From Phycisphaerae bacterium (GTDB lineage Bacteria; Planctomycetota; Phycisphaerae; Sedimentisphaerales; Anaerohalosphaeraceae), in the NCBI GenBank assembly GCA_014859965.1, contig JACZKQ010000169.1, forward strand, positions 1 through 64,000: a stretch of 64,000 bases of DNA, in the 5' to 3' direction. The notes below the pieces were generated by a model. It was not told where the DNA came from, did no database searches, and was given only the letters and a program-made list of their open reading frames with translations. The first letter of the stretch is position 1. Every line of letters begins with the position of its first letter. A program made the translations under genes and the position numbers. Below, piece after piece: positions 1-64,000 of the stretch.

Positions 1-758
1 GGCACAGGCTGCGTCTGCCGCAGGTCCATCCCTATCCGCCCCCCGATCACCGTCACCCCTGCATGGCTGCCCCCAGAGCCCGCGCCGCCTTCCAGTCCCG
101 TCAGCCCGCCTGTCGCGTCAATGGTGCAATCCTGCACCCCCGATCCCTGCGCCGCGCGATGACGAATCCCCACTGCGCCGGCGTTCCCCTTGCCGACAGC
201 AACATCTATGCCCACGAACATCTGGTTGAAGCTGATATTCGGCTGCGGTTTGTCGGCGCCCTCCTCCAGGCTGCGCGCCCAGAAATGGACGACATACTTC
301 GGCTTGTCCGGATCGCCAAAACCAGCCGCGTTATCCGCCAACACAATCCGCGGCCTTTGGGCTTCTTTCCGCGACCCAACGAGCACGCAAGGGAAGTTCC
401 CCGCCCCGCTGAGTCTTCCATGCTGCCGCCGATAGAACCCCTGCACGCACCGGATAGTGTCGCTGACCTTGTAAGTGCCCGGCGGAAAGAAGCACACCAT
501 TTGATGGTCCCGCGCAAAATCCACCGCCGCCTGAATCGCCACCGTGCTGTCGGTGCCCCCCCGCGGATCGGCCCCAAACGGCGCGGCCGTAACGTCGACA
601 AACCCCAGTTCCGCCAATGCCCGATTGCCCAGTTCGCCCGGCACATCGAGCCGAATCAAATCGGCAACCGGCTCTCGCACCGTATCGTGAACATAAGCAC
701 CTTCGTCCACCTGTCCGCACGCCGCCGCCATCGCCCAAAGAACCAGAAAAACCCGCAT
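1..758 (-). CDS. Pectate-lyase-fold (Pectate_lyase_3-like) secreted protein, truncated at the left edge
   Basis: About 252 residues are visible and the frame stays open to base 1, so the C-terminus is missing. The start follows a GAGGG-type ribosome site. Residues 1-15 are short and hydrophobic, which fits a signal peptide. Residues 62-79 carry G-A-D-P-x-G-G-T-D-S-T-x-A-I-Q-x-A, the hallmark opening of right-handed beta-helix enzymes of the Pectate_lyase_3/GH55/GH28-like group. The usual substrates are polygalacturonan or other acidic or beta-glucan polysaccharides, but the substrate cannot be named because the catalytic rungs lie outside the window. It is transcribed away from the isomerase-like gene at 977, and both have good sigma70 promoters between them. 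The fold call is firm; the enzyme activity is inferred. Confidence 0.75.
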   Translation of the reverse strand, partial: MRVFLVLWAMAAACGQVDEGAYVHDTVREPVADLIRLDVPGELGNRALAELGFVDVTAAPFGADPRGGTDSTVAIQAAVDFARDHQMVCFFPPGTYKVSDTIRCVQGFYRRQHGRLSGAGNFPCVLVGSRKEAQRPRIVLADNAAGFGDPDKPKYVVHFWARSLEEGADKPQPNISFNQMFVGIDVAVGKGNAGAVGIRHRAAQGSGVQDCTIDATGGLTGLEGGAGSGGSHAGVTVIGGRIGMDLRQTQPV

Positions 759-793
759 AGCAAACCCTCACAAACCATGCCCCCACAAGCCGC

Positions 794-822
794 ATCATAC
801 CGTTTATCCGCAGAAAACTCAA
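794..822 (-). promoter_or_regulatory. Sigma70-type promoter for the pectate-lyase-fold gene
   Basis: Read on the minus strand: TTGAGT at 822-817, a 17-base spacer, then TATGAT at 799-794. Transcription would start near 787, about 30 bases before the ATG at 758. Confidence 0.55.
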
Positions 823-873
823 CCAGTAGCGGCGTCGGATCAGCGGGCCGATCTATCCTGCCCGTCGCGATAT

Positions 874-902
874 TTGACGTTGGTTGGCCTTTTCGCTATA
901 CT
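874..902 (+). promoter_or_regulatory. Sigma70-type promoter for the gene at 977
   Basis: TTGACG at 874-879, a 17-base spacer and TATACT at 897-902. The predicted start near 909 leaves a leader of about 70 bases. It diverges from the promoter at 822-794. Confidence 0.6.
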
Positions 903-976
903 TTTGCGAGAAGACTGCGGCAGCGGGCCGGGTCGGCACTGGATTAGCGAATCCGTATAGAAGACATTGGAGAACA

Positions 977-1960
977 ATGATGACATCACAGGCAGACTCC
1001 CACAGTGTTTCCAGACGTGCATTCTGCCGTTGGGCGGGCGCGGGGGCCGCGGCGCTTTGCTGGCCGGCGATAGCGACAGCGGCCGAAGACCGCAGCACCG
1101 CCGTCAAGTTCTTCAAGAACTTCGGGCCGGGCCATATCGGCGTACGGGCCGACCAGCGACAGGCGATGGCATACGCGGTGAAATACGGCTTCGACGGCAT
1201 TACGCCAAATGCCGGCGAGTTCGAGGGCAAGTCCGCCGGTGACATCAGCGACTGGACGCAGACGATGAAAGCAAGCAGTATCCGATACGGCGCCGCCGGT
1301 TTGCCCGTGGAATTTCGCAGGGACGAGGACCGATTCCGTAACGACATGGCCAAACTGCCGGGCCAAGCCGCTCTCCTAAAGCGGTTGGGCGTGGACCGGG
1401 TGGCCACGTGGATTACGCCTGGCCACAGCGAATTGACCTACATGCAGAATTTCGAACAGCACCGTCGGCGCTTTGCCGAAGTGGCGAAGGTCCTTGGCGA
1501 CAACGGCCTGCGACTGGGGCTGGAATTTGTCGGCCCGCGGACATCGCGTGCCAGGTTCCGTTTTCCGTTTGCGTGCACGCAGATCGACATGATGGAACTG
1601 GTCCGGGCGGTCGAGCGGCCGAACGTAGGCCTGCTGCTCGATAGCTGGCACTGGTACACCTCGCATGGCACGGTTGACGAACTGCTGCAACTGTCCAACA
1701 AAGACATCGTTCACGTCCACGTTAATGACGCGCCGGCAGGGCTCGATGTCGACAAGCAGATGGACAATACACGGTGCCTGCCCGTCGCCACCGGCGTCAT
1801 CGATCTGGCGGGGTTTGTGAATGCCCTTGTGAAGATCGGCTACGAAGGACCGGTGGAATGCGAACCCTTTGATCGCCACCTGAGAGAGATGGATGGCGAG
1901 GCCGCGGTTGCAAAGACGGCCGCATCGCTTACCGCCCTGTGGAAACTCATCCGCACCTGA
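977..1960 (+). CDS. Tat-exported sugar phosphate isomerase/epimerase-like TIM-barrel protein
   Basis: 327 residues. The start at 977 (or the adjacent ATG at 980, which is better spaced) follows GGAGA at 969-973; the open frame further upstream has no ribosome site. Residues about 10-40 hold S-R-R-A-F-C-R followed by a hydrophobic Ala-rich stretch, a twin-arginine signal. The body is an AP-endonuclease-2/xylose-isomerase-like barrel. Its divalent-metal ligands are visible as Glu in L-E-F-V-G-P, Asp in L-L-D-S-W-H-W, His in H-V-H-V-N-D-A-P and Glu in V-E-C-E-P-F. Family members isomerise, epimerise or dehydrate sugars and keto-sugars. An exported copy is unlikely to act on phosphorylated sugars. 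It is monocistronic and ends just before the terminator hairpin of the opposite gene. Confidence 0.8.
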   Translation: MMTSQADSHSVSRRAFCRWAGAGAAALCWPAIATAAEDRSTAVKFFKNFGPGHIGVRADQRQAMAYAVKYGFDGITPNAGEFEGKSAGDISDWTQTMKASSIRYGAAGLPVEFRRDEDRFRNDMAKLPGQAALLKRLGVDRVATWITPGHSELTYMQNFEQHRRRFAEVAKVLGDNGLRLGLEFVGPRTSRARFRFPFACTQIDMMELVRAVERPNVGLLLDSWHWYTSHGTVDELLQLSNKDIVHVHVNDAPAGLDVDKQMDNTRCLPVATGVIDLAGFVNALVKIGYEGPVECEPFDRHLREMDGEAAVAKTAASLTALWKLIRT

Positions 1961-1995
1961 TCCGGCCTACAACGCGCCAGTGTGTGGACTCAAGC

Positions 1996-2034
1996 GAAAA
2001 ACGAGCCTGCCGAAGATCGCTCCGGCAGGCTCGT
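1996..2034 (-). terminator. Intrinsic terminator of the repeat-protein gene (2049-3068)
   Basis: A perfect 12-bp stem, 2001-2012 with 2023-2034, has a 10-base loop (2013-2022). On the minus strand the stem is followed by a run of five T. It lies 15 bases past the stop codon at 2049 and may also slow transcription arriving from the plus-strand gene that ends at 1960. Confidence 0.8.
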
Positions 2035-2048
2035 TGGATGTTCTTGTC

Positions 2049-3068
2049 TTACTGCTGGGCGGGACGTCTTCCGGCTGTCCGCACCACCTTAGCGCCCGTG
2101 ATCTTCTGGCTTCCGCGGGTCGTCTTCAGTTCGCCAATCATTTTGGCATCGGCAACGGCGCCTTCGAAATTCATTTCGAATCGCTGCTCGCCGAACTCCA
2201 TCACCATGACAAAGCTCACCTTGTCGCCTTCGAGCGTAATCTGCTTGATCGGCAGCGTCCCGTACAGGCCGCTCAGGTCCGGGTTGACCGTCAGCCTCTG
2301 CTTGCGGCTGCCCTGCTCGCCGGCAATTTCGAGATTCCACGTGCCGATAATCGCCGCACCGATCCGTGTGCCTTCTACGGAAATTTCGCCCCGCTCGGAC
2401 TTCATCACGCCCTTCAGCGCGTCGCCTTCGAGCGTTCCCTCGAACGCGGATACGAACTCGCGGTCCTGAAACTTGCTTGTCCTCTTGAAACTCAGCGCGC
2501 CCCGCTCATACTGCACGTCGCTGATGACGCTTTCGCCCCGCTGGCTTTTCATCTCGCCCGCCAGGACGCCTTCTTTGTCCGCCGTGATGACGAGCGTCGA
2601 TGTAATGTCCCGTTCGCCGATCTTGTACTTCATTTCCCACTGGCCGACGGCCCTGGGTGTCCGCGGCGCACGGGCGCCTTCGACCTTCATTTCGCCCCTT
2701 GCACCCGCAAGTATCCCCGTAAGTTTCCCTTCGGCGATCGTTCCGGTAAACTTCGAAGTCGCCTCCTGACCTTCCCTGTTTCGCGTCACCCAGTTGAAGG
2801 TAAGCGTACCGTCCTGGACAGCAACGTCCTTCAGGTCATTGATGCCCATAAAACTGATCCACTGGCCGGTCTGCTGGCCTTCGGCGTTCCGCGAAAACGA
2901 CAGAATCGCGTCCATCTGCCTGTCTTCGCCGAAGCTGACCTTGACCTGCCAGTCGCCAAACGCCCCTCCTCTGCGGGCCTGGGGCTGGGCTGAGGCCTGC
3001 ACCGTGAGCATGACCATGCCCGCCAGTAAGCCAACTGCGACCGCCTTGCGAAATACCTTCGGTTCCAT
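2049..3068 (-). CDS. Secreted protein with three ~95-residue beta-rich repeats, function unknown
   Basis: 339 residues. The start at 3068 is chosen because GGAGGA sits directly upstream; an in-frame ATG five codons earlier overlaps that site. The N-terminus has a Lys/Arg patch, a hydrophobic core and an A-S-A cleavage site, so it is a Sec signal. After it come three diverged copies of one unit starting near residues 37, 140 and 235. Each opens with G-x-W-x-(V/M/L)-x and closes with (K/E)-G-x-(L/M)-x-G-x-(M/L)-x-(S/T)-x-R-G-(E/S)-x-x-(V/I)-x-G-(T/A). The pattern resembles small envelope beta-sandwich or lipocalin-like domains, but no named family was recognised. It is a single-gene unit between its own promoter and terminator. 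Confidence 0.8.
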   Translation of the reverse strand: MEPKVFRKAVAVGLLAGMVMLTVQASAQPQARRGGAFGDWQVKVSFGEDRQMDAILSFSRNAEGQQTGQWISFMGINDLKDVAVQDGTLTFNWVTRNREGQEATSKFTGTIAEGKLTGILAGARGEMKVEGARAPRTPRAVGQWEMKYKIGERDITSTLVITADKEGVLAGEMKSQRGESVISDVQYERGALSFKRTSKFQDREFVSAFEGTLEGDALKGVMKSERGEISVEGTRIGAAIIGTWNLEIAGEQGSRKQRLTVNPDLSGLYGTLPIKQITLEGDKVSFVMVMEFGEQRFEMNFEGAVADAKMIGELKTTRGSQKITGAKVVRTAGRRPAQQ

Positions 3069-3112
3069 AGTGGAATCCTCCAAAAAAAAGTTAATGTTTT
3101 CCGTACATCCGA

Positions 3113-3141
3113 GTTATACCCATTTCCGGAAACCCTGTCAA
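3113..3141 (-). promoter_or_regulatory. Sigma70-type promoter for the repeat-protein gene
   Basis: On the minus strand TTGACA (3141-3136), a 17-base spacer and TATAAC (3118-3113). This is one of the best consensus matches in the window and places the start of transcription near 3106. Confidence 0.75.
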
Positions 3142-3191
3142 ACCCACGAAATTTCCCGATCCGCTGCGGCAATGACCGTTGGGACAAGATT

Positions 3192-4385
3192 TCATAGGGA
3201 CGGAGCGGCTTCCGTGGCAATCGGCTTAAAAAGCAGCGGAGCGAACTCGTTCAAATACAAACGCCAGTTGATCCACGTGTGGGCGCCCTCGGTTTCCTTG
3301 TAAACGACCTCGAAGTTATGCTTTTTAAAAACTTCCACCGTACGGCGCGAGGTTTCGAGCAGAAAGTCCTCCTTGCCGGTGGCAAACCACAGCAGTTGGA
3401 GGCCTTTTTTCAACTCCACATCGTCCAACACCCTGGTATTGCGTGCTTCCCAACTCGGTCCGGAATCGGCGGCTTGATTGCCCATGCGTCGGCCGCCCAG
3501 TTCGAAAACGCCGGAACTGAAGACGCCGGCATACCCGAACTGGTCCATATGGCCGACGAGGAGGGTCAGCGTCTGGGCGCCGCCCATGGACAGGCCGGCC
3601 ACGGCGCGGTTCGGGCGGTCGGTGTGAACCCGGTAATGGCTGTCGACATAGGGCATGACGTCCTTGACGAAGTCTTCGACGAAGGCATCGGCGCCAGGCA
3701 GGGATTCGCCCCAGTTGAACGGGCCGGTGTGGCCGGCGGGCATGACGACAACCATCGGTTTGGCCTTGCCGGCGGCGATGAGGTTATCCATGATGAAGCC
3801 GGCCCGGCCGACAGACGTCCATGAATCGTCGGAGTCGGATGCGCCGTGCAGCAGATAAAAGACGGGGAATTTGCCCTGGCACGATTCGTAGCCCGGCGAC
3901 GTGTAAATGTGCATGCGGCGAAATCGCTTCAGTGAGTTGGAATAGTACGTGACTTCGGCGACCGCGCCGTGCGGGACGTTTTTCGTGTCCATGAAGTCGG
4001 CGCCGGGGACGTTCACGAGGCTCCATGTGTTGGAGAGGGATTCGCTGGTGGCGGGATTGCGTGGGTCGATGACGGAGAGGCCGTCGACATTGAAATGGTA
4101 GCGGTAGGAGCCGGGGTCGACAGGGCCTAATGTGACCTCCCAGACGCCGCGTTCACCCTTCTTCATTTCCGCGCCTTGGCCGATGGCAGGCATATCGCCG
4201 CCAGCCACCCGGACGGCCTGGGCATTCGGGGCCAGTATGCGAAACGTCACGAGGCGGTCGGCTGAAACTTCAGGCGAGACCGGCTGCGGACCAGACCGCG
4301 GCTGCGCTGAGGCGCCGGCCGTCAAAACCGTCAGCGTCAGCAGCAACACGACCATTGGACACCTGTTTCTTTGCTTTGTGTTCAT
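3192..4385 (-). CDS. Secreted carbohydrate esterase (CE1/esterase D type) with N-terminal E-set domain
   Basis: 397 residues. The start follows AAAGGAGAA. Residues 1-28 form a Sec signal. Residues about 45-110 are an immunoglobulin-like E-set/CBM48-type module (V-T-F-R-I-L-A-P-N-A, Y-R-Y-H-F-N-V-D-G). This is the layout of the ferulic/acetyl-xylan-type esterases of the XynZ/Fae group. Residues 155-390 are an alpha/beta hydrolase with nucleophile Ser266 in G-L-S-M-G-G, oxyanion region Y-L-L-H-G and probable catalytic His369 (A-H-T-W). It probably removes ester groups from plant or algal polysaccharide outside the cytoplasm. It is last in the run from 7864 downward, 84 bases after the aldolase gene. 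Confidence 0.85.
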   Translation of the reverse strand: MNTKQRNRCPMVVLLLTLTVLTAGASAQPRSGPQPVSPEVSADRLVTFRILAPNAQAVRVAGGDMPAIGQGAEMKKGERGVWEVTLGPVDPGSYRYHFNVDGLSVIDPRNPATSESLSNTWSLVNVPGADFMDTKNVPHGAVAEVTYYSNSLKRFRRMHIYTSPGYESCQGKFPVFYLLHGASDSDDSWTSVGRAGFIMDNLIAAGKAKPMVVVMPAGHTGPFNWGESLPGADAFVEDFVKDVMPYVDSHYRVHTDRPNRAVAGLSMGGAQTLTLLVGHMDQFGYAGVFSSGVFELGGRRMGNQAADSGPSWEARNTRVLDDVELKKGLQLLWFATGKEDFLLETSRRTVEVFKKHNFEVVYKETEGAHTWINWRLYLNEFAPLLFKPIATEAAPSL

Positions 4386-4469
4386 GCTTTTCTCCTTTCG
4401 TAAAAAGTCTCAAATTACGCCGTTCACCGTCTGGGCCGCCTGTCGTCAACCGTCTCTCTGAATTTCTTT

Positions 4470-5534
4470 TTACGGCGACAGCCAGGCACTGAGGTTCTGT
4501 CGGACGAAGTCGTCATCCGTAAGGTGCGGATGGTCCAGAATTATCCGGTCGATCTTCTCGGCCTGACCGGGGGAAAGTTGCTCGTGTGGGTCGAGCGTGT
4601 GGACGTTCTTGAGGATGCCTTGCCGCTTCAGCACGTACAGAATGCCGGGGATGCAGCCGGCGAAGCTGTGGTCGGCGTCGAAAATAGCTTTGTTCGCGAG
4701 AGTCAACTGGCCGGCGAGTGTGAGGAGTTCGGGCGGGACAGGCTCGCCGCTTTCGCGGATGTGTTGGACTCGTTCGAGAATTTCGACGGCTTTCCTTGTC
4801 CAACAGGCCCACTGGCCTAACAGGCCCCCTGCCATCCGCAGGTTGACCGTTTTGCCATCGAGGGTGAAGCGGTAGTTCGTGAGCAGGTCGAGGACGATGT
4901 TGTCGTCGTTGCCGGTGTAGAGCGAGATCTCACCGGCGCGCCCGGAGGCGGCGACGGCTTCGAGGACGTCGAGGGTATGGTAGCGGCTGAAGGGTGCGAT
5001 TTTGATGGCGACGACATTTTCGATTTCCACGAAGCGCCGCCAGAACGCCTGCGGCAGCGCCATGCCGCTGATGCATTGCTGGAGGTAGAAGCCCATGAGC
5101 GGGATGACCTCGGCAACGCTGCGGGCGTGATCGATCAACTCTTCGATAGGCCTGCCGGCCAGCGCGGTCAATGAAAGCAGGCCGACGTGGTAGCCTGTTT
5201 CACGGGCAAGCCGGGCCTCTTTGACGGCCTGAGTTGTTTGGCCGAGGATGCCGGCGATCATGATCGGGCGGCGTTGGTGCGTTTTCTCAACGTGCTCCCT
5301 GGCCGTTTCGGCCGCCAGTTGCAGAACCGGCTTCAGCAAGCCGAGTTTCGGATCGTGAATGGCGAACTGCGTCGTGTGAACGCCGACCGCCAGTCCACCG
5401 GCGCCGGCCGCCAGATAGTAATGCGTCAGTGCCCGCTGGCGAGGGACATCAATGCGCCCGTTGGTCTCGAGCGCCAGCGGGTGGGCGGGGATGACGCATC
5501 CGGCCTGCAGCCTGTTGATAATATCATTATTCAT
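4470..5534 (-). CDS. Dihydrodipicolinate synthase (DapA/NAL) family aldolase
   Basis: 354 residues, start after GAGG. Class I aldolase of the DHDPS/N-acetylneuraminate lyase superfamily. The Schiff-base lysine is Lys178 (V-A-I-K-I-A-P) and the catalytic tyrosine is Tyr150 (M-G-F-Y-L-Q). Their 28-residue spacing matches true DHDPS. The protein is longer than lysine-pathway DapA (about 290 residues), and its neighbours are an epimerase and an esterase, not lysine genes. A keto-deoxy-sugar-acid aldolase or dehydratase role is therefore more likely than lysine synthesis, but the substrate is not readable. It has no signal peptide. It starts 8 bases after the epimerase stop, so the two are probably co-translated. 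Confidence 0.8.
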   Translation of the reverse strand: MNNDIINRLQAGCVIPAHPLALETNGRIDVPRQRALTHYYLAAGAGGLAVGVHTTQFAIHDPKLGLLKPVLQLAAETAREHVEKTHQRRPIMIAGILGQTTQAVKEARLARETGYHVGLLSLTALAGRPIEELIDHARSVAEVIPLMGFYLQQCISGMALPQAFWRRFVEIENVVAIKIAPFSRYHTLDVLEAVAASGRAGEISLYTGNDDNIVLDLLTNYRFTLDGKTVNLRMAGGLLGQWACWTRKAVEILERVQHIRESGEPVPPELLTLAGQLTLANKAIFDADHSFAGCIPGILYVLKRQGILKNVHTLDPHEQLSPGQAEKIDRIILDHPHLTDDDFVRQNLSAWLSP

Positions 5535-5542
5535 CGAGCGCC

Positions 5543-6571
5543 TCAGAACCTTCCATCACGCACGTCATATTTTGTCGGCTTGTTCAATGTCGCCTTGCCC
5601 GCGGCGACCCATGAAGCGATCATCGCGATCATCTCCCGCAGACCGGTTGCCGGGAGGCCAAACTGCTCGAAGCAATACGAAGCATCGGAAAGCAGGCATT
5701 TCGTGCCCTCGGCGGCGGCAAACCTGGGACTCTTGCCAAGCATTCTCCCGATCTCGGCGGCCGCCTCACGGACCATGACCGTCTCCGACCCCGCGAGGTT
5801 CAGAATCGTGGGAGGCGACTGGGTCAACGTGATCGCGCGGACGATATAGTCATTGGCGTCCCGCTGCCATATCAGGTTCACAGCAGGGACGCTCAGGTCG
5901 ATGGGTTCGTCGTGCATGATCTTGAGCGTCAGGTCGACGAGAATGCCGTATCTGGGTTCGTTGGCGTAGTTGAGCCGCACAAGCGTCATCGGCGTCCTGT
6001 TCTGCTGCGAAAAGTACTGGCATATCCGCTCGCGTCCGAGGCAGGACTGTGCGTATTCGCCGACGGGATCGACCGGCGTGCCTTCGCTCACGCGCGTCCC
6101 CGCATCGACATACGGATAGACGTTGCCTGTCGAAAGCACCACGATGCGGGAGTCTTTGTAATGCTGTGCCATGGCTCCGGGCAGGTAAGCGTTCATCGCC
6201 CATGTCAAAGGCTGGTTGCCGCTGGCGCCGAATTTCATCCCCACCAGGTAATATACATTCGCCGCGCGCGGCAACGTGTTATGCCACAACGGGTCGAGCA
6301 GATCGGCTTCGACAACCTCAATGCCGGCCGCGGTCAGACGCGTCTTCACCCCCTGATCGCTGAAGCGCGATACGGCGTACACCTGCTTGCCGCCAGCCGC
6401 CTCCTGAAGCATCATGGCCAGAGTCGGGCCCATCTTGCCGCCTGCGCCCAGCACTGCAATGTCACCGTCCAGTGCGGCCACGGTTTTGCGAACCTGCGGG
6501 GACGGCTTGCTCAACATGTACTCCAGTTCTCCTTCGCTCATGTGCGATATATCTGTCATACCACTTTCCAT
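5543..6571 (-). CDS. NAD-dependent epimerase/dehydratase family protein (extended SDR)
   Basis: 342 residues. The Rossmann nucleotide site is V-L-G-A-G-G-K-M-G near residues 36-44, a G-x-G-x-x-G variant typical of atypical or extended SDRs. The Y-x-x-x-K motif is not clear in the usual place. The segment R-V-S-E-G-T-P-V-D-P-V-G-E-Y and the following C-L-G-R-E-R correspond to the active-site helix with lysine replaced. It may therefore bind NAD(P) and a nucleotide or free sugar without the standard chemistry. The ATG lies one base past the upstream transporter stop; a second in-frame ATG at 6559 is possible. It sits between the transporter and the aldolase. Confidence 0.75.
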   Translation of the reverse strand: MESGMTDISHMSEGELEYMLSKPSPQVRKTVAALDGDIAVLGAGGKMGPTLAMMLQEAAGGKQVYAVSRFSDQGVKTRLTAAGIEVVEADLLDPLWHNTLPRAANVYYLVGMKFGASGNQPLTWAMNAYLPGAMAQHYKDSRIVVLSTGNVYPYVDAGTRVSEGTPVDPVGEYAQSCLGRERICQYFSQQNRTPMTLVRLNYANEPRYGILVDLTLKIMHDEPIDLSVPAVNLIWQRDANDYIVRAITLTQSPPTILNLAGSETVMVREAAAEIGRMLGKSPRFAAAEGTKCLLSDASYCFEQFGLPATGLREMIAMIASWVAAGKATLNKPTKYDVRDGRF

Positions 6572-6574
6572 CCG

Positions 6575-7864
6575 TCAGGTTAGTTTCAGCACGATCAGAA
6601 TCAGAACGCGGACGGCGATAAACAGCACGATCAGCAGACCCGCGCCTCCAAGGACGTTTACGAGCCACCGGTTGCGATGGCTGCCCATGATGTTCTTACT
6701 ATTCGCTAACCATAATAAAGTCACTGCCATCAGCGGATTACCAAGCACCGTCAGCGCCTGCCCGAAGATGATCAGCGTGATGGGCTTCTGACCCGTTCGC
6801 AGGGCAAGAATGGCCACCGTCATGCCCACCAGGAGCACCATGACCGTCAATCGCCGCGGCCATTGGTCGCTGAGTCGCGGCGGCAGGCCGATGCCGTCGG
6901 CCAGGATGCTGCCGCCGATCATCGCGTTGATGAGAAACGGGTTCATGGAAACGGCCAGCAGGCCCATGCAGAACATGACGTACGCCAGGGAACCCAGCAG
7001 CGGTTGAAGCGACCGGGCAAGCATGCCCACGTCCGCGGCGGCCTGGCCCGGGATGACGGTAGCGGCCGTAATCATGATAATCGCACTGATACCCGTCAAG
7101 ACCGCCACTCCCGTCATCGAGTCGCCGATGCCGCGGCGATACTCGGCCAGGCCCCAGCCTTTCTCGCGGACAAGGTTGCCTTGGTAAAGCGCCGCACCGA
7201 CCGAAAAGGTAGTCCCCAGGAGAGAGGCCACGAGCAGCATGGGGTCCTGAACGATGCCTTCCAGCCTGTACGGCAGCCGCAGCGACATCCCTGGGGGCAG
7301 ATGCGGAATCAACCCCGTTACAATATCGAGGATTTTGGGTCCGGCCAGGATCAGGTTCGCCGCGAAACAGATCAAAATGACCGCGACCATGATCTTCATC
7401 ATGCGTTCAAGAAGGCGGTAGATATGTCGGGCGGCGAAGAGAAAGAGAATAATTGCGGCATTAAGGCCCGCGATGAGCCACTCGGGACGAATCCGCGGAA
7501 TGAGCGCCTCGGCCGCCGCGGCAACCGCCAGGTTGTTTGCAAACTGAAACGTAGTGCAGATCAGAAAAAGATTGGCCCCGATAATGAAGGCCATCGGCCT
7601 GCCGAGATGCCGGGCGACAAGAGTGCACGGCGTCCCGCCGCCGGCGACTCCGATCCGTGCGGCCATGCTCATGAAGGTCCCCATCAGCACCCCCGTCACA
7701 AGGAGCAGCCACAGGAGCCCGTACCCGTGCGCGGCCCCGACGTTTGCGCTGACCAGCAGGCTGCCCGGCCCGAAAACGACGCAGGCGGTAATTAACGCCG
7801 GGCCTATCGACCGGTACCACCGGCGACGCGGTCGCTCATCTTGACAATCACAGGTTTCCATCAT
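6575..7864 (-). CDS. Nramp-like divalent metal transporter with altered metal site
   Basis: 429 residues. The start at 7864/7861 (two adjacent ATGs) follows AAGGTGG; the frame upstream of it is not supported. The protein has about 11 hydrophobic spans in the Nramp/SLC11 layout. The first span carries F-G-P-G-S (31-35) where true Nramps have D-P-G-N, the residues that bind Mn2+ or Fe2+. The sixth span reads T-F-S-V-G-A-A-L-Y-Q-G-N in place of the usual M-P-H-N helix. It belongs to the Nramp fold, but both parts of the metal site are altered, so the substrate is uncertain. It is the first gene of the 7864-3192 run. Confidence 0.75.
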   Translation of the reverse strand: MMETCDCQDERPRRRWYRSIGPALITACVVFGPGSLLVSANVGAAHGYGLLWLLLVTGVLMGTFMSMAARIGVAGGGTPCTLVARHLGRPMAFIIGANLFLICTTFQFANNLAVAAAAEALIPRIRPEWLIAGLNAAIILFLFAARHIYRLLERMMKIMVAVILICFAANLILAGPKILDIVTGLIPHLPPGMSLRLPYRLEGIVQDPMLLVASLLGTTFSVGAALYQGNLVREKGWGLAEYRRGIGDSMTGVAVLTGISAIIMITAATVIPGQAAADVGMLARSLQPLLGSLAYVMFCMGLLAVSMNPFLINAMIGGSILADGIGLPPRLSDQWPRRLTVMVLLVGMTVAILALRTGQKPITLIIFGQALTVLGNPLMAVTLLWLANSKNIMGSHRNRWLVNVLGGAGLLIVLFIAVRVLILIVLKLT

Positions 7865-7913
7865 GACCACCTTGTTTAACGCCGCACCAGTGTCCCGCTT
7901 GGGGCACTCGGCT

Positions 7914-7942
7914 AATTTATCCGAAGTGCGGCAAATCATCAA
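7914..7942 (-). promoter_or_regulatory. Possible sigma70-type promoter for the transporter-epimerase-aldolase-esterase run
   Basis: On the minus strand TTGATG (7942-7937), a 17-base spacer and TAAATT (7919-7914), each four of six to consensus. It lies 50 bases upstream of the transporter start. Confidence 0.4.
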
Positions 7943-8057
7943 GTCCACACATAAAAGGGGCGAAAAGAACATCTGGAGAAGGACGTGCGGGTATCGGAGG
8001 GCGGCACTCGACCAGGATTCAGAGCGGTATTGCCCGCGATTGCGGGGCGCCATGTCA

Positions 8058-9491
8058 TCAGGAAAGCGGAGGCTCAGGAGCACTGCCACAGAGCGACAAT
8101 TCAGGCGGAGCCGCCGTGTCCGCCAATTGGCCCGCCGCATCGCGCAAGGCGGTGCGAAGTCCCTCCTCCGCGGTGGGATGATAAAACGGCATTTCAAGCA
8201 GGTCAAACACTGTCATATTGTTATGAATCGCCAATGCCAGCTCGTGCGCCAGGTGTTCGGCATCCGGGCAGAAAAGCTCTGCCCCAAGAAGCTGCAACGA
8301 TGCGCGATCCACATAGATGTGCACGAGCCCTCGATTGTGCAGTTCGAGCATGGCACGGGATTGCTCGGAATAGTCAGCCTGTCCGATCACAAACCCACCT
8401 GCACGGGTTTCGAGTTGCAGGCGGTCCTGGCCCACCGTAGCGATTTGCGGATCGCTGAACACGATGTACAATCGCGTCCTCCGGCAGAATCGCTCAACAC
8501 CCTTAGTCGAACCGTTGTGTCCGGCGATGAAACCCTCATCGAGCGCCTCATGCAGAATCGGACAGCACGCGTCGGCGTCGCCGGCCATGAATACGCCCAG
8601 ATCCCCAATCTGGGCCGTGTGGGTATCGAACGCCGGCAGGCCCCGGCCGTCGAGCGGAACGCCGAGGTGCTCAAGGCCGAGACCCTGCACGTCGGGGACC
8701 GCGCCGACAGCGACAAGGACCGCGTCCACGGTGATTTCCATTTCCGGGTGTATTACACGCAGCGCACCGCCCATGTCCTGCAGTTCGACGGCCGCACCCG
8801 TATGAATGGCAAATTCCTGCGAAAACACGTGCAGGGCGGCTTCGTTGACGTCCGCATCGGTAAGCCCGCCAACGCTGTCCTTCATGCTGAATGCCGTTAC
8901 TTCGAGTCCCAACCGACCCAGGGCCTGGCCAAGTTCCAGCCCGACCGGCCCCAGGCCGACAACAGCAATCCGGCGAGGCAGGTCCTCCTGTTCGAATATC
9001 GTATCGCTGGTCAATATGCGGCCGCCAAACGTCCGCCACGCCTCGGGAATCCTGGGGCGAGATCCTGTCGCCAGAATAATGCGGTCGGCTGTGATCTCCA
9101 TCTCGCCGGCGCGTATGCGGTCCGGCGCCAGCAGCGTCGCCCGTTCCCGGATAAGACGATCACCGGCGAGTTGTTCGGTTACATCGGCCATGGCGCCGGC
9201 GAAGTGATCCCTTAAGGCCCGAACATGCCGCATGACCGCGCCAACATTGGCGGCCAAACGTTCCGCTCCGTGTATCCCCTCTTGTGCAAACACGTGCCGC
9301 CGATGATAATCCCTGGCAACGCTTATCAGCGCCTTGGAAGGCATACATCCGAGGCGGGCGCATTTGGTGCCGAGGGGGCCGGGGTCGATCAGCACGTAGT
9401 CGTTCGTATGCTGTTTGACCCGGCGCAAAGCCGACAACCCGGCGCTCCCCGCGCCGATGATTGCGACCTGAGTCCTCATACTTTTAGACAT
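8058..9491 (-). CDS. Dihydrolipoyl dehydrogenase family flavoprotein disulfide reductase
   Basis: 477 residues, start after AAAGGG. The FAD-binding G-A-G-S-A-G is at 13-18. The redox-active pair Cys44/Cys49 lies in G-T-K-C-A-R-L-G-C-M-P-S-K. The second nucleotide site is G-L-G-P-V-G-L-E, followed by the FAD-closing G-D-A-D segment. The C-terminal dimer domain keeps the catalytic His438 with a nearby Glu (H-P-T-A-E-E). All parts needed for NAD-linked reduction of a disulfide such as lipoamide are present. No 2-oxoacid dehydrogenase subunit is nearby, so it may serve an orphan redox role; the C-A-R-L-G-C type is often found outside such operons. It is cytoplasmic. Confidence 0.85.
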   Translation of the reverse strand: MSKSMRTQVAIIGAGSAGLSALRRVKQHTNDYVLIDPGPLGTKCARLGCMPSKALISVARDYHRRHVFAQEGIHGAERLAANVGAVMRHVRALRDHFAGAMADVTEQLAGDRLIRERATLLAPDRIRAGEMEITADRIILATGSRPRIPEAWRTFGGRILTSDTIFEQEDLPRRIAVVGLGPVGLELGQALGRLGLEVTAFSMKDSVGGLTDADVNEAALHVFSQEFAIHTGAAVELQDMGGALRVIHPEMEITVDAVLVAVGAVPDVQGLGLEHLGVPLDGRGLPAFDTHTAQIGDLGVFMAGDADACCPILHEALDEGFIAGHNGSTKGVERFCRRTRLYIVFSDPQIATVGQDRLQLETRAGGFVIGQADYSEQSRAMLELHNRGLVHIYVDRASLQLLGAELFCPDAEHLAHELALAIHNNMTVFDLLEMPFYHPTAEEGLRTALRDAAGQLADTAAPPELSLCGSAPEPPLS

Positions 9492-9577
9492 GACGGCCCT
9501 TTCATCTCAGTCATGGGAAACTGCAAGCATCTTCTTCTTCGCGAAATACTCCACCCGATTCAAGACGCAGGTCTTAA

Positions 9578-12394
9578 TCACTCGTCCGGTTGTTCCCCCA
9601 TCCTGGCTTTCACCAGCTTCGCCAGAGCGTCTGACAGCGACTTCAGGTGCTCGGAGGCCTGATCGAACGCCTTATTGCCTAATGCGCTCAGATAGTTTTC
9701 GAAAGCGGCGTTAGCCTCTTGTATAAGCTGGTCCACGGACCGTGCGAGTGGAGCCTCTTCGCCCGGAATTTCGGGTCGTCGTTCGCCGACAAGTGCCTGG
9801 AGGGCCTCTTCGAACGTCTCGGCATAACTGAGGCGGTCATCGTGCATTACCGCGACCAGCCGTAACTCAGGATAAGCGGCCGTTTCCGCCTGCAAATAGA
9901 TCGGTTCGACATACAAAAGGGTGTCCTCGACGGGTATAGCCAAAACGTTGCCGCGAATAACACGCGAGCCGCGCTGGTCCCAGAGCGACAATCGCTCCGA
10001 AAGCACGGGGTCCTGGTCTATCTTTGTCTCCACCTGCTGCGTACCGAGCACTCGTTTGTCCTTGGGAAACTGGTACGCCAACAGACGCCCATAGTTTTCT
10101 CCGTCGCACATGCCCGCAATCCAGGCGATCAGCACCTGCTTGTTCTTCGGCGTAAACGGCAGCATGATAATGAATTCCATCTTATCCGAATCGGGCGGCT
10201 CCCACATGATATAATAGGGCTGAACAGTCTCGACCTGACCATAATACTTCTCTGTGGCCCGCACCCACAGATCTTCCTGATTGTAAAAAACCACAGGGTC
10301 GGTCATGTGATATTTTGCGTAAACCAGCCCCTGAATCAGCAGCATGTCGGCCGGATACCGTACATGCCGCTGGAAAGCCTCGGGCATCTCCGCGCGGTCT
10401 TTGAACAGGCCCGGAAAAACGTGAGACCATGCGCGGATGAGCGGGTCCTCAGGTTCGAATATGTAAAACGAAACGCTCCCGTGATACGCATCGACAACGA
10501 CCTTGACCGAGTTGCGAATGTAGTTGATGCCGGCCAATTCGTCCCGGTCTTCCATATTGCTTAGCAACGCGCCGTCGTACCTCTCCGCCCACCGCGACCG
10601 CATCGCCGGCTCGCTGTAGGGATAATCCGATGAGACAGTATATGCATCGATAATCCAGTACAGTTTGCCTTCGACCAGAACGATGTACGGATCGTCGTCA
10701 AACTCCAGAAACGGGGCAATTGTTTTGACGCGATCCGTGATCTTGCGGTGAAACATGATCCGGCTCTCTGCCGTCGGATACCCCGAAAAGAGCAGCCGAG
10801 TCCCGTCGAACTTCCAGCCGAACAAGAATTTCCGCCACAGATTGGACATCCGTACGCCGCCCCGGCCCTCGTAGCGCGTATAGACGTTCTGGTCTCCGCT
10901 CGGATAATCGAGTTCCTCTTCCCTGCTGTTGGCGATCACATACGTGTCCGTCAGTTCGCCGTAATAAATCCGCGGCTGCTTGACGACAAGCTCCGGATAG
11001 CGGCTGCGCGGTGGAATGTCCTGGATCAGCAGGTCAGGAAGCCCTTGCGCAGTGAATTCGCTCACCGGCGTAAGGGTAATCCCGTTGCCGTGCGTGTACT
11101 TAAAACGCCGGTTCACAAACGTCTGGCTCTGGGCCGGCAGGTTTTCGAGCTGGATCTCGCGGGCGGCGACCATGACCTGCCGGTATTTATCGTCATAGGT
11201 GTAGCGGTCGACGTCCACGTCGGCGAACTCGTAATAGAGACGGATTTCCTGAAATTGTGAATACACAGCATCCAGTGCACGCCAGTCCCAGAGGCGGATG
11301 TTATCGAAAAGGTTTCGATTCTGTTCTATGGTTTGCCGTGTGAAATCCGGCGAAACGGCAAATTGCCTCTCCTCTATTTTTCCCAGATTGAATGCCCGGC
11401 GTGTAAACGCAATGTTGTGCTCGATGTAAGGCCGTTCCAGCGTGATTTCGTTGGGCTGAACCCTGAGCCACTGAAACAGCCCTGGAAGGATCATCAGAAG
11501 AATGAACCATGCGCCAGCCGTGATGGCGGCCACCGCGATGATCGGCAGCACCGGCACGTATGCGGGGTCAACCTTCATGCGGTTAAACGGCTTGGCGGGC
11601 AGATCCCGAAGAAATGGGACCGCGAGAATAAGCCCTGCCGCCGCCATGAGAATAATCATAGCGGTGTAGGCGGGCAGGCGCACATGGACGTCGGTCCAAC
11701 CCGGCCCGGCGACCGCACCCCACTGCGAATACATGAGATTGAACCGGTCCAGGTATTTGCCCCATGAAAGAACAAACAGCACCGCGGCGACACTCAAATA
11801 AATGGAACCGGTACCCGATGCCTCGCCCGCGGGTCGCAGTTCCACACTTTCGCCGCGCAACCTGACAAACACCGCCACTGCCGAGACGATTAACGCCAGC
11901 ACCGTCAGGGTCAGGAGCAGCCCATAAATGGCATTGTAGACGGGCAGGACAAACAAATAGAAACCTGTATGCCGGCCCAGGATTGGATCCGTCACATCCG
12001 TCGAGACCCGGTTCAGCAGCAACAGGATTTTATCCCACTGTACAATCGCCCACTGCGCTCCAATATACGCTGCGACCGCCGCAGCAATTGCTTTGACGGG
12101 CCACCGCCTCCGCGGAACAGGCCATGTGAGTACAAGCAGCAGTGCGGCTCCTGCGCAGGCCCCGGCCACTGCCAGGATTACCTTGGCAATGACAACCTTC
12201 CAGAAACGCCCGCTGTAACCGACGGACTCAAACCACAGTGCTTCACCCCAGAAGCTTAAAAACCAGAAGAACAAGGTTGTTAAGGCGCCGATGAGTATTC
12301 CTGCAACCGCACAGGACCATTTCTGCCGTGTCAGTCCAAAAAGGACCAGTCCGAACGCGCAGCCGAAAAGTAGTATCAATAACATGGCGTACAT
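9578..12394 (-). CDS. UPF0182 family large membrane protein
   Basis: 938 residues, matching the usual 900-1000 of the family. The first ~320 residues contain about seven membrane spans. A long soluble region follows with the family signatures D-D-K-Y-R-Q-V-M-V-A-A-R-E near residue 405 and Y-T-H-G-N-G-I-T-L-T-P-V just after. The start follows GGGAGACGG; a second ATG three codons on is also possible. UPF0182 proteins are widespread in bacteria and lack a well-defined biochemical role, so the name is kept as a family. The acidic C-terminus (D-Q-L-I-Q-E-A-N and following) is predicted helical and extracytoplasmic or cytoplasmic depending on topology. Confidence 0.9.
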   Translation of the reverse strand: MYAMLLILLFGCAFGLVLFGLTRQKWSCAVAGILIGALTTLFFWFLSFWGEALWFESVGYSGRFWKVVIAKVILAVAGACAGAALLLVLTWPVPRRRWPVKAIAAAVAAYIGAQWAIVQWDKILLLLNRVSTDVTDPILGRHTGFYLFVLPVYNAIYGLLLTLTVLALIVSAVAVFVRLRGESVELRPAGEASGTGSIYLSVAAVLFVLSWGKYLDRFNLMYSQWGAVAGPGWTDVHVRLPAYTAMIILMAAAGLILAVPFLRDLPAKPFNRMKVDPAYVPVLPIIAVAAITAGAWFILLMILPGLFQWLRVQPNEITLERPYIEHNIAFTRRAFNLGKIEERQFAVSPDFTRQTIEQNRNLFDNIRLWDWRALDAVYSQFQEIRLYYEFADVDVDRYTYDDKYRQVMVAAREIQLENLPAQSQTFVNRRFKYTHGNGITLTPVSEFTAQGLPDLLIQDIPPRSRYPELVVKQPRIYYGELTDTYVIANSREEELDYPSGDQNVYTRYEGRGGVRMSNLWRKFLFGWKFDGTRLLFSGYPTAESRIMFHRKITDRVKTIAPFLEFDDDPYIVLVEGKLYWIIDAYTVSSDYPYSEPAMRSRWAERYDGALLSNMEDRDELAGINYIRNSVKVVVDAYHGSVSFYIFEPEDPLIRAWSHVFPGLFKDRAEMPEAFQRHVRYPADMLLIQGLVYAKYHMTDPVVFYNQEDLWVRATEKYYGQVETVQPYYIMWEPPDSDKMEFIIMLPFTPKNKQVLIAWIAGMCDGENYGRLLAYQFPKDKRVLGTQQVETKIDQDPVLSERLSLWDQRGSRVIRGNVLAIPVEDTLLYVEPIYLQAETAAYPELRLVAVMHDDRLSYAETFEEALQALVGERRPEIPGEEAPLARSVDQLIQEANAAFENYLSALGNKAFDQASEHLKSLSDALAKLVKARMGEQPDE

Positions 12395-12509
12395 ATAGTG
12401 TCCGTCTCCCGCGCCGCCAGTCGTAAGCGCGTGCCCCCTTCGACACCGCCTGCGATACGCGGATCCCGCGATCTCATATTTACGCCGCCGCAGTTGGCGG
12501 ACAGCTTTT

Positions 12510-13028
12510 CTACGCGTGCATTGCGCCGGCTTGAATATTCATGAATATCTCGCGGCAGAACATGGGCAGATCGTCAGGCTTGCGGCTGGTAATCAGGTTG
12601 CCATCCACAACCACAGGCTCATCGCGATAACTTGCGCCGGCCGCAATGATGTCGTCGCGTATGCCTTCCCAGCAGGTGGCCTGCCTGCCTTCCAGCACGC
12701 CGGCCGAAATCAGAATCTGTGCCCCATGACAAATCGACGCCACCATTTTGCCCGAGTTCATCATCTCCTGCGTCACTTGGCGGGCCGCCGGCACCAGACG
12801 CACTGTCTCGGGCGACTTGCCGCCCGGCAGAATCAGCAGATCGTAATCCTCTGCGCCGATCCCTTCCAGCGCCATATCGCCCTTTATCGTATAGCCGTTC
12901 TTGCCCACAACCTTGTCTCCGTCAGGCGTGGCTATGTCGGTTTCGATACCCTGTTCCCGCATGCGGTAGTAAGGATAAAAAAACTCAAGGTCTTCCACTC
13001 CATCCGCAACCAGAATGATCGCTCTCAT
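12510..13028 (-). CDS. DJ-1/PfpI family protein (type 1 glutamine amidotransferase-like)
   Basis: 172 residues from the ATG at 13028, preceded by GGGAGAA; an ATG six codons earlier lacks a ribosome site. The nucleophile-elbow cysteine is Cys100 with His101 (A-S-I-C-H-G-A), and a glutamate lies near residue 12 (V-E-D-L-E). This is the PfpI/YhbO arrangement. Relatives act in general stress tolerance, and protease or deglycase activities have been reported. It is the first large gene upstream of UPF0182, in a neighbourhood of other stress-type genes. Confidence 0.85.
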   Translation of the reverse strand: MRAIILVADGVEDLEFFYPYYRMREQGIETDIATPDGDKVVGKNGYTIKGDMALEGIGAEDYDLLILPGGKSPETVRLVPAARQVTQEMMNSGKMVASICHGAQILISAGVLEGRQATCWEGIRDDIIAAGASYRDEPVVVDGNLITSRKPDDLPMFCREIFMNIQAGAMHA

Positions 13029-13100
13029 GACTGTTCTCCCAATCAATTATCACTAACTTTTGGACGTATATCCGTTCGTTCCGCCCGGACGACCTCCGTC

Positions 13101-13334
13101 TCAGGCACCCCGACCTTGTCTCTGAGTCGCTTTTACCGGCGGTTTTCTCGGGGGTGTCTTGTTCGGCGGTATTTTTCTCGGAGGCGTTCGGGGAGTTTTT
13201 TCAGGGGGTGCTTCAGGTGCTGGTTTTTCCGTCGGTGGTTTATCAGGCGGCAGTGTTTTCAGCGTCGGCCCCTTCTTAGATACTGTTTCCTCTGTCACGG
13301 GTAAACGTCCGTTATCTTCGCCTGCATGCCCCAT
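13101..13334 (-). CDS. Small proline/lysine-rich protein, low complexity
   Basis: 77 residues from the ATG at 13334, which follows GGGGGAA at good spacing. The first 20 residues are mixed. The rest is built from short P-P-x-K and K-x-P-P units (P-P-D-K-P-P-T-E-K, R-K-I-P-P-N-K-T-P-P), with no hydrophobic stretch. It may be a disordered cytoplasmic or nucleoid-associated peptide. The ribosome site and reading frame support it, but no homologue was recognised and a chance open frame remains possible. Confidence 0.45.
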   Translation of the reverse strand: MGHAGEDNGRLPVTEETVSKKGPTLKTLPPDKPPTEKPAPEAPPEKTPRTPPRKIPPNKTPPRKPPVKATQRQGRGA

Positions 13335-13398
13335 AGGTTTCCCCCGACACCGCAACGGACAATGTCAGCATGTCCGCCTGCTTTTGCCTAAACCTGAA

Positions 13399-13788
13399 TT
13401 ATAGATTGCGAGCCACATACCCGAGCATAATAACGACAGCAAAGAGTGCAATGACAGACCAGAACAGATTGATCGCCACGCGGTTAACGGCCTGTTCCCG
13501 TTCTTTGACCTGATGGATCGTTTCCACCTTACCTTTCCGTTGCGGTCCCGCCGCCGCCAGCAGCAGCGCCACCACGAGCCCGGTCACAACAGCAGGCACC
13601 CAGTACAAGCCGTACACAAACGGGCCGGCCGGGCGAATCCACAACACGGCGGCCCAGATCGCCAGAAACAGAACTGCCAGGAAGCCGAAATACCCCAACC
13701 AGGGCCCGCGCAATCCCAGAAGGACCACGAAAAAATATGTAAGAAAGAGCGCCACAATCAGCGCAAACACGAAGTCCGGCAGTACCAT
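13399..13788 (-). CDS. Small four-span membrane protein, unknown function
   Basis: 129 residues, start after GGGGAGAA. Four hydrophobic segments are visible at about 5-26, 32-52, 60-80 and 105-126. A charged cytoplasmic-type loop (Q-R-K-G-K-V-E-T-I-H-Q-V-K-E-R-E-Q) lies before the last one. No family is recognised with confidence. It lies between two small stress-type genes and could be co-transcribed with the coiled-coil gene 45 bases upstream. Confidence 0.75.
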   Translation of the reverse strand: MVLPDFVFALIVALFLTYFFVVLLGLRGPWLGYFGFLAVLFLAIWAAVLWIRPAGPFVYGLYWVPAVVTGLVVALLLAAAGPQRKGKVETIHQVKEREQAVNRVAINLFWSVIALFAVVIMLGYVARNL

Positions 13789-13833
13789 GTATCTTCTCCC
13801 CGCATGTGAACCCCTCTTGCCTTAAAGCACATT

Positions 13834-14100
13834 CTATTCATATCTGGCTTGTATTTCATCATACCGCTTCTTTAGGTTTTCGTAAACCGTATGCACAGCG
13901 TCTTCGGCCCCGGTCCAGGCTTCGCTCGTAAGATCCGCCGTATCTCTCAGCCGCGCCTTGGCCTCGGCAAGTTCCGGCTCGAATGTGCTTTTGTCTTTCT
14001 CGAATGCGGCGCTGGCGTCCTTACCCTGTTCTTTGACGTCACGCTTCAGTCGCTCCCATTTCGCCTGCAGTTCATCCAGCTTCGACTCCACTGTGGTCAT
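13834..14100 (-). CDS. Small charged coiled-coil protein
   Basis: 88 residues. Nearly the whole chain is a charged amphipathic helix with heptad spacing (L-D-E-L-Q-A-K-W-E-R-L-K-R-D-V and later L-K-K-R-Y-D-E-I-Q-A-R-Y). It has no signal peptide and no cysteine. It resembles the small helical stress proteins often found beside CsbD-, PRC- or OsmC-type genes, but the match is by composition only. An AAAGGGG sits 13 bases before the ATG, which is rather far. Confidence 0.7.
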   Translation of the reverse strand: MTTVESKLDELQAKWERLKRDVKEQGKDASAAFEKDKSTFEPELAEAKARLRDTADLTSEAWTGAEDAVHTVYENLKKRYDEIQARYE

Positions 14101-14414
14101 AAGTAGTCTGCGCCCCTTTCAACTGCTATCCGTCCGCCCCATTGAACTGTTCATCCGCTATATCGGTCGAGTCGTGCTGTTGATTGAGGTAAATACGGCC
14201 GACCTCGGCCGCCGCCAGAATCTTCGCACGAAGCGCGTTCATACAGCACGAACGCAATCCGGGCTCACTTAATAGCCGCGGCTTCACAGTGTGTTCTGAT
14301 AAGCGCCCGCGGCTGAGGCGGCAATAACTTAACGCCTCCGGGCGGTCTGCCGATAGAACTATAAAAGCTTCGCGCGTATCCGAAATCAACGCACAATTGG
14401 TCGGAGAATATGTT
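14101..14414. other. 314-base intergenic region between divergent genes, no gene supported
   Basis: It separates the coiled-coil gene (minus) from the site-2 protease gene (plus). An 8-bp inverted repeat pairs 14274-14281 with 14307-14314 around a 25-base loop and has no T-run. A TATAAA at 14360-14365 has no good -35 partner. A short minus-strand frame (14240-14126, 38 codons) lacks a ribosome site. Confidence 0.5.
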
Positions 14415-15566
14415 ATGTTCGATAAACGCATACCCCTGTTCAGTCTGTTCGGCTTCAAAGTAGGTGTAGATATATCATGGTTTATCCTCGCCGTACTCGT
14501 TACATGGTCTCTTGCCAGGGGATTGTTTCCCTTCTACTTCGAAGGGTTCTCTGCGGCGACCTACTGGTGGATGGGAGCAGCCGGGGCCATTGGCCTCTTC
14601 CTGTCCATTATCTTCCACGAGTTCTGCCACTCGCTCGTAGCCAGGCGTTTCGGCATGCCTATGAAAGGCATCACGCTTTTCATTTTCGGCGGCGTCGCCG
14701 AGATGAACGAAGAGCCCCCAAGCGCCAAAGCCGAACTGCTCATGGCCGCGGCCGGTCCTGCGTCCAGTGTTGTTTTTGCCGGCCTGCTCTTTCTGACACA
14801 TGCCGCCGCTCAGGTCGTCAACTGGCCTGCCCCCGTAAATGCGGTGCTGATCTATCTGGCCTGGCTGAACATCATACTGGCCGTCTTTAATCTCGTGCCC
14901 GCTTTCCCGCTCGATGGCGGCCGCATCCTTCGAGCCATCCTCTGGGCCGCCAAGAAAGACGTGCGATGGGCGACGCGCATCGCCTCGCGTCTCGGGTCGG
15001 CATTCGGCATTTTTCTGACCGTTCTGGGCGTCATCAGCTTCATCGGCGGCAACTTCATCGGCGGTCTCTGGTATTTCCTCATAGGCATGTTTATCCGTGC
15101 CGCCGCCCAGTCGTCTTACCGTGAGATGTTAATTCGACAGACCCTGTCGGGAGAGCCCGTCGGACGATTCATGCAAAAGGATCCTGCGACCGTTCCCCCC
15201 TCCATTTCGATCAGCGAACTCGTTGAGGATTACTTCTATCGATACCACTATAAGATGTTCCCAGTAACCACCGGCGACCATCTTGAAGGATGTGTCTCCA
15301 CGAAAGAAATTAAAGATGTGCCGAAGAACGAATGGAACAGCCGGCACGTCGCCGATATCGAAAAATCCTGCTCCGACGAGAACACCATTGCACCGCAGTC
15401 CGACGCGACTGCCGCTCTGGCGCTCATGAATCGCACGGGCAACAGCAGGCTTATGGTGGTCGAAGAGGGCAGGCTCGCGGGAATCATCACCCTGAAGGAC
15501 CTTTTAAAATTCCTTGCCCTCAAGCTCGATCTCGAGGAAAACGAGCAGATCGCCCTTCCGACCTGA
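14415..15566 (+). CDS. Site-2 protease family (M50) intramembrane metalloprotease with CBS domains
   Basis: 383 residues. The ATG at 14415 is preceded by GGAG at 14403-14406; the earlier in-frame TTG is ignored. The zinc site H-E-F-C-H is at 68-72, and the second ligand is Asp167 in N-L-V-P-A-F-P-L-D-G-G. The N-terminal part has about six membrane spans. Residues about 240-375 hold a CBS pair (F-M-Q-K-D-P-A-T-V and T-G-N-S-R-L-M-V-V). This is the family III S2P layout, in which CBS domains sense adenine nucleotides. It probably cleaves a membrane-bound regulator or signal peptide remnant; the substrate is not evident from its neighbours. Confidence 0.9.
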   Translation: MFDKRIPLFSLFGFKVGVDISWFILAVLVTWSLARGLFPFYFEGFSAATYWWMGAAGAIGLFLSIIFHEFCHSLVARRFGMPMKGITLFIFGGVAEMNEEPPSAKAELLMAAAGPASSVVFAGLLFLTHAAAQVVNWPAPVNAVLIYLAWLNIILAVFNLVPAFPLDGGRILRAILWAAKKDVRWATRIASRLGSAFGIFLTVLGVISFIGGNFIGGLWYFLIGMFIRAAAQSSYREMLIRQTLSGEPVGRFMQKDPATVPPSISISELVEDYFYRYHYKMFPVTTGDHLEGCVSTKEIKDVPKNEWNSRHVADIEKSCSDENTIAPQSDATAALALMNRTGNSRLMVVEEGRLAGIITLKDLLKFLALKLDLEENEQIALPT

Positions 15567-15586
15567 CAACCGCACAATGACCCGTA

Positions 15587-17311
15587 CTACCTGGGTTTGA
15601 GCAGTTTCCTCAGTTCGCCGAGGGTGCGTGTATTGGCAACATTGCCGGCCTCGAGCCAGCCGCGCCGTGCCTGGCCCACGCCAAGCCGCATGTTTTCGAG
15701 ATGGCTGGTTCTGTGCGAGTCCGTCGAGATCACCACAGTGACCCCGAGTTCGGCGGCCATTTTGCAGTGAATGTCGTTCAGGTCCAGACGGTCCGAATGC
15801 GCATTGACCTCCAGTAAACATCCCCGTTCGGCGGCGGCCTTCATAATCCGCTCCATATCCACGGCGTACGCCTGGCGATCCTGGATGAGGCGTCCCGTCG
15901 GATGCCCAAGGATATTAAAATACGGGTTGTCCATCGCCTTAAGTATTCGTGTGGTCTGCTGCTCTTTGCTGAGAGTGAATTGATGATGAATGGAGCACAC
16001 CCGCACGTCCAGGTCGGCGAGAAGGTCGCTTGGCCAGTCGAGGGTGCCATTCTCCAGGATATCCACTTCCGTACCTTTGAGAAGGGTGATGCCCCGGAGC
16101 GACTGATCAATGGCCTCGATCTCTTCCATTTGCTTTCGAAGGGCATCCGGCTGAAGCCCGCCCGCTATGGTCAGATGCTGGCTGTGGTCGGTAATCGCCA
16201 CATAGCTGTACCCCAGTGCCTTTGCCGCCTCAGCCATTTCCCGGATGCTGTTGTGGCCGTCGGTGTAGTTGGTATGAACGTGCAGATCGCCTTTGATATC
16301 AGTCAGCTTCACCAGTTTCGGCAGGCGATTCGCCTGCGCCGCTTCCACTTCGCCCCGATTTTCGCGCAGTTCCGGTTCGATATACGGCAACCCGATACGA
16401 GCATACACTTCCGATTCGGTTCTGCCGGCAACGCGTTTTTCGCCCCTGAAGAGCCCGTATTCGTTCAGCTTGAGTTTCTTCTGCAGGCCGATCTTGCGGA
16501 CGGCGATGTTGTGTTCCTTGGAGCCCGTGAAGTACATCAGCGCCGCCCCGTAGTTCGCATCCTGCATCACGCGTACATCCACCTGAAAATTAGACCGCAG
16601 CAACACCGTCGAACGCGTCGCTCCCTTGGAGACGATTTTTTGCACGTCTTCGTAACGCGTGAAATGGTCCATGATGTTCGAATGCTTTTTGCAGGTCACC
16701 AGAATGTCCAGGTCCCCTACCGTGTCTTTGCGGCGTCGAAAGCTGCCCGCAACCGTCACCTGCTTAACCCCTTCGCCCTTCTTTAAGTACGCCACAAGCG
16801 GCGCCGCCAGGTCCTCGACAACAGCAATCTTCAACCGTTTCTGATCGGCCCCCATAAGGCGCCCGATCTCCTCGCGAATGTTGTCTTCCGTCTTCTTGCC
16901 GAACCCCTCAACGTCGCGTATCCGTCCGGAATCCACGGCCTGCTTCAACTGCTCCAGATTGGTGATATCGAGTTCCTTGTACAGCCTTGCGACGCGTTTT
17001 GCCCCAAGACCGGAGATGTGCATCAGCTTGTCGAGCTCGCCGGGAATCTGCTGCCGCAAGGAAGTCAGCACATCGAAGGCTCCTGTCTCTACGATCTGTC
17101 CGATCTTGCCCGCCAGATCTTTGCCGATCCCCTGGTATTCCGTCAGATCCGTCCCCTCGGCAATCATCTCGGCGGCATTCCCCGACAGATTTCGCACCGT
17201 TCTCGAGGCGTTCCGATAAGCGCGCACCCGGAACGGGTTTTCATCCTGAATCTCCAGCAGATCAGCCGTCTGGTTCAGCATGTCAGCGATGTCGCTGTTG
17301 GGTATGGGCAT
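15587..17311 (-). CDS. polX: DNA polymerase/3'-5' exonuclease PolX
   Basis: 574 residues, the usual PolX length. The start at 17311 gives the family N-terminus (M-P-I-P-N-S-D-I-A); an ATG six codons upstream is possible. The chain starts with 8-kDa and helix-hairpin-helix regions (G-I-G-K-D-L-A and G-L-G-A-K-R). The polymerase palm follows, with G-S-F-R-R-R at 189-194 and metal-binding Asp200/Asp202 (D-L-D) plus Asp245. A C-terminal PHP domain opens with H-V-H-T-N-Y-T-D-G at about 350. It carries out gap-filling repair synthesis, and the PHP domain supplies Mn-dependent exonuclease activity. It is convergent with the protease gene and only 20 bases away from it. Confidence 0.93.
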   Translation of the reverse strand: MPIPNSDIADMLNQTADLLEIQDENPFRVRAYRNASRTVRNLSGNAAEMIAEGTDLTEYQGIGKDLAGKIGQIVETGAFDVLTSLRQQIPGELDKLMHISGLGAKRVARLYKELDITNLEQLKQAVDSGRIRDVEGFGKKTEDNIREEIGRLMGADQKRLKIAVVEDLAAPLVAYLKKGEGVKQVTVAGSFRRRKDTVGDLDILVTCKKHSNIMDHFTRYEDVQKIVSKGATRSTVLLRSNFQVDVRVMQDANYGAALMYFTGSKEHNIAVRKIGLQKKLKLNEYGLFRGEKRVAGRTESEVYARIGLPYIEPELRENRGEVEAAQANRLPKLVKLTDIKGDLHVHTNYTDGHNSIREMAEAAKALGYSYVAITDHSQHLTIAGGLQPDALRKQMEEIEAIDQSLRGITLLKGTEVDILENGTLDWPSDLLADLDVRVCSIHHQFTLSKEQQTTRILKAMDNPYFNILGHPTGRLIQDRQAYAVDMERIMKAAAERGCLLEVNAHSDRLDLNDIHCKMAAELGVTVVISTDSHRTSHLENMRLGVGQARRGWLEAGNVANTRTLGELRKLLKPR

Positions 17312-17377
17312 AGCGTTCTTCACAAACATGGCTTCCGTCAGCTCTTCGCAACATCCCGGTCCGCACCATGCAGCACT

Positions 17378-18136
17378 TTACAACCAGTAGGCGGGCCGCC
17401 CGTAAAAATCGTAAAGTTGAACTTCGTATTCTCTGTTGACGGGAGCCGCCGGGTCGAACTCCGGGCTTTTCCGAACCTCCTCTTTGGTCACATCGACAAG
17501 AATCTCGGAACCGTCCCAACGAATCTCCGTCACCCACTCCGGGGGAATAATCACTTTTCTGCCCGACAGCCACTTTCCGATGTCCACCACAAGGTACCGA
17601 ATAATCCAGTCATCAATATTAACTACAAAATCGTCGCTGTGGCCGATTGCCCCGTCTTCGGCGTGGATCCGGTAACCAATCACTTCCCTCGTACTCCGCA
17701 AGTGGGGATTACCCTCGTCGCCCTTTTCCACGCCTTCGGGTTCACCAATTTCGCCTGCACGGGGGGCAATGCCCGAAGCGTACGGGGAAATCGTCGGCTC
17801 CCACGCCCCGCCGCCCCAATAAGACGCCCAGTTATAATAGGCGTGCAGTTCGCTTTCCTGCTGGCGCGACACAGGTCTGTCTGTGTCAATATCGGGGCTG
17901 TTCTCAACTTTCTCTCGGGTCAGTTTGACGGGCAGGATCCGCAAGCGGCCCTCCGGCCGGCCCAGCGATGACGGGGCCAGCAGCACCTTGCGTCCGGGCA
18001 GCCACTTGCCCGTATCGACCACAAGATATCTTATGGCCCAGTTGTTGTCGTCAAACAGAAAGCCGTGTACCTGCCCAATGTTTCCGTCTTCCGCTTCAAC
18101 CGTGTAAGAACTCAAATGTTCGACACTGAAAAGCAT
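17378..18136 (-). CDS. Protein with two PRC-barrel domains
   Basis: 252 residues from the ATG at 18136, which follows GGGGAGAA. Two PRC-barrel units lie near residues 5-75 and 145-215. Each has the pattern G-x-I-G-x-x-x-x-F-x-x-D-(D)-x-x-W-x-I-R-Y-L-V-V-D-x-G-x-W-L-x-G-R-K-V. Between them is a linker rich in Tyr/Trp/Gly (Y-N-W-A-S-Y-W-G-G-G), and a similar tail ends the protein. PRC-barrels are found in photosynthetic reaction-centre H subunits and RimM, and in many small stress-island proteins of unknown role. A relative with the same layout lies at 19932-20747. Confidence 0.85.
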   Translation of the reverse strand: MLFSVEHLSSYTVEAEDGNIGQVHGFLFDDNNWAIRYLVVDTGKWLPGRKVLLAPSSLGRPEGRLRILPVKLTREKVENSPDIDTDRPVSRQQESELHAYYNWASYWGGGAWEPTISPYASGIAPRAGEIGEPEGVEKGDEGNPHLRSTREVIGYRIHAEDGAIGHSDDFVVNIDDWIIRYLVVDIGKWLSGRKVIIPPEWVTEIRWDGSEILVDVTKEEVRKSPEFDPAAPVNREYEVQLYDFYGRPAYWL

Positions 18137-18569
18137 CTTGTATTCTCCCCGGCCGTGATTATGCTGCACGGCCAAACAGCGGCTCTTTCGCCGCTCTCCG
18201 CACTGACACGCACACGGGTCATCGCCAGACTGTTGACCGCCGTCGCGGTTCCGATCAGCAGCCATGTGCCATCACCGACGCCGCGCGTCATTTTGCGACC
18301 GCGTTTCTGTTTCGGCAAATCAGCTCGTCCAATTGAGCATTATGGGCACAACGACTGCCCCGCCATAGCTGCAGTGCGTGACGGTCGGAAATACCCCCTG
18401 CAGCCGAAACGGCTCTGAGCCGTGGCGCGCGTCTGATATGTGCGCGCAGGCGATCCTCTCCACTGTGTCGTGATGCCCGCTTGTCCCCAATTCGATTAAG
18501 AAATGCAGACAAATGGCCGACATCATGTATGCGATCCGAACTAAACATCTGAATAAAATGGGGGCAAGT
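18137..18569. other. 433-base intergenic region between the PRC-barrel and OsmC genes, no gene supported
   Basis: It is the upstream region of two divergent genes. A 6-bp hairpin pairs 18409-18414 with 18418-18423 around a 3-base loop, and a GCGCGC inverted pair lies near 18425-18447. No convincing -35/-10 pair was found on either strand. Short open frames here lack ribosome sites and start in shadows of neighbours. Confidence 0.5.
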
Positions 18570-19004
18570 ATGATAACCAAAAGAGCAACCGCTGCATGGA
18601 AAGGGACCCTGGCGGACGGACAAGGCGTATTGTCAGCCGGGCCCGAAATGGCCGACCGCCTCTTCGACCGGGAATCGCGTTTCGGCCAGGGACGCGGTGT
18701 CAATCCCGAAGAGCTGATCGGCGCCGCATTGGCCGGCTGCTTTTGTATGGCCTTGGCGCATGCCATTGAAGAAGAGGGCTACGAACCAGACGGCGTAGAG
18801 GCCGTCGCCGAGATCATGCTCGAAGAATCTGCCCCCGAAATCGCGGGCATTCGACTTAAGACGACCGGCAGCATTCCCGGCCTTAGCCAGCAGGAGTTTG
18901 AGAGACTTGCCGAGCAAACCGCGCAGTCGTGCGTCGTCGCCAGGGCGTTGTCCGCCATTGAAGTGACCGTCGAACCGGCCATGTTGACGCCCACGGGCGG
19001 CTGA
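18570..19004 (+). CDS. osmC: OsmC-type peroxiredoxin
   Basis: 144 residues from the ATG at 18570, preceded by a G-rich site at 18560-18564; this is the typical OsmC length. The two conserved cysteines are Cys57 (A-G-C-F-C-M-A) and Cys121 (A-Q-S-C-V-V-A), the resolving/peroxidatic pair that reduces organic hydroperoxides. An extra Cys59 lies two residues after the first. The N-terminus (A-T-A-A-W-K-G-T-L-A-D-G-Q-G) matches OsmC rather than the shorter YhfA form. It is followed 77 bases later by an aldo/keto reductase on the same strand, consistent with a small oxidative-stress unit. Confidence 0.88.
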   Translation: MITKRATAAWKGTLADGQGVLSAGPEMADRLFDRESRFGQGRGVNPEELIGAALAGCFCMALAHAIEEEGYEPDGVEAVAEIMLEESAPEIAGIRLKTTGSIPGLSQQEFERLAEQTAQSCVVARALSAIEVTVEPAMLTPTGG

Positions 19005-19081
19005 AGCGAAGCAATGTGACGCGTGCCGGCTGCCATGCATGCATCTGGTGGCCCGGTGGCACATCCTGCAAGGGGGACCGA

Positions 19082-19894
19082 ATGGAACAGGTAACGCGCA
19101 AAGAAATTACGCTCAAAAGCGGCCATCGCATGCCGGTGCTCGGGCTCGGCACATGGCAACTGACCGGCCGCCATGCTGAAAAGATCCTTTCCAAAGCGCT
19201 GGATATCGGATACCGGCACTTCGACACTGCAGAAAACTACGGTAATGAGGAAGCCGTCGGGCGCGCTATTGCAGGCGGAGATCGCGATGCTGTGTTCATC
19301 ACGTCAAAAGTTGAACCCCGACACCTCCGGAAGGCCGACCTGATCGAGGCCTGCGAGCGATCACTGGAGCGCATGCGCACCGATTACCTGGACCTGTACC
19401 TCGTGCACTGGCCAAGCGAAACCATCCCCGAGGACGTGACCATGGAGGGCATGGCGACCCTCGTCGACCGCAAGATGGTGCGAAGTGTCGGCCTCAGCAA
19501 TTTTAACGTAGCGCGCATTCGAAAGGTCCTGTCGGTCTCGGATGTTCCCATATGCAACAATCAGATAGAGTATCATCCACTGCGGAACCGCGACGATATC
19601 GTGGCATTCTGCCGCGATCAGGGCATCGCCGTCACCGCCTACTCGCCCTTGGCTCAGGGCAAGGTGTTCGATAATGATGTGATCCGGGAAATGGCACGAA
19701 AGTACGACAAGTCTGCGGCCCAGATCAGTTTGCGATGGCTGATCCAAATGGACGTGGCCGTTATCCCAAAAGCCGCTTCCGTGAAGCACCTCATCGCCAA
19801 CTACGACCTCGATGATTTCGAGCTTTCGCCCGAGGACATGGATCGAATTCACCGGATGGGCATTGAAACACGGTTGATTGATACGCACGCGTGA
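19082..19894 (+). CDS. Aldo/keto reductase
   Basis: 270 residues from the ATG at 19082, with AGGGGG six bases upstream. The catalytic tetrad is complete: Asp48 and Tyr53 (F-D-T-A-E-N-Y-G), Lys76 (T-S-K-V) and His109 (L-V-H-W-P). The NADPH-binding C-terminal segment I-P-K-A-A-S-V-K-H is present. It belongs to the group of 2,5-diketo-gluconate-reductase-like enzymes that reduce small aldehydes or ketones. The cytoplasmic location and OsmC neighbour suggest detoxification of reactive carbonyls, although sugar reduction cannot be excluded. Confidence 0.88.
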   Translation: MEQVTRKEITLKSGHRMPVLGLGTWQLTGRHAEKILSKALDIGYRHFDTAENYGNEEAVGRAIAGGDRDAVFITSKVEPRHLRKADLIEACERSLERMRTDYLDLYLVHWPSETIPEDVTMEGMATLVDRKMVRSVGLSNFNVARIRKVLSVSDVPICNNQIEYHPLRNRDDIVAFCRDQGIAVTAYSPLAQGKVFDNDVIREMARKYDKSAAQISLRWLIQMDVAVIPKAASVKHLIANYDLDDFELSPEDMDRIHRMGIETRLIDTHA

Positions 19895-19931
19895 GTCGTG
19901 CCGATACCGCTATGATTACCGGGTGGCCAAG

Positions 19932-20747
19932 ATGCATATAAGCGTTCAGGAATTCTGCGGCTGTGCGGTGCGATGTCTCGACGGCCTCACCGCCAACATC
20001 ACGGACGTGCTGATCAGCAGGAGCGCATGGCTGGCACGCTATGCCGTCGTCAGCCTCGGCCCCGAACTGGGCAACGCGCACGTCATGCTGCCTCTTACGG
20101 ACGCCGAACGCGTCGACTCGCGCAGACGCTGCCTTTCCGTACAGTTAACCTCGCGGGATCTCGAGTGGGCCGCTCCATGCGACCGGGCCCGCCCCCTGAC
20201 CGGCCGTCAGGAACGCCTGTTGAGCGAGCGATACGACTGGCCCTGCGGCTGGCTGAACGGCGTTCGCAGCGCACCGCCGCTTCCGGCTTTACCCGACGAT
20301 CCGCACAAGCCGATTACGGAAAGCGAACGGGCGCTCGAAAACCTGCTTGCCGACGGCTCCGATATGCAGGCCGCCGCTCCGATGATCACCGGCTTTACTG
20401 CCTCCACCACGGACGGCGCCGAGGGGGCCATTGAGACCCTGCTCATCAACATCGACGACTGGCGCATTCCATATCTCGCCGTACAAGTCGGCGCCGCACG
20501 AGCGGTCGTCCTCCCGACCCACAGGCTCAGGGGCATCGATTGGCTCCACAAGCATGTACACCTCGCCGATGACGCCAAAACCATAAGCGGCGGACCGCGA
20601 TTCCGATCACATGGCCCAGCCCGAATCGACCTGGCCCGCCGCCTCGAAGCCTACTACGGTGGCGTACTTGCCCCCGATGCCGCCCGGCCGTCACCCGAAT
20701 ATCGCCCGACCCATGCCCGTTCCACGAATAATCTGGTTGCCAAATAG
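19932..20747 (+). CDS. Diverged PRC-barrel protein
   Basis: 271 residues from the ATG at 19932; the ribosome site (GGGTGG) is weak. The second half contains a recognisable PRC-barrel unit (G-A-E-G-A-I-E-T-L-L-I-N-I-D-D-W-R-I-P-Y-L-A-V-Q), which parallels the second unit of the protein at 17378-18136. The first half (C-L-D-G-L-T-A-N-I-T-D-V-L-I-S) is a decayed first unit. The inter-domain Y-D-W-P-C-G-W-L motif echoes the Tyr/Trp linker of the relative. The key glycines and the D-G-K-W segment are lost, so it may be a degenerate or specialised copy. It starts 37 bases after the aldo/keto reductase. Confidence 0.7.
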   Translation: MHISVQEFCGCAVRCLDGLTANITDVLISRSAWLARYAVVSLGPELGNAHVMLPLTDAERVDSRRRCLSVQLTSRDLEWAAPCDRARPLTGRQERLLSERYDWPCGWLNGVRSAPPLPALPDDPHKPITESERALENLLADGSDMQAAAPMITGFTASTTDGAEGAIETLLINIDDWRIPYLAVQVGAARAVVLPTHRLRGIDWLHKHVHLADDAKTISGGPRFRSHGPARIDLARRLEAYYGGVLAPDAARPSPEYRPTHARSTNNLVAK

Positions 20748-20814
20748 TGACTGCCTCCTGAGCGGAAGAGGTGGTTAGGCGAATCGGGGGCTCTGCCGCC
20801 AGGCGAAATGCGGA

Positions 20815-21813
20815 TTAGGCGGTGGGGACGAGTATCTGGCCGTTTTCCCACGCACCGAATGCCTGGAACGCGGTCTGCTTGTGCGCGATGCCCCCCGATG
20901 TGTGCGGGTCGGCAATGACCAGGGCCCGAACGCGGCGGTGGGCGTCGCAGTAACGCCGGATCTCTTCGCCGGTCATGATCATGAACGCCGTGGAAAGCGC
21001 ATCGCCGCTGGCGGCGTCGGGCGTGCAGGACCACGAGGCGAGCCGACCGAGGACGGGCCGGGCTTTCCGCGGGTCAATGATGTGGCCGCTCCCTCGGCCG
21101 GAACCGTTGACTGCCTGGTTTTTCAGTGAAAGGCGGACGAGGGTTTCCTGGCCGTCTTCGGGATTGCTGAAGGTAATGGGCCATCCATCGCTCCCGTCAG
21201 GAGCATCGAGGGCGAGAACGGAACTGTAACCGCCGTGGACAAGGGCCTTGTCGATGCCCCACTCACGGAGAATGGCCGCGATCCTGTCGACCGTGAACCC
21301 CTTGCCGATTCCGCCCAGATCGACCTGCACGCCCTCCACTGCGACCGTGACGGTATATAAATCAGGATCAAGTCTGAGCAGATGGGCTCCCGTGCGGGCC
21401 AGGGCGGCATGGAGTGCCTCAGGCGACGGAGAGCGAGGCTGTTTCTTTTCGTCCAGCAGGCAGCGAAAAAGCGAGCCGATCGTGACATCGAAGGCGCCGT
21501 CGGTCTCTTCATAAAGTCGGCAGGCGATTCGCAGGCACTCGAACGCTTCCAACCCGATCTGGACGGGCCGCCCCGGGGGGCTGGTATTGATTCTGCCGAT
21601 GTCACTGTTGGGGATGTATCGGCTGAGTTCCTGTTCAATGCGGTCGATCTCGCTGAAGACCTCCATCGCGGCCTGCCGGCTGTACGGGAAATCGTCATGC
21701 TGAATAAGCACCTCGTAAACGGTCGCCATGGCGTCATGTGAAAAACGATGAACCCCTTTCACGGCATCGCCATGGCTGTTGACAAGAAAGACCTCCGGCG
21801 GTTTGGTGGTCAT
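20815..21813 (-). CDS. apbE: FAD:protein FMN transferase (ApbE family)
   Basis: 332 residues from the ATG at 21813, preceded by GGAGGAGG. The family signature D-L-G-G-I-G-K-G-F-T-V-D is near residue 165, with the FAD-binding H-D-A-M-A-T-V-Y region near 30 and a C-terminal S-x-D-A-(A/S)-S-G-D-A-L-S-T metal-binding segment. ApbE covalently attaches FMN to threonine of flavoproteins such as NqrB/NqrC/RnfD. It has no signal peptide from this start. The ATG overlaps the stop of the upstream glycosyltransferase gene by four bases, so translation is coupled. No flavinylated partner is visible in the window. Confidence 0.88.
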   Translation of the reverse strand: MTTKPPEVFLVNSHGDAVKGVHRFSHDAMATVYEVLIQHDDFPYSRQAAMEVFSEIDRIEQELSRYIPNSDIGRINTSPPGRPVQIGLEAFECLRIACRLYEETDGAFDVTIGSLFRCLLDEKKQPRSPSPEALHAALARTGAHLLRLDPDLYTVTVAVEGVQVDLGGIGKGFTVDRIAAILREWGIDKALVHGGYSSVLALDAPDGSDGWPITFSNPEDGQETLVRLSLKNQAVNGSGRGSGHIIDPRKARPVLGRLASWSCTPDAASGDALSTAFMIMTGEEIRRYCDAHRRVRALVIADPHTSGGIAHKQTAFQAFGAWENGQILVPTA

Positions 21814-23459
21814 TGCGATGCCTCCTCCCGTGCGTAAGCTTTCAGCCGCCCGTCTTTGAGGTCCCACATGACAAAACCGCTGAGTTCAATAGTAGGCCGC
21901 AACTCGGTGTAGGCGTCGAACAGCGGTACAAAGGTAGCATACTGACCGGGGGGCGCAAATATCTTGCTGAGAATCTGCTTCTCAATCGATGCACGTCCAA
22001 TAATCACAGGGGCGGGCATGGTGGTCACATCGACGTCGCTGTAGTAGCCGACGTTCGTGTAGGCCCGCAGATACCACGGCAGCGGCCAGTAGTCAGCGCC
22101 AGGGCAAATGACCTCAATGAGCATGCCCTTGCCGTCAGGGTGGAGGTCGGCCATCTCGTCGACCTTCTCGACAACGGTGAATACGTCCCGGCCCGCGTGT
22201 GCGTACACATAGGGATTGGCATGATCGTCATAGTACCGGAACGCGCCGGAGGCGGACTGCCATGCAAGATGCGCGGCCCCCTGCACCAGCAGGAGCGCGA
22301 CGAGCGTCCGCGGCCAGCCTCGCGGGACAAGCCGCAAAATAACCACAACGCCGACACCGGCTAACAGAATCCAGGCATGAAGGAAGCCTAACAGGCACCA
22401 GGGAGTCTTATAGGGAATGAGGGAATACACGACGGTCAGGATGACCGCATAAAACGCCGCAAACCGCAGGAACCCGTAACTCGTATTCCCCGCGCCCCGC
22501 TTCCACAACGCCGCAACCAGTCCGACCACTCCCAGCGCGAGTATGAATCCCTCCGTCCAAAGCGGCCCCCCCTCCAACTTAAACCACCCAAGAATCTGCA
22601 AATAGTAATACCACGGATGAATATGCGCCGTTGCCTGCCCCGCCCCGCGACCCAGGTAGGTCCCGAACGTCGCCACCGAATCCCAAATCCCCCGCGGATT
22701 CCGAAACCCGCAAGAAAACAGAACCGCAGAAACCACAATGGCGGCCACCACGGCGAGCCAAATATGCCTAAGATTGATCTTTTTGAGCGAGGCAAATACA
22801 GCGGGCGCGCCGCCCCCGTTCAACAAAAGCGTCAGCATGAGCGACAACACCAAAGCTGCGACGGGTATTATGAACGTTTCCTTCGTAGCGTGCATAAATG
22901 CAATGGATACGCCGGCAAGCACGGCCCAGATCAGGCGTCGCGAACCGGCATAGCGCCAGCCGCAGGCAATCAGGCAGAAGGTAAAGAAGACGAGCAGTAT
23001 TTCCTGTATATAGTAACGGCTATAGAAGACCATGGCGTGGCTGATTGCGGTCAGTACGGCTGCTGCGATCGCGGCGGGCCAGCCGAGTCCGTCGGCAACG
23101 CCGATGATCAGCAGGACCAGCAGCACGCCGAAAGCGACCGGCACAACGCGCAGCGTGGATTCGTCGATCTCCTGATACGTGTGCTGATTACTCAGCCACG
23201 CGGAGATCAGCGTAAAGTAATTGAGCGTCGGCCCGTGGTATTCATGCGGGTCGTAGATGTACTCGCCCTGCTCGATGAGCGTACCGAACTTGTCGGCGTG
23301 AATCGCTTCGTCGACATGCATCGGACGCTGCGACAGTCGCGGCAGCCGTATCGCAGCCGCGACAAGAGTCACCAGCACGACCAGGGCAATCAGTATTGCA
23401 GAACGTCTCGACTCCCGCACAAGCGTCATCCTCATATATCTTCGCACCCTGTACAGCAT
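21810..23459 (-). CDS. Membrane glycosyltransferase, TIGR03663/Agl23-like
   Basis: 549 residues from the ATG at 23459; ATGs at 23435 and 23429 are alternatives. An N-terminal span is followed by R-P-M-H-V-D-E-A-I-H-A-D-K-F (about 45-58) and Y-D-P-H-E-Y-H-G-P-T-L-N-Y, the catalytic-loop acidic motif of the TIGR03663 (flippase-associated Agl23) GT-C group. About ten more membrane spans follow, then a soluble C-terminal part. Members are linked to archaeal-type protein N-glycosylation and to polyprenyl-linked sugar transfer. It is followed without a gap by apbE and preceded by a lipoprotein gene. Confidence 0.82.
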   Translation of the reverse strand: MLYRVRRYMRMTLVRESRRSAILIALVVLVTLVAAAIRLPRLSQRPMHVDEAIHADKFGTLIEQGEYIYDPHEYHGPTLNYFTLISAWLSNQHTYQEIDESTLRVVPVAFGVLLVLLIIGVADGLGWPAAIAAAVLTAISHAMVFYSRYYIQEILLVFFTFCLIACGWRYAGSRRLIWAVLAGVSIAFMHATKETFIIPVAALVLSLMLTLLLNGGGAPAVFASLKKINLRHIWLAVVAAIVVSAVLFSCGFRNPRGIWDSVATFGTYLGRGAGQATAHIHPWYYYLQILGWFKLEGGPLWTEGFILALGVVGLVAALWKRGAGNTSYGFLRFAAFYAVILTVVYSLIPYKTPWCLLGFLHAWILLAGVGVVVILRLVPRGWPRTLVALLLVQGAAHLAWQSASGAFRYYDDHANPYVYAHAGRDVFTVVEKVDEMADLHPDGKGMLIEVICPGADYWPLPWYLRAYTNVGYYSDVDVTTMPAPVIIGRASIEKQILSKIFAPPGQYATFVPLFDAYTELRPTIELSGFVMWDLKDGRLKAYAREEASQ

Positions 23460-23491
23460 CACACCCCCGCCGGATCGCCAGCGGGGGTGTG
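23460..23491 (-). other. 11-bp hairpin covering the ribosome site of the Agl23-like gene
   Basis: A perfect 11-bp stem (23460-23470 with 23481-23491) has a 10-base loop. It lies directly before the ATG at 23459 and contains the GGGGGTG sequence that would act as ribosome site. No T-run follows on either strand. It could end transcription of the lipoprotein gene, regulate translation, or imply a start further downstream. Confidence 0.6.
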
Positions 23492-23542
23492 TCACATGCG
23501 TTGATAAATCCAGCCGATTCCGCTGTGATCTATGTTAGTCGT

Positions 23543-24424
23543 TTACTTGCCCCAGACCTCGACTTCGATGTAGTTGTTCAGATCATTGGCATTGCCGCCA
23601 TTGCTGAACAGGCGGACGTAGCGTCCCTTGACACCCTTAGCGTCAACGAGTTTGCCTTCCGAGGTTTCGATATAGTGCATGTCCTTGCCGATGCCCAGGC
23701 CTGCGGAGTTATCGATATCGTTATTGAAGATCGTCTGCACATTGGTGATGAAGTCAGCGTCGTCGGCTACCTGGATGATCACATCGTAGTAGACACGCGC
23801 CTGCTTGTGATAGTGCCAGACCAGCACGGCGTATATGTCACACTGCTTTTCGAGATCAATGGTAATGTGCTGCAGGAAGGGCCCGAGTTCGACATAACTG
23901 CCGTCGGCGGCTTCTTTATCGCCATCGGTGATCATATCGAGTTCCCCGATGATGGGCATGTCGTCCGTGCTGGCGACGGGCTTGCCGAGGGCCAGGTTGA
24001 CACAGCCTTCGGGGGCGTAGAACGGCGGACGCGGCTTGCCGGTGGGCTTCTGCAGATTGGCCACGCTGATGTTGGTGGGCGTACCGACAAACATGGGCTT
24101 GGGCATCTCTAACGGCAAGGGCGCCATGCCCGGACCGGGGGTGCCGAGTTTTTCGTCAGACGGGGCCGCAGCGGCCGCCGATGCTTCAGCCGCGGCATCG
24201 GTCACTGCCTCTTCGACCTCCTCGGAAACCACAACCACTGCGGCGGGTTCGAGTTTCGGCTCTGCAACCGCTGTCGGAACCACGGGCTCGGCCGGAGCGG
24301 TGACCACCGGAGCCTCGACAACCGGTTCAGTATCAGGCGTACTCTTCTTGCAGGAACTTGCACCAATGACGAGCGCCGCCGTCAACAACACACTTAGAGA
24401 AATTTTCCAACTTGTTTGTAACAT
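23543..24424 (-). CDS. Lipoprotein with C-terminal discoidin-like (F5/8 type C) domain
   Basis: 293 residues from the ATG at 24424, after GGAGATGGA. Residues 1-25 are a signal ending in a lipobox-like A-S-S-C. Residues about 30-100 are low-complexity Ala/Pro/Val/Glu, probably a flexible spacer to the outer membrane. Residues about 140-290 resemble a galactose-binding-like beta-sandwich: N-L-A-L-G-K-P-V-A-S-T-D at the start, I-T-D-G-D at the calcium site and K-G-R-Y-V-R-L-F-S-N near the end, all usual F5/8 features. It may bind glycan at the surface. It has its own promoter just upstream and lies 83 bases ahead of the glycosyltransferase gene. Confidence 0.78.
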   Translation of the reverse strand: MLQTSWKISLSVLLTAALVIGASSCKKSTPDTEPVVEAPVVTAPAEPVVPTAVAEPKLEPAAVVVVSEEVEEAVTDAAAEASAAAAAPSDEKLGTPGPGMAPLPLEMPKPMFVGTPTNISVANLQKPTGKPRPPFYAPEGCVNLALGKPVASTDDMPIIGELDMITDGDKEAADGSYVELGPFLQHITIDLEKQCDIYAVLVWHYHKQARVYYDVIIQVADDADFITNVQTIFNNDIDNSAGLGIGKDMHYIETSEGKLVDAKGVKGRYVRLFSNGGNANDLNNYIEVEVWGK

Positions 24425-24488
24425 TCTGCTTCCATCTCCTAATTGTGATTGTCCAAACCGGGCCGCAAACGGGTGCAGACCGACTATC

Positions 24489-24518
24489 ATAATACACCGT
24501 ATGAGGAATTCAGTTCAA
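24489..24518 (-). promoter_or_regulatory. Sigma70-type promoter for the discoidin-like lipoprotein gene
   Basis: On the minus strand TTGAAC (24518-24513), an 18-base spacer and TATTAT (24494-24489), with the predicted start near 24482. The -35 abuts the terminator candidate of the preceding gene. Confidence 0.6.
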
Positions 24519-24542
24519 AAACAAGCCTGCATTTTAGGGCTT
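24518..24542 (-). terminator. Weak intrinsic terminator overlapping the stop of the DUF6807 gene
   Basis: A 5-bp stem (AAGCC 24523-24527 with GGCTT 24538-24542) around a 10-base loop is followed on the minus strand by G and five T. It would end the long operon that begins at 33005. The short stem keeps confidence modest. Confidence 0.5.
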
Positions 24543-25766
24543 CCAGGTCACACTGTCAACCCTCGGCCCCTCGGTAAATGACAAATATTGAGCGGCCGCG
24601 ACATCTCGCGGGGGCAATTCGCCCCGGATAACCTGAATGCGATATTTTAAAGTCAAAACCTCGCCCGCCTTAATTTCGTCCTTGAAAAACGCCCCAAACC
24701 GCCCATAATCGCGATAGGCCGAGTAGACCGACGGTGTGGGATTGTCCGGATGATTCAGGTGTAGAACGCTGTATCGGGTTCCTTTCAAGCTATAAGACAG
24801 CCCCGCCCACGGCAGATTTTGATCCTTGTGAGCATCTATGCCGTCTTTGTGGAACAGGTACTTGGCTTTGCCTTCCCTGGGTCCATCGGCAACGTCGTTG
24901 TGGGGCCGATATTGAAAGCCCGCGTGTTCGGGATCCCCGTCTAAAAATACGTCCCCGCTCACCGCCTTCAGGTCGGTCTCAAAATCCAGCAGAAGCACCG
25001 TCGGGTCGGCTGTTCGAAAGACGGTTACCCGCCGCGTTTCGGCGATCACCGGCTGCGCCGTCCTGTCGATCCAGTCGATGCGCATGGCCGACCGAGCCAA
25101 GACGGGGCCGGCAACCTGCTCGACGAAATCGCGATGCACCATAAACACATCCTTCATGTGCCACCAGTCGTTGGTCCCTCCGGCATGCTTGAGCTTGTTC
25201 CACCCGATATAGATGCCCCGGTGATGCGTGTACAGACCCAGAACATACGGATTCTCGCCGTCCGGCCCTTTGGTCAGCAGCGTCCCGTCACTATCGTACA
25301 CATGATGAAAGACCTTGTACGTCTCATGCAGACGGGCGGGCGTCGAGGTATCGTGCGCGTACATGTAGCGCGTTACTTTGTGACCGTCAAGCAGCAGGTC
25401 GAGGTAGTTGCCCGGAGTGTCACGCCACGCGAAAACCGCGGCCTGAGGTTTCTTCCGCGTGATCGTCGCCGTCCATACAGTTCGCGAATTGGCGTCGACT
25501 TTCGGCGCCACCCAATACAAACTGCGACCGTCGGCTTGGGGGACAATCTGACCCGGCACGGCGTCGCCGTCCTTTTCCGTCACGACCACCGCAAGCTGAT
25601 CACATGCGACGTCTCTGTACGCAGCAGGCAGTTGAATTTCGGCGCAGATCGGCATCTGCGCCGCATTGTGGGCCGCGCCGACAACCTCCACCACAAGTTC
25701 CGCCGAGTAAGCAGCCGAACAACAAACCAGACACAGGATCGTTAGTAAAACACGTGGACTTCTCAT
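24534..25766 (-). CDS. DUF6807 (PmoA-like) family secreted protein, copy 2
   Basis: 410 residues. Sec signal at 1-22 (L-C-L-V-C-C-S-A-A-Y-S-A). An N-terminal beta-sandwich precedes the DUF6807 core, which has Y-T-H-H-R-G-I-Y-I-G-W near residue 178 and D-W-W-H-M-K-D-V shortly after; these His/Asp residues define the family. Older annotation calls it methane oxygenase PmoA, but the fold is a beta-sandwich and the family is tied to polysaccharide loci in Planctomycetota and Bacteroidota. Its role is unknown. It is the last gene of the operon from 33005 and a distant relative of the copy at 30601-31827. Confidence 0.8.
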   Translation of the reverse strand: MRSPRVLLTILCLVCCSAAYSAELVVEVVGAAHNAAQMPICAEIQLPAAYRDVACDQLAVVVTEKDGDAVPGQIVPQADGRSLYWVAPKVDANSRTVWTATITRKKPQAAVFAWRDTPGNYLDLLLDGHKVTRYMYAHDTSTPARLHETYKVFHHVYDSDGTLLTKGPDGENPYVLGLYTHHRGIYIGWNKLKHAGGTNDWWHMKDVFMVHRDFVEQVAGPVLARSAMRIDWIDRTAQPVIAETRRVTVFRTADPTVLLLDFETDLKAVSGDVFLDGDPEHAGFQYRPHNDVADGPREGKAKYLFHKDGIDAHKDQNLPWAGLSYSLKGTRYSVLHLNHPDNPTPSVYSAYRDYGRFGAFFKDEIKAGEVLTLKYRIQVIRGELPPRDVAAAQYLSFTEGPRVDSVTWKP

Positions 25767-25798
25767 CAGCTTTCACCTTCTGTTTAACCAATACATCT

Positions 25799-27088
25799 CT
25801 ATAGATGCCAGGGCGCCCGCATGATCCGTGACACCATCGAATTGGCCTCTTGATCGCCGACAAACTGCTCCTTCTTCGGGTCCCATTGCAGCGGCCGATC
25901 CAGGAGCATGGCAATATTGCCCAGGTGGCAGATGGAGGCCGAACGATGCCCCACTTCCGGATTGCAGATCGGCTGAGTGCGCGTCTTAATGCAGTTCAGA
26001 AAATCCTGCTTGTGGTCGCTGCTCTTGTACAGATGGATCTCATTCGGGGCGGTGATATGGGCGGCGAGCGACTTGGGCTCGGTCTCGATGCGGCCGCGAT
26101 TGACGCTGACCCATCCGTCGGTCCCCACAAATTTCGTATTGCCGCCGCCAGGCTGCCGCAGGATCATTTCTACGCCATTTTCATAAGTATACGTGATGTT
26201 CGCCTTTGTCGCCGTCGTGAAAAGGCCTCCCGTTGGAAACTCGCCCTTGCCGACGATCTTGACGGGGCCTGTGTCGTCGGCGCCGATGCCCCATTGGCCG
26301 ATGTCGAGGTAATGTGCTCCCCAGTTAGTCATCTGGCCGCCGGAATACTCCAGAATGAAGCGGAAGGTGTAGTGGCACCGCATTGTGTGATAGGGACGCA
26401 TGGGCGCCTGTCCGAGCCACAGATCGTAATCGAACCCTTCGGGCACGGCTTCAGGTTTCCAGTCGACGGGATTATCGCGATTGTTGCCGGGGATGTCCAC
26501 CAGGACGGTCTTAAGCCGGCCGATATGGCCGTTGCGAACCAGTTCGCAGGCCTGGCGGAACCGGTTGTCGCTTCGCTGCTGCGAGCCGGTCTGGACGATG
26601 CGCCCGTAGCGCTTGGCGGCGTCGGCTATTGCACGGCCCTCTGCAATGGTCAGGGTGAGCGGCTTCTCGCAATAGACGTCTTTGCCGGCTTTAATGGCGG
26701 CGATGGAAGGTATTGCATGCCAGTGATCGGGCGTGGAAACACAGACGGCGTCTACATCGCCGCGTGCGATCACCTCGCGGAAGTCCGTGTAGAGTGCCGA
26801 AGCAGGAAGTTTGGCCGCGCCGTTGGCAGCCTCGCGGTGGCCGCGATCGACATCACAGATAGCGACCACTTCGCAGTCCTTCTTGCCCATAAAGCCTTTC
26901 ATGTTGCCCGTACCCATGCCGCCCACGCCGATGCTGGCCAGTGTGATCCGGTTGCTCGGTGCATCCGCCCCAAACACAGAAGACGGCACAATCGCCGGCA
27001 CAGCAGCCCAAGCAGCCCCGGCCGCCGCAGACTGTGTCAAAAACCTCCGCCGACTGATCCGATACATTTTGCGTGTTCTTTCAACCAT
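25799..27088 (-). CDS. Tat-exported Gfo/Idh/MocA oxidoreductase
   Basis: 429 residues from the ATG at 27088, after AGGAG; an ATG at 27103 overlaps this site. Twin-arginine signal S-R-R-R-F-L at 12-17. The dinucleotide site is G-V-G-G-M-G at 54-59, and the catalytic E-K-P is at 141-143 in D-V-Y-C-E-K-P. The substrate-domain motif W-G-A-H-Y-L-D-I-G-Q-W-G follows, with His and Asp in the usual proton-transfer place. The C-terminus ends S-R-I-M-R-A-P-W-H-L, a tail shared with four other paralogues here. Exported members hold NAD(P) tightly and act like glucose-fructose oxidoreductase or as sugar 3-dehydrogenases. It lies 32 bases ahead of the DUF6807 gene. Confidence 0.88.
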   Translation of the reverse strand: MVERTRKMYRISRRRFLTQSAAAGAAWAAVPAIVPSSVFGADAPSNRITLASIGVGGMGTGNMKGFMGKKDCEVVAICDVDRGHREAANGAAKLPASALYTDFREVIARGDVDAVCVSTPDHWHAIPSIAAIKAGKDVYCEKPLTLTIAEGRAIADAAKRYGRIVQTGSQQRSDNRFRQACELVRNGHIGRLKTVLVDIPGNNRDNPVDWKPEAVPEGFDYDLWLGQAPMRPYHTMRCHYTFRFILEYSGGQMTNWGAHYLDIGQWGIGADDTGPVKIVGKGEFPTGGLFTTATKANITYTYENGVEMILRQPGGGNTKFVGTDGWVSVNRGRIETEPKSLAAHITAPNEIHLYKSSDHKQDFLNCIKTRTQPICNPEVGHRSASICHLGNIAMLLDRPLQWDPKKEQFVGDQEANSMVSRIMRAPWHL

Positions 27089-27161
27089 AACACTTCTCCT
27101 CAAGTTACAAAGGTCTGGAGCCTTCTTTTTGCCTGATCCAAAAAACAGGAGCAGTCACTAT

Positions 27162-27190
27162 GTTATACATTATCCGACTAACAACGTCTT
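27162..27190 (-). promoter_or_regulatory. Weak possible promoter inside the operon, before the gene at 27088
   Basis: On the minus strand AAGACG (27190-27185), a 17-base spacer and TATAAC (27167-27162). The -10 is good and the -35 matches at three positions. The 121-base gap here is the largest in this operon. Confidence 0.3.
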
Positions 27191-27209
27191 ATTATCTCCT
27201 CGCAGCAAG

Positions 27210-28211
27210 TCACAACTGCCGGCTCCTGAAGAACTGCCGTTTGGACACCGGAATTTCCGATTCGCCGTACAGAAGTTCCCCAACCTGCCTTGGAAGATCT
27301 GTCTCGATCACGTCCGCCGTACACTTCAACAACTCCCGATATTGCCGCTCAACCGACCCCGGCGCGTCGCCGCTTGCCTTCAGAAGCGAAAATTCTTTGT
27401 CGAGATTCCGCGAAGTGCCCACCAGACAGCAGGCCCCCTTCGCGTTGATCATATTTTTTAGTGTCTCGTCCTCGGGCGGCGTGTGTCCGGTAAAAGCAAT
27501 GATATTGCTCCACGGGACGCCAGTCGCATCGAATTCACGCACCTTCTCACGATTCGGGATCATCACCTCCATCATGATATCCTCATTCAAGGCATAGCAC
27601 GTCTGGGCATCTTTAAAGCTGTACACAATCAGCATCGCGAACGCCTCTGCCTGATGCTCTTCGATCTTCTTGACACGAACTTCGACAGGCACATCCTTCT
27701 GGTCCAGCACAAGAAGCGTCTTGCCCCGCGCCCACTCGAGCATCTCATCCAGCGTCGGAATCTGAAAATCGGTCACACGCCCGTCCGGGTCTTTCAGCCG
27801 GAGTTCTTTCAATTGCGACAGAGTCATATCCGCGACCAATCCTCTGCCCGTGGTGGTCCTGTCAAGCGTCGGGTCATGATGCACCACAATCTGGCCGTCC
27901 TTCGTGAAGCGGGGATCGATCTCCATGATGGCGAAGGTACGCTTAAGCGTGTTCTCAAACGTCGCGATGCAGTTCTCGGGAAATCCCGCTTGAGACCCGC
28001 CGCGATGCGCACTGACGAAATGCATGGACTCCCCGGTATACCTGAAGAGTTCCCGCAGTTCCTCCGGCGTCCGCAGGTGGATCACATTAAGTCTCGAACG
28101 TGCCGAACCATGATTCGCTGCGTCGCCGGCTAATGTCAAACCCGTCCCGAACAGCAGAACCCCTGCATAAATTAAAGGTGCCAGGAACGTTTTTCGTACT
28201 CTCGTCAACAC
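27210..28211 (-). CDS. Secreted glycerophosphodiester phosphodiesterase family protein
   Basis: 333 residues if the GTG at 28211 (after AAGGAAGG) is the start; an ATG twelve codons upstream lacks a good site and would spoil the signal peptide. Residues about 3-28 form a Sec signal. The GDPD catalytic elements are present: H-R-G-G at about 83, P-E-N-C, E-I-D-P-R-F-T-K-D-G and V-V-H-H-D-P-T-L-D-R-T-T, which together place two histidines and the Ca2+/Mg2+-binding Glu-Asp. The enzyme releases glycerol-3-phosphate from lipid-derived or teichoic-type diesters. Its place in a sugar oxidoreductase operon is unusual and suggests a phosphodiester-linked substrate or a phosphate-scavenging role. Confidence 0.82.
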   Translation of the reverse strand: MLTRVRKTFLAPLIYAGVLLFGTGLTLAGDAANHGSARSRLNVIHLRTPEELRELFRYTGESMHFVSAHRGGSQAGFPENCIATFENTLKRTFAIMEIDPRFTKDGQIVVHHDPTLDRTTTGRGLVADMTLSQLKELRLKDPDGRVTDFQIPTLDEMLEWARGKTLLVLDQKDVPVEVRVKKIEEHQAEAFAMLIVYSFKDAQTCYALNEDIMMEVMIPNREKVREFDATGVPWSNIIAFTGHTPPEDETLKNMINAKGACCLVGTSRNLDKEFSLLKASGDAPGSVERQYRELLKCTADVIETDLPRQVGELLYGESEIPVSKRQFFRSRQL

Positions 28212-28274
28212 GTCGCCTTCCTTATTCCCGCCAGCCGGACATCCCATCCACTTCGAAATTCTTGATTACTGATG

Positions 28275-29222
28275 CTACTTGCTCTTAACCAACTTCGCAC
28301 TCGGCGTCACGTCGCAAGCGAGGTCCCCAGCCGCAAACTGCACGCCATCCAGAAAGTGCTGGAGAACCATGGTATTCCAAAACAGCTCGTGCTGATGGCC
28401 AAAAGCGCAGTAGAAAACTCTGCCCCGGCCATACCCTTTTATCCATGTCATTGCGAAATCCTTGTCCTTTCGCCGAATCGCGTCTATGTCTCGCAGCCGG
28501 ATAAATGTCCGGTCGATGTCGATGCTGACAAGCACGCGGAGGTTCTCCCGCGAATAGGGCTCGGCCACCTGATATATCTCGTCGCTGAATTCGAAATGCG
28601 GCAGGCCGAAAGCCTGCGCCAGCGGGTGGTCGGGTTCTTCGACCCTCAGCGTGACCACTGAACCGGCGTTCCAGGGGTGGTTCTCAAACCGCGCTCCGAT
28701 GATGCTGCCGAACTCGGGCCAATTGCGAAAACTGTTCACACCCGCATGAATCACCGCAAGCCCCCCGCCGCTCCTCAGGTAATCAGTAAGACTTTCTTTC
28801 AGCCGGCGATCATATTCGGCAGCCGCGGCCTTTTCGGCGGGCGGCAGTTGGTCATATTTCTCCGGCAGAAAGATTTCCTCGTTGGTGTTGTTGAACACGA
28901 CGGCATCAAATTGCCTGAGGTTGGCCGGCTCGAACATGGACAGATCGTTGCTGACCACAGCTTCAAACGCACCGGTTTGTGCGCCCATCATTTCGAAGGC
29001 CTTCATGCCGTAGGGTATCGCCGTGTGCCAGTATCCCCATGAGATTGAGAAGACGAGCACTTTGCGCGATCGGACGGGAGCAACGCGCGGTTGTTTCGGC
29101 ACAGCGGCCCGGATAAGCGCGACCTCGTCCGCCGTGGGCGTACCCTGTGCGACGGCGGTCGCGCTTACCCCGAAAACAGCCGATGCCGCAATAATTAATG
29201 CAGCATGAATTCTACACTTCAT
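28275..29222 (-). CDS. Secreted ThuA-domain (trehalose-utilisation-like) protein
   Basis: 315 residues, start after TGAGGAATGTGAG. Sec signal to about residue 26 (A-T-A-V-A-Q). The ThuA domain covers about 50-300. It shows V-L-V-F-S-I-S-W-G-Y-W-H, F-D-A-V-V-F-N-N-T-N, G-G-G-L-A-V-I-H-A-G and H-P-W-N-A-G; the fold is class I glutamine-amidotransferase-like but lacks the catalytic cysteine. In rhizobial trehalose/sucrose loci ThuA works with the oxidoreductase ThuB on 3-keto-disaccharides. It begins 18 bases after a Gfo/Idh/MocA gene, matching that pairing. It is similar to the N-terminal domain of the protein at 44798-47698. Confidence 0.85.
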   Translation of the reverse strand: MKCRIHAALIIAASAVFGVSATAVAQGTPTADEVALIRAAVPKQPRVAPVRSRKVLVFSISWGYWHTAIPYGMKAFEMMGAQTGAFEAVVSNDLSMFEPANLRQFDAVVFNNTNEEIFLPEKYDQLPPAEKAAAAEYDRRLKESLTDYLRSGGGLAVIHAGVNSFRNWPEFGSIIGARFENHPWNAGSVVTLRVEEPDHPLAQAFGLPHFEFSDEIYQVAEPYSRENLRVLVSIDIDRTFIRLRDIDAIRRKDKDFAMTWIKGYGRGRVFYCAFGHQHELFWNTMVLQHFLDGVQFAAGDLACDVTPSAKLVKSK

Positions 29223-29240
29223 CTCACATTCCTCAGGGAC

Positions 29241-30584
29241 CTAAAACCTCCAGGGATTACGCATCGGGCGCGACAGCATCCCGTTGGCCTCGTCGTCACC
29301 GATGAACTTCTCCTTCTTCGGGTCCCACTTGAGCTTTCGGCCGCCCAGTTGCATCGCGATGGAGCCCAACAAACATACCGTGCACGAGCGGTGTCCGTTT
29401 TCGATGGGGGCGACGGTCTCGGCACGCGACTTGATGCAGTCGAGCCAGTTCCGCTTGTGATTGTTGCTCCTGTAGAGCTGAATCTCGGTGGGACCGATCT
29501 TGTCTTCGAGCAGTGCTTTGGGACTGGCGTCTATGAAACCGCGGCGCACGTGCACCCAGCCGTCGCTGCCTTCAAAGCGAATGCCGTGCGAGTTGGCCGT
29601 ATCGTCGGTGCAGATCATTTTCACGCCGTTTTCGTATATGTACTCGATGTGGAAATCGCCGTGCACGTCCCACAGCCCGCTCTTCGGGAAGTCGGCCTTG
29701 CCCGTGATCTCAACCGGACCGGTGTCGCTGGTGCCCAGGCCCCACTGAGCGATATCCAAATGGTGACTGCCCCAGCCTGTGATCATCCCGTGGCCGTACG
29801 CCATGATGCGGAGCCAGCCCGGGCGGCCGTAGTCGGCTTGTGGATGGACGCGCTTCTCAGTGTAGGGCACAAGCGGCGTGGGGCCGCACCAGAAGTCGTA
29901 ATCGAGATTGGCGGGAATCGGCATTTCAGGTTCTGCCCCGCAGCCCGGATCGGTGCCGAATGCAACCTTCACCGTGTGCACCTTGCCGATTCGGCCGTTG
30001 CGGACCAGTTCGCAGGCATGCCGGAAATTGGTCTCGCTCCGCTGCTGGCTGCCCACCTGAAGGACGCGGCCGTAGCGTCGCACAGTGTTGCTGAGGATGC
30101 GGCCTTCCTCGATGGTGAGCGTCAGCGGTTTTTGCAGGAAAATATCCTTGCCCGCCTTTGCGGCGGCTATCGCCGGCAGCGTGTGCCAGTGGTCGGGTGT
30201 TGCAATCATCACGGCGTCGATATCCTGACGTGCAACGAGTTTCCGAAAGTCGCCGTATGCGTTGCAGCCTTTGTACGTACCGTCGGCCGTCTGGGCGGCG
30301 TATTTGCCTTCAACCATCGTCTTCGCATCGCCGGCGCGCTTGCTGTCGACATCGCAGACAGCAACGATCTGCACGTCATTGTGACCAAGCACCTCCCGCA
30401 TGTCGTCGCGGCCCATGCGCCCGACGCCGATGCAGCCGATGGCGATTCGGTTGCTCGGTGCGTCGGCGCCGAATACGCTTGACGGGACCATCATGGGCAA
30501 AGCCAGCAGGCCGGTTCCAAGAGCGGAACCCTTCAAAAAACCTCTTCTGCTGATTTGCACTCTTGAGCTTCTTGTCCGGTTCAC
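29241..30584 (-). CDS. Tat-exported Gfo/Idh/MocA oxidoreductase (GTG start)
   Basis: 447 residues. The start is GTG at 30584, placed by AAGGAG eight bases upstream. Tat signal S-R-R-G-F-L at 12-17. The dinucleotide site is G-V-G-R-M-G at 53-58. The catalytic region reads L-Q-K-P-L-T-L (151-153 is Q-K-P): lysine is kept but the usual Glu is Gln. The substrate motif is W-G-S-H-H-L-D-I-A-Q-W-G-L-G. The C-terminus is S-R-P-M-R-N-P-W-R-F. It lies 16 bases after the DUF6807 gene and 18 before the ThuA gene, so all three are probably translated from one message. Confidence 0.88.
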   Translation of the reverse strand: MNRTRSSRVQISRRGFLKGSALGTGLLALPMMVPSSVFGADAPSNRIAIGCIGVGRMGRDDMREVLGHNDVQIVAVCDVDSKRAGDAKTMVEGKYAAQTADGTYKGCNAYGDFRKLVARQDIDAVMIATPDHWHTLPAIAAAKAGKDIFLQKPLTLTIEEGRILSNTVRRYGRVLQVGSQQRSETNFRHACELVRNGRIGKVHTVKVAFGTDPGCGAEPEMPIPANLDYDFWCGPTPLVPYTEKRVHPQADYGRPGWLRIMAYGHGMITGWGSHHLDIAQWGLGTSDTGPVEITGKADFPKSGLWDVHGDFHIEYIYENGVKMICTDDTANSHGIRFEGSDGWVHVRRGFIDASPKALLEDKIGPTEIQLYRSNNHKRNWLDCIKSRAETVAPIENGHRSCTVCLLGSIAMQLGGRKLKWDPKKEKFIGDDEANGMLSRPMRNPWRF

Positions 30585-30600
30585 GTTTTTTCTCCTTGAC

Positions 30601-31827
30601 TCAGTTTCTTATGGAAATGGCGGGCGGATTGCCGAAATCCTGCCAGCACCGCTCCGCCTGTTCGGCTGTCATTTTACCGTCATACACATACATCCGGTAG
30701 TTGAAAACGTACTTCTTGCCGGGTTCGAGAACCCAGTCCTTCTCCTGAATTGGACACCAGTTGAAGAAAATGTCTCCGCTGGGCCACAGCCGCATGGGCT
30801 CAGGAAATTCGTGATTGCTCGGATGACTCATGAAAACGATTCCGTTGTCGCCCTTTGATGTGGCGCCGTACGCAATGCACCACCGCGCCCGTGTGCCGTG
30901 CCCGTCCTTGCGCGTCTTGCCTTCATTGGTTAGATAATTGGCAACGCCCTGCTTCCATTCCGCCGTAGCGCGGAACCCGAAACCGCCATAGCGATACGCA
31001 GGAAGCTCCAGCGGGCTGGATGACGCACACTCCTGCGTCGACACAAAATCGACCACCCAAAAGCCCTTGTCCGCCCCGCCGGTGTTCCACACCCGCACAT
31101 CCCACTCTTCGTTGAGGGCAACCTTCTCACCCCCCGGGGCCTTCAAGTCCACGTGCTCCTGAATGGACCGGAACCCTCCGAAGACCGGCCCCTCGGTAGT
31201 ACCGGCGAACTTGACAAACCGCACGGTGCCTTTGCCGTCTGCAATGTTCCAGAAGTCGATGTTCCGCCCCTCGAAACGCGTTTGCGTCCAGGGCATCCAG
31301 AGCCCCATGTGGTGAATGTGATCCGCCGGATGGATGTTCGTCAGTTCCGCTCCCGCCGGCGACCACAGCGGATGAATGAACCCGCCCCGGTTGTAGAGCG
31401 CGCTCTTGCCCGCAGGCGGCGGCACAATCGCATGATTAAACCGCAGCACCTTGGTCTGGCCGACCTGCACGTCCAGGACCTTGTCATCCTGGACAATTTC
31501 CACGCCCCCTCTTCCGCGCCCGCGACCTCTTCGGGTGACCACTTCATAAGTGCGTTTGCCGTCGGCCGCTGTCTTGCCCGTCAGTATCCAGCACAGCCTC
31601 CCCGCATTGGCGTCCACCTGCGAAGCTACGCGCTGCCGCCCCTCGGCCGTAATCTCCACAAGCCCGACATTCTGAGACTCGGCCGTCACCCCGATGGCGT
31701 CCAGCGCCACCCACACCGGCGTATCGACCCGCTCCACACCCCCCGCCTCAACCGTGATCGTCGCCGCCGGTACTGCCGCAGCAAAGCCGAAAAAAATAAG
31801 ATATGCGAGCACTGTAAACAGCTTCAT
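30601..31827 (-). CDS. DUF6807 (PmoA-like) family secreted protein, copy 1
   Basis: 408 residues, start after GGAGGAAA. Sec signal M-K-L-F-T-V-L-A-Y with A-A-V-P-A-A cleavage. The core shows R-G-G-F-I-H-P-L-W-S-P-A-G, then H-P-A-D-H-I-H-H-M-G-L-W near residue 175, the histidine-rich family motif, and F-N-Y-R-M-Y-V-Y-D-G near the end. Residues about 100-106 are an R-G-R-G-R-G-R run. The name PmoA used in some databases does not mean particulate methane monooxygenase. It sits 20 bases after the UroD-like gene. The second copy in the same operon suggests two related glycan substrates or steps. Confidence 0.82.
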   Translation of the reverse strand: MKLFTVLAYLIFFGFAAAVPAATITVEAGGVERVDTPVWVALDAIGVTAESQNVGLVEITAEGRQRVASQVDANAGRLCWILTGKTAADGKRTYEVVTRRGRGRGRGGVEIVQDDKVLDVQVGQTKVLRFNHAIVPPPAGKSALYNRGGFIHPLWSPAGAELTNIHPADHIHHMGLWMPWTQTRFEGRNIDFWNIADGKGTVRFVKFAGTTEGPVFGGFRSIQEHVDLKAPGGEKVALNEEWDVRVWNTGGADKGFWVVDFVSTQECASSSPLELPAYRYGGFGFRATAEWKQGVANYLTNEGKTRKDGHGTRARWCIAYGATSKGDNGIVFMSHPSNHEFPEPMRLWPSGDIFFNWCPIQEKDWVLEPGKKYVFNYRMYVYDGKMTAEQAERCWQDFGNPPAISIRN

Positions 31828-31847
31828 GTGTTTCCTCCGAATTACCT

Positions 31848-33005
31848 TTAGTTATATTCTTTTACCTCGTCAAAAGCCTCTAACATGGCAACGATGTTCT
31901 CCACCGGAACGTCGTCCTGGATGTTGTGAACCGCACCAAAAACGTATCCGCCGCCCCGCGAAAGCGCAGAAATGGCCTGTTTTACACAACTTCTGACTTC
32001 TTCTGGGGAAGAATGGGGCAAAACGTGCTGAGTATCGACGCCGCCGCCCCAGAAACAGAGGTCTTTGCCGTACTCCGTTTTAAGGCTGGCCGCGTCCATA
32101 CCCGCAGCGGTGGTCTGGACCGGATTCAACACATCGATTCCGATTTCGATCATATCCGGCAAAATCTCGCGAATCGCGCCGTCGGAATGAAAGAAAACAA
32201 AGAAATCGTCCCCAAACAGCCGCCTTTGGGCCTCAAAGAGCATTTTATGCCGCGGTTTGATGAGTTCCCTGTACATTCCCGGCGAAACGAGCATCGCCTG
32301 CTGGCCGGCAATATCGTCGACCTCGCGAACAAAGTTCACATAGGGCGCCAGTTCGCGGGCTGCCGATTCGTAATACCCGATCTTAAGCTCGACAAACCGG
32401 TCCATGAGAGCGCAGGCGGCACCAGGATCCATTGCCAGGTCCATCATGAACTGCTCCGTGCCGCGAACCCTGCAGCACATCTCAAAAACGCCCGCACAAA
32501 GGCTCTCCAGAATAATCGCATATCCCTGTTCATGGTATTTGCGGGCCTTTTCAACGAGGCCATCGAGCAGTGCCGGGGCCGCTGGATCGGGCCAGGGGAA
32601 ATCGTTCAGAGTGCTCTTGTCCGCGCTGCGGGCGAGGGGGTTCTCGGCAACGCTGAAGTAAAGGGCGCCACCGGGCTTTTCCCACTTAACCGACCATTCG
32701 TCTGTGAAATACACCGTATCGCCATTCCTTTGCAGTCGCGGGTTCTTTCTTCCGAAATTGGGGATCAGGCCCCTTATATCGACGTCCAAAGCGGTCAAAA
32801 TATTGTCGCAAACAAAGGGAAGTTGCTGGATTACGTCACAAAATGTGACTGGGCCGGGGTCGATCCCCAGGGCTTCGGCGAGATTGAGGCAGGCGTTTTT
32901 GGTGATGCCGGTGACAAGCGTGCTGCCGAGATCGAACGGGATGCGGTCGCCCTGCTGATGTCGCATGGATGCAAGCACCCTCTGGCGATGGGTCATTCGG
33001 CTCAT
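31848..33005 (-). CDS. Uroporphyrinogen-decarboxylase-family protein (methyltransferase-like clade)
   Basis: 385 residues from the ATG at 33005, which follows CGGAGAA; an ATG fourteen codons upstream is unsupported. The fold is the UroD/MtaA TIM barrel: R-I-P-F-D-L-G-S-T near 21-29 and E-I-G-I-D-V-L-N-P-V-Q at about 287-297. Where methylcobamide:thiol methyltransferases have H-x-C as zinc ligands it has H273-S-D-G, so the thiol-activating zinc site is altered. The haem-pathway arginine motif at the N-terminus is also absent. It is cytoplasmic, whereas most products of this operon are exported. It is probably a C1- or demethylation-type enzyme for a modified sugar; this is inference. It has its own strong promoter. 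Confidence 0.8.
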   Translation of the reverse strand: MSRMTHRQRVLASMRHQQGDRIPFDLGSTLVTGITKNACLNLAEALGIDPGPVTFCDVIQQLPFVCDNILTALDVDIRGLIPNFGRKNPRLQRNGDTVYFTDEWSVKWEKPGGALYFSVAENPLARSADKSTLNDFPWPDPAAPALLDGLVEKARKYHEQGYAIILESLCAGVFEMCCRVRGTEQFMMDLAMDPGAACALMDRFVELKIGYYESAARELAPYVNFVREVDDIAGQQAMLVSPGMYRELIKPRHKMLFEAQRRLFGDDFFVFFHSDGAIREILPDMIEIGIDVLNPVQTTAAGMDAASLKTEYGKDLCFWGGGVDTQHVLPHSSPEEVRSCVKQAISALSRGGGYVFGAVHNIQDDVPVENIVAMLEAFDEVKEYN

Positions 33006-33090
33006 CTTTTCTCCGGCAATCGGTCCCGACGCTGGCAGAATCGACAATGTCTAACGGGATCATCGCCCAATACCCTGCCGCCGCAGAATG

Positions 33091-33119
33091 AGTGTACCAG
33101 AAGACAGGCTGGCTTTCAA
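33091..33119 (-). promoter_or_regulatory. Sigma70-type promoter for the operon 33005 to 24534
   Basis: On the minus strand TTGAAA (33119-33114), a 17-base spacer and TACACT (33096-33091). Transcription would start near 33084, leaving a leader of about 80 bases before the UroD-like ATG. Confidence 0.6.
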
Positions 33120-33163
33120 GTGCTGTTGAGGGCACGATTTGGCATTCGTGACTCATGTGAAGA

Positions 33164-33181
33164 GAGCCCGCGAGCGGGTTG
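33164..33181 (-). terminator. Weak terminator-like hairpin after the MFS gene
   Basis: A short GC hairpin (CCCG-CTCG-CGGG read on the minus strand) is followed by a T-rich TCTCTT segment, just past the stop at 33191. The stem is short. Confidence 0.3.
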
Positions 33182-33190
33182 CAGAGGCCG

Positions 33191-34456
33191 TCAATCGCGG
33201 GGGTCGATCGGCTCGCCGGGTTTGACGAAGAGATGGACGAACAGCATGGCGACGGGGTGCAGGATGCCCATGAGCAGGAAGATGGGGACGTAGCCAAAGT
33301 GCTCGATGATGTACCCGGAGGCAAGGCCGGAGATGATGATGCCGCCTACTCCGCCCGCAAAGCCGATGAGGCCGGTGACGGAGCCGACAGCCGCCGGTTT
33401 GAAGCAATCGCCGACGAGGGTGAAGATATTGGCGGACCAGCCGTTGTGGGCGGCATTGGCGAGGCTGATGAGCAGGATCGCGGCCCAGGGCAGGCGCGCG
33501 TAAACGGCGAAGGCCGACAGCGGCATACAGACGGCGCAGGTGAGCATTACGATCTTGCGGGCGTTGCGCGGAGCCCACCCGCGACGGATGAGGAAACCTG
33601 CGGTCCAGCCGGCGAGATTGCCGCCGAGGATCGCCAGGCCGTAAATGACAGGCAGTGTGAGCCCGATTTTCATGATGTCAAACTCCCGGTTCTTTGCCAG
33701 ATAGCTGGGCAGCCAGGCAATGTAGAACCACCAGACGGGGTCGGTGCAGAACTTGCCAACCATGATGCCGAGGGTTTCGCGGTGGGTGAGCAGCCGCGAC
33801 CACCGCAGTTTCGCTGCTTTGGGGGGGTCGACCGAGGGATCATGGAGGCCCATAATGGCCGGACGGCGATAGATGAACGGCCATACGGCAGCGAGCAGGA
33901 AACCCAGGGAGCCCATCAGGACAAACGTAAGACGCCAACTGCCGACATGGATAAGTATCCAGGCGATAATGGGTGGACCCACGACAAGGGCGACGCTGGG
34001 GCCGCTGTTAAAGAGCGACGTGGCAAGCGAGCGCTGGCGGGCGGGAAACCATTCGGCGACAGCCTTGATGGCGGCCGGGAAGTTGCCTGCCGCGACCAGT
34101 CCCATCGCACATTGGGCGACGAAGAGCGTCGGCAATGAGTTGCTCAGACCCGTCAGGCACGTGACCGCCGACCATGCGGCGATGGCGAGGAGGTAGCCGA
34201 AGCGGGCGCCGAGAAAGTCCATCAGTCGGCCGGCCAGAAGAAGCCCAACGGCGTAGCCGGCGCTCACCGCCGACACGATATAGCCGTATTGCTGGTCGCT
34301 GAGGCCGAGGTCCGCCTTGACCGTTGCGGCGACGTTGCCGAGAACGATGCGGTCGAGGTAGTTTACCGTGGTGGCGCAGAAGAGCAGCGCGAGGATGATC
34401 CAGCGGTAATCAGGATACACCTGTCGGTCGCGGCCGCCGGTAACTAAATCTTTCAT
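33191..34456 (-). CDS. MFS transporter, anion:cation symporter (hexuronate/ExuT-like)
   Basis: 421 residues with twelve hydrophobic spans. The N-terminal segment Y-R-W-I-I-L-A-L-L-F-C-A-T-T-V-N-Y-L-D-R is the signature of the ACS family that carries hexuronates, glucarate and similar sugar acids. The loop motif G-R-L-M-D-F-L-G-A-R is the MFS 2-3 loop. Substrate assignment by family is hexuronate or another sugar acid, which fits uptake of oxidised products made in the envelope. The ribosome site is weak. A terminator hairpin 22 bases upstream of its ATG means that expression depends on read-through from the permease gene or on an unseen promoter. Confidence 0.85.
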   Translation of the reverse strand: MKDLVTGGRDRQVYPDYRWIILALLFCATTVNYLDRIVLGNVAATVKADLGLSDQQYGYIVSAVSAGYAVGLLLAGRLMDFLGARFGYLLAIAAWSAVTCLTGLSNSLPTLFVAQCAMGLVAAGNFPAAIKAVAEWFPARQRSLATSLFNSGPSVALVVGPPIIAWILIHVGSWRLTFVLMGSLGFLLAAVWPFIYRRPAIMGLHDPSVDPPKAAKLRWSRLLTHRETLGIMVGKFCTDPVWWFYIAWLPSYLAKNREFDIMKIGLTLPVIYGLAILGGNLAGWTAGFLIRRGWAPRNARKIVMLTCAVCMPLSAFAVYARLPWAAILLISLANAAHNGWSANIFTLVGDCFKPAAVGSVTGLIGFAGGVGGIIISGLASGYIIEHFGYVPIFLLMGILHPVAMLFVHLFVKPGEPIDPRD

Positions 34457-34472
34457 GCGCGTCTCGGCACAT

Positions 34473-34511
34473 TAAAAGGTGCCGCAGGACATCGGAATAT
34501 CCTGCGGCACC
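34473..34511 (-). terminator. Intrinsic terminator between the NCS1-like permease and MFS genes
   Basis: A perfect 12-bp stem (34478-34489 with 34500-34511) with a 10-base loop is followed on the minus strand by four T. It lies about 33 bases after the permease stop at 34544. Confidence 0.8.
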
Positions 34512-34543
34512 GGTACATCTTTGCCAATTTGCAATCTAATACG

Positions 34544-36034
34544 CTACTTTCCTGCGACCGGAGGTTTGGGCGCGCCCGCCTCGGGCTCAGAAACCATCGG
34601 TATCACCTGAGGCTCAAGGCCCGCCTTGGCAAGAGCGAAGTAGAGGACTGCGCCTACGATGAAGGCGGCTACCGGCGCGGCGGGGATGTTGGCCAGGCCG
34701 ACCATTGGGGCAATGCCGACGATGAAGCCGACCAGCCATGAGATCCAGCCTGCCGCATTGATACCTGCGCGTGGGCCGGCCCATTTCCTGCCGCTGAGCA
34801 GGTAGTCGACCATCATGGCGCCGCAGACGGGACCGAACGAAGCGCCGATGATGCTGAAGACGCCTGCCGCGTCGCCGGCGAGGCCGGTCACGGCGAGAAT
34901 GACGGCGGCGAGGACACCGATGCCGCACGACACCATGGGCTTGACGTTCGGGAGAGTCGTCTTAAAGCTGTTGGCGGCGATGAAGGACGAGAAGCACGCC
35001 GGGGGGAATGCGGCAATGGCGAGCAGGTACATGAAGACACTGCCGATTTTCGGGCTGCCCATAATGTCGCCCATGAGGCTCGTCGCAGCCAATCCGCCGG
35101 GATCGCCTGCTTTTCCACCGCCGTGCGCGCCGGCGACGATCAAGAGGGCCGCACAGCCGGCGAAGATTGTTGCGCCGGCGATGCCGACGAGGCCGCCCAT
35201 CTGGACATCTTTGGCGTCGCGGTTGTTCATGCCGAAGTCGGCGCCGGCGGCGCCGGCGGTCGCAAAGAAGCCGACGATGTACGTGAGGATCAGGGCGATG
35301 ACGGCAAAACTGCTCAACGGAGCGGCGGCCTTGACCGGCTGTGCCTCGGGTGCACCTTCGACGGCGGCGGCTTTTACTTCCACTGCGGCTCCGGCGTCGA
35401 TCAACTTCTGCGAATCAAAATCGCCCAGGCCTCCGATGGTGGAGAGTACGAGGATGACCAGAATCACCAGCGGGATCAGCGGCAGAAAAGTGGCGACCTT
35501 TGCAACGTACTGGATGCCTTTGAGGCCCATGAAGCCTGCGGCCACGGCCCAGAGGGTCGCAACGACGGCATGCGCGAGAGTGCCCGGGCCCTGGCCGAAC
35601 GGAGCACACAACAGGACGCCGGCAAAGAACGCGTTGACGGCAAGCCAGCCGAACTGCAGGACGCCCATGAGAAAGCCGGGCATGAGGAAGCCGCCCTGGG
35701 CGCCGTAGGTCGACGTGCCGACGATGTAGAGCGGCAGGCCTGATTTCATTCCCAGCATTCCGGGGACCATGTAGAAGAGGAAATGGCAGATGAGCGCGGC
35801 GAAAATCACGCCCAGTATCGCGACGACCAGACCCTGCGACAGGATGCCGCCGGCAAAGGCGCTGTACGGGGTTCCCGGCTGGAGCGAGCGACCCACCGGG
35901 ACCTCGTTCCAGAACACAAACCACAGCATGATGCCGGCGTAGGTTTGTGCGGTGTTCTTGTACCATGGGGCGCGGTTGGCCATGGGGTTGGGTTTGGCCA
36001 TTTTGAGATAGTTTGGCAGTCCGCCGTTACTCAT
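34544..36034 (-). CDS. NCS1/cytosine-permease-like transporter
   Basis: 496 residues from the ATG at 36034, preceded by AGGAGA; the earlier ATG at 36052 overlaps this site. About twelve hydrophobic spans. The N-terminus N-R-A-P-W-Y-K-N-T-A-Q-T-Y-A-G-I-M-L-W resembles the NCS1 opening, and G-A-S-F-G-P-V-C-G-A-M-M-V-D-Y near residue 415 matches the late-span F-G-P-(I/V)-x-G-x-x-x-x-D-Y motif of that family. An Ala/Glu/Pro-rich insert (about 222-246) interrupts the middle loop and is unusual. Such permeases move nucleobases, hydantoins or related small molecules; here a sugar-derived substrate is possible. Confidence 0.68.
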   Translation of the reverse strand: MSNGGLPNYLKMAKPNPMANRAPWYKNTAQTYAGIMLWFVFWNEVPVGRSLQPGTPYSAFAGGILSQGLVVAILGVIFAALICHFLFYMVPGMLGMKSGLPLYIVGTSTYGAQGGFLMPGFLMGVLQFGWLAVNAFFAGVLLCAPFGQGPGTLAHAVVATLWAVAAGFMGLKGIQYVAKVATFLPLIPLVILVILVLSTIGGLGDFDSQKLIDAGAAVEVKAAAVEGAPEAQPVKAAAPLSSFAVIALILTYIVGFFATAGAAGADFGMNNRDAKDVQMGGLVGIAGATIFAGCAALLIVAGAHGGGKAGDPGGLAATSLMGDIMGSPKIGSVFMYLLAIAAFPPACFSSFIAANSFKTTLPNVKPMVSCGIGVLAAVILAVTGLAGDAAGVFSIIGASFGPVCGAMMVDYLLSGRKWAGPRAGINAAGWISWLVGFIVGIAPMVGLANIPAAPVAAFIVGAVLYFALAKAGLEPQVIPMVSEPEAGAPKPPVAGK

Positions 36035-36181
36035 GATCCTGTCTCCTAACAATATCGCTTCAATGCTGCACTGCCGGCGTACGGAGCCGGCTCCATTTCA
36101 CTGGTAGGCCCGGTGCGGCGGGATCAGGCGGCCGGGCGGATGCGGACCGCCTGCAACGGCGTCCGAATCGTCGCGGACAGT

Positions 36182-37600
36182 TTATACTGAAAAATCGGCT
36201 TTTGTAAAGTTAATTTTTTTGCCTTCTTTGATGGCGTCGTTGGCCCTCAGGACCGCTACGGCGGTTTCGTAGGCGACCTCGCCGGGGCAGGTCAATTTGG
36301 CTTTGCCGCGAATCGCGTCGAAGAAATTCAGCAGGTGCGGCGCGTGGACGGCCAGGTCGAGTTTTGTCAGCAGCGGGAAGAAATGCGGCGGCGAAATGCT
36401 GCCGCCGACCTTTAACAAGGCTTCTTCCTGCTGCTTCTTTTCGGCGGCTTCGTTCCTGATGCCGACAAGTTTCAGACCCTCGCACTTCGAATACCTGTTA
36501 TTCACCTCTTTGTCCGCCCATACATAGTCCTCGCGAAACAGCCAGCCGTTGTTCCAGTCGCCGCCGAATTCAGAGATGAGCAGCGTCGCCACGTCGCCCA
36601 TGAACGTCTCGTAGTACCCGCCGTAGGTTCCATACCCGGAGGTATTGAGCACCTGGTAGAACGCGCGGACACTGCCGACGTTGCTGCTGTATTCGTAGAC
36701 CGCCATGACGTTCTCATGCTGCTGATATTTATAATAGTCTTGGCCTCCTACGGCGATCACCGAGGCGGGATGTACATCGCCGAGAAACCAACTGAAGATG
36801 TCGATTTGGTGCGAACCGAGGTCGGCCAGGGGCCCGCCGCCAAACTTTTCATACCACCGCCAGTTGACAAGTTCGTGCATGGAGCCGTACCCATGCTTCT
36901 TAAGTATCGCATCCTCGACAATCGCATCGCCGGTCGGCAAAGAAATGTCGTGCCCGTTTACGGGACGATTCCACTGGGCGCTGGCGTTCTTGATCTTGCC
37001 GGCAAGCCGGTGCTTGCGGAGAATGTCTGCCGCGGCAATATAGCGGGGATTGCTTCTCCGCTGATGGCCGATCTGAAGCAGTTTCTTTGTCGCCTGCGAC
37101 GTCTTGACCATTTCCTTTGCGGTTTCCAGATTGTTGGACATTTCCTTTTCGCAGTACACGTGAAGCCCGGCCTTCATGCACGCGATTGAAACGGGCGCGT
37201 GCACCCAGTCGGGCGTGGCGACAATCGCCGCGTCCAGATCCTTCTCCTCAGCGAGCAATTCCTCAAAGCTTTCATACGCGTTGACCGTATGTTTGAAAGC
37301 GCGCAGGCGTTTCCTGCGAAGATCCCGCTTGTAAGGTGAAATATCACAGACCGCCTTAAAGCAAATGTTCTCCTTCTGGTCCATGCGGCTCTCGCGGCTC
37401 AACATCGCGTCGTCCACGAGCCGGGAACACTGTTCGCCGAGGCCGATAAGGGCCACATTGATCGGGTCCTTCTTTTCCGAATCGCCCTGTCCAAAGGCGC
37501 TGGGGCCTGCGAAAAGCCCCGCACCGAGTGCGGCGGTGGCGTGCATAAACGTGCGGCGGTCCATGTCCTGGCGTTGGTTTTCTTTTCGGCGTGCACTCAT
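36182..37600 (-). CDS. Tat-exported Gfo/Idh/MocA oxidoreductase, E-K-E variant
   Basis: 472 residues, start after AAAGGGG. Tat-type signal M-D-R-R-T-F-M-H (13-20). Nucleotide site G-L-G-E-Q-C near 53-58; the third glycine is Cys, so the loop is atypical. The catalytic segment is Y-C-E-K-E-M-S-N (151-153 is E-K-E), replacing the normal proline with glutamate. It also has L-Q-I-G-H-Q-R-R-S-N-P-R-Y and D-L-G-S-H-Q-I-D-I-F-S-W-F-L. These features are shared with the paralogue at 37894-39255, so the pair forms its own subgroup. It lies behind a terminator and must have its own promoter, but only a TTGACA (37677-37672) was found. Confidence 0.85.
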   Translation of the reverse strand: MSARRKENQRQDMDRRTFMHATAALGAGLFAGPSAFGQGDSEKKDPINVALIGLGEQCSRLVDDAMLSRESRMDQKENICFKAVCDISPYKRDLRRKRLRAFKHTVNAYESFEELLAEEKDLDAAIVATPDWVHAPVSIACMKAGLHVYCEKEMSNNLETAKEMVKTSQATKKLLQIGHQRRSNPRYIAAADILRKHRLAGKIKNASAQWNRPVNGHDISLPTGDAIVEDAILKKHGYGSMHELVNWRWYEKFGGGPLADLGSHQIDIFSWFLGDVHPASVIAVGGQDYYKYQQHENVMAVYEYSSNVGSVRAFYQVLNTSGYGTYGGYYETFMGDVATLLISEFGGDWNNGWLFREDYVWADKEVNNRYSKCEGLKLVGIRNEAAEKKQQEEALLKVGGSISPPHFFPLLTKLDLAVHAPHLLNFFDAIRGKAKLTCPGEVAYETAVAVLRANDAIKEGKKINFTKADFSV

Positions 37601-37708
37601 GATCGGCCCCTTTCCAATCTTATCTGTTAGTTTTCAGCGAAAGTGCTCATGGCCACGTGAACCATGCATTCTGTCAACCGCACCGGAGTGAATTTCCCCG
37701 CAGCGCGC

Positions 37709-37747
37709 AAAAAATCGTCTGTGGCCATTGTAGACCACAGACGATTT
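37709..37747 (-). terminator. Intrinsic terminator of the operon 43569 to 37894
   Basis: A perfect 13-bp stem (37712-37724 with 37735-37747) with a 10-base loop is followed on the minus strand by six T. It is located 147 bases after the stop at 37894. The intervening stretch holds a further 7-bp GC hairpin (37859-37865 with 37875-37881) without a T-run. Confidence 0.85.
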
Positions 37748-37893
37748 CAACTTTAACACCCTGATTGTCCGGCAGATCGGCTGTCTGAACCATTGTGAAT
37801 ATCTGTTTTCACAAATCAGAGCAGCCATTTTCGTCCCTGCCCAAGCGTACTCTATTTTGGCCCGCGAATGACCGGCGGGCCGGAGAAAAGCCG

Positions 37894-39255
37894 CTACACG
37901 TGAAATTCGTCGGGCTTGAACGTGAGCCTCTTGCCCGCTTCGACGGCCTCGTTGCATTTGAGGACCATGACGGCCGTCTCGTAGCCGATTTCGCCGGGGC
38001 AATTGAGCTTGGCCTTGCCGCGAACGGAATCGAAGAAGTTGACCAGATGCGGCTGATGGAACGGCACGTTCATTTCGACGGGAATCGTGTACGCGGCGGC
38101 AGGCACCGAACTGCGAACGTCGGTAGCGCCGTGGTCATCGCTGGCGGCCGGCTTCTTGACCTCTTCCTTGGCGATGATACCCGCCTTGACCCACTTTTCC
38201 CAGTTCTCTTCGGGCACGCTGCTTTCGCGGTAGACGGCGCCGCGGGCCGCCGCCTCCGAAATATCCAGCGTACCTTCGTCGCCCATGAATATCTCAAAGT
38301 AGCCGCCGTTGCTGTTCGTGGTGATCGTCTGATACGATGCGCGGGCCGGCCCGACGGGCGTGTCGAACTCATAGATGGCGATCACATGATCGTACCACTC
38401 ATGGTTCTTCCAGTAATCGATGCCGCCGCTGGCGATGATCGACTTGGGCTGCGCCTGGAGGAACCATGCATAAATATCGATCTGATGCGAACCGAGGTCG
38501 ACGATGGGGCCGCCGCCGAGACCCTTGTACCAGCGCCAGTTGCGGAACGTCGTCATGTCCTTGAAGCCGTACTTATCGAGCGTCGCCTGGGGAATCTCGG
38601 AGCCCTTGGGCCAGCCGAGGTCTTCACAGGCGGCCTTGCTGCGATTCCACTGCCCGTTAACGGTTGTGATGCGGCCGAGCATGTTGGCTTCCTTGATGAT
38701 CTTGTCATAGCAGTGCCGATACCGCGGATTGCTTCGACGCTGGTGACCGATCTGCAGAAGTTTGCCTGTCTTCTTGGCTGTTTCGACCATCTTCTTTGCG
38801 CCTTCCAGCGTGTTGGACATTTCCTTCTCGCAGTACACATGAAGGCCTTTTTCCATGGAGGCGCAGGCATGCTCGGAATGCCAGAAGTCGGGCGTGGCGA
38901 CGATGACGGCGTCCAAACCCTTTTCGGTGTCGAGCATTTCTTTGTAGTCGACATAAGCGGTTCCGGCGTGCCCGAAGCCCTTATAGGCATTCAGGGTACG
39001 GGAGACGCGCTTCAGGTTCTGGTCTTCCCAGATGTCGCAGACGGCTTTGAAACAGACGCCTGACTCCTTGCCGAGTTTCAGGACGGCGTTCATCAGGACC
39101 TGTCCCTGGGCGCCGGCGCCCAGGAGAGCTACGTTAAGCTGGTCTTTCGAGCCGGCGGCAGCACCCTGCCCGAACGCATTCGGGGCGATGAACAAACCAG
39201 CGCCGATGGCGGCCGTGCCGCGCATGAAACTTCTTCTGTCGAATTGATTTTTCAT
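37894..39255 (-). CDS. Tat-exported Gfo/Idh/MocA oxidoreductase, E-K-E variant, translationally coupled
   Basis: 453 residues from the ATG at 39255; this ATG overlaps the TGA of the upstream fusion gene (ATGA), and GGAG lies 12 bases ahead. Tat signal F-D-R-R-S-F-M-R at 5-12. Nucleotide site G-A-G-A-Q-G at 46-51. Catalytic segment Y-C-E-K-E-M-S-N (143-145 is E-K-E), as in the paralogue at 36182. Substrate motif D-L-G-S-H-Q-I-D-I-Y-A-W-F-L. Near residue 345 an E-E-V-K-K-P-A-A-S-D-D-H insert is not present in the other paralogues. The coupling implies fixed stoichiometry with the isomerase-DUF1080 fusion, hence probably successive steps on one sugar. Confidence 0.88.
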   Translation of the reverse strand: MKNQFDRRSFMRGTAAIGAGLFIAPNAFGQGAAAGSKDQLNVALLGAGAQGQVLMNAVLKLGKESGVCFKAVCDIWEDQNLKRVSRTLNAYKGFGHAGTAYVDYKEMLDTEKGLDAVIVATPDFWHSEHACASMEKGLHVYCEKEMSNTLEGAKKMVETAKKTGKLLQIGHQRRSNPRYRHCYDKIIKEANMLGRITTVNGQWNRSKAACEDLGWPKGSEIPQATLDKYGFKDMTTFRNWRWYKGLGGGPIVDLGSHQIDIYAWFLQAQPKSIIASGGIDYWKNHEWYDHVIAIYEFDTPVGPARASYQTITTNSNGGYFEIFMGDEGTLDISEAAARGAVYRESSVPEENWEKWVKAGIIAKEEVKKPAASDDHGATDVRSSVPAAAYTIPVEMNVPFHQPHLVNFFDSVRGKAKLNCPGEIGYETAVMVLKCNEAVEAGKRLTFKPDEFHV

Positions 39256-40718
39256 TGTCTTCTGGATCTCCACTGTGACATATCGATTGTTCTAATTTTC
39301 ATGTTGCGGTACCAAACGGGATTGCCATGATCCTGGAAACCAATAGCGCCGGATCGGGCCATATCCTTGTATGCGGTTTTGAATTTGTTCTTGATGCCGT
39401 CGGGATTCTTGCCGGCCTCGGTCCAATCGTCGAGGTTCATATTGATGATCGGCTCGTTGTTCATCGTGACCCTCAGGCGGCTGCCCATGGCCATAACGGT
39501 CAAGTGGTTCCACTCGCCGGCCTTTTTCACCGCATTTTTCTCGGGAGCGAGGCAGTCATAGATGGCGCCGCAACTGTGCTTGCCGGGTTCGCCGCCGAAG
39601 CTGTCGTAAATCTGGATTTCAATACCGGTCTGGACGCAATCCTTAATGTCGGAAGTCCGAATGAACACGCCGCTGTTGGTCTTCGGATCGACCTTGAACT
39701 CGAGATCGAGAATGAAGTCGCCGTAGCTTTCCTTCGTCCAGATGTCGCCGCCGCCATTACGGGCGAGAACACCGTCCGCAAAAGTCCAGGCGCCTTCCTT
39801 CAACGTGGCGTTGGAAAGGTCAGCGGCGATCAGATCCTGCCATCCGCCGGGCTTCAGTTCGTTGCCCATCTTTGTGAAGAAGGCGACGCACTGGCGGATT
39901 TCCGGGACGGAGTTGAGCCAGTTGTGTTCGTACTCGATCGAGAAGACGCCGCGGAAGTTCTGGCGATGCAGTTCCTGGAGGAGCGGCGTGGCGCGGTTGG
40001 CGCCCTGGCCCCAGGGCACGTCGTGGCCATCCTGAAGTTCCTTGAAATGCAGGCTGATGATGCGGCCTTCGAGCTTCTTGAGGCACTCGACAGGATCGAG
40101 GCCGGAGCGGACCCAGTGACCGGTGTCGGCACAGGCGCCGATCCGCTCGCTGCGTCCTTCGACGGCCTTGAGGACCGTAGCGGGGTCCCAGTAGTGCGAG
40201 GGCTTCGGATGGTTGTGAATCGCGACATTGATCTCGTACTCGTCGCAAAGCTTTTCGATCGTATCGAAGGCATCGGCCGGCGGCTCGGAGACGATGGTGC
40301 GGACACCCATTTCCTTGGCCCATTCGAAGACCTTGCGGCTTTCCGCCTCGTTCTTCGAGAGTCCGACGACGCCGTAGTTGATCAGGCGGACGCCGGCATC
40401 GCGAAGCTTGGCCTTCATGAGTTCGCGGGCCTCGGCGGACATGTTGTGGTCGGTCCGGGCGTCGCTGTCGGCCATAAGCTTCTGGCCGGGGTAGGCTTCG
40501 ATCCAGTCCAGGCCCAGCGAGGCGGTCTTGTCGACGGCCTCATAGAACGTGAAATGATTGAACGTGTAAGCCTGCATGCCCAGACGCCAGCCGTCATAGG
40601 CGTCGGTTGGCGGATGGTAACCACCCATCCGGCGCTGCTGCTGGGCGAACGACGGCGTAAGACAGCCGGCCGTCACGACAGCCGCCACAAGCACAAAGAG
40701 CGCTGTTCTTCGATACAT
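39252..40718 (-). CDS. Exported fusion: sugar isomerase/epimerase-like TIM barrel plus DUF1080 (3-keto-disaccharide hydrolase)
   Basis: 488 residues from the ATG at 40718, eight bases after AGGAG. An N-terminal signal with a lipobox-like T-A-G-C (16-19) suggests a lipoprotein or Sec substrate. Residues about 43-290 are a xylose-isomerase-like barrel with metal ligands in I-V-S-E-P, A-D-T-G-H-W, L-H-F-K-E and S-I-E-Y-E-H. Residues about 295-482 are DUF1080, a concanavalin-like sandwich: F-I-L-D-L-E-F-K-V, N-S-G-V-F-I-R, E-I-Q-I-Y-D, H-L-T-V and the closing G-x-I-G-F-Q-D-H-G-N-P-V-W-Y-R-N. In known keto-glycoside pathways these two functions are separate proteins. The gene is coupled to the oxidoreductase downstream. 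Confidence 0.85.
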   Translation of the reverse strand: MYRRTALFVLVAAVVTAGCLTPSFAQQQRRMGGYHPPTDAYDGWRLGMQAYTFNHFTFYEAVDKTASLGLDWIEAYPGQKLMADSDARTDHNMSAEARELMKAKLRDAGVRLINYGVVGLSKNEAESRKVFEWAKEMGVRTIVSEPPADAFDTIEKLCDEYEINVAIHNHPKPSHYWDPATVLKAVEGRSERIGACADTGHWVRSGLDPVECLKKLEGRIISLHFKELQDGHDVPWGQGANRATPLLQELHRQNFRGVFSIEYEHNWLNSVPEIRQCVAFFTKMGNELKPGGWQDLIAADLSNATLKEGAWTFADGVLARNGGGDIWTKESYGDFILDLEFKVDPKTNSGVFIRTSDIKDCVQTGIEIQIYDSFGGEPGKHSCGAIYDCLAPEKNAVKKAGEWNHLTVMAMGSRLRVTMNNEPIINMNLDDWTEAGKNPDGIKNKFKTAYKDMARSGAIGFQDHGNPVWYRNMKIRTIDMSQWRSRRQ

Positions 40719-40789
40719 AACCATTTCTCCTAATTGATTGTTGACTCCACAGGGCATGGCATGCCCCTATAAGGTCATAGATTCAAGGC

Positions 40790-42148
40790 TCAGATTTCCC
40801 AGCCTTTTCTGTACAGCTTGGAGACGTACTGATTTGCCTCAGGCACATTGGTGGAACGCATATTCTTGCTGTCCCACTCGACCCGCTTGCCCGTGCGTAC
40901 GGCCAGATTGCCGACCAACAGCGCCTCGGTGAACGGGCCTGCGTACCAGAAGCCGGACCTGGCGTTTTCGGGCTTGCCGTCCTTGCACGCCTGGATCCAT
41001 TCCTGATGATGATCGCCGGATCGCTCCAGCAACTGCGGCGGGCGTCCGCCGTATTCTTTCATCTTGATTTCGGGGACGATTCTAGGGGGGCCCGCATGGC
41101 TCGGCCCGAGCAGCATGCCCTTGGTGCCGATGAACAAAATACCGTTGTCGCCCAGCCGGCGCGCCTCTTCGAAACCCTCGGGGCGCGGGGGGAGTTTGCC
41201 GCCGTCATACCACTTCATTGTGACGGCCGGCCGGTCGCCTTTGGCCGCAAAATAGTAGGTAATGATGGACCACACCGGAAATGTCTCATTGTTGACCGGG
41301 CTGCTCTCGGCTTCCACGGCAATCGGGGCGTCGAGTTCCAGTGCGAAGAAGGCAGGATCGGCGTTGTGCACGGCCATATCGCCCAAAGCGCCGCAGCCGT
41401 AATCAAACCATCCGCGCCATTTGCGCGGCACATAATCCGGATGATACGGCCTTACGGGGGCAGGGCCCAGCCAGTTGTCCCAGTCCAGTCCCGCCGGCAC
41501 GGGGGGCGTATCCGTGGGCCGACCCACGCCCTGCGGCCACCAGGCCCGACCGCCGGGGACGCCGGCCCTGTCGGTCCACACGTGAACCTCCGTGACCGTG
41601 CCGATTGCACCGTCTTTGATGAACTCATAATACAGACGCAGGCCCTCGCCTGCATGGCCCTGATTACCCATCTGGGTCACCACACCTGTTTTTGCCGCGA
41701 CCTTCATCATCTCGCGGGCTTCCCAGATAGTGTGCGCCATGGGCTTTTCACAGTAGACGTGTTTGCCCATCTTCATGGCGCCAATCGCCGCCGGGGCATG
41801 GACGTGATCAGGCGTGCCGATCGTGACCGCGTCGATGCGTTTGCCTTCTTTGTCGAGCATCTTCCGGTAATCGGTGTAGATTGTTGCGTTGGGGAACTTC
41901 TTGTATGTTCCGCCTGCCCTGCCGGCATCGACATCGCACAATGCGACGATGTTTTCATTTCGGCAGGCATCCACGGAGGCTGCGCCGCGGCCGCCGACGC
42001 CGATACCGGCGACGTTGAGCTTGTCGCTGGGGGCCACATGGCCGGCGCCGCCGATGACGTGGCGTGCTACAACAGTGAATCCAAATGCCGCAGCGGCAGT
42101 GCCCATGAACTGACGCCGACTGACGACGATTTTTCTCTTTTCTTTCAT
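40790..42148 (-). CDS. Tat-exported Gfo/Idh/MocA oxidoreductase, pair member A
   Basis: 452 residues, start after AGAAGGA. Tat signal S-R-R-Q-F-M at 10-15. Nucleotide site G-I-G-V-G-G-R-G around 48-55. Catalytic E-K-P at 134-136 (H-V-Y-C-E-K-P-M-A-H-T). Residues near 155-165 carry Q-M-G-N-Q-G-H, and the substrate region has W-F-D-Y-G-C-G-A-L-G-D-M-A-V-H, in which a His replaces the usual H-x-x-D order. It is close in length and motif order to the neighbour at 42199, so the two come from a local duplication. They may form a heteromer or act on two positions of a sugar. The gap to the next gene downstream is 71 bases. Confidence 0.87.
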   Translation of the reverse strand: MKEKRKIVVSRRQFMGTAAAAFGFTVVARHVIGGAGHVAPSDKLNVAGIGVGGRGAASVDACRNENIVALCDVDAGRAGGTYKKFPNATIYTDYRKMLDKEGKRIDAVTIGTPDHVHAPAAIGAMKMGKHVYCEKPMAHTIWEAREMMKVAAKTGVVTQMGNQGHAGEGLRLYYEFIKDGAIGTVTEVHVWTDRAGVPGGRAWWPQGVGRPTDTPPVPAGLDWDNWLGPAPVRPYHPDYVPRKWRGWFDYGCGALGDMAVHNADPAFFALELDAPIAVEAESSPVNNETFPVWSIITYYFAAKGDRPAVTMKWYDGGKLPPRPEGFEEARRLGDNGILFIGTKGMLLGPSHAGPPRIVPEIKMKEYGGRPPQLLERSGDHHQEWIQACKDGKPENARSGFWYAGPFTEALLVGNLAVRTGKRVEWDSKNMRSTNVPEANQYVSKLYRKGWEI

Positions 42149-42198
42149 GATGATCCTTCTGTTTTTGGTATTTATCTGCTGTTTGCAGTCAGGCCTAA

Positions 42199-43569
42199 TC
42201 AGACCTCGTCAAGTCCGAAACCCTTGCGCGCCGGCAGATTGACGTACTCGTTCGCCACGTCATTGTTCGTAACTTTCATGTTCCTGCCGTCCCAGAGGAG
42301 CTTGGCGCCGACGATTTCCCGTCGAAGCGAAAGGTTGCCCATGACCACCATCTCTGTCAACGGACCTGAATAATCGAAGTGCGAGCAGGCCGCCTCGAGT
42401 TTGCCTTTGCAGGCATCTACCCAGTTCTGCTCGTGGCCGCCCTCGACGCGCGGCAGCGTCTTTGCCGGACGCTTATATTCCTTCATCAGGGCTTCGGGAA
42501 TCAGCCGCGGGCTGTCGCCGGTTTCACCGCACCGCAACAGGCCCTTATCGCCGACAAAGAGCACGTTGCTACTGGCCTGCTCCAGGCTGCGTCCTTCTTC
42601 GAGCATCGCCGGACGTTCAGGCTTGCGGCCGCCGTCGTACCATACCAGTTTCACCGCCGGCATGCCTTCGCGGGCCGGGAATTCATACGTTACGGTCGAC
42701 GCCTTCGGGAACGTTTCGTCGTTCACCTCGGTCGCCTCGGCCTGGACACTCGTCGGATATTTCAGTTTCAAAGCAGCGAACACCGGATCGCACACGTGGC
42801 ACGCCATGTCCGCAAGCGCCCCGCCTCCAAAATCCCACCAGCCGCGCCAACTGAACGGCAGATAGCAGGGATGGTACGGACGCAGCGGCGAACCCGCCAG
42901 CCACAGATCCCAGTCGAGTTCGGCGGGCACGGGCGGCGTATCCTTCGGCCGATCGAGGCCCTGCGGCCATATGGGCCTGTTCGTCCACGCGTGGACCTCT
43001 CGAACATCGCCGATTGCCCCATCCCAGATCCACTCGCAGATCAGGCGAACGCCTTCGCCCGAGCGACCCTGGTTGCCCATCTGGGTCTTGACCTTATACT
43101 TGCGCGCCGCCTCCGTCAGCATACGTGCCTCATAGACCGTGCGCGTCAGCGGCTTCTGTACATAAACGTGTTTGCCGCGCTTCATGGCCGCCATCGCCGC
43201 AGGGGCATGAACGTGATCCGGCGCGGCGATGATCACCGCCTCGATCTCTTTCTGCTTCTCCAGCATCTGCCGGAAGTCTTTCCACCTTCTGGCATTCGGA
43301 AAACGCTCGTACGTTTCCTTGGCGCGCCTGTCGTCCACATCGCAAAGACCGACAATATTCTCATTGCGGCAGGCATTGGTGTTGGCCGATCCCATTCCGC
43401 CGGCGCCGATCGTCGCAATGTTCAGCTTTTCACTCGGGGGCGTGTTGCCCGGCCCACCCAGAACATGTCGCGGGACAATCATGAAGGCGGCGACTCCGCC
43501 CGCCCCGGAGGCGAGGAACTGCCGCCTGGAAAGGCTGTTGCCTTTAGCGGTAATTTTCTGATTCGCCAT
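42199..43569 (-). CDS. Tat-exported Gfo/Idh/MocA oxidoreductase, pair member B
   Basis: 456 residues from the ATG at 43569, after GAGGAA; a GTG five codons earlier overlaps this site. Tat signal S-R-R-Q-F-L at 14-19. Nucleotide site G-A-G-G-M-G at 55-60. Catalytic segment Y-V-Q-K-P-L-T-R (138-140 is Q-K-P): Glu replaced by Gln, lysine kept. The substrate-domain motif is W-D-F-G-G-G-A-L-A-D-M-A-C-H. It shares the motif Q-M-G-N-Q-G-(H/R) and the overall layout with member A, which retains E-K-P, so the pair may have split roles. It is the first gene of the operon that ends at 37709; no clear promoter was found in the 179 bases upstream. Confidence 0.87.
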   Translation of the reverse strand: MANQKITAKGNSLSRRQFLASGAGGVAAFMIVPRHVLGGPGNTPPSEKLNIATIGAGGMGSANTNACRNENIVGLCDVDDRRAKETYERFPNARRWKDFRQMLEKQKEIEAVIIAAPDHVHAPAAMAAMKRGKHVYVQKPLTRTVYEARMLTEAARKYKVKTQMGNQGRSGEGVRLICEWIWDGAIGDVREVHAWTNRPIWPQGLDRPKDTPPVPAELDWDLWLAGSPLRPYHPCYLPFSWRGWWDFGGGALADMACHVCDPVFAALKLKYPTSVQAEATEVNDETFPKASTVTYEFPAREGMPAVKLVWYDGGRKPERPAMLEEGRSLEQASSNVLFVGDKGLLRCGETGDSPRLIPEALMKEYKRPAKTLPRVEGGHEQNWVDACKGKLEAACSHFDYSGPLTEMVVMGNLSLRREIVGAKLLWDGRNMKVTNNDVANEYVNLPARKGFGLDEV

Positions 43570-43688
43570 GCTTCTATTCCTCACAATGGGCTGCCACTGC
43601 CACCAATAATAACGTCTCAGGCATCCGGATTATTGCCGCCTCCTGACGAACAGGTTGATCGCGTTTTGACCACTGCATTTTTTGTCAG

Positions 43689-43720
43689 CAGACCGCACTT
43701 CGGAGTTCATGTGCAGTCTG
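43689..43720 (-). other. Imperfect hairpin between two operons
   Basis: Arms 43689-43698 and 43711-43720 pair with one mismatch around a 12-base loop, between the stop at 43749 and the start at 43569. No T-run follows on the minus strand. It may mark the end of the operon that starts at 54751. Confidence 0.35.
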
Positions 43721-43748
43721 AATCGCCTTCGGTGACCCAGACAGGGAG

Positions 43749-44783
43749 TTATTCCACCTCGACGAGCCAGATATTACGGTATTGAACAGGATCGCCGTGA
43801 TCCTGCAGATATATGCCGCCTGGCTTTAACTCGTCGGCGTCCAGTCCCCCCCCGGTCGGGCCCGGGATTTCCAATTTGTCGTGTATTGTAACACCGTTGT
43901 GGATGACAGTCAAGCGGGCGTTGTCGGTTTTCTTTTGGCTGTTATCGGACTGCGGGGCCATGAAGGCGATGTCGTAGGTCTGCCACTGCCCGGGCGGGGC
44001 GCACATGTTGACGCGGGGACGGGCGACTCTGTAGATGCCGCCGCACTCATTGTCAAGGCCTTCGAGGCCGTAACTGTCGAGGACCTGCAGTTCATAGCGG
44101 CCCTGCAGGTAAACGCCGCTGTTGCCGCGGGCCTGCCCGCGCTTCGTCGGCATATAAGGAGTGCGGAACTCCACATGAAGTTTGTAATTGGTGAACGTAC
44201 GATGCGTGACGATGCCGCCTTTGGCGACCTGCATCGCGCCGTCTACAATCGGCCAGCTAATGGGGCCGTCCTTGTCGGGATGTCGCCATTGCTTGGTGTC
44301 TTTGCCGTCGAACAGTACGATGGCGCCTTTCGGGGGCTTCTGGCCAAGGGACGGCGACAGGCGAACGACGCGGCGCATGTCAAAGCTGCCGCCGCCTTCG
44401 CCGCTGTAGCGGCCTTTGAAGGTCGTGCCGTCGAAGCGGCCTTCGCCCCGGACGTTGTGGCCTGCGACGCCGGCGAATGTCACCTTGCCGCCGTCAAGAG
44501 TTGCTTCGAGGACGCCGGCTGGTTCCAGCCCCATGTCGAATGCGTCAAGGATGTTAATGCGGTAGCTGTTGTCGCCGAGGCCGATTGCCTGTGCGGCAAA
44601 CTCGGTGGTGAATCCGTCGTCGCCGGTGTAGGTCCCCACCCAGTCGCCTATAAAGGCGTCGCCGGTGGCGGCGGTGAGATCGCCTGCGGTCTGCGTTTTC
44701 ATCTGCGGCGTGCAGGAGCAGAGCGCTGCGCACAGCACCACGGCGATCAGAGAACGCGTCCATGTTCTTGCCTGTGTATTCAT
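43749..44783 (-). CDS. DUF1080 lipoprotein with extra N-terminal beta domain
   Basis: 344 residues from the ATG at 44783, after AAAGGA. The signal ends in L-C-S-C, a plausible lipobox (Cys24). Residues about 45-140 (I-G-D-W-V-G-T-Y-T-G-D-D-G-F then G-E-G-R-F-D-G-T-T-F-K-G-R-Y) form a small beta domain not usual in DUF1080 proteins. Residues about 155-342 are DUF1080: I-V-L-F-D-G-K-D-T-K-Q-W, V-E-F-R-T-P-Y, N-S-G-V-Y-L-Q-G-R-Y-E-L-Q-V-L-D-S and G-G-I-Y-L-Q-D-H-G-D-P-V-Q-Y-R-N. It probably acts on keto-glycosides at the membrane surface. It is the last gene of the 54751 operon. Confidence 0.82.
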   Translation of the reverse strand: MNTQARTWTRSLIAVVLCAALCSCTPQMKTQTAGDLTAATGDAFIGDWVGTYTGDDGFTTEFAAQAIGLGDNSYRINILDAFDMGLEPAGVLEATLDGGKVTFAGVAGHNVRGEGRFDGTTFKGRYSGEGGGSFDMRRVVRLSPSLGQKPPKGAIVLFDGKDTKQWRHPDKDGPISWPIVDGAMQVAKGGIVTHRTFTNYKLHVEFRTPYMPTKRGQARGNSGVYLQGRYELQVLDSYGLEGLDNECGGIYRVARPRVNMCAPPGQWQTYDIAFMAPQSDNSQKKTDNARLTVIHNGVTIHDKLEIPGPTGGGLDADELKPGGIYLQDHGDPVQYRNIWLVEVE

Positions 44784-44797
44784 TGCGAGATTTCCTT

Positions 44798-47698
44798 TCA
44801 ATTTGTCTCGGTCACATCCGCGGCGGCCGATTTGCCGTCCATGCGGTCGATGGTTTCCTGGGCCTGGCGTCGCAGGACGTCGTTGGTTGTGAGGTCGAGG
44901 ACCTTTGCGAGTGCGGCTTTGGCCAACTGCGGGCTTTGTTCGGCAATACCTGAGGCGATGCCGATGACGGCGGCCTGAGCTTCCGGCGCGAGGGTCTTCT
45001 CCTGCATGTATTCTACGGCGAGGTCGAGGGCGGCGACTTCCTTGACGGTCGCAATACCGGCCAGGACCATACGTTTTTCGGTGATGCCTGCGGCAATATC
45101 CATTGCCTTGCGGAAGCGTGCGATGGTGCCGGTTGGATTCGTTTTGGCGTCGAGACTCGCCAACGCGACGTAGCCGCGGAGGGCGAGGATTCTCTGTTTG
45201 GGTTCGCCTGCATTGGTGGCGATTTCGAGGAGCGCGTCGGCTGGTTTGGAATTGGGCCAGCCGCTTATGGCTTTGATCGCGGATTCTTTGACGGCGGCGT
45301 TGTCATCCTTGAGTCCCATGTACAGGGCAAGAAACGCGTTATCTTCCCCAATACGTCCAAGAACGCTCAGCAGCGACGCCTTCACCGTCGGATCCGCGGC
45401 CTTTTCGAATGCCGCTATCACAGGCGCGGTTTTCCGCGTCTTGTCTTCAATCCTGGCTGCGGCAGCGGCGGCCGTACGCTCCGCCTCGCTCCGCACGGTG
45501 CTGTTTTGCACTCCCGCCAGAAGCCCAACCAGCGTCTCCAGTTCGTCCGGGCCCGCCGCCGTCTGGAGGGTTTTGTAGCTTTCGAGCTGGACCTTGGCCG
45601 ACGGATCGACGGCGGTCTTGAGCAGCGTCTGCATCGCCCCCTGAATATTGCGCTGGCTGATGCTGCGTATCAGTTCGACTTTGGCCGCTTCCGGGGCGCT
45701 GTCGATGGTTTGCAGAATCGTCGCATCCACCTCGGGGTCGCGCATACTGTAGAGGCTCTCGCGGGCGGCGAGCCGCTCGGCGCCAATGGCGCTTCCCGCG
45801 GCTTCGGCGAGCAGCGCAACCGTGGTCTTGTCGCCCAGCGACGCCAGGGCTTTGTAAGCTGCAACGCGCACGTCCGCGATATCGCTTGCTACAGAGGCGA
45901 CGACCGCGTCCTTTGCAACGGCGCTGCCGCGGTTGGCCAGGGCGGTGATCAACTGAACCTGTCCTGCGGGGGCGAGATTGGACAGTTGGCCGGCCAGCGA
46001 TTGAAGCTCGGCATCCTCCCGGATTTCGCCGACCAGGCCGAAGGCGATTTCCTGCATCGCCGGGTCGCCGGCCTTGATGACTTCGAGAATAATTTCGCCT
46101 GCCTTGTCGGGGATCGAATAGACCGTTCCCCGTAGGGCGGCGCTGCGAATGACCTGCGGTATGTTCGAACTGTACAACTCGCGGTAGATCATGAGCGCCT
46201 CTTCGTTTTGGCCGGCATCTATGAGACCGTCGGCACAGTTGAGATAGGCGTCAAGGACGAGCATCTGCAGGTCGCCGGTAGTGGCGTCTTTGGCCTTGGC
46301 CAGGGCGGCCCGGGCTTCTGCGCCGGCGATCTGGCCCAAGGCGGCGACCGCGGCGGAAGCGACTTCGGCATCCGCGTCAGCAATGAGTTGGGCCAGTATG
46401 GGGACGCTTTTCGCGTCGCCGCGCAGGCCGAGCGTGCTGATGACGCCGACCTTTTCGACGCCTTTGGTTCTGCCGAGCGTGTCGCGCAGGACGACATCGA
46501 CGCCTTCACCGGGTATCCGTTCCAGGGCGTATCGCGCCATGTCGGACGTTTCGGGGTCGACCAGCATGCCGGCCAAAACCTGGGCCGACAACTCCGAACC
46601 GATAATGCTCAGATTGCTGCACACGAACTGTTTGCTTGCAAGGGTTGCCTGGGATTGAAGGAACTCCAGCAGTTGCTTCTCAACGATGCGGAGATGATCT
46701 GTTCCTTCAATCCCTCGGATAAAATCCGAGAGTTGTGTCAATGCCTCCCTGCTCTTGCCGTAATCGTATGCTGAAACCTCGGTCAGGATATCCTTCAGCG
46801 CCTCGGTATCCACTGCCGCCGGCGGCAAGCCCTGCGGAAGCGGTATTGGGGTGGTGTCAACGTCAAGATCGCCCAGCGCAAACTGCAGGCCGTCAAGATA
46901 ATGCTGCAGCAGCGGCGTCCACCACGTGAGATCGTTATTGTGCCCCAGGGAACCGTAGAACAGCCGTCCCTTGCCCACACTCTTGACCCACGTGATGCCG
47001 ACGTCCTTATTCTTGTGCTTGCCGCCGTCGATGCCGGCGGTCCTCGCATCGCTCATGTCGAGGCTCATCAGCACACGCGCCTTCTGCCGCGAATAAAGCG
47101 GCGGGTCGGTAAGATAAATCTCATCCTTGACCTTGAAGCCCTTGCCCGCAAAGACCTTCAGGAGCGGGTGGTCCGGATCGTCGAGCTTGACGGCGACCGT
47201 ATCTCCGGCATTCCAGGGGTGGCCCGTGAACTTGCCGCCCATGATCTCCTGCATTTCGGGCCAATCGTAAAAATTGTCGCTGGCTGCGTGGATGCCCATG
47301 ACGCCCTTGCCGCCCTTGAGGAAATCCATGATGCTCGTTTGGATAACCGGGTCTTCCTGTTTGAGCTTAAGATGCGTCGTGTTGTTAAGGACCAGCGCAT
47401 CGAACTTATGCAGGTTTTCCGGCTTGAGCATGTTGATGTCATAGCTGACGGTGGCTTTGTAAGCGCCGGTCTTTTCACCCATTGCGACGAGGGCCTGGTC
47501 CCAGTAGGGAATGGAGGAGTGCTTAAAACCCTTGCACAGGCTGAAAACCAGCACCGTCCGAGGTTTGGCCGGTTGCCGGGTGGCCTTTGCCGGGGCCGCC
47601 GCCTTGATTTTCGCGATCTCCTCATCGGACACCGCGAAGCAGGAGCTGCAGAATACCATCAGCAGCACCGCCATGCACGTTTTCTTAACCCAATTCAT
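44798..47698 (-). CDS. Exported ThuA domain fused to a long HEAT-repeat solenoid
   Basis: 966 residues from the ATG at 47698, seven bases after AGGAGA. Residues 1-22 are a signal (V-L-L-M-V-F-C-S-S-C-F-A), possibly a lipobox at Cys20. The ThuA domain covers about 48-295, with V-L-V-F-S-L-C-K-G-F-K-H, F-D-A-L-V-L-N-N-T-T, V-M-G-I-H-A-A and H-P-W-N-A-G-D, very like the single-domain protein at 28275. Residues about 320-960 are helical repeats of 30-35 residues with Ala/Leu-rich HEAT spacing (A-V-A-A-L-G-Q-I-A, A-Y-K-A-L-A-S-L-G-D). Large planctomycete dehydrogenase-type proteins also carry HEAT, but no haem C-x-x-C-H is present. The solenoid could be a docking scaffold. Confidence 0.85.
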   Translation of the reverse strand: MNWVKKTCMAVLLMVFCSSCFAVSDEEIAKIKAAAPAKATRQPAKPRTVLVFSLCKGFKHSSIPYWDQALVAMGEKTGAYKATVSYDINMLKPENLHKFDALVLNNTTHLKLKQEDPVIQTSIMDFLKGGKGVMGIHAASDNFYDWPEMQEIMGGKFTGHPWNAGDTVAVKLDDPDHPLLKVFAGKGFKVKDEIYLTDPPLYSRQKARVLMSLDMSDARTAGIDGGKHKNKDVGITWVKSVGKGRLFYGSLGHNNDLTWWTPLLQHYLDGLQFALGDLDVDTTPIPLPQGLPPAAVDTEALKDILTEVSAYDYGKSREALTQLSDFIRGIEGTDHLRIVEKQLLEFLQSQATLASKQFVCSNLSIIGSELSAQVLAGMLVDPETSDMARYALERIPGEGVDVVLRDTLGRTKGVEKVGVISTLGLRGDAKSVPILAQLIADADAEVASAAVAALGQIAGAEARAALAKAKDATTGDLQMLVLDAYLNCADGLIDAGQNEEALMIYRELYSSNIPQVIRSAALRGTVYSIPDKAGEIILEVIKAGDPAMQEIAFGLVGEIREDAELQSLAGQLSNLAPAGQVQLITALANRGSAVAKDAVVASVASDIADVRVAAYKALASLGDKTTVALLAEAAGSAIGAERLAARESLYSMRDPEVDATILQTIDSAPEAAKVELIRSISQRNIQGAMQTLLKTAVDPSAKVQLESYKTLQTAAGPDELETLVGLLAGVQNSTVRSEAERTAAAAAARIEDKTRKTAPVIAAFEKAADPTVKASLLSVLGRIGEDNAFLALYMGLKDDNAAVKESAIKAISGWPNSKPADALLEIATNAGEPKQRILALRGYVALASLDAKTNPTGTIARFRKAMDIAAGITEKRMVLAGIATVKEVAALDLAVEYMQEKTLAPEAQAAVIGIASGIAEQSPQLAKAALAKVLDLTTNDVLRRQAQETIDRMDGKSAAADVTETN

Positions 47699-47735
47699 TC
47701 GATCTCTCCTGTTCTGATTTATGGTAACTTCTGAT

Positions 47736-47756
47736 CGGGCCGTCGTTACCGGCCCG
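47736..47756 (-). other. Intercistronic hairpin after the DUF1080-DUF1080-ThuA gene
   Basis: A 7-bp GC stem (47736-47742 with 47750-47756) and 7-base loop overlap the last codons and stop of the gene at 47746. No T-run follows, so RNA processing or stability is more likely than termination. Confidence 0.45.
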
Positions 47757-49587
47757 CACACCATCGGATGGCCATTGTCACGATGCGCTGGAAGTTGGGA
47801 TTGGCGTAGGCCTTTGCGTCATGGCCGAGCTGCAAACCGCAAACCCGCGCCGGACCAGCGTTTTTAACCCAGCAGACCTCGCGGTTGCTGGTGGGTTCGT
47901 CGGTGGTCAGCAGCACGCGGTTGTCGGCGCCCATCCAGCACTTGCCGTAGGTCTCGTCGTGAATGACGAAGTCCTTGAGATCGCGTGTGATCATGTGATT
48001 GTTGTCTGCGACCTTAATCGGCATGTCGACATCGTGCTTGTAGACGCTGGTCGGCCATTGTTTGCCGTCAAAAGACGCCGGCGAGGTGAAGAATCGCGTG
48101 CCGACGATCCGGGCATACTCGTCCCAGCCGCCGTAGGCCGCCATCGCATGATGCATCATCAGCACGCCGACGCCTTTGTCGAGCAGCTTCTTGAAGTTGG
48201 CGCGACGCTTCTCGGAAATATTCTGCGTCATATTGTAAAGGACGATAACGTCATAGTCCCAGTTGCTGATGTCTTCGAAGAGTTCGCTGTGGTCCTTCAG
48301 GTCAAAATTGACGGCGGCGATATCCTCGTGGCCCTTGAACACATCATGGAATTCCTTGTCGAAGCCGTGGCCGCCGATGACGACGACGACCTTGATGACA
48401 GGATCGACAGGCTCGCCCTTGATGCGGATGTTACGCCACTCGACCGTTGCGGGCGAATCGCCTTTGAATCCGTGGACCTGGAGGCCGATGAAGCCGAGAC
48501 GGCTGGTATCATCCTTTTCGTGGGCCACGGGGATGTCATTGACCCACGTGCGGATGCTGTCGCCGAGGCAGAGGACGTTGAACTTGTTCCACTGGCCGTC
48601 CTTGAAGGCGGCGTTGGCGACAGGGTCCTTGCGGTTCTGGCTGAGCCAGCCGGTGCGGGCCTCGTCGTAGATGTAGCCGGCGCTGCCGTTGGTGGCGATT
48701 TCGACCTGGTAGCCGTGGACACGGTAGTTGCGGTATTCCTTGAAGCTGTTGGAGCGGACCTGCACGCCCGAGTTGAGGCGGCTGTCGACCTTGACCTCGA
48801 ATTCCAGCGCGAAGTCGCCGTAGAGTTTCTCGGTGCAGAGGAAGGAGTTGGGGCTGCCCGCGACGGTTGTGCCGAGGATGGCGCCGTCCTTTACTTCATA
48901 TTTGGCCGTGCCGTTTTTCTGGACCCAGCCGTCGAGATTCCTGCCGTTGAACAGGTCTCTCCATTCAAACGGACAATCCAGCGGCTTGATCATGATGTTC
49001 TTGTAGTGAATAACGCTGTCGGGATCGTGCCCCTGTATGGCCACCGTGCCGCTGGACAGTTTGCGGGCGCCGGTGACGCCCTCGGGCTCCGTATAATCGA
49101 CGGTGACCTTGCCGTTGACCTTGATGATGATGCGCTTGCCCTGGACGATGACATGCTGCGTGAACCACTCGCCGTCTTTGGAGGGGGCGTTGTCTATTAC
49201 ATCGACAACACCGTACAGGCCGCCGGTCTTCTTGCGGTCGCTGTGGGTCGTATTGACCTGGACTTCATAGCCTTTGTCCGGCCAGCCGCTTTCCTGATAT
49301 TCCGTGTGGAAATACATGCCCGAGTTGGCTTTCGGGAAGGTCTTGACGTCGGCTTTCCATTCGAAATTCCTGAAATTGGCGCCGCCCACGGGTCCCACGT
49401 AGAACAGATGGCTTCGCGGGCCGTCAACGACAAGCAAGCCGTCCTTCACGCTGAAGGTTCCCGCGTTCTCGTTAGCCCTCCAGCCGTTGAGATTCTCGCC
49501 GTTGAAGATCGAAACCCAGCCGTCCTCGGCGGCCTTGCAGCAAGCCGCACACACCAACACACCAAACAACAAACAAAGCTTCTTCAT
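47746..49587 (-). CDS. Exported triple-domain protein: DUF1080-DUF1080-ThuA
   Basis: 613 residues from the ATG at 49587, after AGGAG; about 42 codons of open frame upstream belong to the preceding gene's shadow. Signal at 1-20 with Cys-Cys, possibly a lipobox. DUF1080 unit 1 covers about 23-200 (W-V-S-I-F-N-G-E-N-L-N-G-W, N-S-G-M-Y-F-H-T, V-A-I-Q-G-H-D-P). Unit 2 covers about 205-395 (W-R-D-L-F-N-G-R-N-L-D-G-W, N-S-G-V-Q-V-R, L-Q-V-H-G-F). Residues about 400-613 are a ThuA-type domain (V-V-V-I-G-G-H-G-F, G-V-L-M-M-H-H-A, R-V-C-G-L-Q-L-G-H-D-A). This combines predicted keto-glycoside-cleaving and ThuA functions. It begins 10 bases after a Gfo/Idh/MocA stop. Confidence 0.87.
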   Translation of the reverse strand: MKKLCLLFGVLVCAACCKAAEDGWVSIFNGENLNGWRANENAGTFSVKDGLLVVDGPRSHLFYVGPVGGANFRNFEWKADVKTFPKANSGMYFHTEYQESGWPDKGYEVQVNTTHSDRKKTGGLYGVVDVIDNAPSKDGEWFTQHVIVQGKRIIIKVNGKVTVDYTEPEGVTGARKLSSGTVAIQGHDPDSVIHYKNIMIKPLDCPFEWRDLFNGRNLDGWVQKNGTAKYEVKDGAILGTTVAGSPNSFLCTEKLYGDFALEFEVKVDSRLNSGVQVRSNSFKEYRNYRVHGYQVEIATNGSAGYIYDEARTGWLSQNRKDPVANAAFKDGQWNKFNVLCLGDSIRTWVNDIPVAHEKDDTSRLGFIGLQVHGFKGDSPATVEWRNIRIKGEPVDPVIKVVVVIGGHGFDKEFHDVFKGHEDIAAVNFDLKDHSELFEDISNWDYDVIVLYNMTQNISEKRRANFKKLLDKGVGVLMMHHAMAAYGGWDEYARIVGTRFFTSPASFDGKQWPTSVYKHDVDMPIKVADNNHMITRDLKDFVIHDETYGKCWMGADNRVLLTTDEPTSNREVCWVKNAGPARVCGLQLGHDAKAYANPNFQRIVTMAIRWCAGR

Positions 49588-49597
49588 CGATCCGCTC

Positions 49598-50917
49598 CTA
49601 AAGTTTCCATGGACTGCGCATCGGGCGCGACAGCATGCGATCCGCCGCCGGATCGTCGATGAACCGTTCGCGTTTCCAGTCCCATTTGAGTTTCTTTTCC
49701 AGCCGTGTGGCAATGTCGCTCAACTGGCACAGCGTATCGGCGGCGACGGCGTCCTCGATCCCGCAGACGGTTGCCGCACGCGTCCGCATGCAGTCGAGCA
49801 GATTCCGCTGGTGATGCGTGCTCTTGTAGAGGCGGGTGTCGTTGGGGCCGAACTCGGTTGTGAGCAGGCTTTGCGGGTGCGCATTGATGCCGCCGCGGTC
49901 GACGTGAACCCACCCTTCCGTACCCTCAAATGCGGTGCCGTGGTCGCTCGTGCGGCCATAGCGCTTCTTCCATTCCTCAGGGAACGGATACCCCGTAAAG
50001 TTCATCCGAACCCCGCTCTCGAACTGCACCTTCACGTCCCAGTTCAGAGCCGTATTCGCCACGCCCTCAGTTGGAAAGACGCCGGCGCCTTTGATCTCAA
50101 GGTTGCAGGCGGTTTTGTCCCCGCCGCCCCAGAGGGCGATATCCAGCGGATGAACACCCCAGCCGGCGATGAACCCCAGGGCATAATCGGAGATGAACCA
50201 CCAGAGGCTGTTGGAGGAGCGATCCTTGGTGTAAGGCGTCGCCGGGGCCGGCCCGAGCCAGAAGTCGTAATTGAGCCATTCGGGGACCGGGACCACTTCG
50301 GGCGAACCGCCCGCGCTGCTGCCGGGACTCCAGACGTTGATGGTTTTTAATTCGCCGATCTTACCGTTACGGACCAGCTCGCAGGCCTGCAAAAATTGCC
50401 GGTCCGACCGCTGCTGGGTGCCGAACTGAAAAACGGTGCCGTAGCGTTTACAGGCGGCGCGAAGTGCCTGGTCCTGAGCCATGCTCAGGCCCATCGGCTT
50501 TTCGAGATACACATCCTTTTTCGCCCTCGCCGCCGCAATGGCATGCAGCACATGCCAGTGATCGCAACTGGCGATCGATACCCCGTCGATATCGTCGCGC
50601 GCCAGCAATTCCCGGAAGTCGCCATATGCCGCACAGCCCGTATCGCCGTAGTGCGCGTCCACAAGCGCCTTGCGATCCGCCAAGACGTTGCTCTTGACGT
50701 CACACACCGCCACAACCCGTGCATCGTTCTGGGCCATGAAGCCCCGCATGACGCCCGTGCCCTGCGGCCCGACGCCGATGGCGCCCATGGCTATTTTGTT
50801 GCTCGGAGCGATGGCGCCGCCCTGCCCAAGCACCGAAGACGGCACCACATAGGGAAAGGCCAACGCGCCGACGGATGCCTTCAGGAACGTGCGACGCTTC
50901 ACTGTTTGATTCGCCAT
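49598..50917 (-). CDS. Tat-exported Gfo/Idh/MocA oxidoreductase
   Basis: 439 residues from the ATG at 50917, after AAAGGG. Tat signal V-K-R-R-T-F-L at 6-12. Nucleotide site G-V-G-P-Q-G at 48-53. Catalytic E-K-P at 139-141 (V-Y-L-E-K-P-M-G-L). Substrate motif W-G-V-H-P-L-D-I-A-L-W-G-G-G-D. The C-terminus ends S-R-P-M-R-S-P-W-K-L. It differs from the neighbours in lacking the D-T-G-P segment after the substrate motif. It is third of three consecutive oxidoreductases in the operon and lies 10 bases before the DUF1080-DUF1080-ThuA gene. Confidence 0.88.
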   Translation of the reverse strand: MANQTVKRRTFLKASVGALAFPYVVPSSVLGQGGAIAPSNKIAMGAIGVGPQGTGVMRGFMAQNDARVVAVCDVKSNVLADRKALVDAHYGDTGCAAYGDFRELLARDDIDGVSIASCDHWHVLHAIAAARAKKDVYLEKPMGLSMAQDQALRAACKRYGTVFQFGTQQRSDRQFLQACELVRNGKIGELKTINVWSPGSSAGGSPEVVPVPEWLNYDFWLGPAPATPYTKDRSSNSLWWFISDYALGFIAGWGVHPLDIALWGGGDKTACNLEIKGAGVFPTEGVANTALNWDVKVQFESGVRMNFTGYPFPEEWKKRYGRTSDHGTAFEGTEGWVHVDRGGINAHPQSLLTTEFGPNDTRLYKSTHHQRNLLDCMRTRAATVCGIEDAVAADTLCQLSDIATRLEKKLKWDWKRERFIDDPAADRMLSRPMRSPWKL

Positions 50918-50938
50918 AATACGCCCTTTCAATAATAG

Positions 50939-50959
50939 GGGCGACCCTTGCGGTCGCCC
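50939..50959 (-). other. Intercistronic 8-bp hairpin between two oxidoreductase genes
   Basis: GGGCGACC at 50939-50946 pairs perfectly with 50952-50959 around a 5-base loop, in the 58-base gap before the start at 50917. The strong GC stem has no T-run. It may be an RNA-processing or REP-like element that sets relative expression. Confidence 0.55.
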
Positions 50960-50975
50960 GTCCTTCGCAACCGTC

Positions 50976-52283
50976 CTAAATACGCCACGGGCTCCGCATC
51001 GTACGCGAGCGCAGGCGGTTGGCCTCGGCGTCGTCCACAAACTGATTGGTTTTCGGGTTCCACTTCAAGGGACGCTTCAACTCGTACGCAATATTGCCGA
51101 TCAGGCAAACGATCACCGTGCTGCAGCCGATCTCGACGTCGCAGATCGGTTTGCTGCGGGTCTTGATGGCGTCGAGCCAGTCGGTGTAGTGATTGCGGCT
51201 GTCGTAAAGATGGACCTCGTTAGGCCCGAGCTTCTGGTCCTTGAGTTCGTCGGGCCACGTCTTGAGATATCCGCGATTGACCTCGACTTTGCCCTTCGAG
51301 CCGACAAACAAAACGCCGTTGACGTTGCCGTGACCCGGATAGCTGCCCTCGCGGGTCATCGTGATGCCGCTGGCGTAGCGATAGGTCAGGGCTTTGATAT
51401 CCTTGCCATCGGGAGGGATCACTTCGACAGGTCCGTCGCCGTCCATACCGAGACCCCACTGGGCGATATCGAAATGATGTGCACCCCAGTCGGTCATGCC
51501 GCCGCCGCCGTAGTCCTTGTACCGCCGCCAGTTCGGGAATATGTCCCGGCTGATGTGCGGCGACAGCTCCGAATGAAAAGGCCGCATGGGGGCCGGACCC
51601 ACCCACCCGGGCCAGTCCAGGTAATCCGGTGTCGTCTCGGCGGGGAGATCGCAGTCGATGGGCGGCCCGCCCACGTTGACGACGACGTGCGTGATGTCGC
51701 CGATGTAGCCGTTGCGAACCAGTTCACAGGCGAAACGGAAGCGGTAATCCGAACGCTGCATGCTGCCGGTCTGGAACACGCGATTGTACCGCCGTGTCTC
51801 GCGCAACATCGCCAGCGATTCGGTAATATTGTGGCCGAGGGGCTTTTCGCAAAAGATGTCCTTACCCGCACGAGCAGCATAAACGGCGTTAAGGCCGTGC
51901 CAGTGATCGGGCGTGGCGATGACCACGGCGTCGATGTCTTTGCGGGCGAGAAGTTCGGTGAAGTCGCCATAGGACGTGAAGCCCGACCACTTGCCGTCGG
52001 CTTTGGACTTGGCGTAGTGATCATTGGCCATCTTCTCAGAACGGGCGAGCTTGAGCTTGTCCACGTCGGCGCCGGCGACGACCTGTGTGCCGCTTGCACC
52101 CATGAACGAGCGCTGGAGGTGCTGGCTCTGCTTGCCGGTGCCGATGAATCCGATGGTGATGCGCTCACTCGGCGGGTTCTGGCCAAAGACCGACGCCGGG
52201 ACGATATACGGCATCGCCGCCATGGCGCCGGCAAGGCCGGCGGTACGCTTCAGGAATTGACGCCTGTTGACGCTTCTGTTCAT
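50976..52283 (-). CDS. Tat-exported Gfo/Idh/MocA oxidoreductase
   Basis: 435 residues from the ATG at 52283, seven bases after AAGGAG; about 90 open codons upstream lie over the preceding gene. Tat signal V-N-R-R-Q-F-L-K at 5-12. Nucleotide site G-F-I-G-T-G-K-Q-S near 45-53, with the third glycine lost. Catalytic E-K-P at 146-148 (I-F-C-E-K-P-L-G-H). Substrate motif W-G-A-H-H-F-D-I-A-Q-W-G-L-G-M-D-G-D-G-P. The C-terminus ends S-R-T-M-R-S-P-W-R-I. It is the middle of three adjacent paralogues; 77 bases separate it from the upstream one. Confidence 0.88.
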   Translation of the reverse strand: MNRSVNRRQFLKRTAGLAGAMAAMPYIVPASVFGQNPPSERITIGFIGTGKQSQHLQRSFMGASGTQVVAGADVDKLKLARSEKMANDHYAKSKADGKWSGFTSYGDFTELLARKDIDAVVIATPDHWHGLNAVYAARAGKDIFCEKPLGHNITESLAMLRETRRYNRVFQTGSMQRSDYRFRFACELVRNGYIGDITHVVVNVGGPPIDCDLPAETTPDYLDWPGWVGPAPMRPFHSELSPHISRDIFPNWRRYKDYGGGGMTDWGAHHFDIAQWGLGMDGDGPVEVIPPDGKDIKALTYRYASGITMTREGSYPGHGNVNGVLFVGSKGKVEVNRGYLKTWPDELKDQKLGPNEVHLYDSRNHYTDWLDAIKTRSKPICDVEIGCSTVIVCLIGNIAYELKRPLKWNPKTNQFVDDAEANRLRSRTMRSPWRI

Positions 52284-52360
52284 TTCGATCTCCTTGTACT
52301 CAAAAATGCGGGACGGGTCACGTGCGGCGACCTGCCCAACCTGTTGTGGAACATATTTTC

Positions 52361-53716
52361 CTATATTCGCCAGGGACTTCTCATGGTCCGTGACAGCATT
52401 GTATCCGCTTCGGCGTCGTTGACAAAACGTTCCTTGTCCGGATCCCACTTCAGATCCCGCTCCAACTGCATGGCGATATTGCCGAGATGCGAGATGGTGA
52501 TCGAGCGGTGGGCTGTTTCGATAGGCGCCGCGGGCTGCTTTCGCGAGATGACGCAATCGACAAAGTTCCGGAAGTGGTTGTCGCTTTTGTATAAGTGGAT
52601 TTCGTCGGGCTTAATGACGCTTTCCAGAATGCCCTTCGGCTCAGCTTCGTGCCGGCCGCGATTGGCCCATACCCACCCTTCGGCGCCCTCGAAGGTAACG
52701 CCGCCGCGGACCTTGTTGGATACGATCAGCTTGACGCCGTTCTTATAAATGCACTCGAAGTAATAGTCCGTCGCCGTGTTGTAGAGTTGGTCCTTGTTGT
52801 AGGTCCCTTTGGCATTGATGATCTCCACCGGGCCGGTGTCTTCGGTTCCCATGCCCCATTGGGCGCAGTCGGGGTGATGCCCGCCCCAATCGGTGACCTG
52901 GCCGCCGGAGTAATCGAGAATCCACCGCCAGTTCACATGGCATCGGGCCGGACTGTAGGGCGCCTCGGGCGCTGGGCCCAGCCACATTTGATAATCAAAC
53001 CCCTCCGGCACGGGCTCGACCTGTGTTCGAGCACCCTGCTGTGAGTAATCGGGCACGCCGCCCGGCAGCCCGCACTTGACTGTGTGGAGTTTGCCGATGC
53101 GCCCGTTTCGCACGAGTTCGCAGGCCCGCCGGAAATTCACGTCGGAACGCTGCTGGCTGCCGGTCTGGAAGATGCGCCCGTACCGTTTTACGGCGTTGCA
53201 CTGGGCCCGCCCATCCGCAACGGTCAGGCTTAGGGGTTTTTCACCGTAGATGTCCTTACCCGCCCGGGCGGCAGCGGTCACGACAAGTGCATGCCAGTGG
53301 TCCGGAAGCGCGATAAGAACCGTGTCGATGTCTCTGCGGGCCATCACGTCACGGAAATCGCCGAAGACCTCGCAGCCTTTATAGGCGCCGGAGGCCTTCT
53401 GTTGTGCGTAATGCTCTTCCACGATGCGCCGGGCCGGCTCGCGCCCGCCGATGCGATTGCTCCAGTAGCCAGCGCTTTCGCGGTTGACATCGCAGACTGC
53501 GACAATCTGGACACGGTTGTCGCCTAACATGCCCCGCATGTCGTTAATGCCTTGGTTGCCAGTCCCGATGACGGCCATGGTAATGCGCTCGGAGGGCGAG
53601 GCGCCCCCCTGCCCAAAAACCGTTGCGGGCAGAATATACGGCAACACAACTGCGCCGGCGGCAATTCCCGACGCATTCATCAGGAATTGCCGCCTGCTGA
53701 CATTTCTTTTCTTCAC
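52361..53716 (-). CDS. Tat-exported Gfo/Idh/MocA oxidoreductase (GTG start)
   Basis: 451 residues from the GTG at 53716, preceded by GGAGAG six bases before. Tat signal S-R-R-Q-F-L at 7-12. Nucleotide site G-T-G-N-Q-G at 51-56. Catalytic E-K-P at 159-161 (I-Y-G-E-K-P-L-S-L). Substrate motif W-G-G-H-H-P-D-C-A-Q-W-G-M-G, where Cys replaces the usual Ile. The C-terminus ends S-R-T-M-R-S-P-W-R-I, identical over ten residues to the paralogue at 50976. It lies 36 bases after the isomerase-like gene and is second in the operon. Confidence 0.88.
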   Translation of the reverse strand: MKKRNVSRRQFLMNASGIAAGAVVLPYILPATVFGQGGASPSERITMAVIGTGNQGINDMRGMLGDNRVQIVAVCDVNRESAGYWSNRIGGREPARRIVEEHYAQQKASGAYKGCEVFGDFRDVMARRDIDTVLIALPDHWHALVVTAAARAGKDIYGEKPLSLTVADGRAQCNAVKRYGRIFQTGSQQRSDVNFRRACELVRNGRIGKLHTVKCGLPGGVPDYSQQGARTQVEPVPEGFDYQMWLGPAPEAPYSPARCHVNWRWILDYSGGQVTDWGGHHPDCAQWGMGTEDTGPVEIINAKGTYNKDQLYNTATDYYFECIYKNGVKLIVSNKVRGGVTFEGAEGWVWANRGRHEAEPKGILESVIKPDEIHLYKSDNHFRNFVDCVISRKQPAAPIETAHRSITISHLGNIAMQLERDLKWDPDKERFVNDAEADTMLSRTMRSPWRI

Positions 53717-53752
53717 TACAAACTCTCCAGGTTCGTCAGATCCGGACGAAAT

Positions 53753-54751
53753 CTACCTGTCAAACGCTTCATCGAAGACGACGTTGGACGGCGCGAAGTC
53801 GACCCGGTTTACAAACTCGCAGGCCTCGGCAGCGCCGTGCTCGCGTTCCATACCGCAGTCTTCCCATTCCACCGACAGCGGGCCGGTGTAGCCGATGTGG
53901 TTGAACATCCGGATAATCTCTTCGAAATCCACGCCGCCGTGACCCAGCGAGCGGAAATCCCAGCCGCGTTCCGGGCTGCCGAAGTTCAGATGCGAGCTCA
54001 GGATGCCGTTGCGGCCGTTGATCTGCAATGCCGCGTCCTTCATGTGAACGTGGTAAATACGCTTGGGAAACTCGGTCAGGAAGCAAACCGGGTCGACCAA
54101 CTGCCAGTGCAGATGGCTCGGGTCGAAATTGAAGCCGAATGCCTCGCGATGTCCAATGGCTTCCAGCGCCCGCTTGGCGGTCACGATGTCGAACGCGATT
54201 TCGGTCGGGTGGACCTCAAGGGCGAACTTCACGCCGCACTCATCGAACACGTCAAGAATAGGATGCCACTTGTCCGCAAAATCTTTGAACCCGTCGGCGA
54301 TCATTTGTTCGCTCGCCGGCGGGAAACTGTAGATATACTGCCAGATCGACGAACCGGTGAAGCCGTTGACGACCTTGATGCCGAGGTTCCTCGCCGCGCG
54401 GGCGCTGTTCTTCATCGCATCGATTGCCCACTGGCGCTTCCGCTCGGGGTCAACGCCGCTGCCCTGCAAGTCGGCGGGAATAAACATGTCGTGTCGAGGG
54501 TCCAGGTTGTCACATACCAGTTGCCCGGCCAGGTGATTGCTGATGGCAAAGACTTTAAGATTGTTCTCCTCCAAAATGGCCAACTGCTGTCTGCAATAAT
54601 TCTGGTCTTCGGCGGCCCTGAAAACGTCCATGTGGTCGCCCCAGCAAGCCAGTTCCAGTCCATCATAACCCCAACTTGCCGCCTTCTTCGCCAGATCCGC
54701 TAACGACATGTCGGCCCACTGCCCCGTGAAAAGTGTGACAGGTCTACCCAT
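53753..54751 (-). CDS. Sugar phosphate isomerase/epimerase family TIM-barrel protein (cytoplasmic)
   Basis: 332 residues, start after AAGGAG. Unlike the other two barrels in this window it has no signal peptide. Metal ligands: Glu in F-A-L-E-V-H-P-T-E, Asp in N-F-D-P-S-H-L, His in Y-H-V-H-M-K-D and Glu in S-V-E-W-E-D-C. The family includes inosose dehydratases, D-tagatose-3-epimerase-like enzymes and keto-sugar isomerases. G-Y-D-G-L-E-L-A-C-W-G-D-H near the start is typical of the clade encoded next to Gfo/Idh/MocA enzymes. It is the first gene of the operon running to 43749 and is driven by the promoter at 54793-54821. Confidence 0.85.
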   Translation of the reverse strand: MGRPVTLFTGQWADMSLADLAKKAASWGYDGLELACWGDHMDVFRAAEDQNYCRQQLAILEENNLKVFAISNHLAGQLVCDNLDPRHDMFIPADLQGSGVDPERKRQWAIDAMKNSARAARNLGIKVVNGFTGSSIWQYIYSFPPASEQMIADGFKDFADKWHPILDVFDECGVKFALEVHPTEIAFDIVTAKRALEAIGHREAFGFNFDPSHLHWQLVDPVCFLTEFPKRIYHVHMKDAALQINGRNGILSSHLNFGSPERGWDFRSLGHGGVDFEEIIRMFNHIGYTGPLSVEWEDCGMEREHGAAEACEFVNRVDFAPSNVVFDEAFDR

Positions 54752-54792
54752 TGGTCAATCTCCTTAATGCTCACAATGTTAATAAAGCCTTC

Positions 54793-54821
54793 ATTATACA
54801 AGACAAGCCTGCATTTGCCAG
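54793..54821 (-). promoter_or_regulatory. Sigma70-type promoter for the operon 54751 to 43749
   Basis: On the minus strand CTGGCA (54821-54816), a 17-base spacer and a perfect TATAAT (54798-54793). Transcription would begin near 54786, about 35 bases before the ATG. Confidence 0.7.
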
Positions 54822-54858
54822 CAAATAAAATGCGAACCCCGGACGGACGCCTCGTAAG

Positions 54859-54884
54859 ATACGTAATCGTAACACCTTACGTAT
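54859..54884. promoter_or_regulatory. 26-bp palindrome upstream of the promoter, operator candidate
   Basis: ATACGTAA at 54859-54866 and TTACGTAT at 54877-54884 are perfect inverted 8-bp arms separated by 10 bases. Extra CGTAA copies flank it. It is centred about 50 bases upstream of the -35, and 50 bases after the stop of the esterase gene. No T-run follows on either strand, so a regulator site is preferred over a terminator. Confidence 0.5.
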
Positions 54885-54933
54885 TAACGACATTGCCTTG
54901 CGTTTGATGTAGAATGCATTGGCGTCCGATATT

Positions 54934-55950
54934 TTACAGCTTCTTGGCCAGCCACTGCAGGGTCTCGGCCCACATCTGCGGCGTATAAGTATGTCCCGCA
55001 TCTTCATATATGACGCCGCGGAAGTTCTCGCTGCCATAGCCGCCGTACAGCCGGCGCTGGAATTCATTAATGATTCTGACACCTTCGGCGGGTGAGCCCT
55101 CGTCGCTGTCGCCCGTCAATGTCAGGTGGGCCCGCGGGGCGATCAGGCCCACAACCTTCTCTATATCCATGCCCTCGCGGATCATCCGGGGCACATAGTA
55201 ATAGATGCCGTGCTGAGCCAGAAGCCCCTGCTCCAGGAGGTTCTGGTATCGCGTCAGGCAGGCGACACTGACCGTCACCTTGATGCGTTCGTCCAGAGCC
55301 GCCAGCCACCATGACCGCGTTGCGCCCATGCTCATGCCCATCGCGGCGATCCGCCCGGCATCCACGTCCGGACGGCTGCTGAGATAGTTCATCGCCAGCA
55401 AATCGTCCCGCACCATCATTCCCCAAAGCGTCGCGCCCTGCCAAAGGAATGCCTTGAACAGTGAGGCCTCCGTATGGGGCGGCCGCTCTTTCACATTCGC
55501 CGGTCCGCAGAACCGCCGCTCGCCAAAGGCGTACGCGTCGATGCACAGGACGAGATAGCCGGCACGGACAAGTTCCTCGCCTGTGATCAGCCCGTGCCCG
55601 CCCCGCCACCGGGCGAATGCACGCCTGCGTATCTCCTCCTTGCCCTGGGCGTACCGTCCCCCGTGGTAATGATGATACAGTATGGCCGGATACGGCTGCT
55701 CGCCGCCGCTGGGAATCATGGCGTAACCAAAGACCTTTGCCCCACCCCGGTTGTCGAACGAGAACCGCTCCAGACAGTACCCTTTGCACCGGCGCCTGCT
55801 GAGTATGGTCGGCTCGGGCACAAACGTCTCCGGCAACTCGCCCAGCAGCCGCCACAAGCTTGCGCGAAGGGCGGGCTTGAGCGCCTCCCACTCCGCGGCA
55901 CTGCTCACGGGCAGACTCACCTCATCCCTGTTCGCTGCCGAATCACCCAT
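54934..55950 (-). CDS. Alpha/beta hydrolase, acetyl-xylan-esterase/dienelactone-hydrolase-like
   Basis: 338 residues; AGAGG and GGAGGG precede the ATG. No signal peptide. The oxyanion-side strand is P-A-I-L-Y-H-H-Y-H-G-G, and the nucleophile Ser lies in G-M-S-M-G-A-T near residue 208. An Asp in L-T-G-D-S-D-E-G near 285 and a His in D-A-G-H-T-Y near 320 complete the triad. This is the order in cephalosporin-C-deacetylase/acetyl-xylan-esterase relatives. It probably de-esterifies oligosaccharides after uptake. It begins 24 bases after the fucosidase stop and is the last gene of that unit. Confidence 0.8.
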   Translation of the reverse strand: MGDSAANRDEVSLPVSSAAEWEALKPALRASLWRLLGELPETFVPEPTILSRRRCKGYCLERFSFDNRGGAKVFGYAMIPSGGEQPYPAILYHHYHGGRYAQGKEEIRRRAFARWRGGHGLITGEELVRAGYLVLCIDAYAFGERRFCGPANVKERPPHTEASLFKAFLWQGATLWGMMVRDDLLAMNYLSSRPDVDAGRIAAMGMSMGATRSWWLAALDERIKVTVSVACLTRYQNLLEQGLLAQHGIYYYVPRMIREGMDIEKVVGLIAPRAHLTLTGDSDEGSPAEGVRIINEFQRRLYGGYGSENFRGVIYEDAGHTYTPQMWAETLQWLAKKL

Positions 55951-55974
55951 CGACCTCTTCCCTCCGGCGGCCGC

Positions 55975-57378
55975 TCAGTACGCCCCGCTTATACGGAAGG
56001 CATACGCATGCCTGCACGGCAGTTCGTTGATCTTGACACCCGACGTATCCACGCACATCCTGCCCTGCTTGTACGTCCAGGGCAGTTTACCGTCCCTGCC
56101 GACCAGGACCACCTGGGCGCCGGCGGCCGGTTTCGGCACGTCCAGTTTCATTTCGTCGCCCGGCCAGCCGAGGCTGACGGCATAGATTGTGTTGCCCTTC
56201 TGCGTGAATCGCAACGCCCCGTTGTCCTTGCCTGCCCGGTCCCACTTTCGGGTCCCGTAGATGGCCTCGCCATTAACTTTGAGCCAGTCGCCCATCTCGG
56301 TGAGCCGCTGCTCCATGATCACAGGGATCCGCCCGTCGGCGGTCGGTCCGATGTCCAGCAGCAGGTTGCCGCCCTTGCTGACAAGATCGACCAGCATGTG
56401 CACCAGCTTCTCCGCTGACGTATAATGCCCTAACCGTTCGTTGCGGTTATAGCCGAAGGAATGGCCAATGCCGCGGCACTCTTCCCACGGATGGTCCGTC
56501 CCCTCTTCGGCGAGTTTCTCCTGGCTGTACTCCGTCGTGTAATAGCCGCCGTGTTTGCTCCGCGTGCCCTTGCCCCATCGGTCGTTGACTGCGACCGTGT
56601 CCTTCACCGGCGACTCATTGTACAGCCACGCCAAAAACTCGCGGCTCTTCCACACCTCATCCGGATGGTCCCATTCGCCGTCGCTCCATACAATGTCCGG
56701 CTTGTACCGCATCACAAGGTCCTTCACCTGAGGCAGCATGTGGGTATCGACGTAGGCAGGAACGTCAGAACGATACAGCGGATGATACCACTCGTACAGC
56801 GAGTAGTAGAAGCCCATGCGCAGTCCCCGCTTGCGGACCGCTTCGGTGAGTTCGCCGGCAAGATCGCGATGCGGGCCCACATCGACGCTGTTCCAGTTCC
56901 AACTCTGGCCGCTGGGCCACAGACAAAAGCCGTCATGATGCTTGCTGGTCAGGACCACGTACTTGGCCCCGGCCCGTTCGAATACCTCAGCCCAGTAATC
57001 GGGCTCGTACATCTCGCACGTAAAGTCTTTGACAAAGTCCTGGTAGTGGACCTTGTCGCCGTAAGCCTTGGTGTGAAAGGCGACGAACTGGTCGTGCCCC
57101 TCTCCCTTCTCTCGCCATCGGCGCCAGTACCACTCGGAATACCGGGCATAGACCCCCACACCTTCGATCGGCGCCCACGCCGGCACGGAGTAGACGCCCC
57201 AGTGGATGAAGATTCCGAACTTGGCGTCTCCGAACCATGCGGGCGTCGGCCGGGCGTCGAGGGAGTCCCACTCGGGCGAATACCGAACCGTCTGCCCTCC
57301 CGCCTTCGAAACCCCCAAACCCGCAAACGCGGCCGTCAGAATCAAAAACCCACACACCAGGAATTTGTCGCTTCTCAT
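55975..57378 (-). CDS. Secreted alpha-L-fucosidase (GH29)
   Basis: 467 residues from the ATG at 57378, seven bases after AAGGAG. Signal peptide at 1-27. Family GH29 motifs are complete: W-F-G-D-A-K-F-G-I-F-I-H-W-G at 48-61, T-S-K-H-H-D-G-F near 144-151 and the nucleophile Asp233 in D-I-V-W-S-D-G-E-W. The general acid/base is not assigned by eye, as is usual for GH29. A C-terminal beta domain follows. It releases fucose from algal, host or exopolysaccharide glycans. It lies between an oxidoreductase and an esterase in one unit, which suggests a fucosylated and acylated substrate. Confidence 0.93.
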   Translation of the reverse strand: MRSDKFLVCGFLILTAAFAGLGVSKAGGQTVRYSPEWDSLDARPTPAWFGDAKFGIFIHWGVYSVPAWAPIEGVGVYARYSEWYWRRWREKGEGHDQFVAFHTKAYGDKVHYQDFVKDFTCEMYEPDYWAEVFERAGAKYVVLTSKHHDGFCLWPSGQSWNWNSVDVGPHRDLAGELTEAVRKRGLRMGFYYSLYEWYHPLYRSDVPAYVDTHMLPQVKDLVMRYKPDIVWSDGEWDHPDEVWKSREFLAWLYNESPVKDTVAVNDRWGKGTRSKHGGYYTTEYSQEKLAEEGTDHPWEECRGIGHSFGYNRNERLGHYTSAEKLVHMLVDLVSKGGNLLLDIGPTADGRIPVIMEQRLTEMGDWLKVNGEAIYGTRKWDRAGKDNGALRFTQKGNTIYAVSLGWPGDEMKLDVPKPAAGAQVVLVGRDGKLPWTYKQGRMCVDTSGVKINELPCRHAYAFRISGAY

Positions 57379-57457
57379 CGGACACTCCTTCCGGCGCAAC
57401 AGGGACCGGCGCCGCCCATCGACAAGCGCCGGTCCCACCATTATTCGCACGCAGGAA

Positions 57458-58630
57458 CTACTTCTTGAACTTTGTCCATTTCTGCTTGCTCTTGGCGCTG
57501 GTAATCAGCGTATCCAGGAACAGCATGCCCCGCAGCCCGTCGGTCACCTTGGGGAAGTCGTCCATCAGCGGATCGGGCTTGACCCGTGCAATCTTGCACC
57601 GGATCGTATCCGTGAAGTTGACATAATTGTTGGCAAACGCTTCGAGGAATGCCTCCGGGTGCCCGGACGGCAGACGCGTCCCCCGTGCAGCCGCCGCACT
57701 GATCGCGCCGACGTAGTCGTTGCCGCGCTTGTACACGTGCTCCGGCTGGCCCATCTCGCGAACGTACAGGTAGTTGGGGTGCTCCTGATGCCACTCGATA
57801 CTGCCCGTCTCGCAATGCACCGATATGGCGAGATTGTTTTCTTCGCCGACACTGATCTGGCTGGCGTGCAGCACGCCCTTAACGCCCTTGTTGAACTTCA
57901 GCAGGCAGTTCACATCGTCGTCCAGTTTGCGGCCCTTCACAAAGCTCGTCAGATCCGCACACATCTCCTGAATCTGCAGACCGGCGATGTACTCGGCCAG
58001 ATTTTCGGCATGCGTGCCGATGTCGCCGCCGCAGCCCGAGCCGCCGCTCTGCTTCGGATCGGTCCGCCACGAGGCCTGCATTTGCCCCGTCTTCTCGATG
58101 GCCGTCGCCAGCCAGCCCTGCGGATACTTGACGACGATCTTGCGAACCGCGCCCAACCGGCCGCCGCGAACCATGTCGCGCGCCAGCTTGACCATCGGAT
58201 AACCCGTGTAGTTGTGCATCAGCCCGAACACGCACTTGGTCTTCTTGACGATCTCGACCAGGCTGCGCGCCTCGGCAACCGTCAGCGTCATCGGCTTCTC
58301 GCACATCACATGAAAGCCCGCCTCCAGCAGCGCACGAGCGATGGGGTAGTGCCAGTTGTTCGGCGTACAGACCGCCACAAAATCCATCCGCTCCCCCTCC
58401 GGCAACTGCAATTCCTTCTCGATCAGTTCCTTGTAGGTGCCGTAGCATCGCTTTTTGTCCAGGATCAAATCCTTGGCCATCTGCTTGCTTTTGCGCGGAT
58501 CGATGTCAAATGCCCCGCCGACAAGTTCCACGCCGCCGTCAAGACGAGAGGCCTTGCGGTGCACCTCTCCGATGAAAGCGCCCGGCCCCCCGCCAACCAT
58601 TCCCATCTTCAGTGTGCGATCAAGTACCAT
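57458..58630 (-). CDS. Gfo/Idh/MocA oxidoreductase without export signal
   Basis: 390 residues from the ATG at 58630, seven bases after AAAGGA. It is the only one of the ten family members here with no Tat motif: it begins directly at the Rossmann strand (K-M-G-M-V-G-G-G-P-G-A-F). Catalytic E-K-P at 111-113 (V-M-C-E-K-P-M-T-L). The substrate region has G-G-D-I-G-T-H-A-E-N, with His in the expected place. It presumably uses soluble NAD(P) in the cytoplasm, unlike its exported relatives. It is first in the unit with fucosidase and esterase, so a fucose- or oligosaccharide-oxidising role is possible. Confidence 0.88.
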   Translation of the reverse strand: MVLDRTLKMGMVGGGPGAFIGEVHRKASRLDGGVELVGGAFDIDPRKSKQMAKDLILDKKRCYGTYKELIEKELQLPEGERMDFVAVCTPNNWHYPIARALLEAGFHVMCEKPMTLTVAEARSLVEIVKKTKCVFGLMHNYTGYPMVKLARDMVRGGRLGAVRKIVVKYPQGWLATAIEKTGQMQASWRTDPKQSGGSGCGGDIGTHAENLAEYIAGLQIQEMCADLTSFVKGRKLDDDVNCLLKFNKGVKGVLHASQISVGEENNLAISVHCETGSIEWHQEHPNYLYVREMGQPEHVYKRGNDYVGAISAAAARGTRLPSGHPEAFLEAFANNYVNFTDTIRCKIARVKPDPLMDDFPKVTDGLRGMLFLDTLITSAKSKQKWTKFKK

Positions 58631-58725
58631 ATCCAATTCCTTTCAACAGAAACAATGGTGAATAAATCCATTCAATTTATTGCGAACGGGTACGGTCCCG
58701 TCGAAAACTGCCCTTGCTCAGCAAT

Positions 58726-58753
58726 ATAGTAGACACAATTTCGCCGCTGTCAA
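58726..58753 (-). promoter_or_regulatory. Sigma70-type promoter for the fucosidase unit
   Basis: On the minus strand a perfect TTGACA (58753-58748), a 16-base spacer and TACTAT (58731-58726); TATATT three bases further is an alternative -10. It diverges from the promoter of the prepilin-like gene. Confidence 0.6.
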
Positions 58754-58832
58754 CCCTGAGAAATCCCGATTTGGGCCCGTAGCGACGCGGGCCCCAAAGG
58801 CGGCCGAACACCGGACGGCCCGGAAAAAAAGG

Positions 58833-58861
58833 TTGGACCGGACCGCAAAGTGCGTTATAAT
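58833..58861 (+). promoter_or_regulatory. Sigma70-type promoter for the prepilin-like gene
   Basis: TTGGAC at 58833-58838, a 17-base spacer and a perfect TATAAT at 58856-58861, with the predicted start near 58868. Confidence 0.65.
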
Positions 58862-58925
58862 GCAGCGCGTCGGCGAACAGGTCTGCTCGACCGGCAGGTC
58901 GGGCCTTCTTGTAAGGAGATGGAGA

Positions 58926-59834
58926 ATGCAGGAACGTGCGAGGCAACACAATCAGCGTCAGAGGGGGCTGACACGGGTCGAGGCGGTCGTCATCATAGCG
59001 ATCACCGGCTTTGCCTTCGCCGCCATCCGCCCCGTCTTCCTTCATGCCCGAACCTATGGCTCAGCGGCCGTCTGCATGGCGAATCTGCAGGGGCTGATGC
59101 GAGCCTGGCTGCTTTACGCGAAGGACCACGACGACCAGGTTGTCGGCGCCAGGCCGCACGACCACAATGCTCACACGATGGAGAGTTACCCTGCTTATCC
59201 GGCTGGACCGTACCGAAAGGTATGGAACTTCGTCGGATCACCTCATGATGAGAACGGCCGAGAAAGGAACAACATACTGGAAGATGAGTGGCGAGGGATT
59301 CGCAGAGGGGGGCTGTGGAGCTATTTGGAAGACGAGCGGCTGTTTCATTGCCCCTTGGACAGGCGGTACACTCAGCCGCCCAGCGGCTTTGCCGGCACCT
59401 ACCTGAACTCACAAAAAGGCGGCTATCGTACGTACTCGCTGGGAGCGGTTTGGAACTGCGGCCCGAGCGGCTGGTCTACGGGTGAAGAAAGGGTCGTCGT
59501 TTACAAGACAAGCGAGATCATGGAACCGGAGTTGAAGCTGGTCTTTCTCGAAGAGACCGACGGTTGCGGCTATAATCACAATACATGGAATATGTTTTTG
59601 AACACGCGATCTCACTGGGGAGATGCTTTCGGGGTGCTGCACGGCAGGCAAAGCATGTTTGGTTTTGCAGACGGCCATGCCGGTCCGCACCGATGGCAGG
59701 ATCAAAGCACCTTTGAAATGGCGGAATCGGGCCGCAAACAGTACCCCCTCAAACCCGGCGAACGGGCCGACATCGACTGGTTCCGCTGGCGATACGTCCC
59801 CGGAAACATGCCGGAGGAGTATAAGAACCTTTAG
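58926..59834 (+). CDS. Prepilin-type (type II secretion-like) protein with H-X9-DG C-terminal motif
   Basis: 302 residues from the ATG at 58926, ten bases after AAGGAG. Residues 14-18 are G-L-T-R-V-E followed by a 20-residue hydrophobic helix, so a prepilin peptidase would cut after the glycine and leave Glu at position 5. Near the C-terminus H-G-R-Q-S-M-F-G-F-A-D-G matches the H-X9-DG motif of the expanded pseudopilin-like family in Planctomycetota and Lentisphaerota. These are often found beside polysaccharide-use genes with unknown function. It is transcribed alone, divergent from the fucosidase unit. Confidence 0.85.
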   Translation: MQERARQHNQRQRGLTRVEAVVIIAITGFAFAAIRPVFLHARTYGSAAVCMANLQGLMRAWLLYAKDHDDQVVGARPHDHNAHTMESYPAYPAGPYRKVWNFVGSPHDENGRERNNILEDEWRGIRRGGLWSYLEDERLFHCPLDRRYTQPPSGFAGTYLNSQKGGYRTYSLGAVWNCGPSGWSTGEERVVVYKTSEIMEPELKLVFLEETDGCGYNHNTWNMFLNTRSHWGDAFGVLHGRQSMFGFADGHAGPHRWQDQSTFEMAESGRKQYPLKPGERADIDWFRWRYVPGNMPEEYKNL

Positions 59835-59864
59835 CCGCACGGGACCAACACGCTTACTGTGCGG
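59833..59864. terminator. Possible terminator-like stem after the prepilin-like gene
   Basis: GCCGCAC and GTGCGGC form a 7-bp stem with an 18-base loop just past the stop at 59834. The long loop and absence of a T-run make it weak. Confidence 0.25.
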
Positions 59865-59955
59865 CGACGAGTTGAAGCTGCCACGGGTTGTTGGGGGCAC
59901 AAAATCGTTGTAGCCGGATCAACTGCGGCCGTGCAGATATAAACCCTGCAACGGT

Positions 59956-60747
59956 CTACTTTCCAGCAAAGATCGACCGGTCCAGGACGCCGTATCCCGA
60001 AAAACTGGTCTTGATGGAAAGCAATATGGCGAGCAGAACGGTGATGCACGTGCCCGTGAATATGGCGATCATGATGGCGATCTGGTATTTTATGGCCGTG
60101 ACGGGATCGGCGCCGGCGAGAATGACGCCCGTCATCATGCCGGGCAGTGAGACCAGTCCGATGGTGCTCATCGTGGTGATTGTCGGCAGCAGTGCCGCCC
60201 GGAACGCGTCGCGAAGATAAGGCCGAATGGCCTCCTTCAGCGTTGCCGCCTGGGCCAGTGACAGCAGGAACGGCTTTTCATTCTTGCGGATCGCCTGATA
60301 AAACCCCGCCAATCCGATCACATCGGCCCGCAGACAGTTTCCCAGGATCATCCCCCCGATCGGGATAACATACTGTGCGTCCATCAGCCCGGGACCTTTG
60401 AGAATGACCGCTATGAAAAACAGCAGCGGCACGGCGGTTCCCGCCGCCAGCGCGCCGAACATGGGCGCGGCAAACCGCCTCAGCCGCAGATCGCAGTGCC
60501 GCACAATGGAGACATCGGCAACAGCAACCATCGCGATCAGCCAGACCCCGTTGAGCCATGCGTTGTTCTTTTCGAATACGACCTGCAAATAAAAACCTAC
60601 AAAAAGAAGCTGAACCGTCATGCGGGCAGCGGCGGCGAGCATTTTGCCCACCAAGGCGACGCGATACCACAGCAGCACCGCCAGCGGTATACCCAGCAGC
60701 ATATAGGCCGCGATCATACGCTCAAGGCTGATGGCTTCGGTGGTCAT
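59956..60747 (-). CDS. fetB: FetB-like ABC transporter permease (UPF0014)
   Basis: 263 residues with seven hydrophobic spans. UPF0014/FetB features include the segment A-A-A-R-M-T-V-Q-L-L-F-V-G and, later, S-L-P-G-M-M-T-G-V-I-L-A-G-A-D-P. FetAB of Escherichia coli is implicated in iron homeostasis and oxidative-stress resistance, probably as an exporter. The ATG overlaps the TGA of the ATPase gene (60747-60744), with AAGGAG inside that gene, so translation is coupled. Confidence 0.88.
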   Translation of the reverse strand: MTTEAISLERMIAAYMLLGIPLAVLLWYRVALVGKMLAAAARMTVQLLFVGFYLQVVFEKNNAWLNGVWLIAMVAVADVSIVRHCDLRLRRFAAPMFGALAAGTAVPLLFFIAVILKGPGLMDAQYVIPIGGMILGNCLRADVIGLAGFYQAIRKNEKPFLLSLAQAATLKEAIRPYLRDAFRAALLPTITTMSTIGLVSLPGMMTGVILAGADPVTAIKYQIAIMIAIFTGTCITVLLAILLSIKTSFSGYGVLDRSIFAGK

Positions 60748-61382
60748 GACGCGGTCGACTCCTTATAAGATGGCACATCGATGACCTTGTCGCAAACCCC
60801 CGCAAGCCTCAGATCATGGCTGACCAGAACGACGGTTTGCGAAGAACCGGCAAGCAGATTGACCACCGTCTCAGTCGATTGTGCGTCAAGGGCGGACGAG
60901 ATCTCATCGAGCAAGAGTATAGGCCGGTCGAGCAGCAGCGTCATGATCAGCGCGATGCGCTGCTTTTCGCCGCCGGACAGGGCGGGCATCTCTTTCGCCA
61001 GAATGGCCTGGGAAAGACCGAAGCGTTCGAGCATTTCCGGCAATCGCCGCAGATTGCCCCGAAGAGCTGCGTTGGCGCGGAAGGAAAATGGCCGCTCGAC
61101 AAGCGCGCCCACGCGGGCATCACCCAGGTCCGCCTCCTGCGGCACGTAGCCCATGCGGCCCCGAAGCGGCCAAACCGTATGGCGGTTCAATTCCGTCCCG
61201 TCGATAACAATGCGCCCTTGCCGCGGACGGACAAACCCGAGCAGACTGCGAAGAATGGAACTCTTGCCCGACCCGGAACTGCCGCGAATCGCGATCTTTT
61301 GACCGGCTTCAATGGACAGTGAAAAATCACGAATAACGGTTTCCTGTCCGTACGCCAGTGTAATGTTCTGTATCTCTATCAT
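60744..61382 (-). CDS. fetA: FetA-like ABC transporter ATP-binding protein
   Basis: 212 residues. Walker A G-S-S-G-S-G-K-S is at 34-41, signature L-S-G-G-E-K-Q-R at 135-142, Walker B I-L-L-L-D-E at 155-160 and the switch His189 in V-S-H-D. The short single-domain form next to a UPF0014 permease identifies the FetAB (YbbLM) pair. It has no clear ribosome site; the start is the first Met of the conserved N-terminus. No promoter was recognised in the 269-base divergent gap upstream. Confidence 0.9.
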   Translation of the reverse strand: MIEIQNITLAYGQETVIRDFSLSIEAGQKIAIRGSSGSGKSSILRSLLGFVRPRQGRIVIDGTELNRHTVWPLRGRMGYVPQEADLGDARVGALVERPFSFRANAALRGNLRRLPEMLERFGLSQAILAKEMPALSGGEKQRIALIMTLLLDRPILLLDEISSALDAQSTETVVNLLAGSSQTVVLVSHDLRLAGVCDKVIDVPSYKESTAS

Positions 61383-61566
61383 CTTGCATGGTCGCCATAA
61401 TCCTGCCGGCCGTCGGCGGACGCATGGGGCCCAACCGGCTCGTTAACCGCTCAGACTAACAGAAAAGGCTTCATATCACCAGCAGAATCGCCGCCCACGT
61501 GATTCGCACCGCCCAAGGCCAATCCCAATGCCCCGCCCGCTATAGTTTGTGAATGTAATATTTAAG

Positions 61567-61595
61567 TTTACAAGGTTTCCGGCGTGGCATATACT
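61567..61595 (+). promoter_or_regulatory. Sigma70-type promoter for the response regulator
   Basis: TTTACA at 61567-61572, a 17-base spacer and TATACT at 61590-61595, each five of six to consensus. Predicted start near 61602, 50 bases before the ATG at 61652. Confidence 0.7.
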
Positions 61596-61651
61596 TCAAA
61601 ATGACTAAAAAGAGGGCAACGTGTCTACATGCATCAAATCAAGAGGGCACA

Positions 61652-62041
61652 ATGGACAAAAGAAGAATTCTTATCGTTGATGACGACCCCGATATCACCG
61701 AAGCGATGACGGTGGTCCTCGAAACCACGGGCTATGAGGTCGCCAGTGCACCCAACAGTGTCGAAGCCGCAAAGCAGGTTCAGCAGAATCGACCCGATCT
61801 GATCATCCTCGATGTCATGATGGATACGCAGAGCGAGGGCTTTGTCTTCAGCCGCCAGATTAAGAGCAGCGACGAGACGAAGGACATTCCGATCCTGATG
61901 ATTACCGGCGTAAAGGACAAAGTGAACATCGATTTCAGCGATGCCGCCGGCGATGCGTCCTGGCTTCCTGTGGAGAAGTTTCTCGACAAACCGGTCAAGC
62001 CCGACGTGCTGCTGGGCTCGGTGGCCTCGCTCCTCAAATAG
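61652..62041 (+). CDS. Receiver-only response regulator
   Basis: 129 residues from the ATG at 61652, after AGAGGG; an upstream in-frame ATG at 61601 coincides with the predicted transcription start and is rejected. The chain is one REC domain: acidic residues D10-D12, phosphoacceptor Asp54 (I-I-L-D-V-M-M) and Lys113 in L-D-K-P-V-K-P. There is no output domain, so it acts as a phosphotransfer or protein-binding element. It has its own promoter and is convergent with the kinase gene, a possible partner. Confidence 0.88.
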   Translation: MDKRRILIVDDDPDITEAMTVVLETTGYEVASAPNSVEAAKQVQQNRPDLIILDVMMDTQSEGFVFSRQIKSSDETKDIPILMITGVKDKVNIDFSDAAGDASWLPVEKFLDKPVKPDVLLGSVASLLK

Positions 62042-62085
62042 CCGTGCCGGCAAACGCGAATTACGCTGCATTTGCGTGTCGCAGC

Positions 62086-62111
62086 ACAGATGATCCACGA
62101 ACAGATGATCC
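62086..62111. repeat. 11-bp direct repeat between regulator and kinase genes
   Basis: ACAGATGATCC occurs at 62086-62096 and again at 62101-62111, with four bases between (period 15). It lies in the convergent 119-base gap, so a promoter role is unlikely; it may be a small duplication. Confidence 0.6.
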
Positions 62112-62160
62112 GCTAATCCGCGCCTCCGGCGCCGTCCGCGGATACCGCACACGTGTTGTC

Positions 62161-64000
62161 TCAGGCGATCGGCAGGGATACACAGAACTTACTGCCCTCG
62201 CCGAGCGCCGACTCCAGCCAGACTTTGCCGCCGTGTCGGTCGACAATACGGCGGACAATGGAAAGCCCCAGCCCTTCGCCGGGCACCGGCCCTTCGGGCT
62301 CAAGGCGATGAAAAACTTCAAACACGTTTTTCTGGTGCCTTGGTGCGATACCCCGGCCGTTGTCGGCGACACAGTAAACGTTCATTTGCTCGGCAGGATA
62401 CGCTGTTATGGTTATGGCAGGCGTCCGCGCCGGGTCACGATACTTGACCGCGTTGTCCACCAGATTACCGAAAACCTGCTTGAGCTGGTCGGGATCACCG
62501 GTGCATGCAGGCAATTCTTCAACTCGGACCTGGGCCTGCGACTGCTGAAGCTGAAATTGCATGCTGTCCAGGACCCCCTGCATCAGTTCATTCATATCCA
62601 CGGACTGCAAGTTAAGGCGGCCGCGGCCAAGGCGCGACAACTTCAGCAGTCCACTGATGAGCATGTCCATTTTGGCGGCGCTGGCCGTGATATATTTTAG
62701 TTCGCTCGGGATGTCCTCGTGAAGTATCGTCAACAACTCCTCGCGAAGTGTGTCTTGAGGTATGGGAACCTCGTCGAGCAGGCCCAGCAGAGTGCCGCAG
62801 GTCGCGGACAATTCGGCGCTGAAACCCTGGACATTGACGACGGTCGACCGCAGATCGTGCGAACTGGTGTAGACAATGCTTTCAAGCTCCCGGTTTTTCT
62901 GCTCGAGTATCCGCAAGAGACGTTCGCGCTCTTCTTCGGCCTGCTTGCGCTCCATTTCAACGGCCGCCCGTGTAGCGAAGACGCTCATCACCGATTCGAC
63001 AAATTCCACGCGATCCAGCGGTTTGTCATGTATCACCGCCAGCACACCCAGCGCACGCTGGGCGGAGTCGAACAACGGAATGCCCACGCAGCTTTCGGCG
63101 CCCATATCCCTGATCTTGTCGCATTCCGGAAACTGCTTCCGCAGGTCCCGAGGATACGTGCGGCGGCGGAGGCCGACCACGTGTTCGAATGGCGTACCTT
63201 TAATCGCGAACTCAAAATTCGCGCCGTAATCGTCATTGGCCCAGACGGCGAGCGACCGAAGACGGTCCGCCTGCGGCTCAACGAGTTCAGCCAGTAACAC
63301 ATAACGACACGACACGGCCGCAGCCAGGTGCCGAACCAGGCCCCGCAGGAAATCCTCGCCGGTCGCCCGGGCCGTCCCCAGCACGATCGCGCGCATCGCG
63401 TCCTCCGAAAGCTGCCGCTGCGTAATGTCCTCATAGGAGCCAAGCACTCCGACTACGTTTCCGTCCCAGTCGTGCAGAGGGATCTTGTTTGTCTCGAGCC
63501 ACGCACGGCGCCCGTCCGCCTGAACCTGCGTTTCGATGATATGGTACTCGGGCTGATTGGTTTCGATGACTCTATGGTCGTCGCGGACAAACGCCTGCGC
63601 CTCTGCGGTGGTCCAGGGCAGATCGTAATCCGTCTTGCCGGCGATGTCTTCAGGATTTTCGATGCCTGCGTCCTGCGCAAAAAGCCTGTTGCAGCCGATA
63701 TAGACGCTGTTGCAGTCCTTCCAGAAAACCCTGGCCGGAATGGCGTCCAGCACAAGCTTCAGCATCTGGGTGGTGTCGCGCAGGCGATCCTCGGCCTGCT
63801 TGCGGTCCGTGATGTCCCTGTCTATTCCCCGGTATCCGCTGAAGTTGCCGTATGCGTCATAAATAGGCACCCCGCTGGTTTCGAGCACCACTTCATGGCC
63901 ATCCTTGTGGAGACTTACGTTTTCCAGGCCTCGGAAAGGTTCGCAGAGTTGACGGATGGCATTGAACGATCCACCCACCCGCGCGGCTTCTTCGGCGGAC
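62161..64000 (-). CDS. Sensor histidine kinase with PAS-PAS-GAF sensing part, truncated at the right edge
   Basis: At least 612 residues; the frame is open to the window edge and the first visible PAS is cut, so the true start lies beyond 64000 (the GTG at 63978 is internal). In order: end of a PAS/PAC (about 1-60), a full PAS (about 75-190, V-F-W-K-D-C-N and K-T-D-Y-D-L-P-W), a GAF domain (about 205-350), a coiled helix, HisKA with S-H-D-L-R as H-box, and HATPase with N-L-V-D-N-A-V-K, D-N-G-R-G-I and G-E-G-L-G-L-S-I-V. No membrane span is visible, so it is probably a cytoplasmic phytochrome-type kinase. Confidence 0.88.
   Translation of the reverse strand, partial: SAEEAARVGGSFNAIRQLCEPFRGLENVSLHKDGHEVVLETSGVPIYDAYGNFSGYRGIDRDITDRKQAEDRLRDTTQMLKLVLDAIPARVFWKDCNSVYIGCNRLFAQDAGIENPEDIAGKTDYDLPWTTAEAQAFVRDDHRVIETNQPEYHIIETQVQADGRRAWLETNKIPLHDWDGNVVGVLGSYEDITQRQLSEDAMRAIVLGTARATGEDFLRGLVRHLAAAVSCRYVLLAELVEPQADRLRSLAVWANDDYGANFEFAIKGTPFEHVVGLRRRTYPRDLRKQFPECDKIRDMGAESCVGIPLFDSAQRALGVLAVIHDKPLDRVEFVESVMSVFATRAAVEMERKQAEEERERLLRILEQKNRELESIVYTSSHDLRSTVVNVQGFSAELSATCGTLLGLLDEVPIPQDTLREELLTILHEDIPSELKYITASAAKMDMLISGLLKLSRLGRGRLNLQSVDMNELMQGVLDSMQFQLQQSQAQVRVEELPACTGDPDQLKQVFGNLVDNAVKYRDPARTPAITITAYPAEQMNVYCVADNGRGIAPRHQKNVFEVFHRLEPEGPVPGEGLGLSIVRRIVDRHGGKVWLESALGEGSKFCVSLPIA

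Follow-up and report, generated by a model that had tools for sequence, protein, structure and literature searches.

The analysed window, a stretch of 64,000 nucleotides from a Phycisphaerae bacterium, encodes a single polypeptide in which a signal peptide, a xylose-isomerase-like TIM barrel and a DUF1080 domain follow one another. On the basis of its sequence, its predicted structure and analogy with characterised enzymes, we consider it likely that this protein is an exported bifunctional 3-keto-glycoside eliminase-hydratase. Sugar linkages would then probably be broken by a route of oxidation, elimination and addition of water, and not by ordinary hydrolysis. The chemistry has been described before; what is new is the fused architecture and how widely it occurs. 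The fusion appears to be widespread yet undescribed, and we found no report of it in the open-licence literature.

A barrel and DUF1080 in one reading frame

The fusion gene (positions 39252–40718, minus strand) starts with an ATG at 40718, stops with a TGA at 39254–39252 and encodes 488 amino acids with zero internal stops; a Shine–Dalgarno sequence, AGGAGA, lies at 40726–40731 on the same strand. Pfam profile searches place PF01261 on residues 62–280 (E = 3e-18, 66.8 bits, cut-off 31.1) and PF06439 on residues 307–476 (E = 1e-41, 143.6 bits, cut-off 26.8), which bears out the claim of a first-pass annotation that barrel and DUF1080 form one polypeptide. Residues 1–25 (40644–40718, minus strand) constitute a predicted export signal, and homologues begin with similarly hydrophobic residues. 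The protein looks exported because this N terminus is hydrophobic and includes an A-x-A-like site as well as VTAGC, which resembles a lipobox. Structure prediction, which the annotation had recommended, gave a confident AF2 (AlphaFold) model (pLDDT 92.3, pTM 0.88).

The annotation had also advised looking for the same domain order in Planctomycetota genomes, and a full-length match in one frame is present in about 40 of the 98 Sedimentisphaerales genomes sampled. In a scan of public genomes, full-length homologues (41–73% identity over the best segment) come mainly from Phycisphaerae/Sedimentisphaerales, and both Pfam families are matched in all 33 of those that were aligned. Homologues of the fusion also occur in metagenome-assembled genomes (MAGs) labelled Caldithrix (Calditrichota), KSB1 and Verrucomicrobia, all three being binned contigs. 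Across a phylum-wide sample, 116 of 392 genomes have some match to the fusion, and among the matches listed the full-length ones fall only inside Sedimentisphaerales; a plasmid collection yielded zero records with the full fusion. The source genome is a 5.28-Mb draft in 199 contigs, which could invite the suspicion of a mis-assembly, the outcome that the annotation had named as fatal to its proposal, or of chance read-through of two genes. This explanation is refuted, to within a vanishingly small probability, because the same fusion recurs throughout the order and in the Calditrichota and KSB1 MAGs.

Related loci carry other architectures, namely TIM-DUF-DUF (L014), DUF-TIM-DUF (L084), ThuA-DUF-TIM (L040) and, in the same genome, ThuA-TIM (L167), which show an apparently repeated shuffling of ThuA, DUF1080 and barrel modules. 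A single simple fusion event was ruled out: in a barrel tree that leaves out the window sequence and whose deep forks are unsettled, the DUF-TIM forms make up their own clade and the TIM-DUF forms make up two.

Predicted active-site residues of the two domains

The barrel (residues 42–289; 39852–40595, minus strand) has eight strands and a (β/α)8 fold in the model. Its nearest solved chains are 3p6l (46% identity, TM 0.90 normalised by target), 4kw2 and 3lmz, all structural-genomics entries without a tested function, and the literature that we searched contained no measured activity for the 3p6l/4kw2-type barrel family; epimerases and IolE are also among its fold neighbours. A functional comparison is offered by AtOGE (8BVK) from Agrobacterium, a barrel annotated as a sugar phosphate isomerase that is in fact a Mn2+-dependent β-eliminase of 3-keto-O-glucosides, with H132, D163, H189 and E233 as metal ligands and H134 as the essential base (PMC10628242). 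AtOGE is a stand-alone protein with marginal sequence similarity to the fused barrel (E = 0.008 with a single sequence, 0.003 with a profile), and the two share the TIM fold and an H-x-H/D/H site on the same strands, to which a Glu would be added. Phmmer pairs H168-N169-H170, D198 and H224 of the fusion with H132-N133-H134, D163 and H189. In the model, H168-N169-H170 (40209–40217, minus strand; putative metal ligand and catalytic base) lies at the end of strand 5, D198 (40125–40127) at the end of strand 6 and H224 (40047–40049) at the end of strand 7, as in AtOGE. E262 (39933–39935), just past strand 8, occupies the position expected for E233, an assignment based on its invariance and the model; both E262 and E264 are invariant, follow strand 8 and lie outside the pairwise alignment with AtOGE.

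The HxH...D...H-x-K pattern is found in 79 of the 79 barrels compared. Within the source genome, the comparison covered 30 PF01261 loci, some rows of which were aligned in the wrong frame and are uninformative; at the position of H132, His occurs only in the fused barrel and in a single paralogue that is 47% identical to it, and most of the other loci have Glu there. Because the barrel carries the metal and catalytic signature of AtOGE, and because the ‘sugar phosphate isomerase’ barrels of comparable characterised pathways, AtOGE, AtHYD, LgdB1 and LgdB2, act as β-eliminases or hydratases (PMC10628242, PMC7676230), it is probably an eliminase (or a hydratase) and not, as the annotation had proposed, an isomerase of the cleavage product.

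The DUF1080 (3-keto-disaccharide hydrolase) domain (residues 291–488; 39255–39848, minus strand) matches PF06439 and the folds of 3imm, 3s5q, 8v31, 8tda and 8rr2. By sequence it is nearer to the uncharacterised 3imm and 3s5q than to the characterised enzymes, whose structures align with it at about 20–24% identity. The closest folds with a named function are, as worded in the titles of their PDB entries, the 3-keto-2-hydroxy-glucal hydratases 8v31 and 8tda and the eliminase/hydratase 8rr2/9fbe; these are stand-alone proteins that share with the fusion the PF06439 fold and the catalytic His of a QDHG motif (Q462-D-H464-G; 39324–39335, minus strand). Comparison of the 9fbe and 8rr2 sequences reveals Asn in place of this His, and an H275N variant of the B. 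theta enzyme is reported to be deficient in hydration (PMC13273386). We infer that 9fbe and the hydration-deficient variant are one and the same, in which case H464 would correspond to the residue changed in the B. theta eliminase/hydratase. H464, E367, Q369 and the N-S-G residues at 348–350 are invariant across the 33 fusions. Relatives of the TIM-DUF-DUF and DUF-TIM types have either lost the exact QDHG motif or carry it shifted, so the conclusion about H464 applies to the single-DUF form. The annotation had assigned cleavage to DUF1080; going by the PDB titles and PMC13273386, some elimination can be retained, and the domain is better read as a hydratase than as the sole cleaving domain.

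Oxidoreductase partners and unfused counterparts

The fusion belongs to a nine-gene run on the minus strand. In order, this comprises a ThuA domain with HEAT repeats (44798–47701, from a profile search), a DUF1080 protein with QDHG (43749–44786, from profile and motif), the Gfo/Idh/MocA genes G4 (42199–43569) and G3 (40790–42148), the fusion, two further Gfo/Idh/MocA genes, G1 (37894–39255) and G2 (36182–37567), a permease-like gene (34544–36034; a weak allantoin-permease match with homologues in many related loci) and a galactonate-type MFS transporter found by profile search (33191–34456). The successive gaps are 11, 179, 50, 71, −4, 326, 147 and 87 nt. The negative value reflects an ATGA (39252–39255, minus strand) in which the TGA of the fusion and the ATG of G1 have two bases in common, as the annotation had observed. 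Outside the window, the overlap is found only in L001 and L002, the closest relatives; elsewhere, where G1 is the next gene downstream, the two genes are separated by a positive gap, commonly of 16–33 nt. The overlap was therefore ruled out as a conserved defining trait. A 15-pair hairpin with a T tail lies just past the permease gene (34511–34478), and promoter and terminator scans were otherwise near chance.

G4 and G3 resemble glycoside 3-dehydrogenases. They score 569 and 476 bits, respectively, in full-length alignments to the BT_2158_fam equivalog NF058561 (cut-off 750 bits), and G3 matches 8tdf with E = 1.5e-101; on these scores they are relatives of the BT_2158 family and not members of it. 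G1 (ATG at 39255, stop at 37894, 453 amino acids) matches PF01408 with 65.3 bits (cut-off 24) and bears the GxG, EK and DxGxH residues, K144, D253 and H257 being invariant in the aligned sequences. It is putatively exported by the Tat route, with a Tat-like DRRSFMR whose RR is invariant in 15 aligned sequences and a Pfam TAT_signal score of 16.6 bits, below the cut-off of 22.7. G1 and G2 (47% identical to each other) reach 88 and 77 bits against BT_2158_fam, over the N-terminal half only, and G1 was ruled out as a BT_2158-type 3-dehydrogenase (27% identity over 300 amino acids). A BT_2158-like Gfo gene lies immediately upstream in 46 of 57 loci; next downstream is a G1-type Gfo gene in 37 of 56 loci and a DUF1080 protein in six more. 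The co-occurrence counts for G1 and the barrel in 98 Sedimentisphaerales genomes are 57/1/12/28 (P = 5e-14, uncorrected for relatedness). By analogy, we infer that G3 and G4 are the candidate 3-dehydrogenases and G1 the reductase, because a Gfo enzyme carries out the final reduction in the A. tumefaciens and B. smithii pathways. The annotation had instead cast the overlapping oxidoreductase, G1, as the maker of the keto-glycoside; the upstream BT_2158-like G3 and G4 are likelier, G1 being distant from that family.

In operons of the Bacteroidota type, a Gfo 3-dehydrogenase-like enzyme, a barrel and DUF1080 are encoded side by side as separate proteins; the window has the adjacency without the separation. 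The BT2159–BT2156 operon of Bacteroides thetaiotaomicron resembles the window in its enzyme families, in its periplasmic dehydrogenase and in having a BT2158-type Gfo beside DUF1080 and a barrel. It differs in that barrel and DUF1080 are separate, whereas the window has extra Gfo genes, which score below the BT_2158 cut-off. BT2158 is a glycoside 3-dehydrogenase and BT2157 a DUF1080 protein (3osd; the title of 8tda names a hydratase). Because 3osd is BT2157, we take BT2156, by elimination, to be the isomerase-like member. The enzymes of the operon are described as a sugar phosphate isomerase, a glycosyl hydrolase and two oxidoreductases. In B. theta, BT2158 needs only one of BT2156 and BT2157 beside it for glucosinolates to be cleaved (PMC12385236, PMC10734470), and therefore both families can serve the cleavage step.

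The orthologous barrel of Parabacteroides distasonis (L168; sequence as in 3p6l, BDI_1903) shares 45% identity with the fused one over its full length. There the genes are adjacent and unfused, in the order DUF1080, BT_2158_fam Gfo (854 bits, above the cut-off of 750) and barrel; our literature search returned no reported activity for this cassette. Draconibacterium and Prolixibacteraceae also have an unfused arrangement, in which a Gfo dehydrogenase is followed by an exported barrel and DUF1080. The levoglucosan system LgdA-B1-B2-C of Bacillus smithii resembles the proposed module in running oxidation, elimination, hydration and reduction with Gfo and ‘isomerase’ proteins, and differs in using four separate proteins with no DUF1080 and no fusion. 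The operon of AtOGE, for its part, hydrates with a second barrel, AtHYD, and not with DUF1080. The annotation was thus correct that the steps it called oxidation, cleavage and rearrangement fall to separate proteins in known pathways (PMC10628242, PMC7676230; unfused Bacteroidota loci). In the planctomycete protein, partners that are encoded separately in other phyla have been merged.

Proposed pathway and alternatives

In the pathway that we propose, a Tat-exported Gfo/Idh dehydrogenase, likeliest G3 or G4, would use bound NAD(P) to oxidise the glycoside at C3. With a metal held by H168, D198, H224 and E262, the barrel would polarise the 3-keto group while H170 takes the C2 proton, and the aglycone would be lost by β-elimination to leave a 2-hydroxy-3-keto-glycal. 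DUF1080, through H464, would add water to give the 3-keto-sugar and may also act as the eliminase for the other anomer, and a Gfo/Idh enzyme, plausibly G1, would reduce the keto-sugar and regenerate the cofactor. A second ‘isomerase’ barrel is the hydratase in A. tumefaciens and B. smithii, and the division of labour between barrel and DUF1080 could therefore be reversed. An envelope module acting on 3-keto-glycosides, as the annotation envisaged, is retained here as a pathway; the isomerase step within it is not.

It is improbable that cleavage of the keto-glycoside falls to DUF1080 alone, with the barrel acting as an isomerase or epimerase on the keto-sugar released. The annotation of the barrel family as sugar phosphate isomerase/epimerase, the similarity of the fold to UlaE and tagatose 3-epimerase and weak NCBIfam matches to ribulose-5-phosphate 3-epimerase point that way; however, the top NCBIfam match is the dehydratase IolE, all such matches are far under their cut-offs, His replaces Glu at the strand-5 ligand and is joined by the HxH base as in AtOGE, and the barrels of known function in such operons are eliminases or hydratases (PMC10628242, PMC7676230). 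We give an equally low probability to the barrel being the sole enzyme, with DUF1080 serving as a carbohydrate-binding module to hold it on the glycan. The invariance of H464, E367, Q369 and N-S-G 348–350 in the 33 fusions argues against a mere binding role, as does the likely identity of H464 with the residue altered in the hydration-deficient B. theta variant (PMC13273386), whereas the overlap of DUF1080 with CBM66 (PMC5673643) and the loss or shift of the exact QDHG in TIM-DUF-DUF and DUF-TIM relatives would fit one.

A cyclitol module, in which Gfo oxidises inositol and an IolE-like barrel dehydrates inosose, is less probable still. It would account for the weak matches of the barrel to IolE and of Gfo to IolG, and for IolE 3cny among the profile-search matches of the barrel, but it sits poorly with exported proteins and a fused DUF1080; no kinase or aldolase partners were seen in the gene run, and orthologues adjoin glycoside 3-dehydrogenases.

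The eliminase-hydratase reading links the 3p6l-type ‘sugar isomerase’ family, through a conserved fusion, to an elimination and hydration pathway; it predicts a specific, assayable reaction and pinpoints residues for mutation. The conserved fusion also suggests that oxidation and elimination in the periplasm routinely contribute to glycan breakdown in Sedimentisphaerales. More tentatively, and with the balance of probability against it, shuffling of ThuA, DUF1080 and lyase-barrel modules may have produced non-hydrolytic glycosidases that form an envelope system throughout the lineage. The fused protein would then pass the reactive 2-hydroxy-3-keto-glycal between its sites and, together with the exported Gfo enzymes, would work in the periplasm as a dispersed glycosidase of the GH4 type. 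DUF1080 is overrepresented in Planctomycetota (PMC5673643); little is known of the function of these strongly expanded genes, and the source genome has 34 PF06439 matches in 5.3 Mb. As to the substrate, a GH29 fucosidase about 15 kb from the fusion is the sole hint at a fucoside.

Expansion and varied fusions of the pathway modules

Across the whole 5.28-Mb genome to which the window belongs, we counted 34 matches to PF06439 (DUF1080) and 36 to PF01261 (the xylose-isomerase-like barrel), which constitutes a strong expansion of both families. Elsewhere in this genome, on contig C129, a ThuA domain is fused to a barrel that is 45% identical to the window barrel (locus L167, 4684–6381). Loci from other planctomycetes carry ThuA–DUF1080–barrel and ThuA–DUF1080 fusions (L040, 6099–8765; L043, L045 and L046). 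In relatives in which the barrel is followed by two DUF1080 domains (L014, L015, L025 and L028), the histidine of the QDHG motif is lost or shifted in both DUF1080 domains.

The cluster itself includes another fusion built from modules of the same pathway: a single frame (47749–49713, minus strand) codes for a ThuA domain along with a pair of DUF1080 domains.

Surroundings of the cluster

A GC-rich hairpin of 15 pairs with a T tail, 3′ of the permease gene (34478–34511, minus strand), is likely to be a terminator. The GH29 α-L-fucosidase gene close to the cluster (55978–57450, minus strand) may hint at a fucosylated substrate. Two genes for DUF6807 proteins (24537–25766 and 30604–31827, both minus strand) each adjoin a Gfo/Idh/MocA gene.
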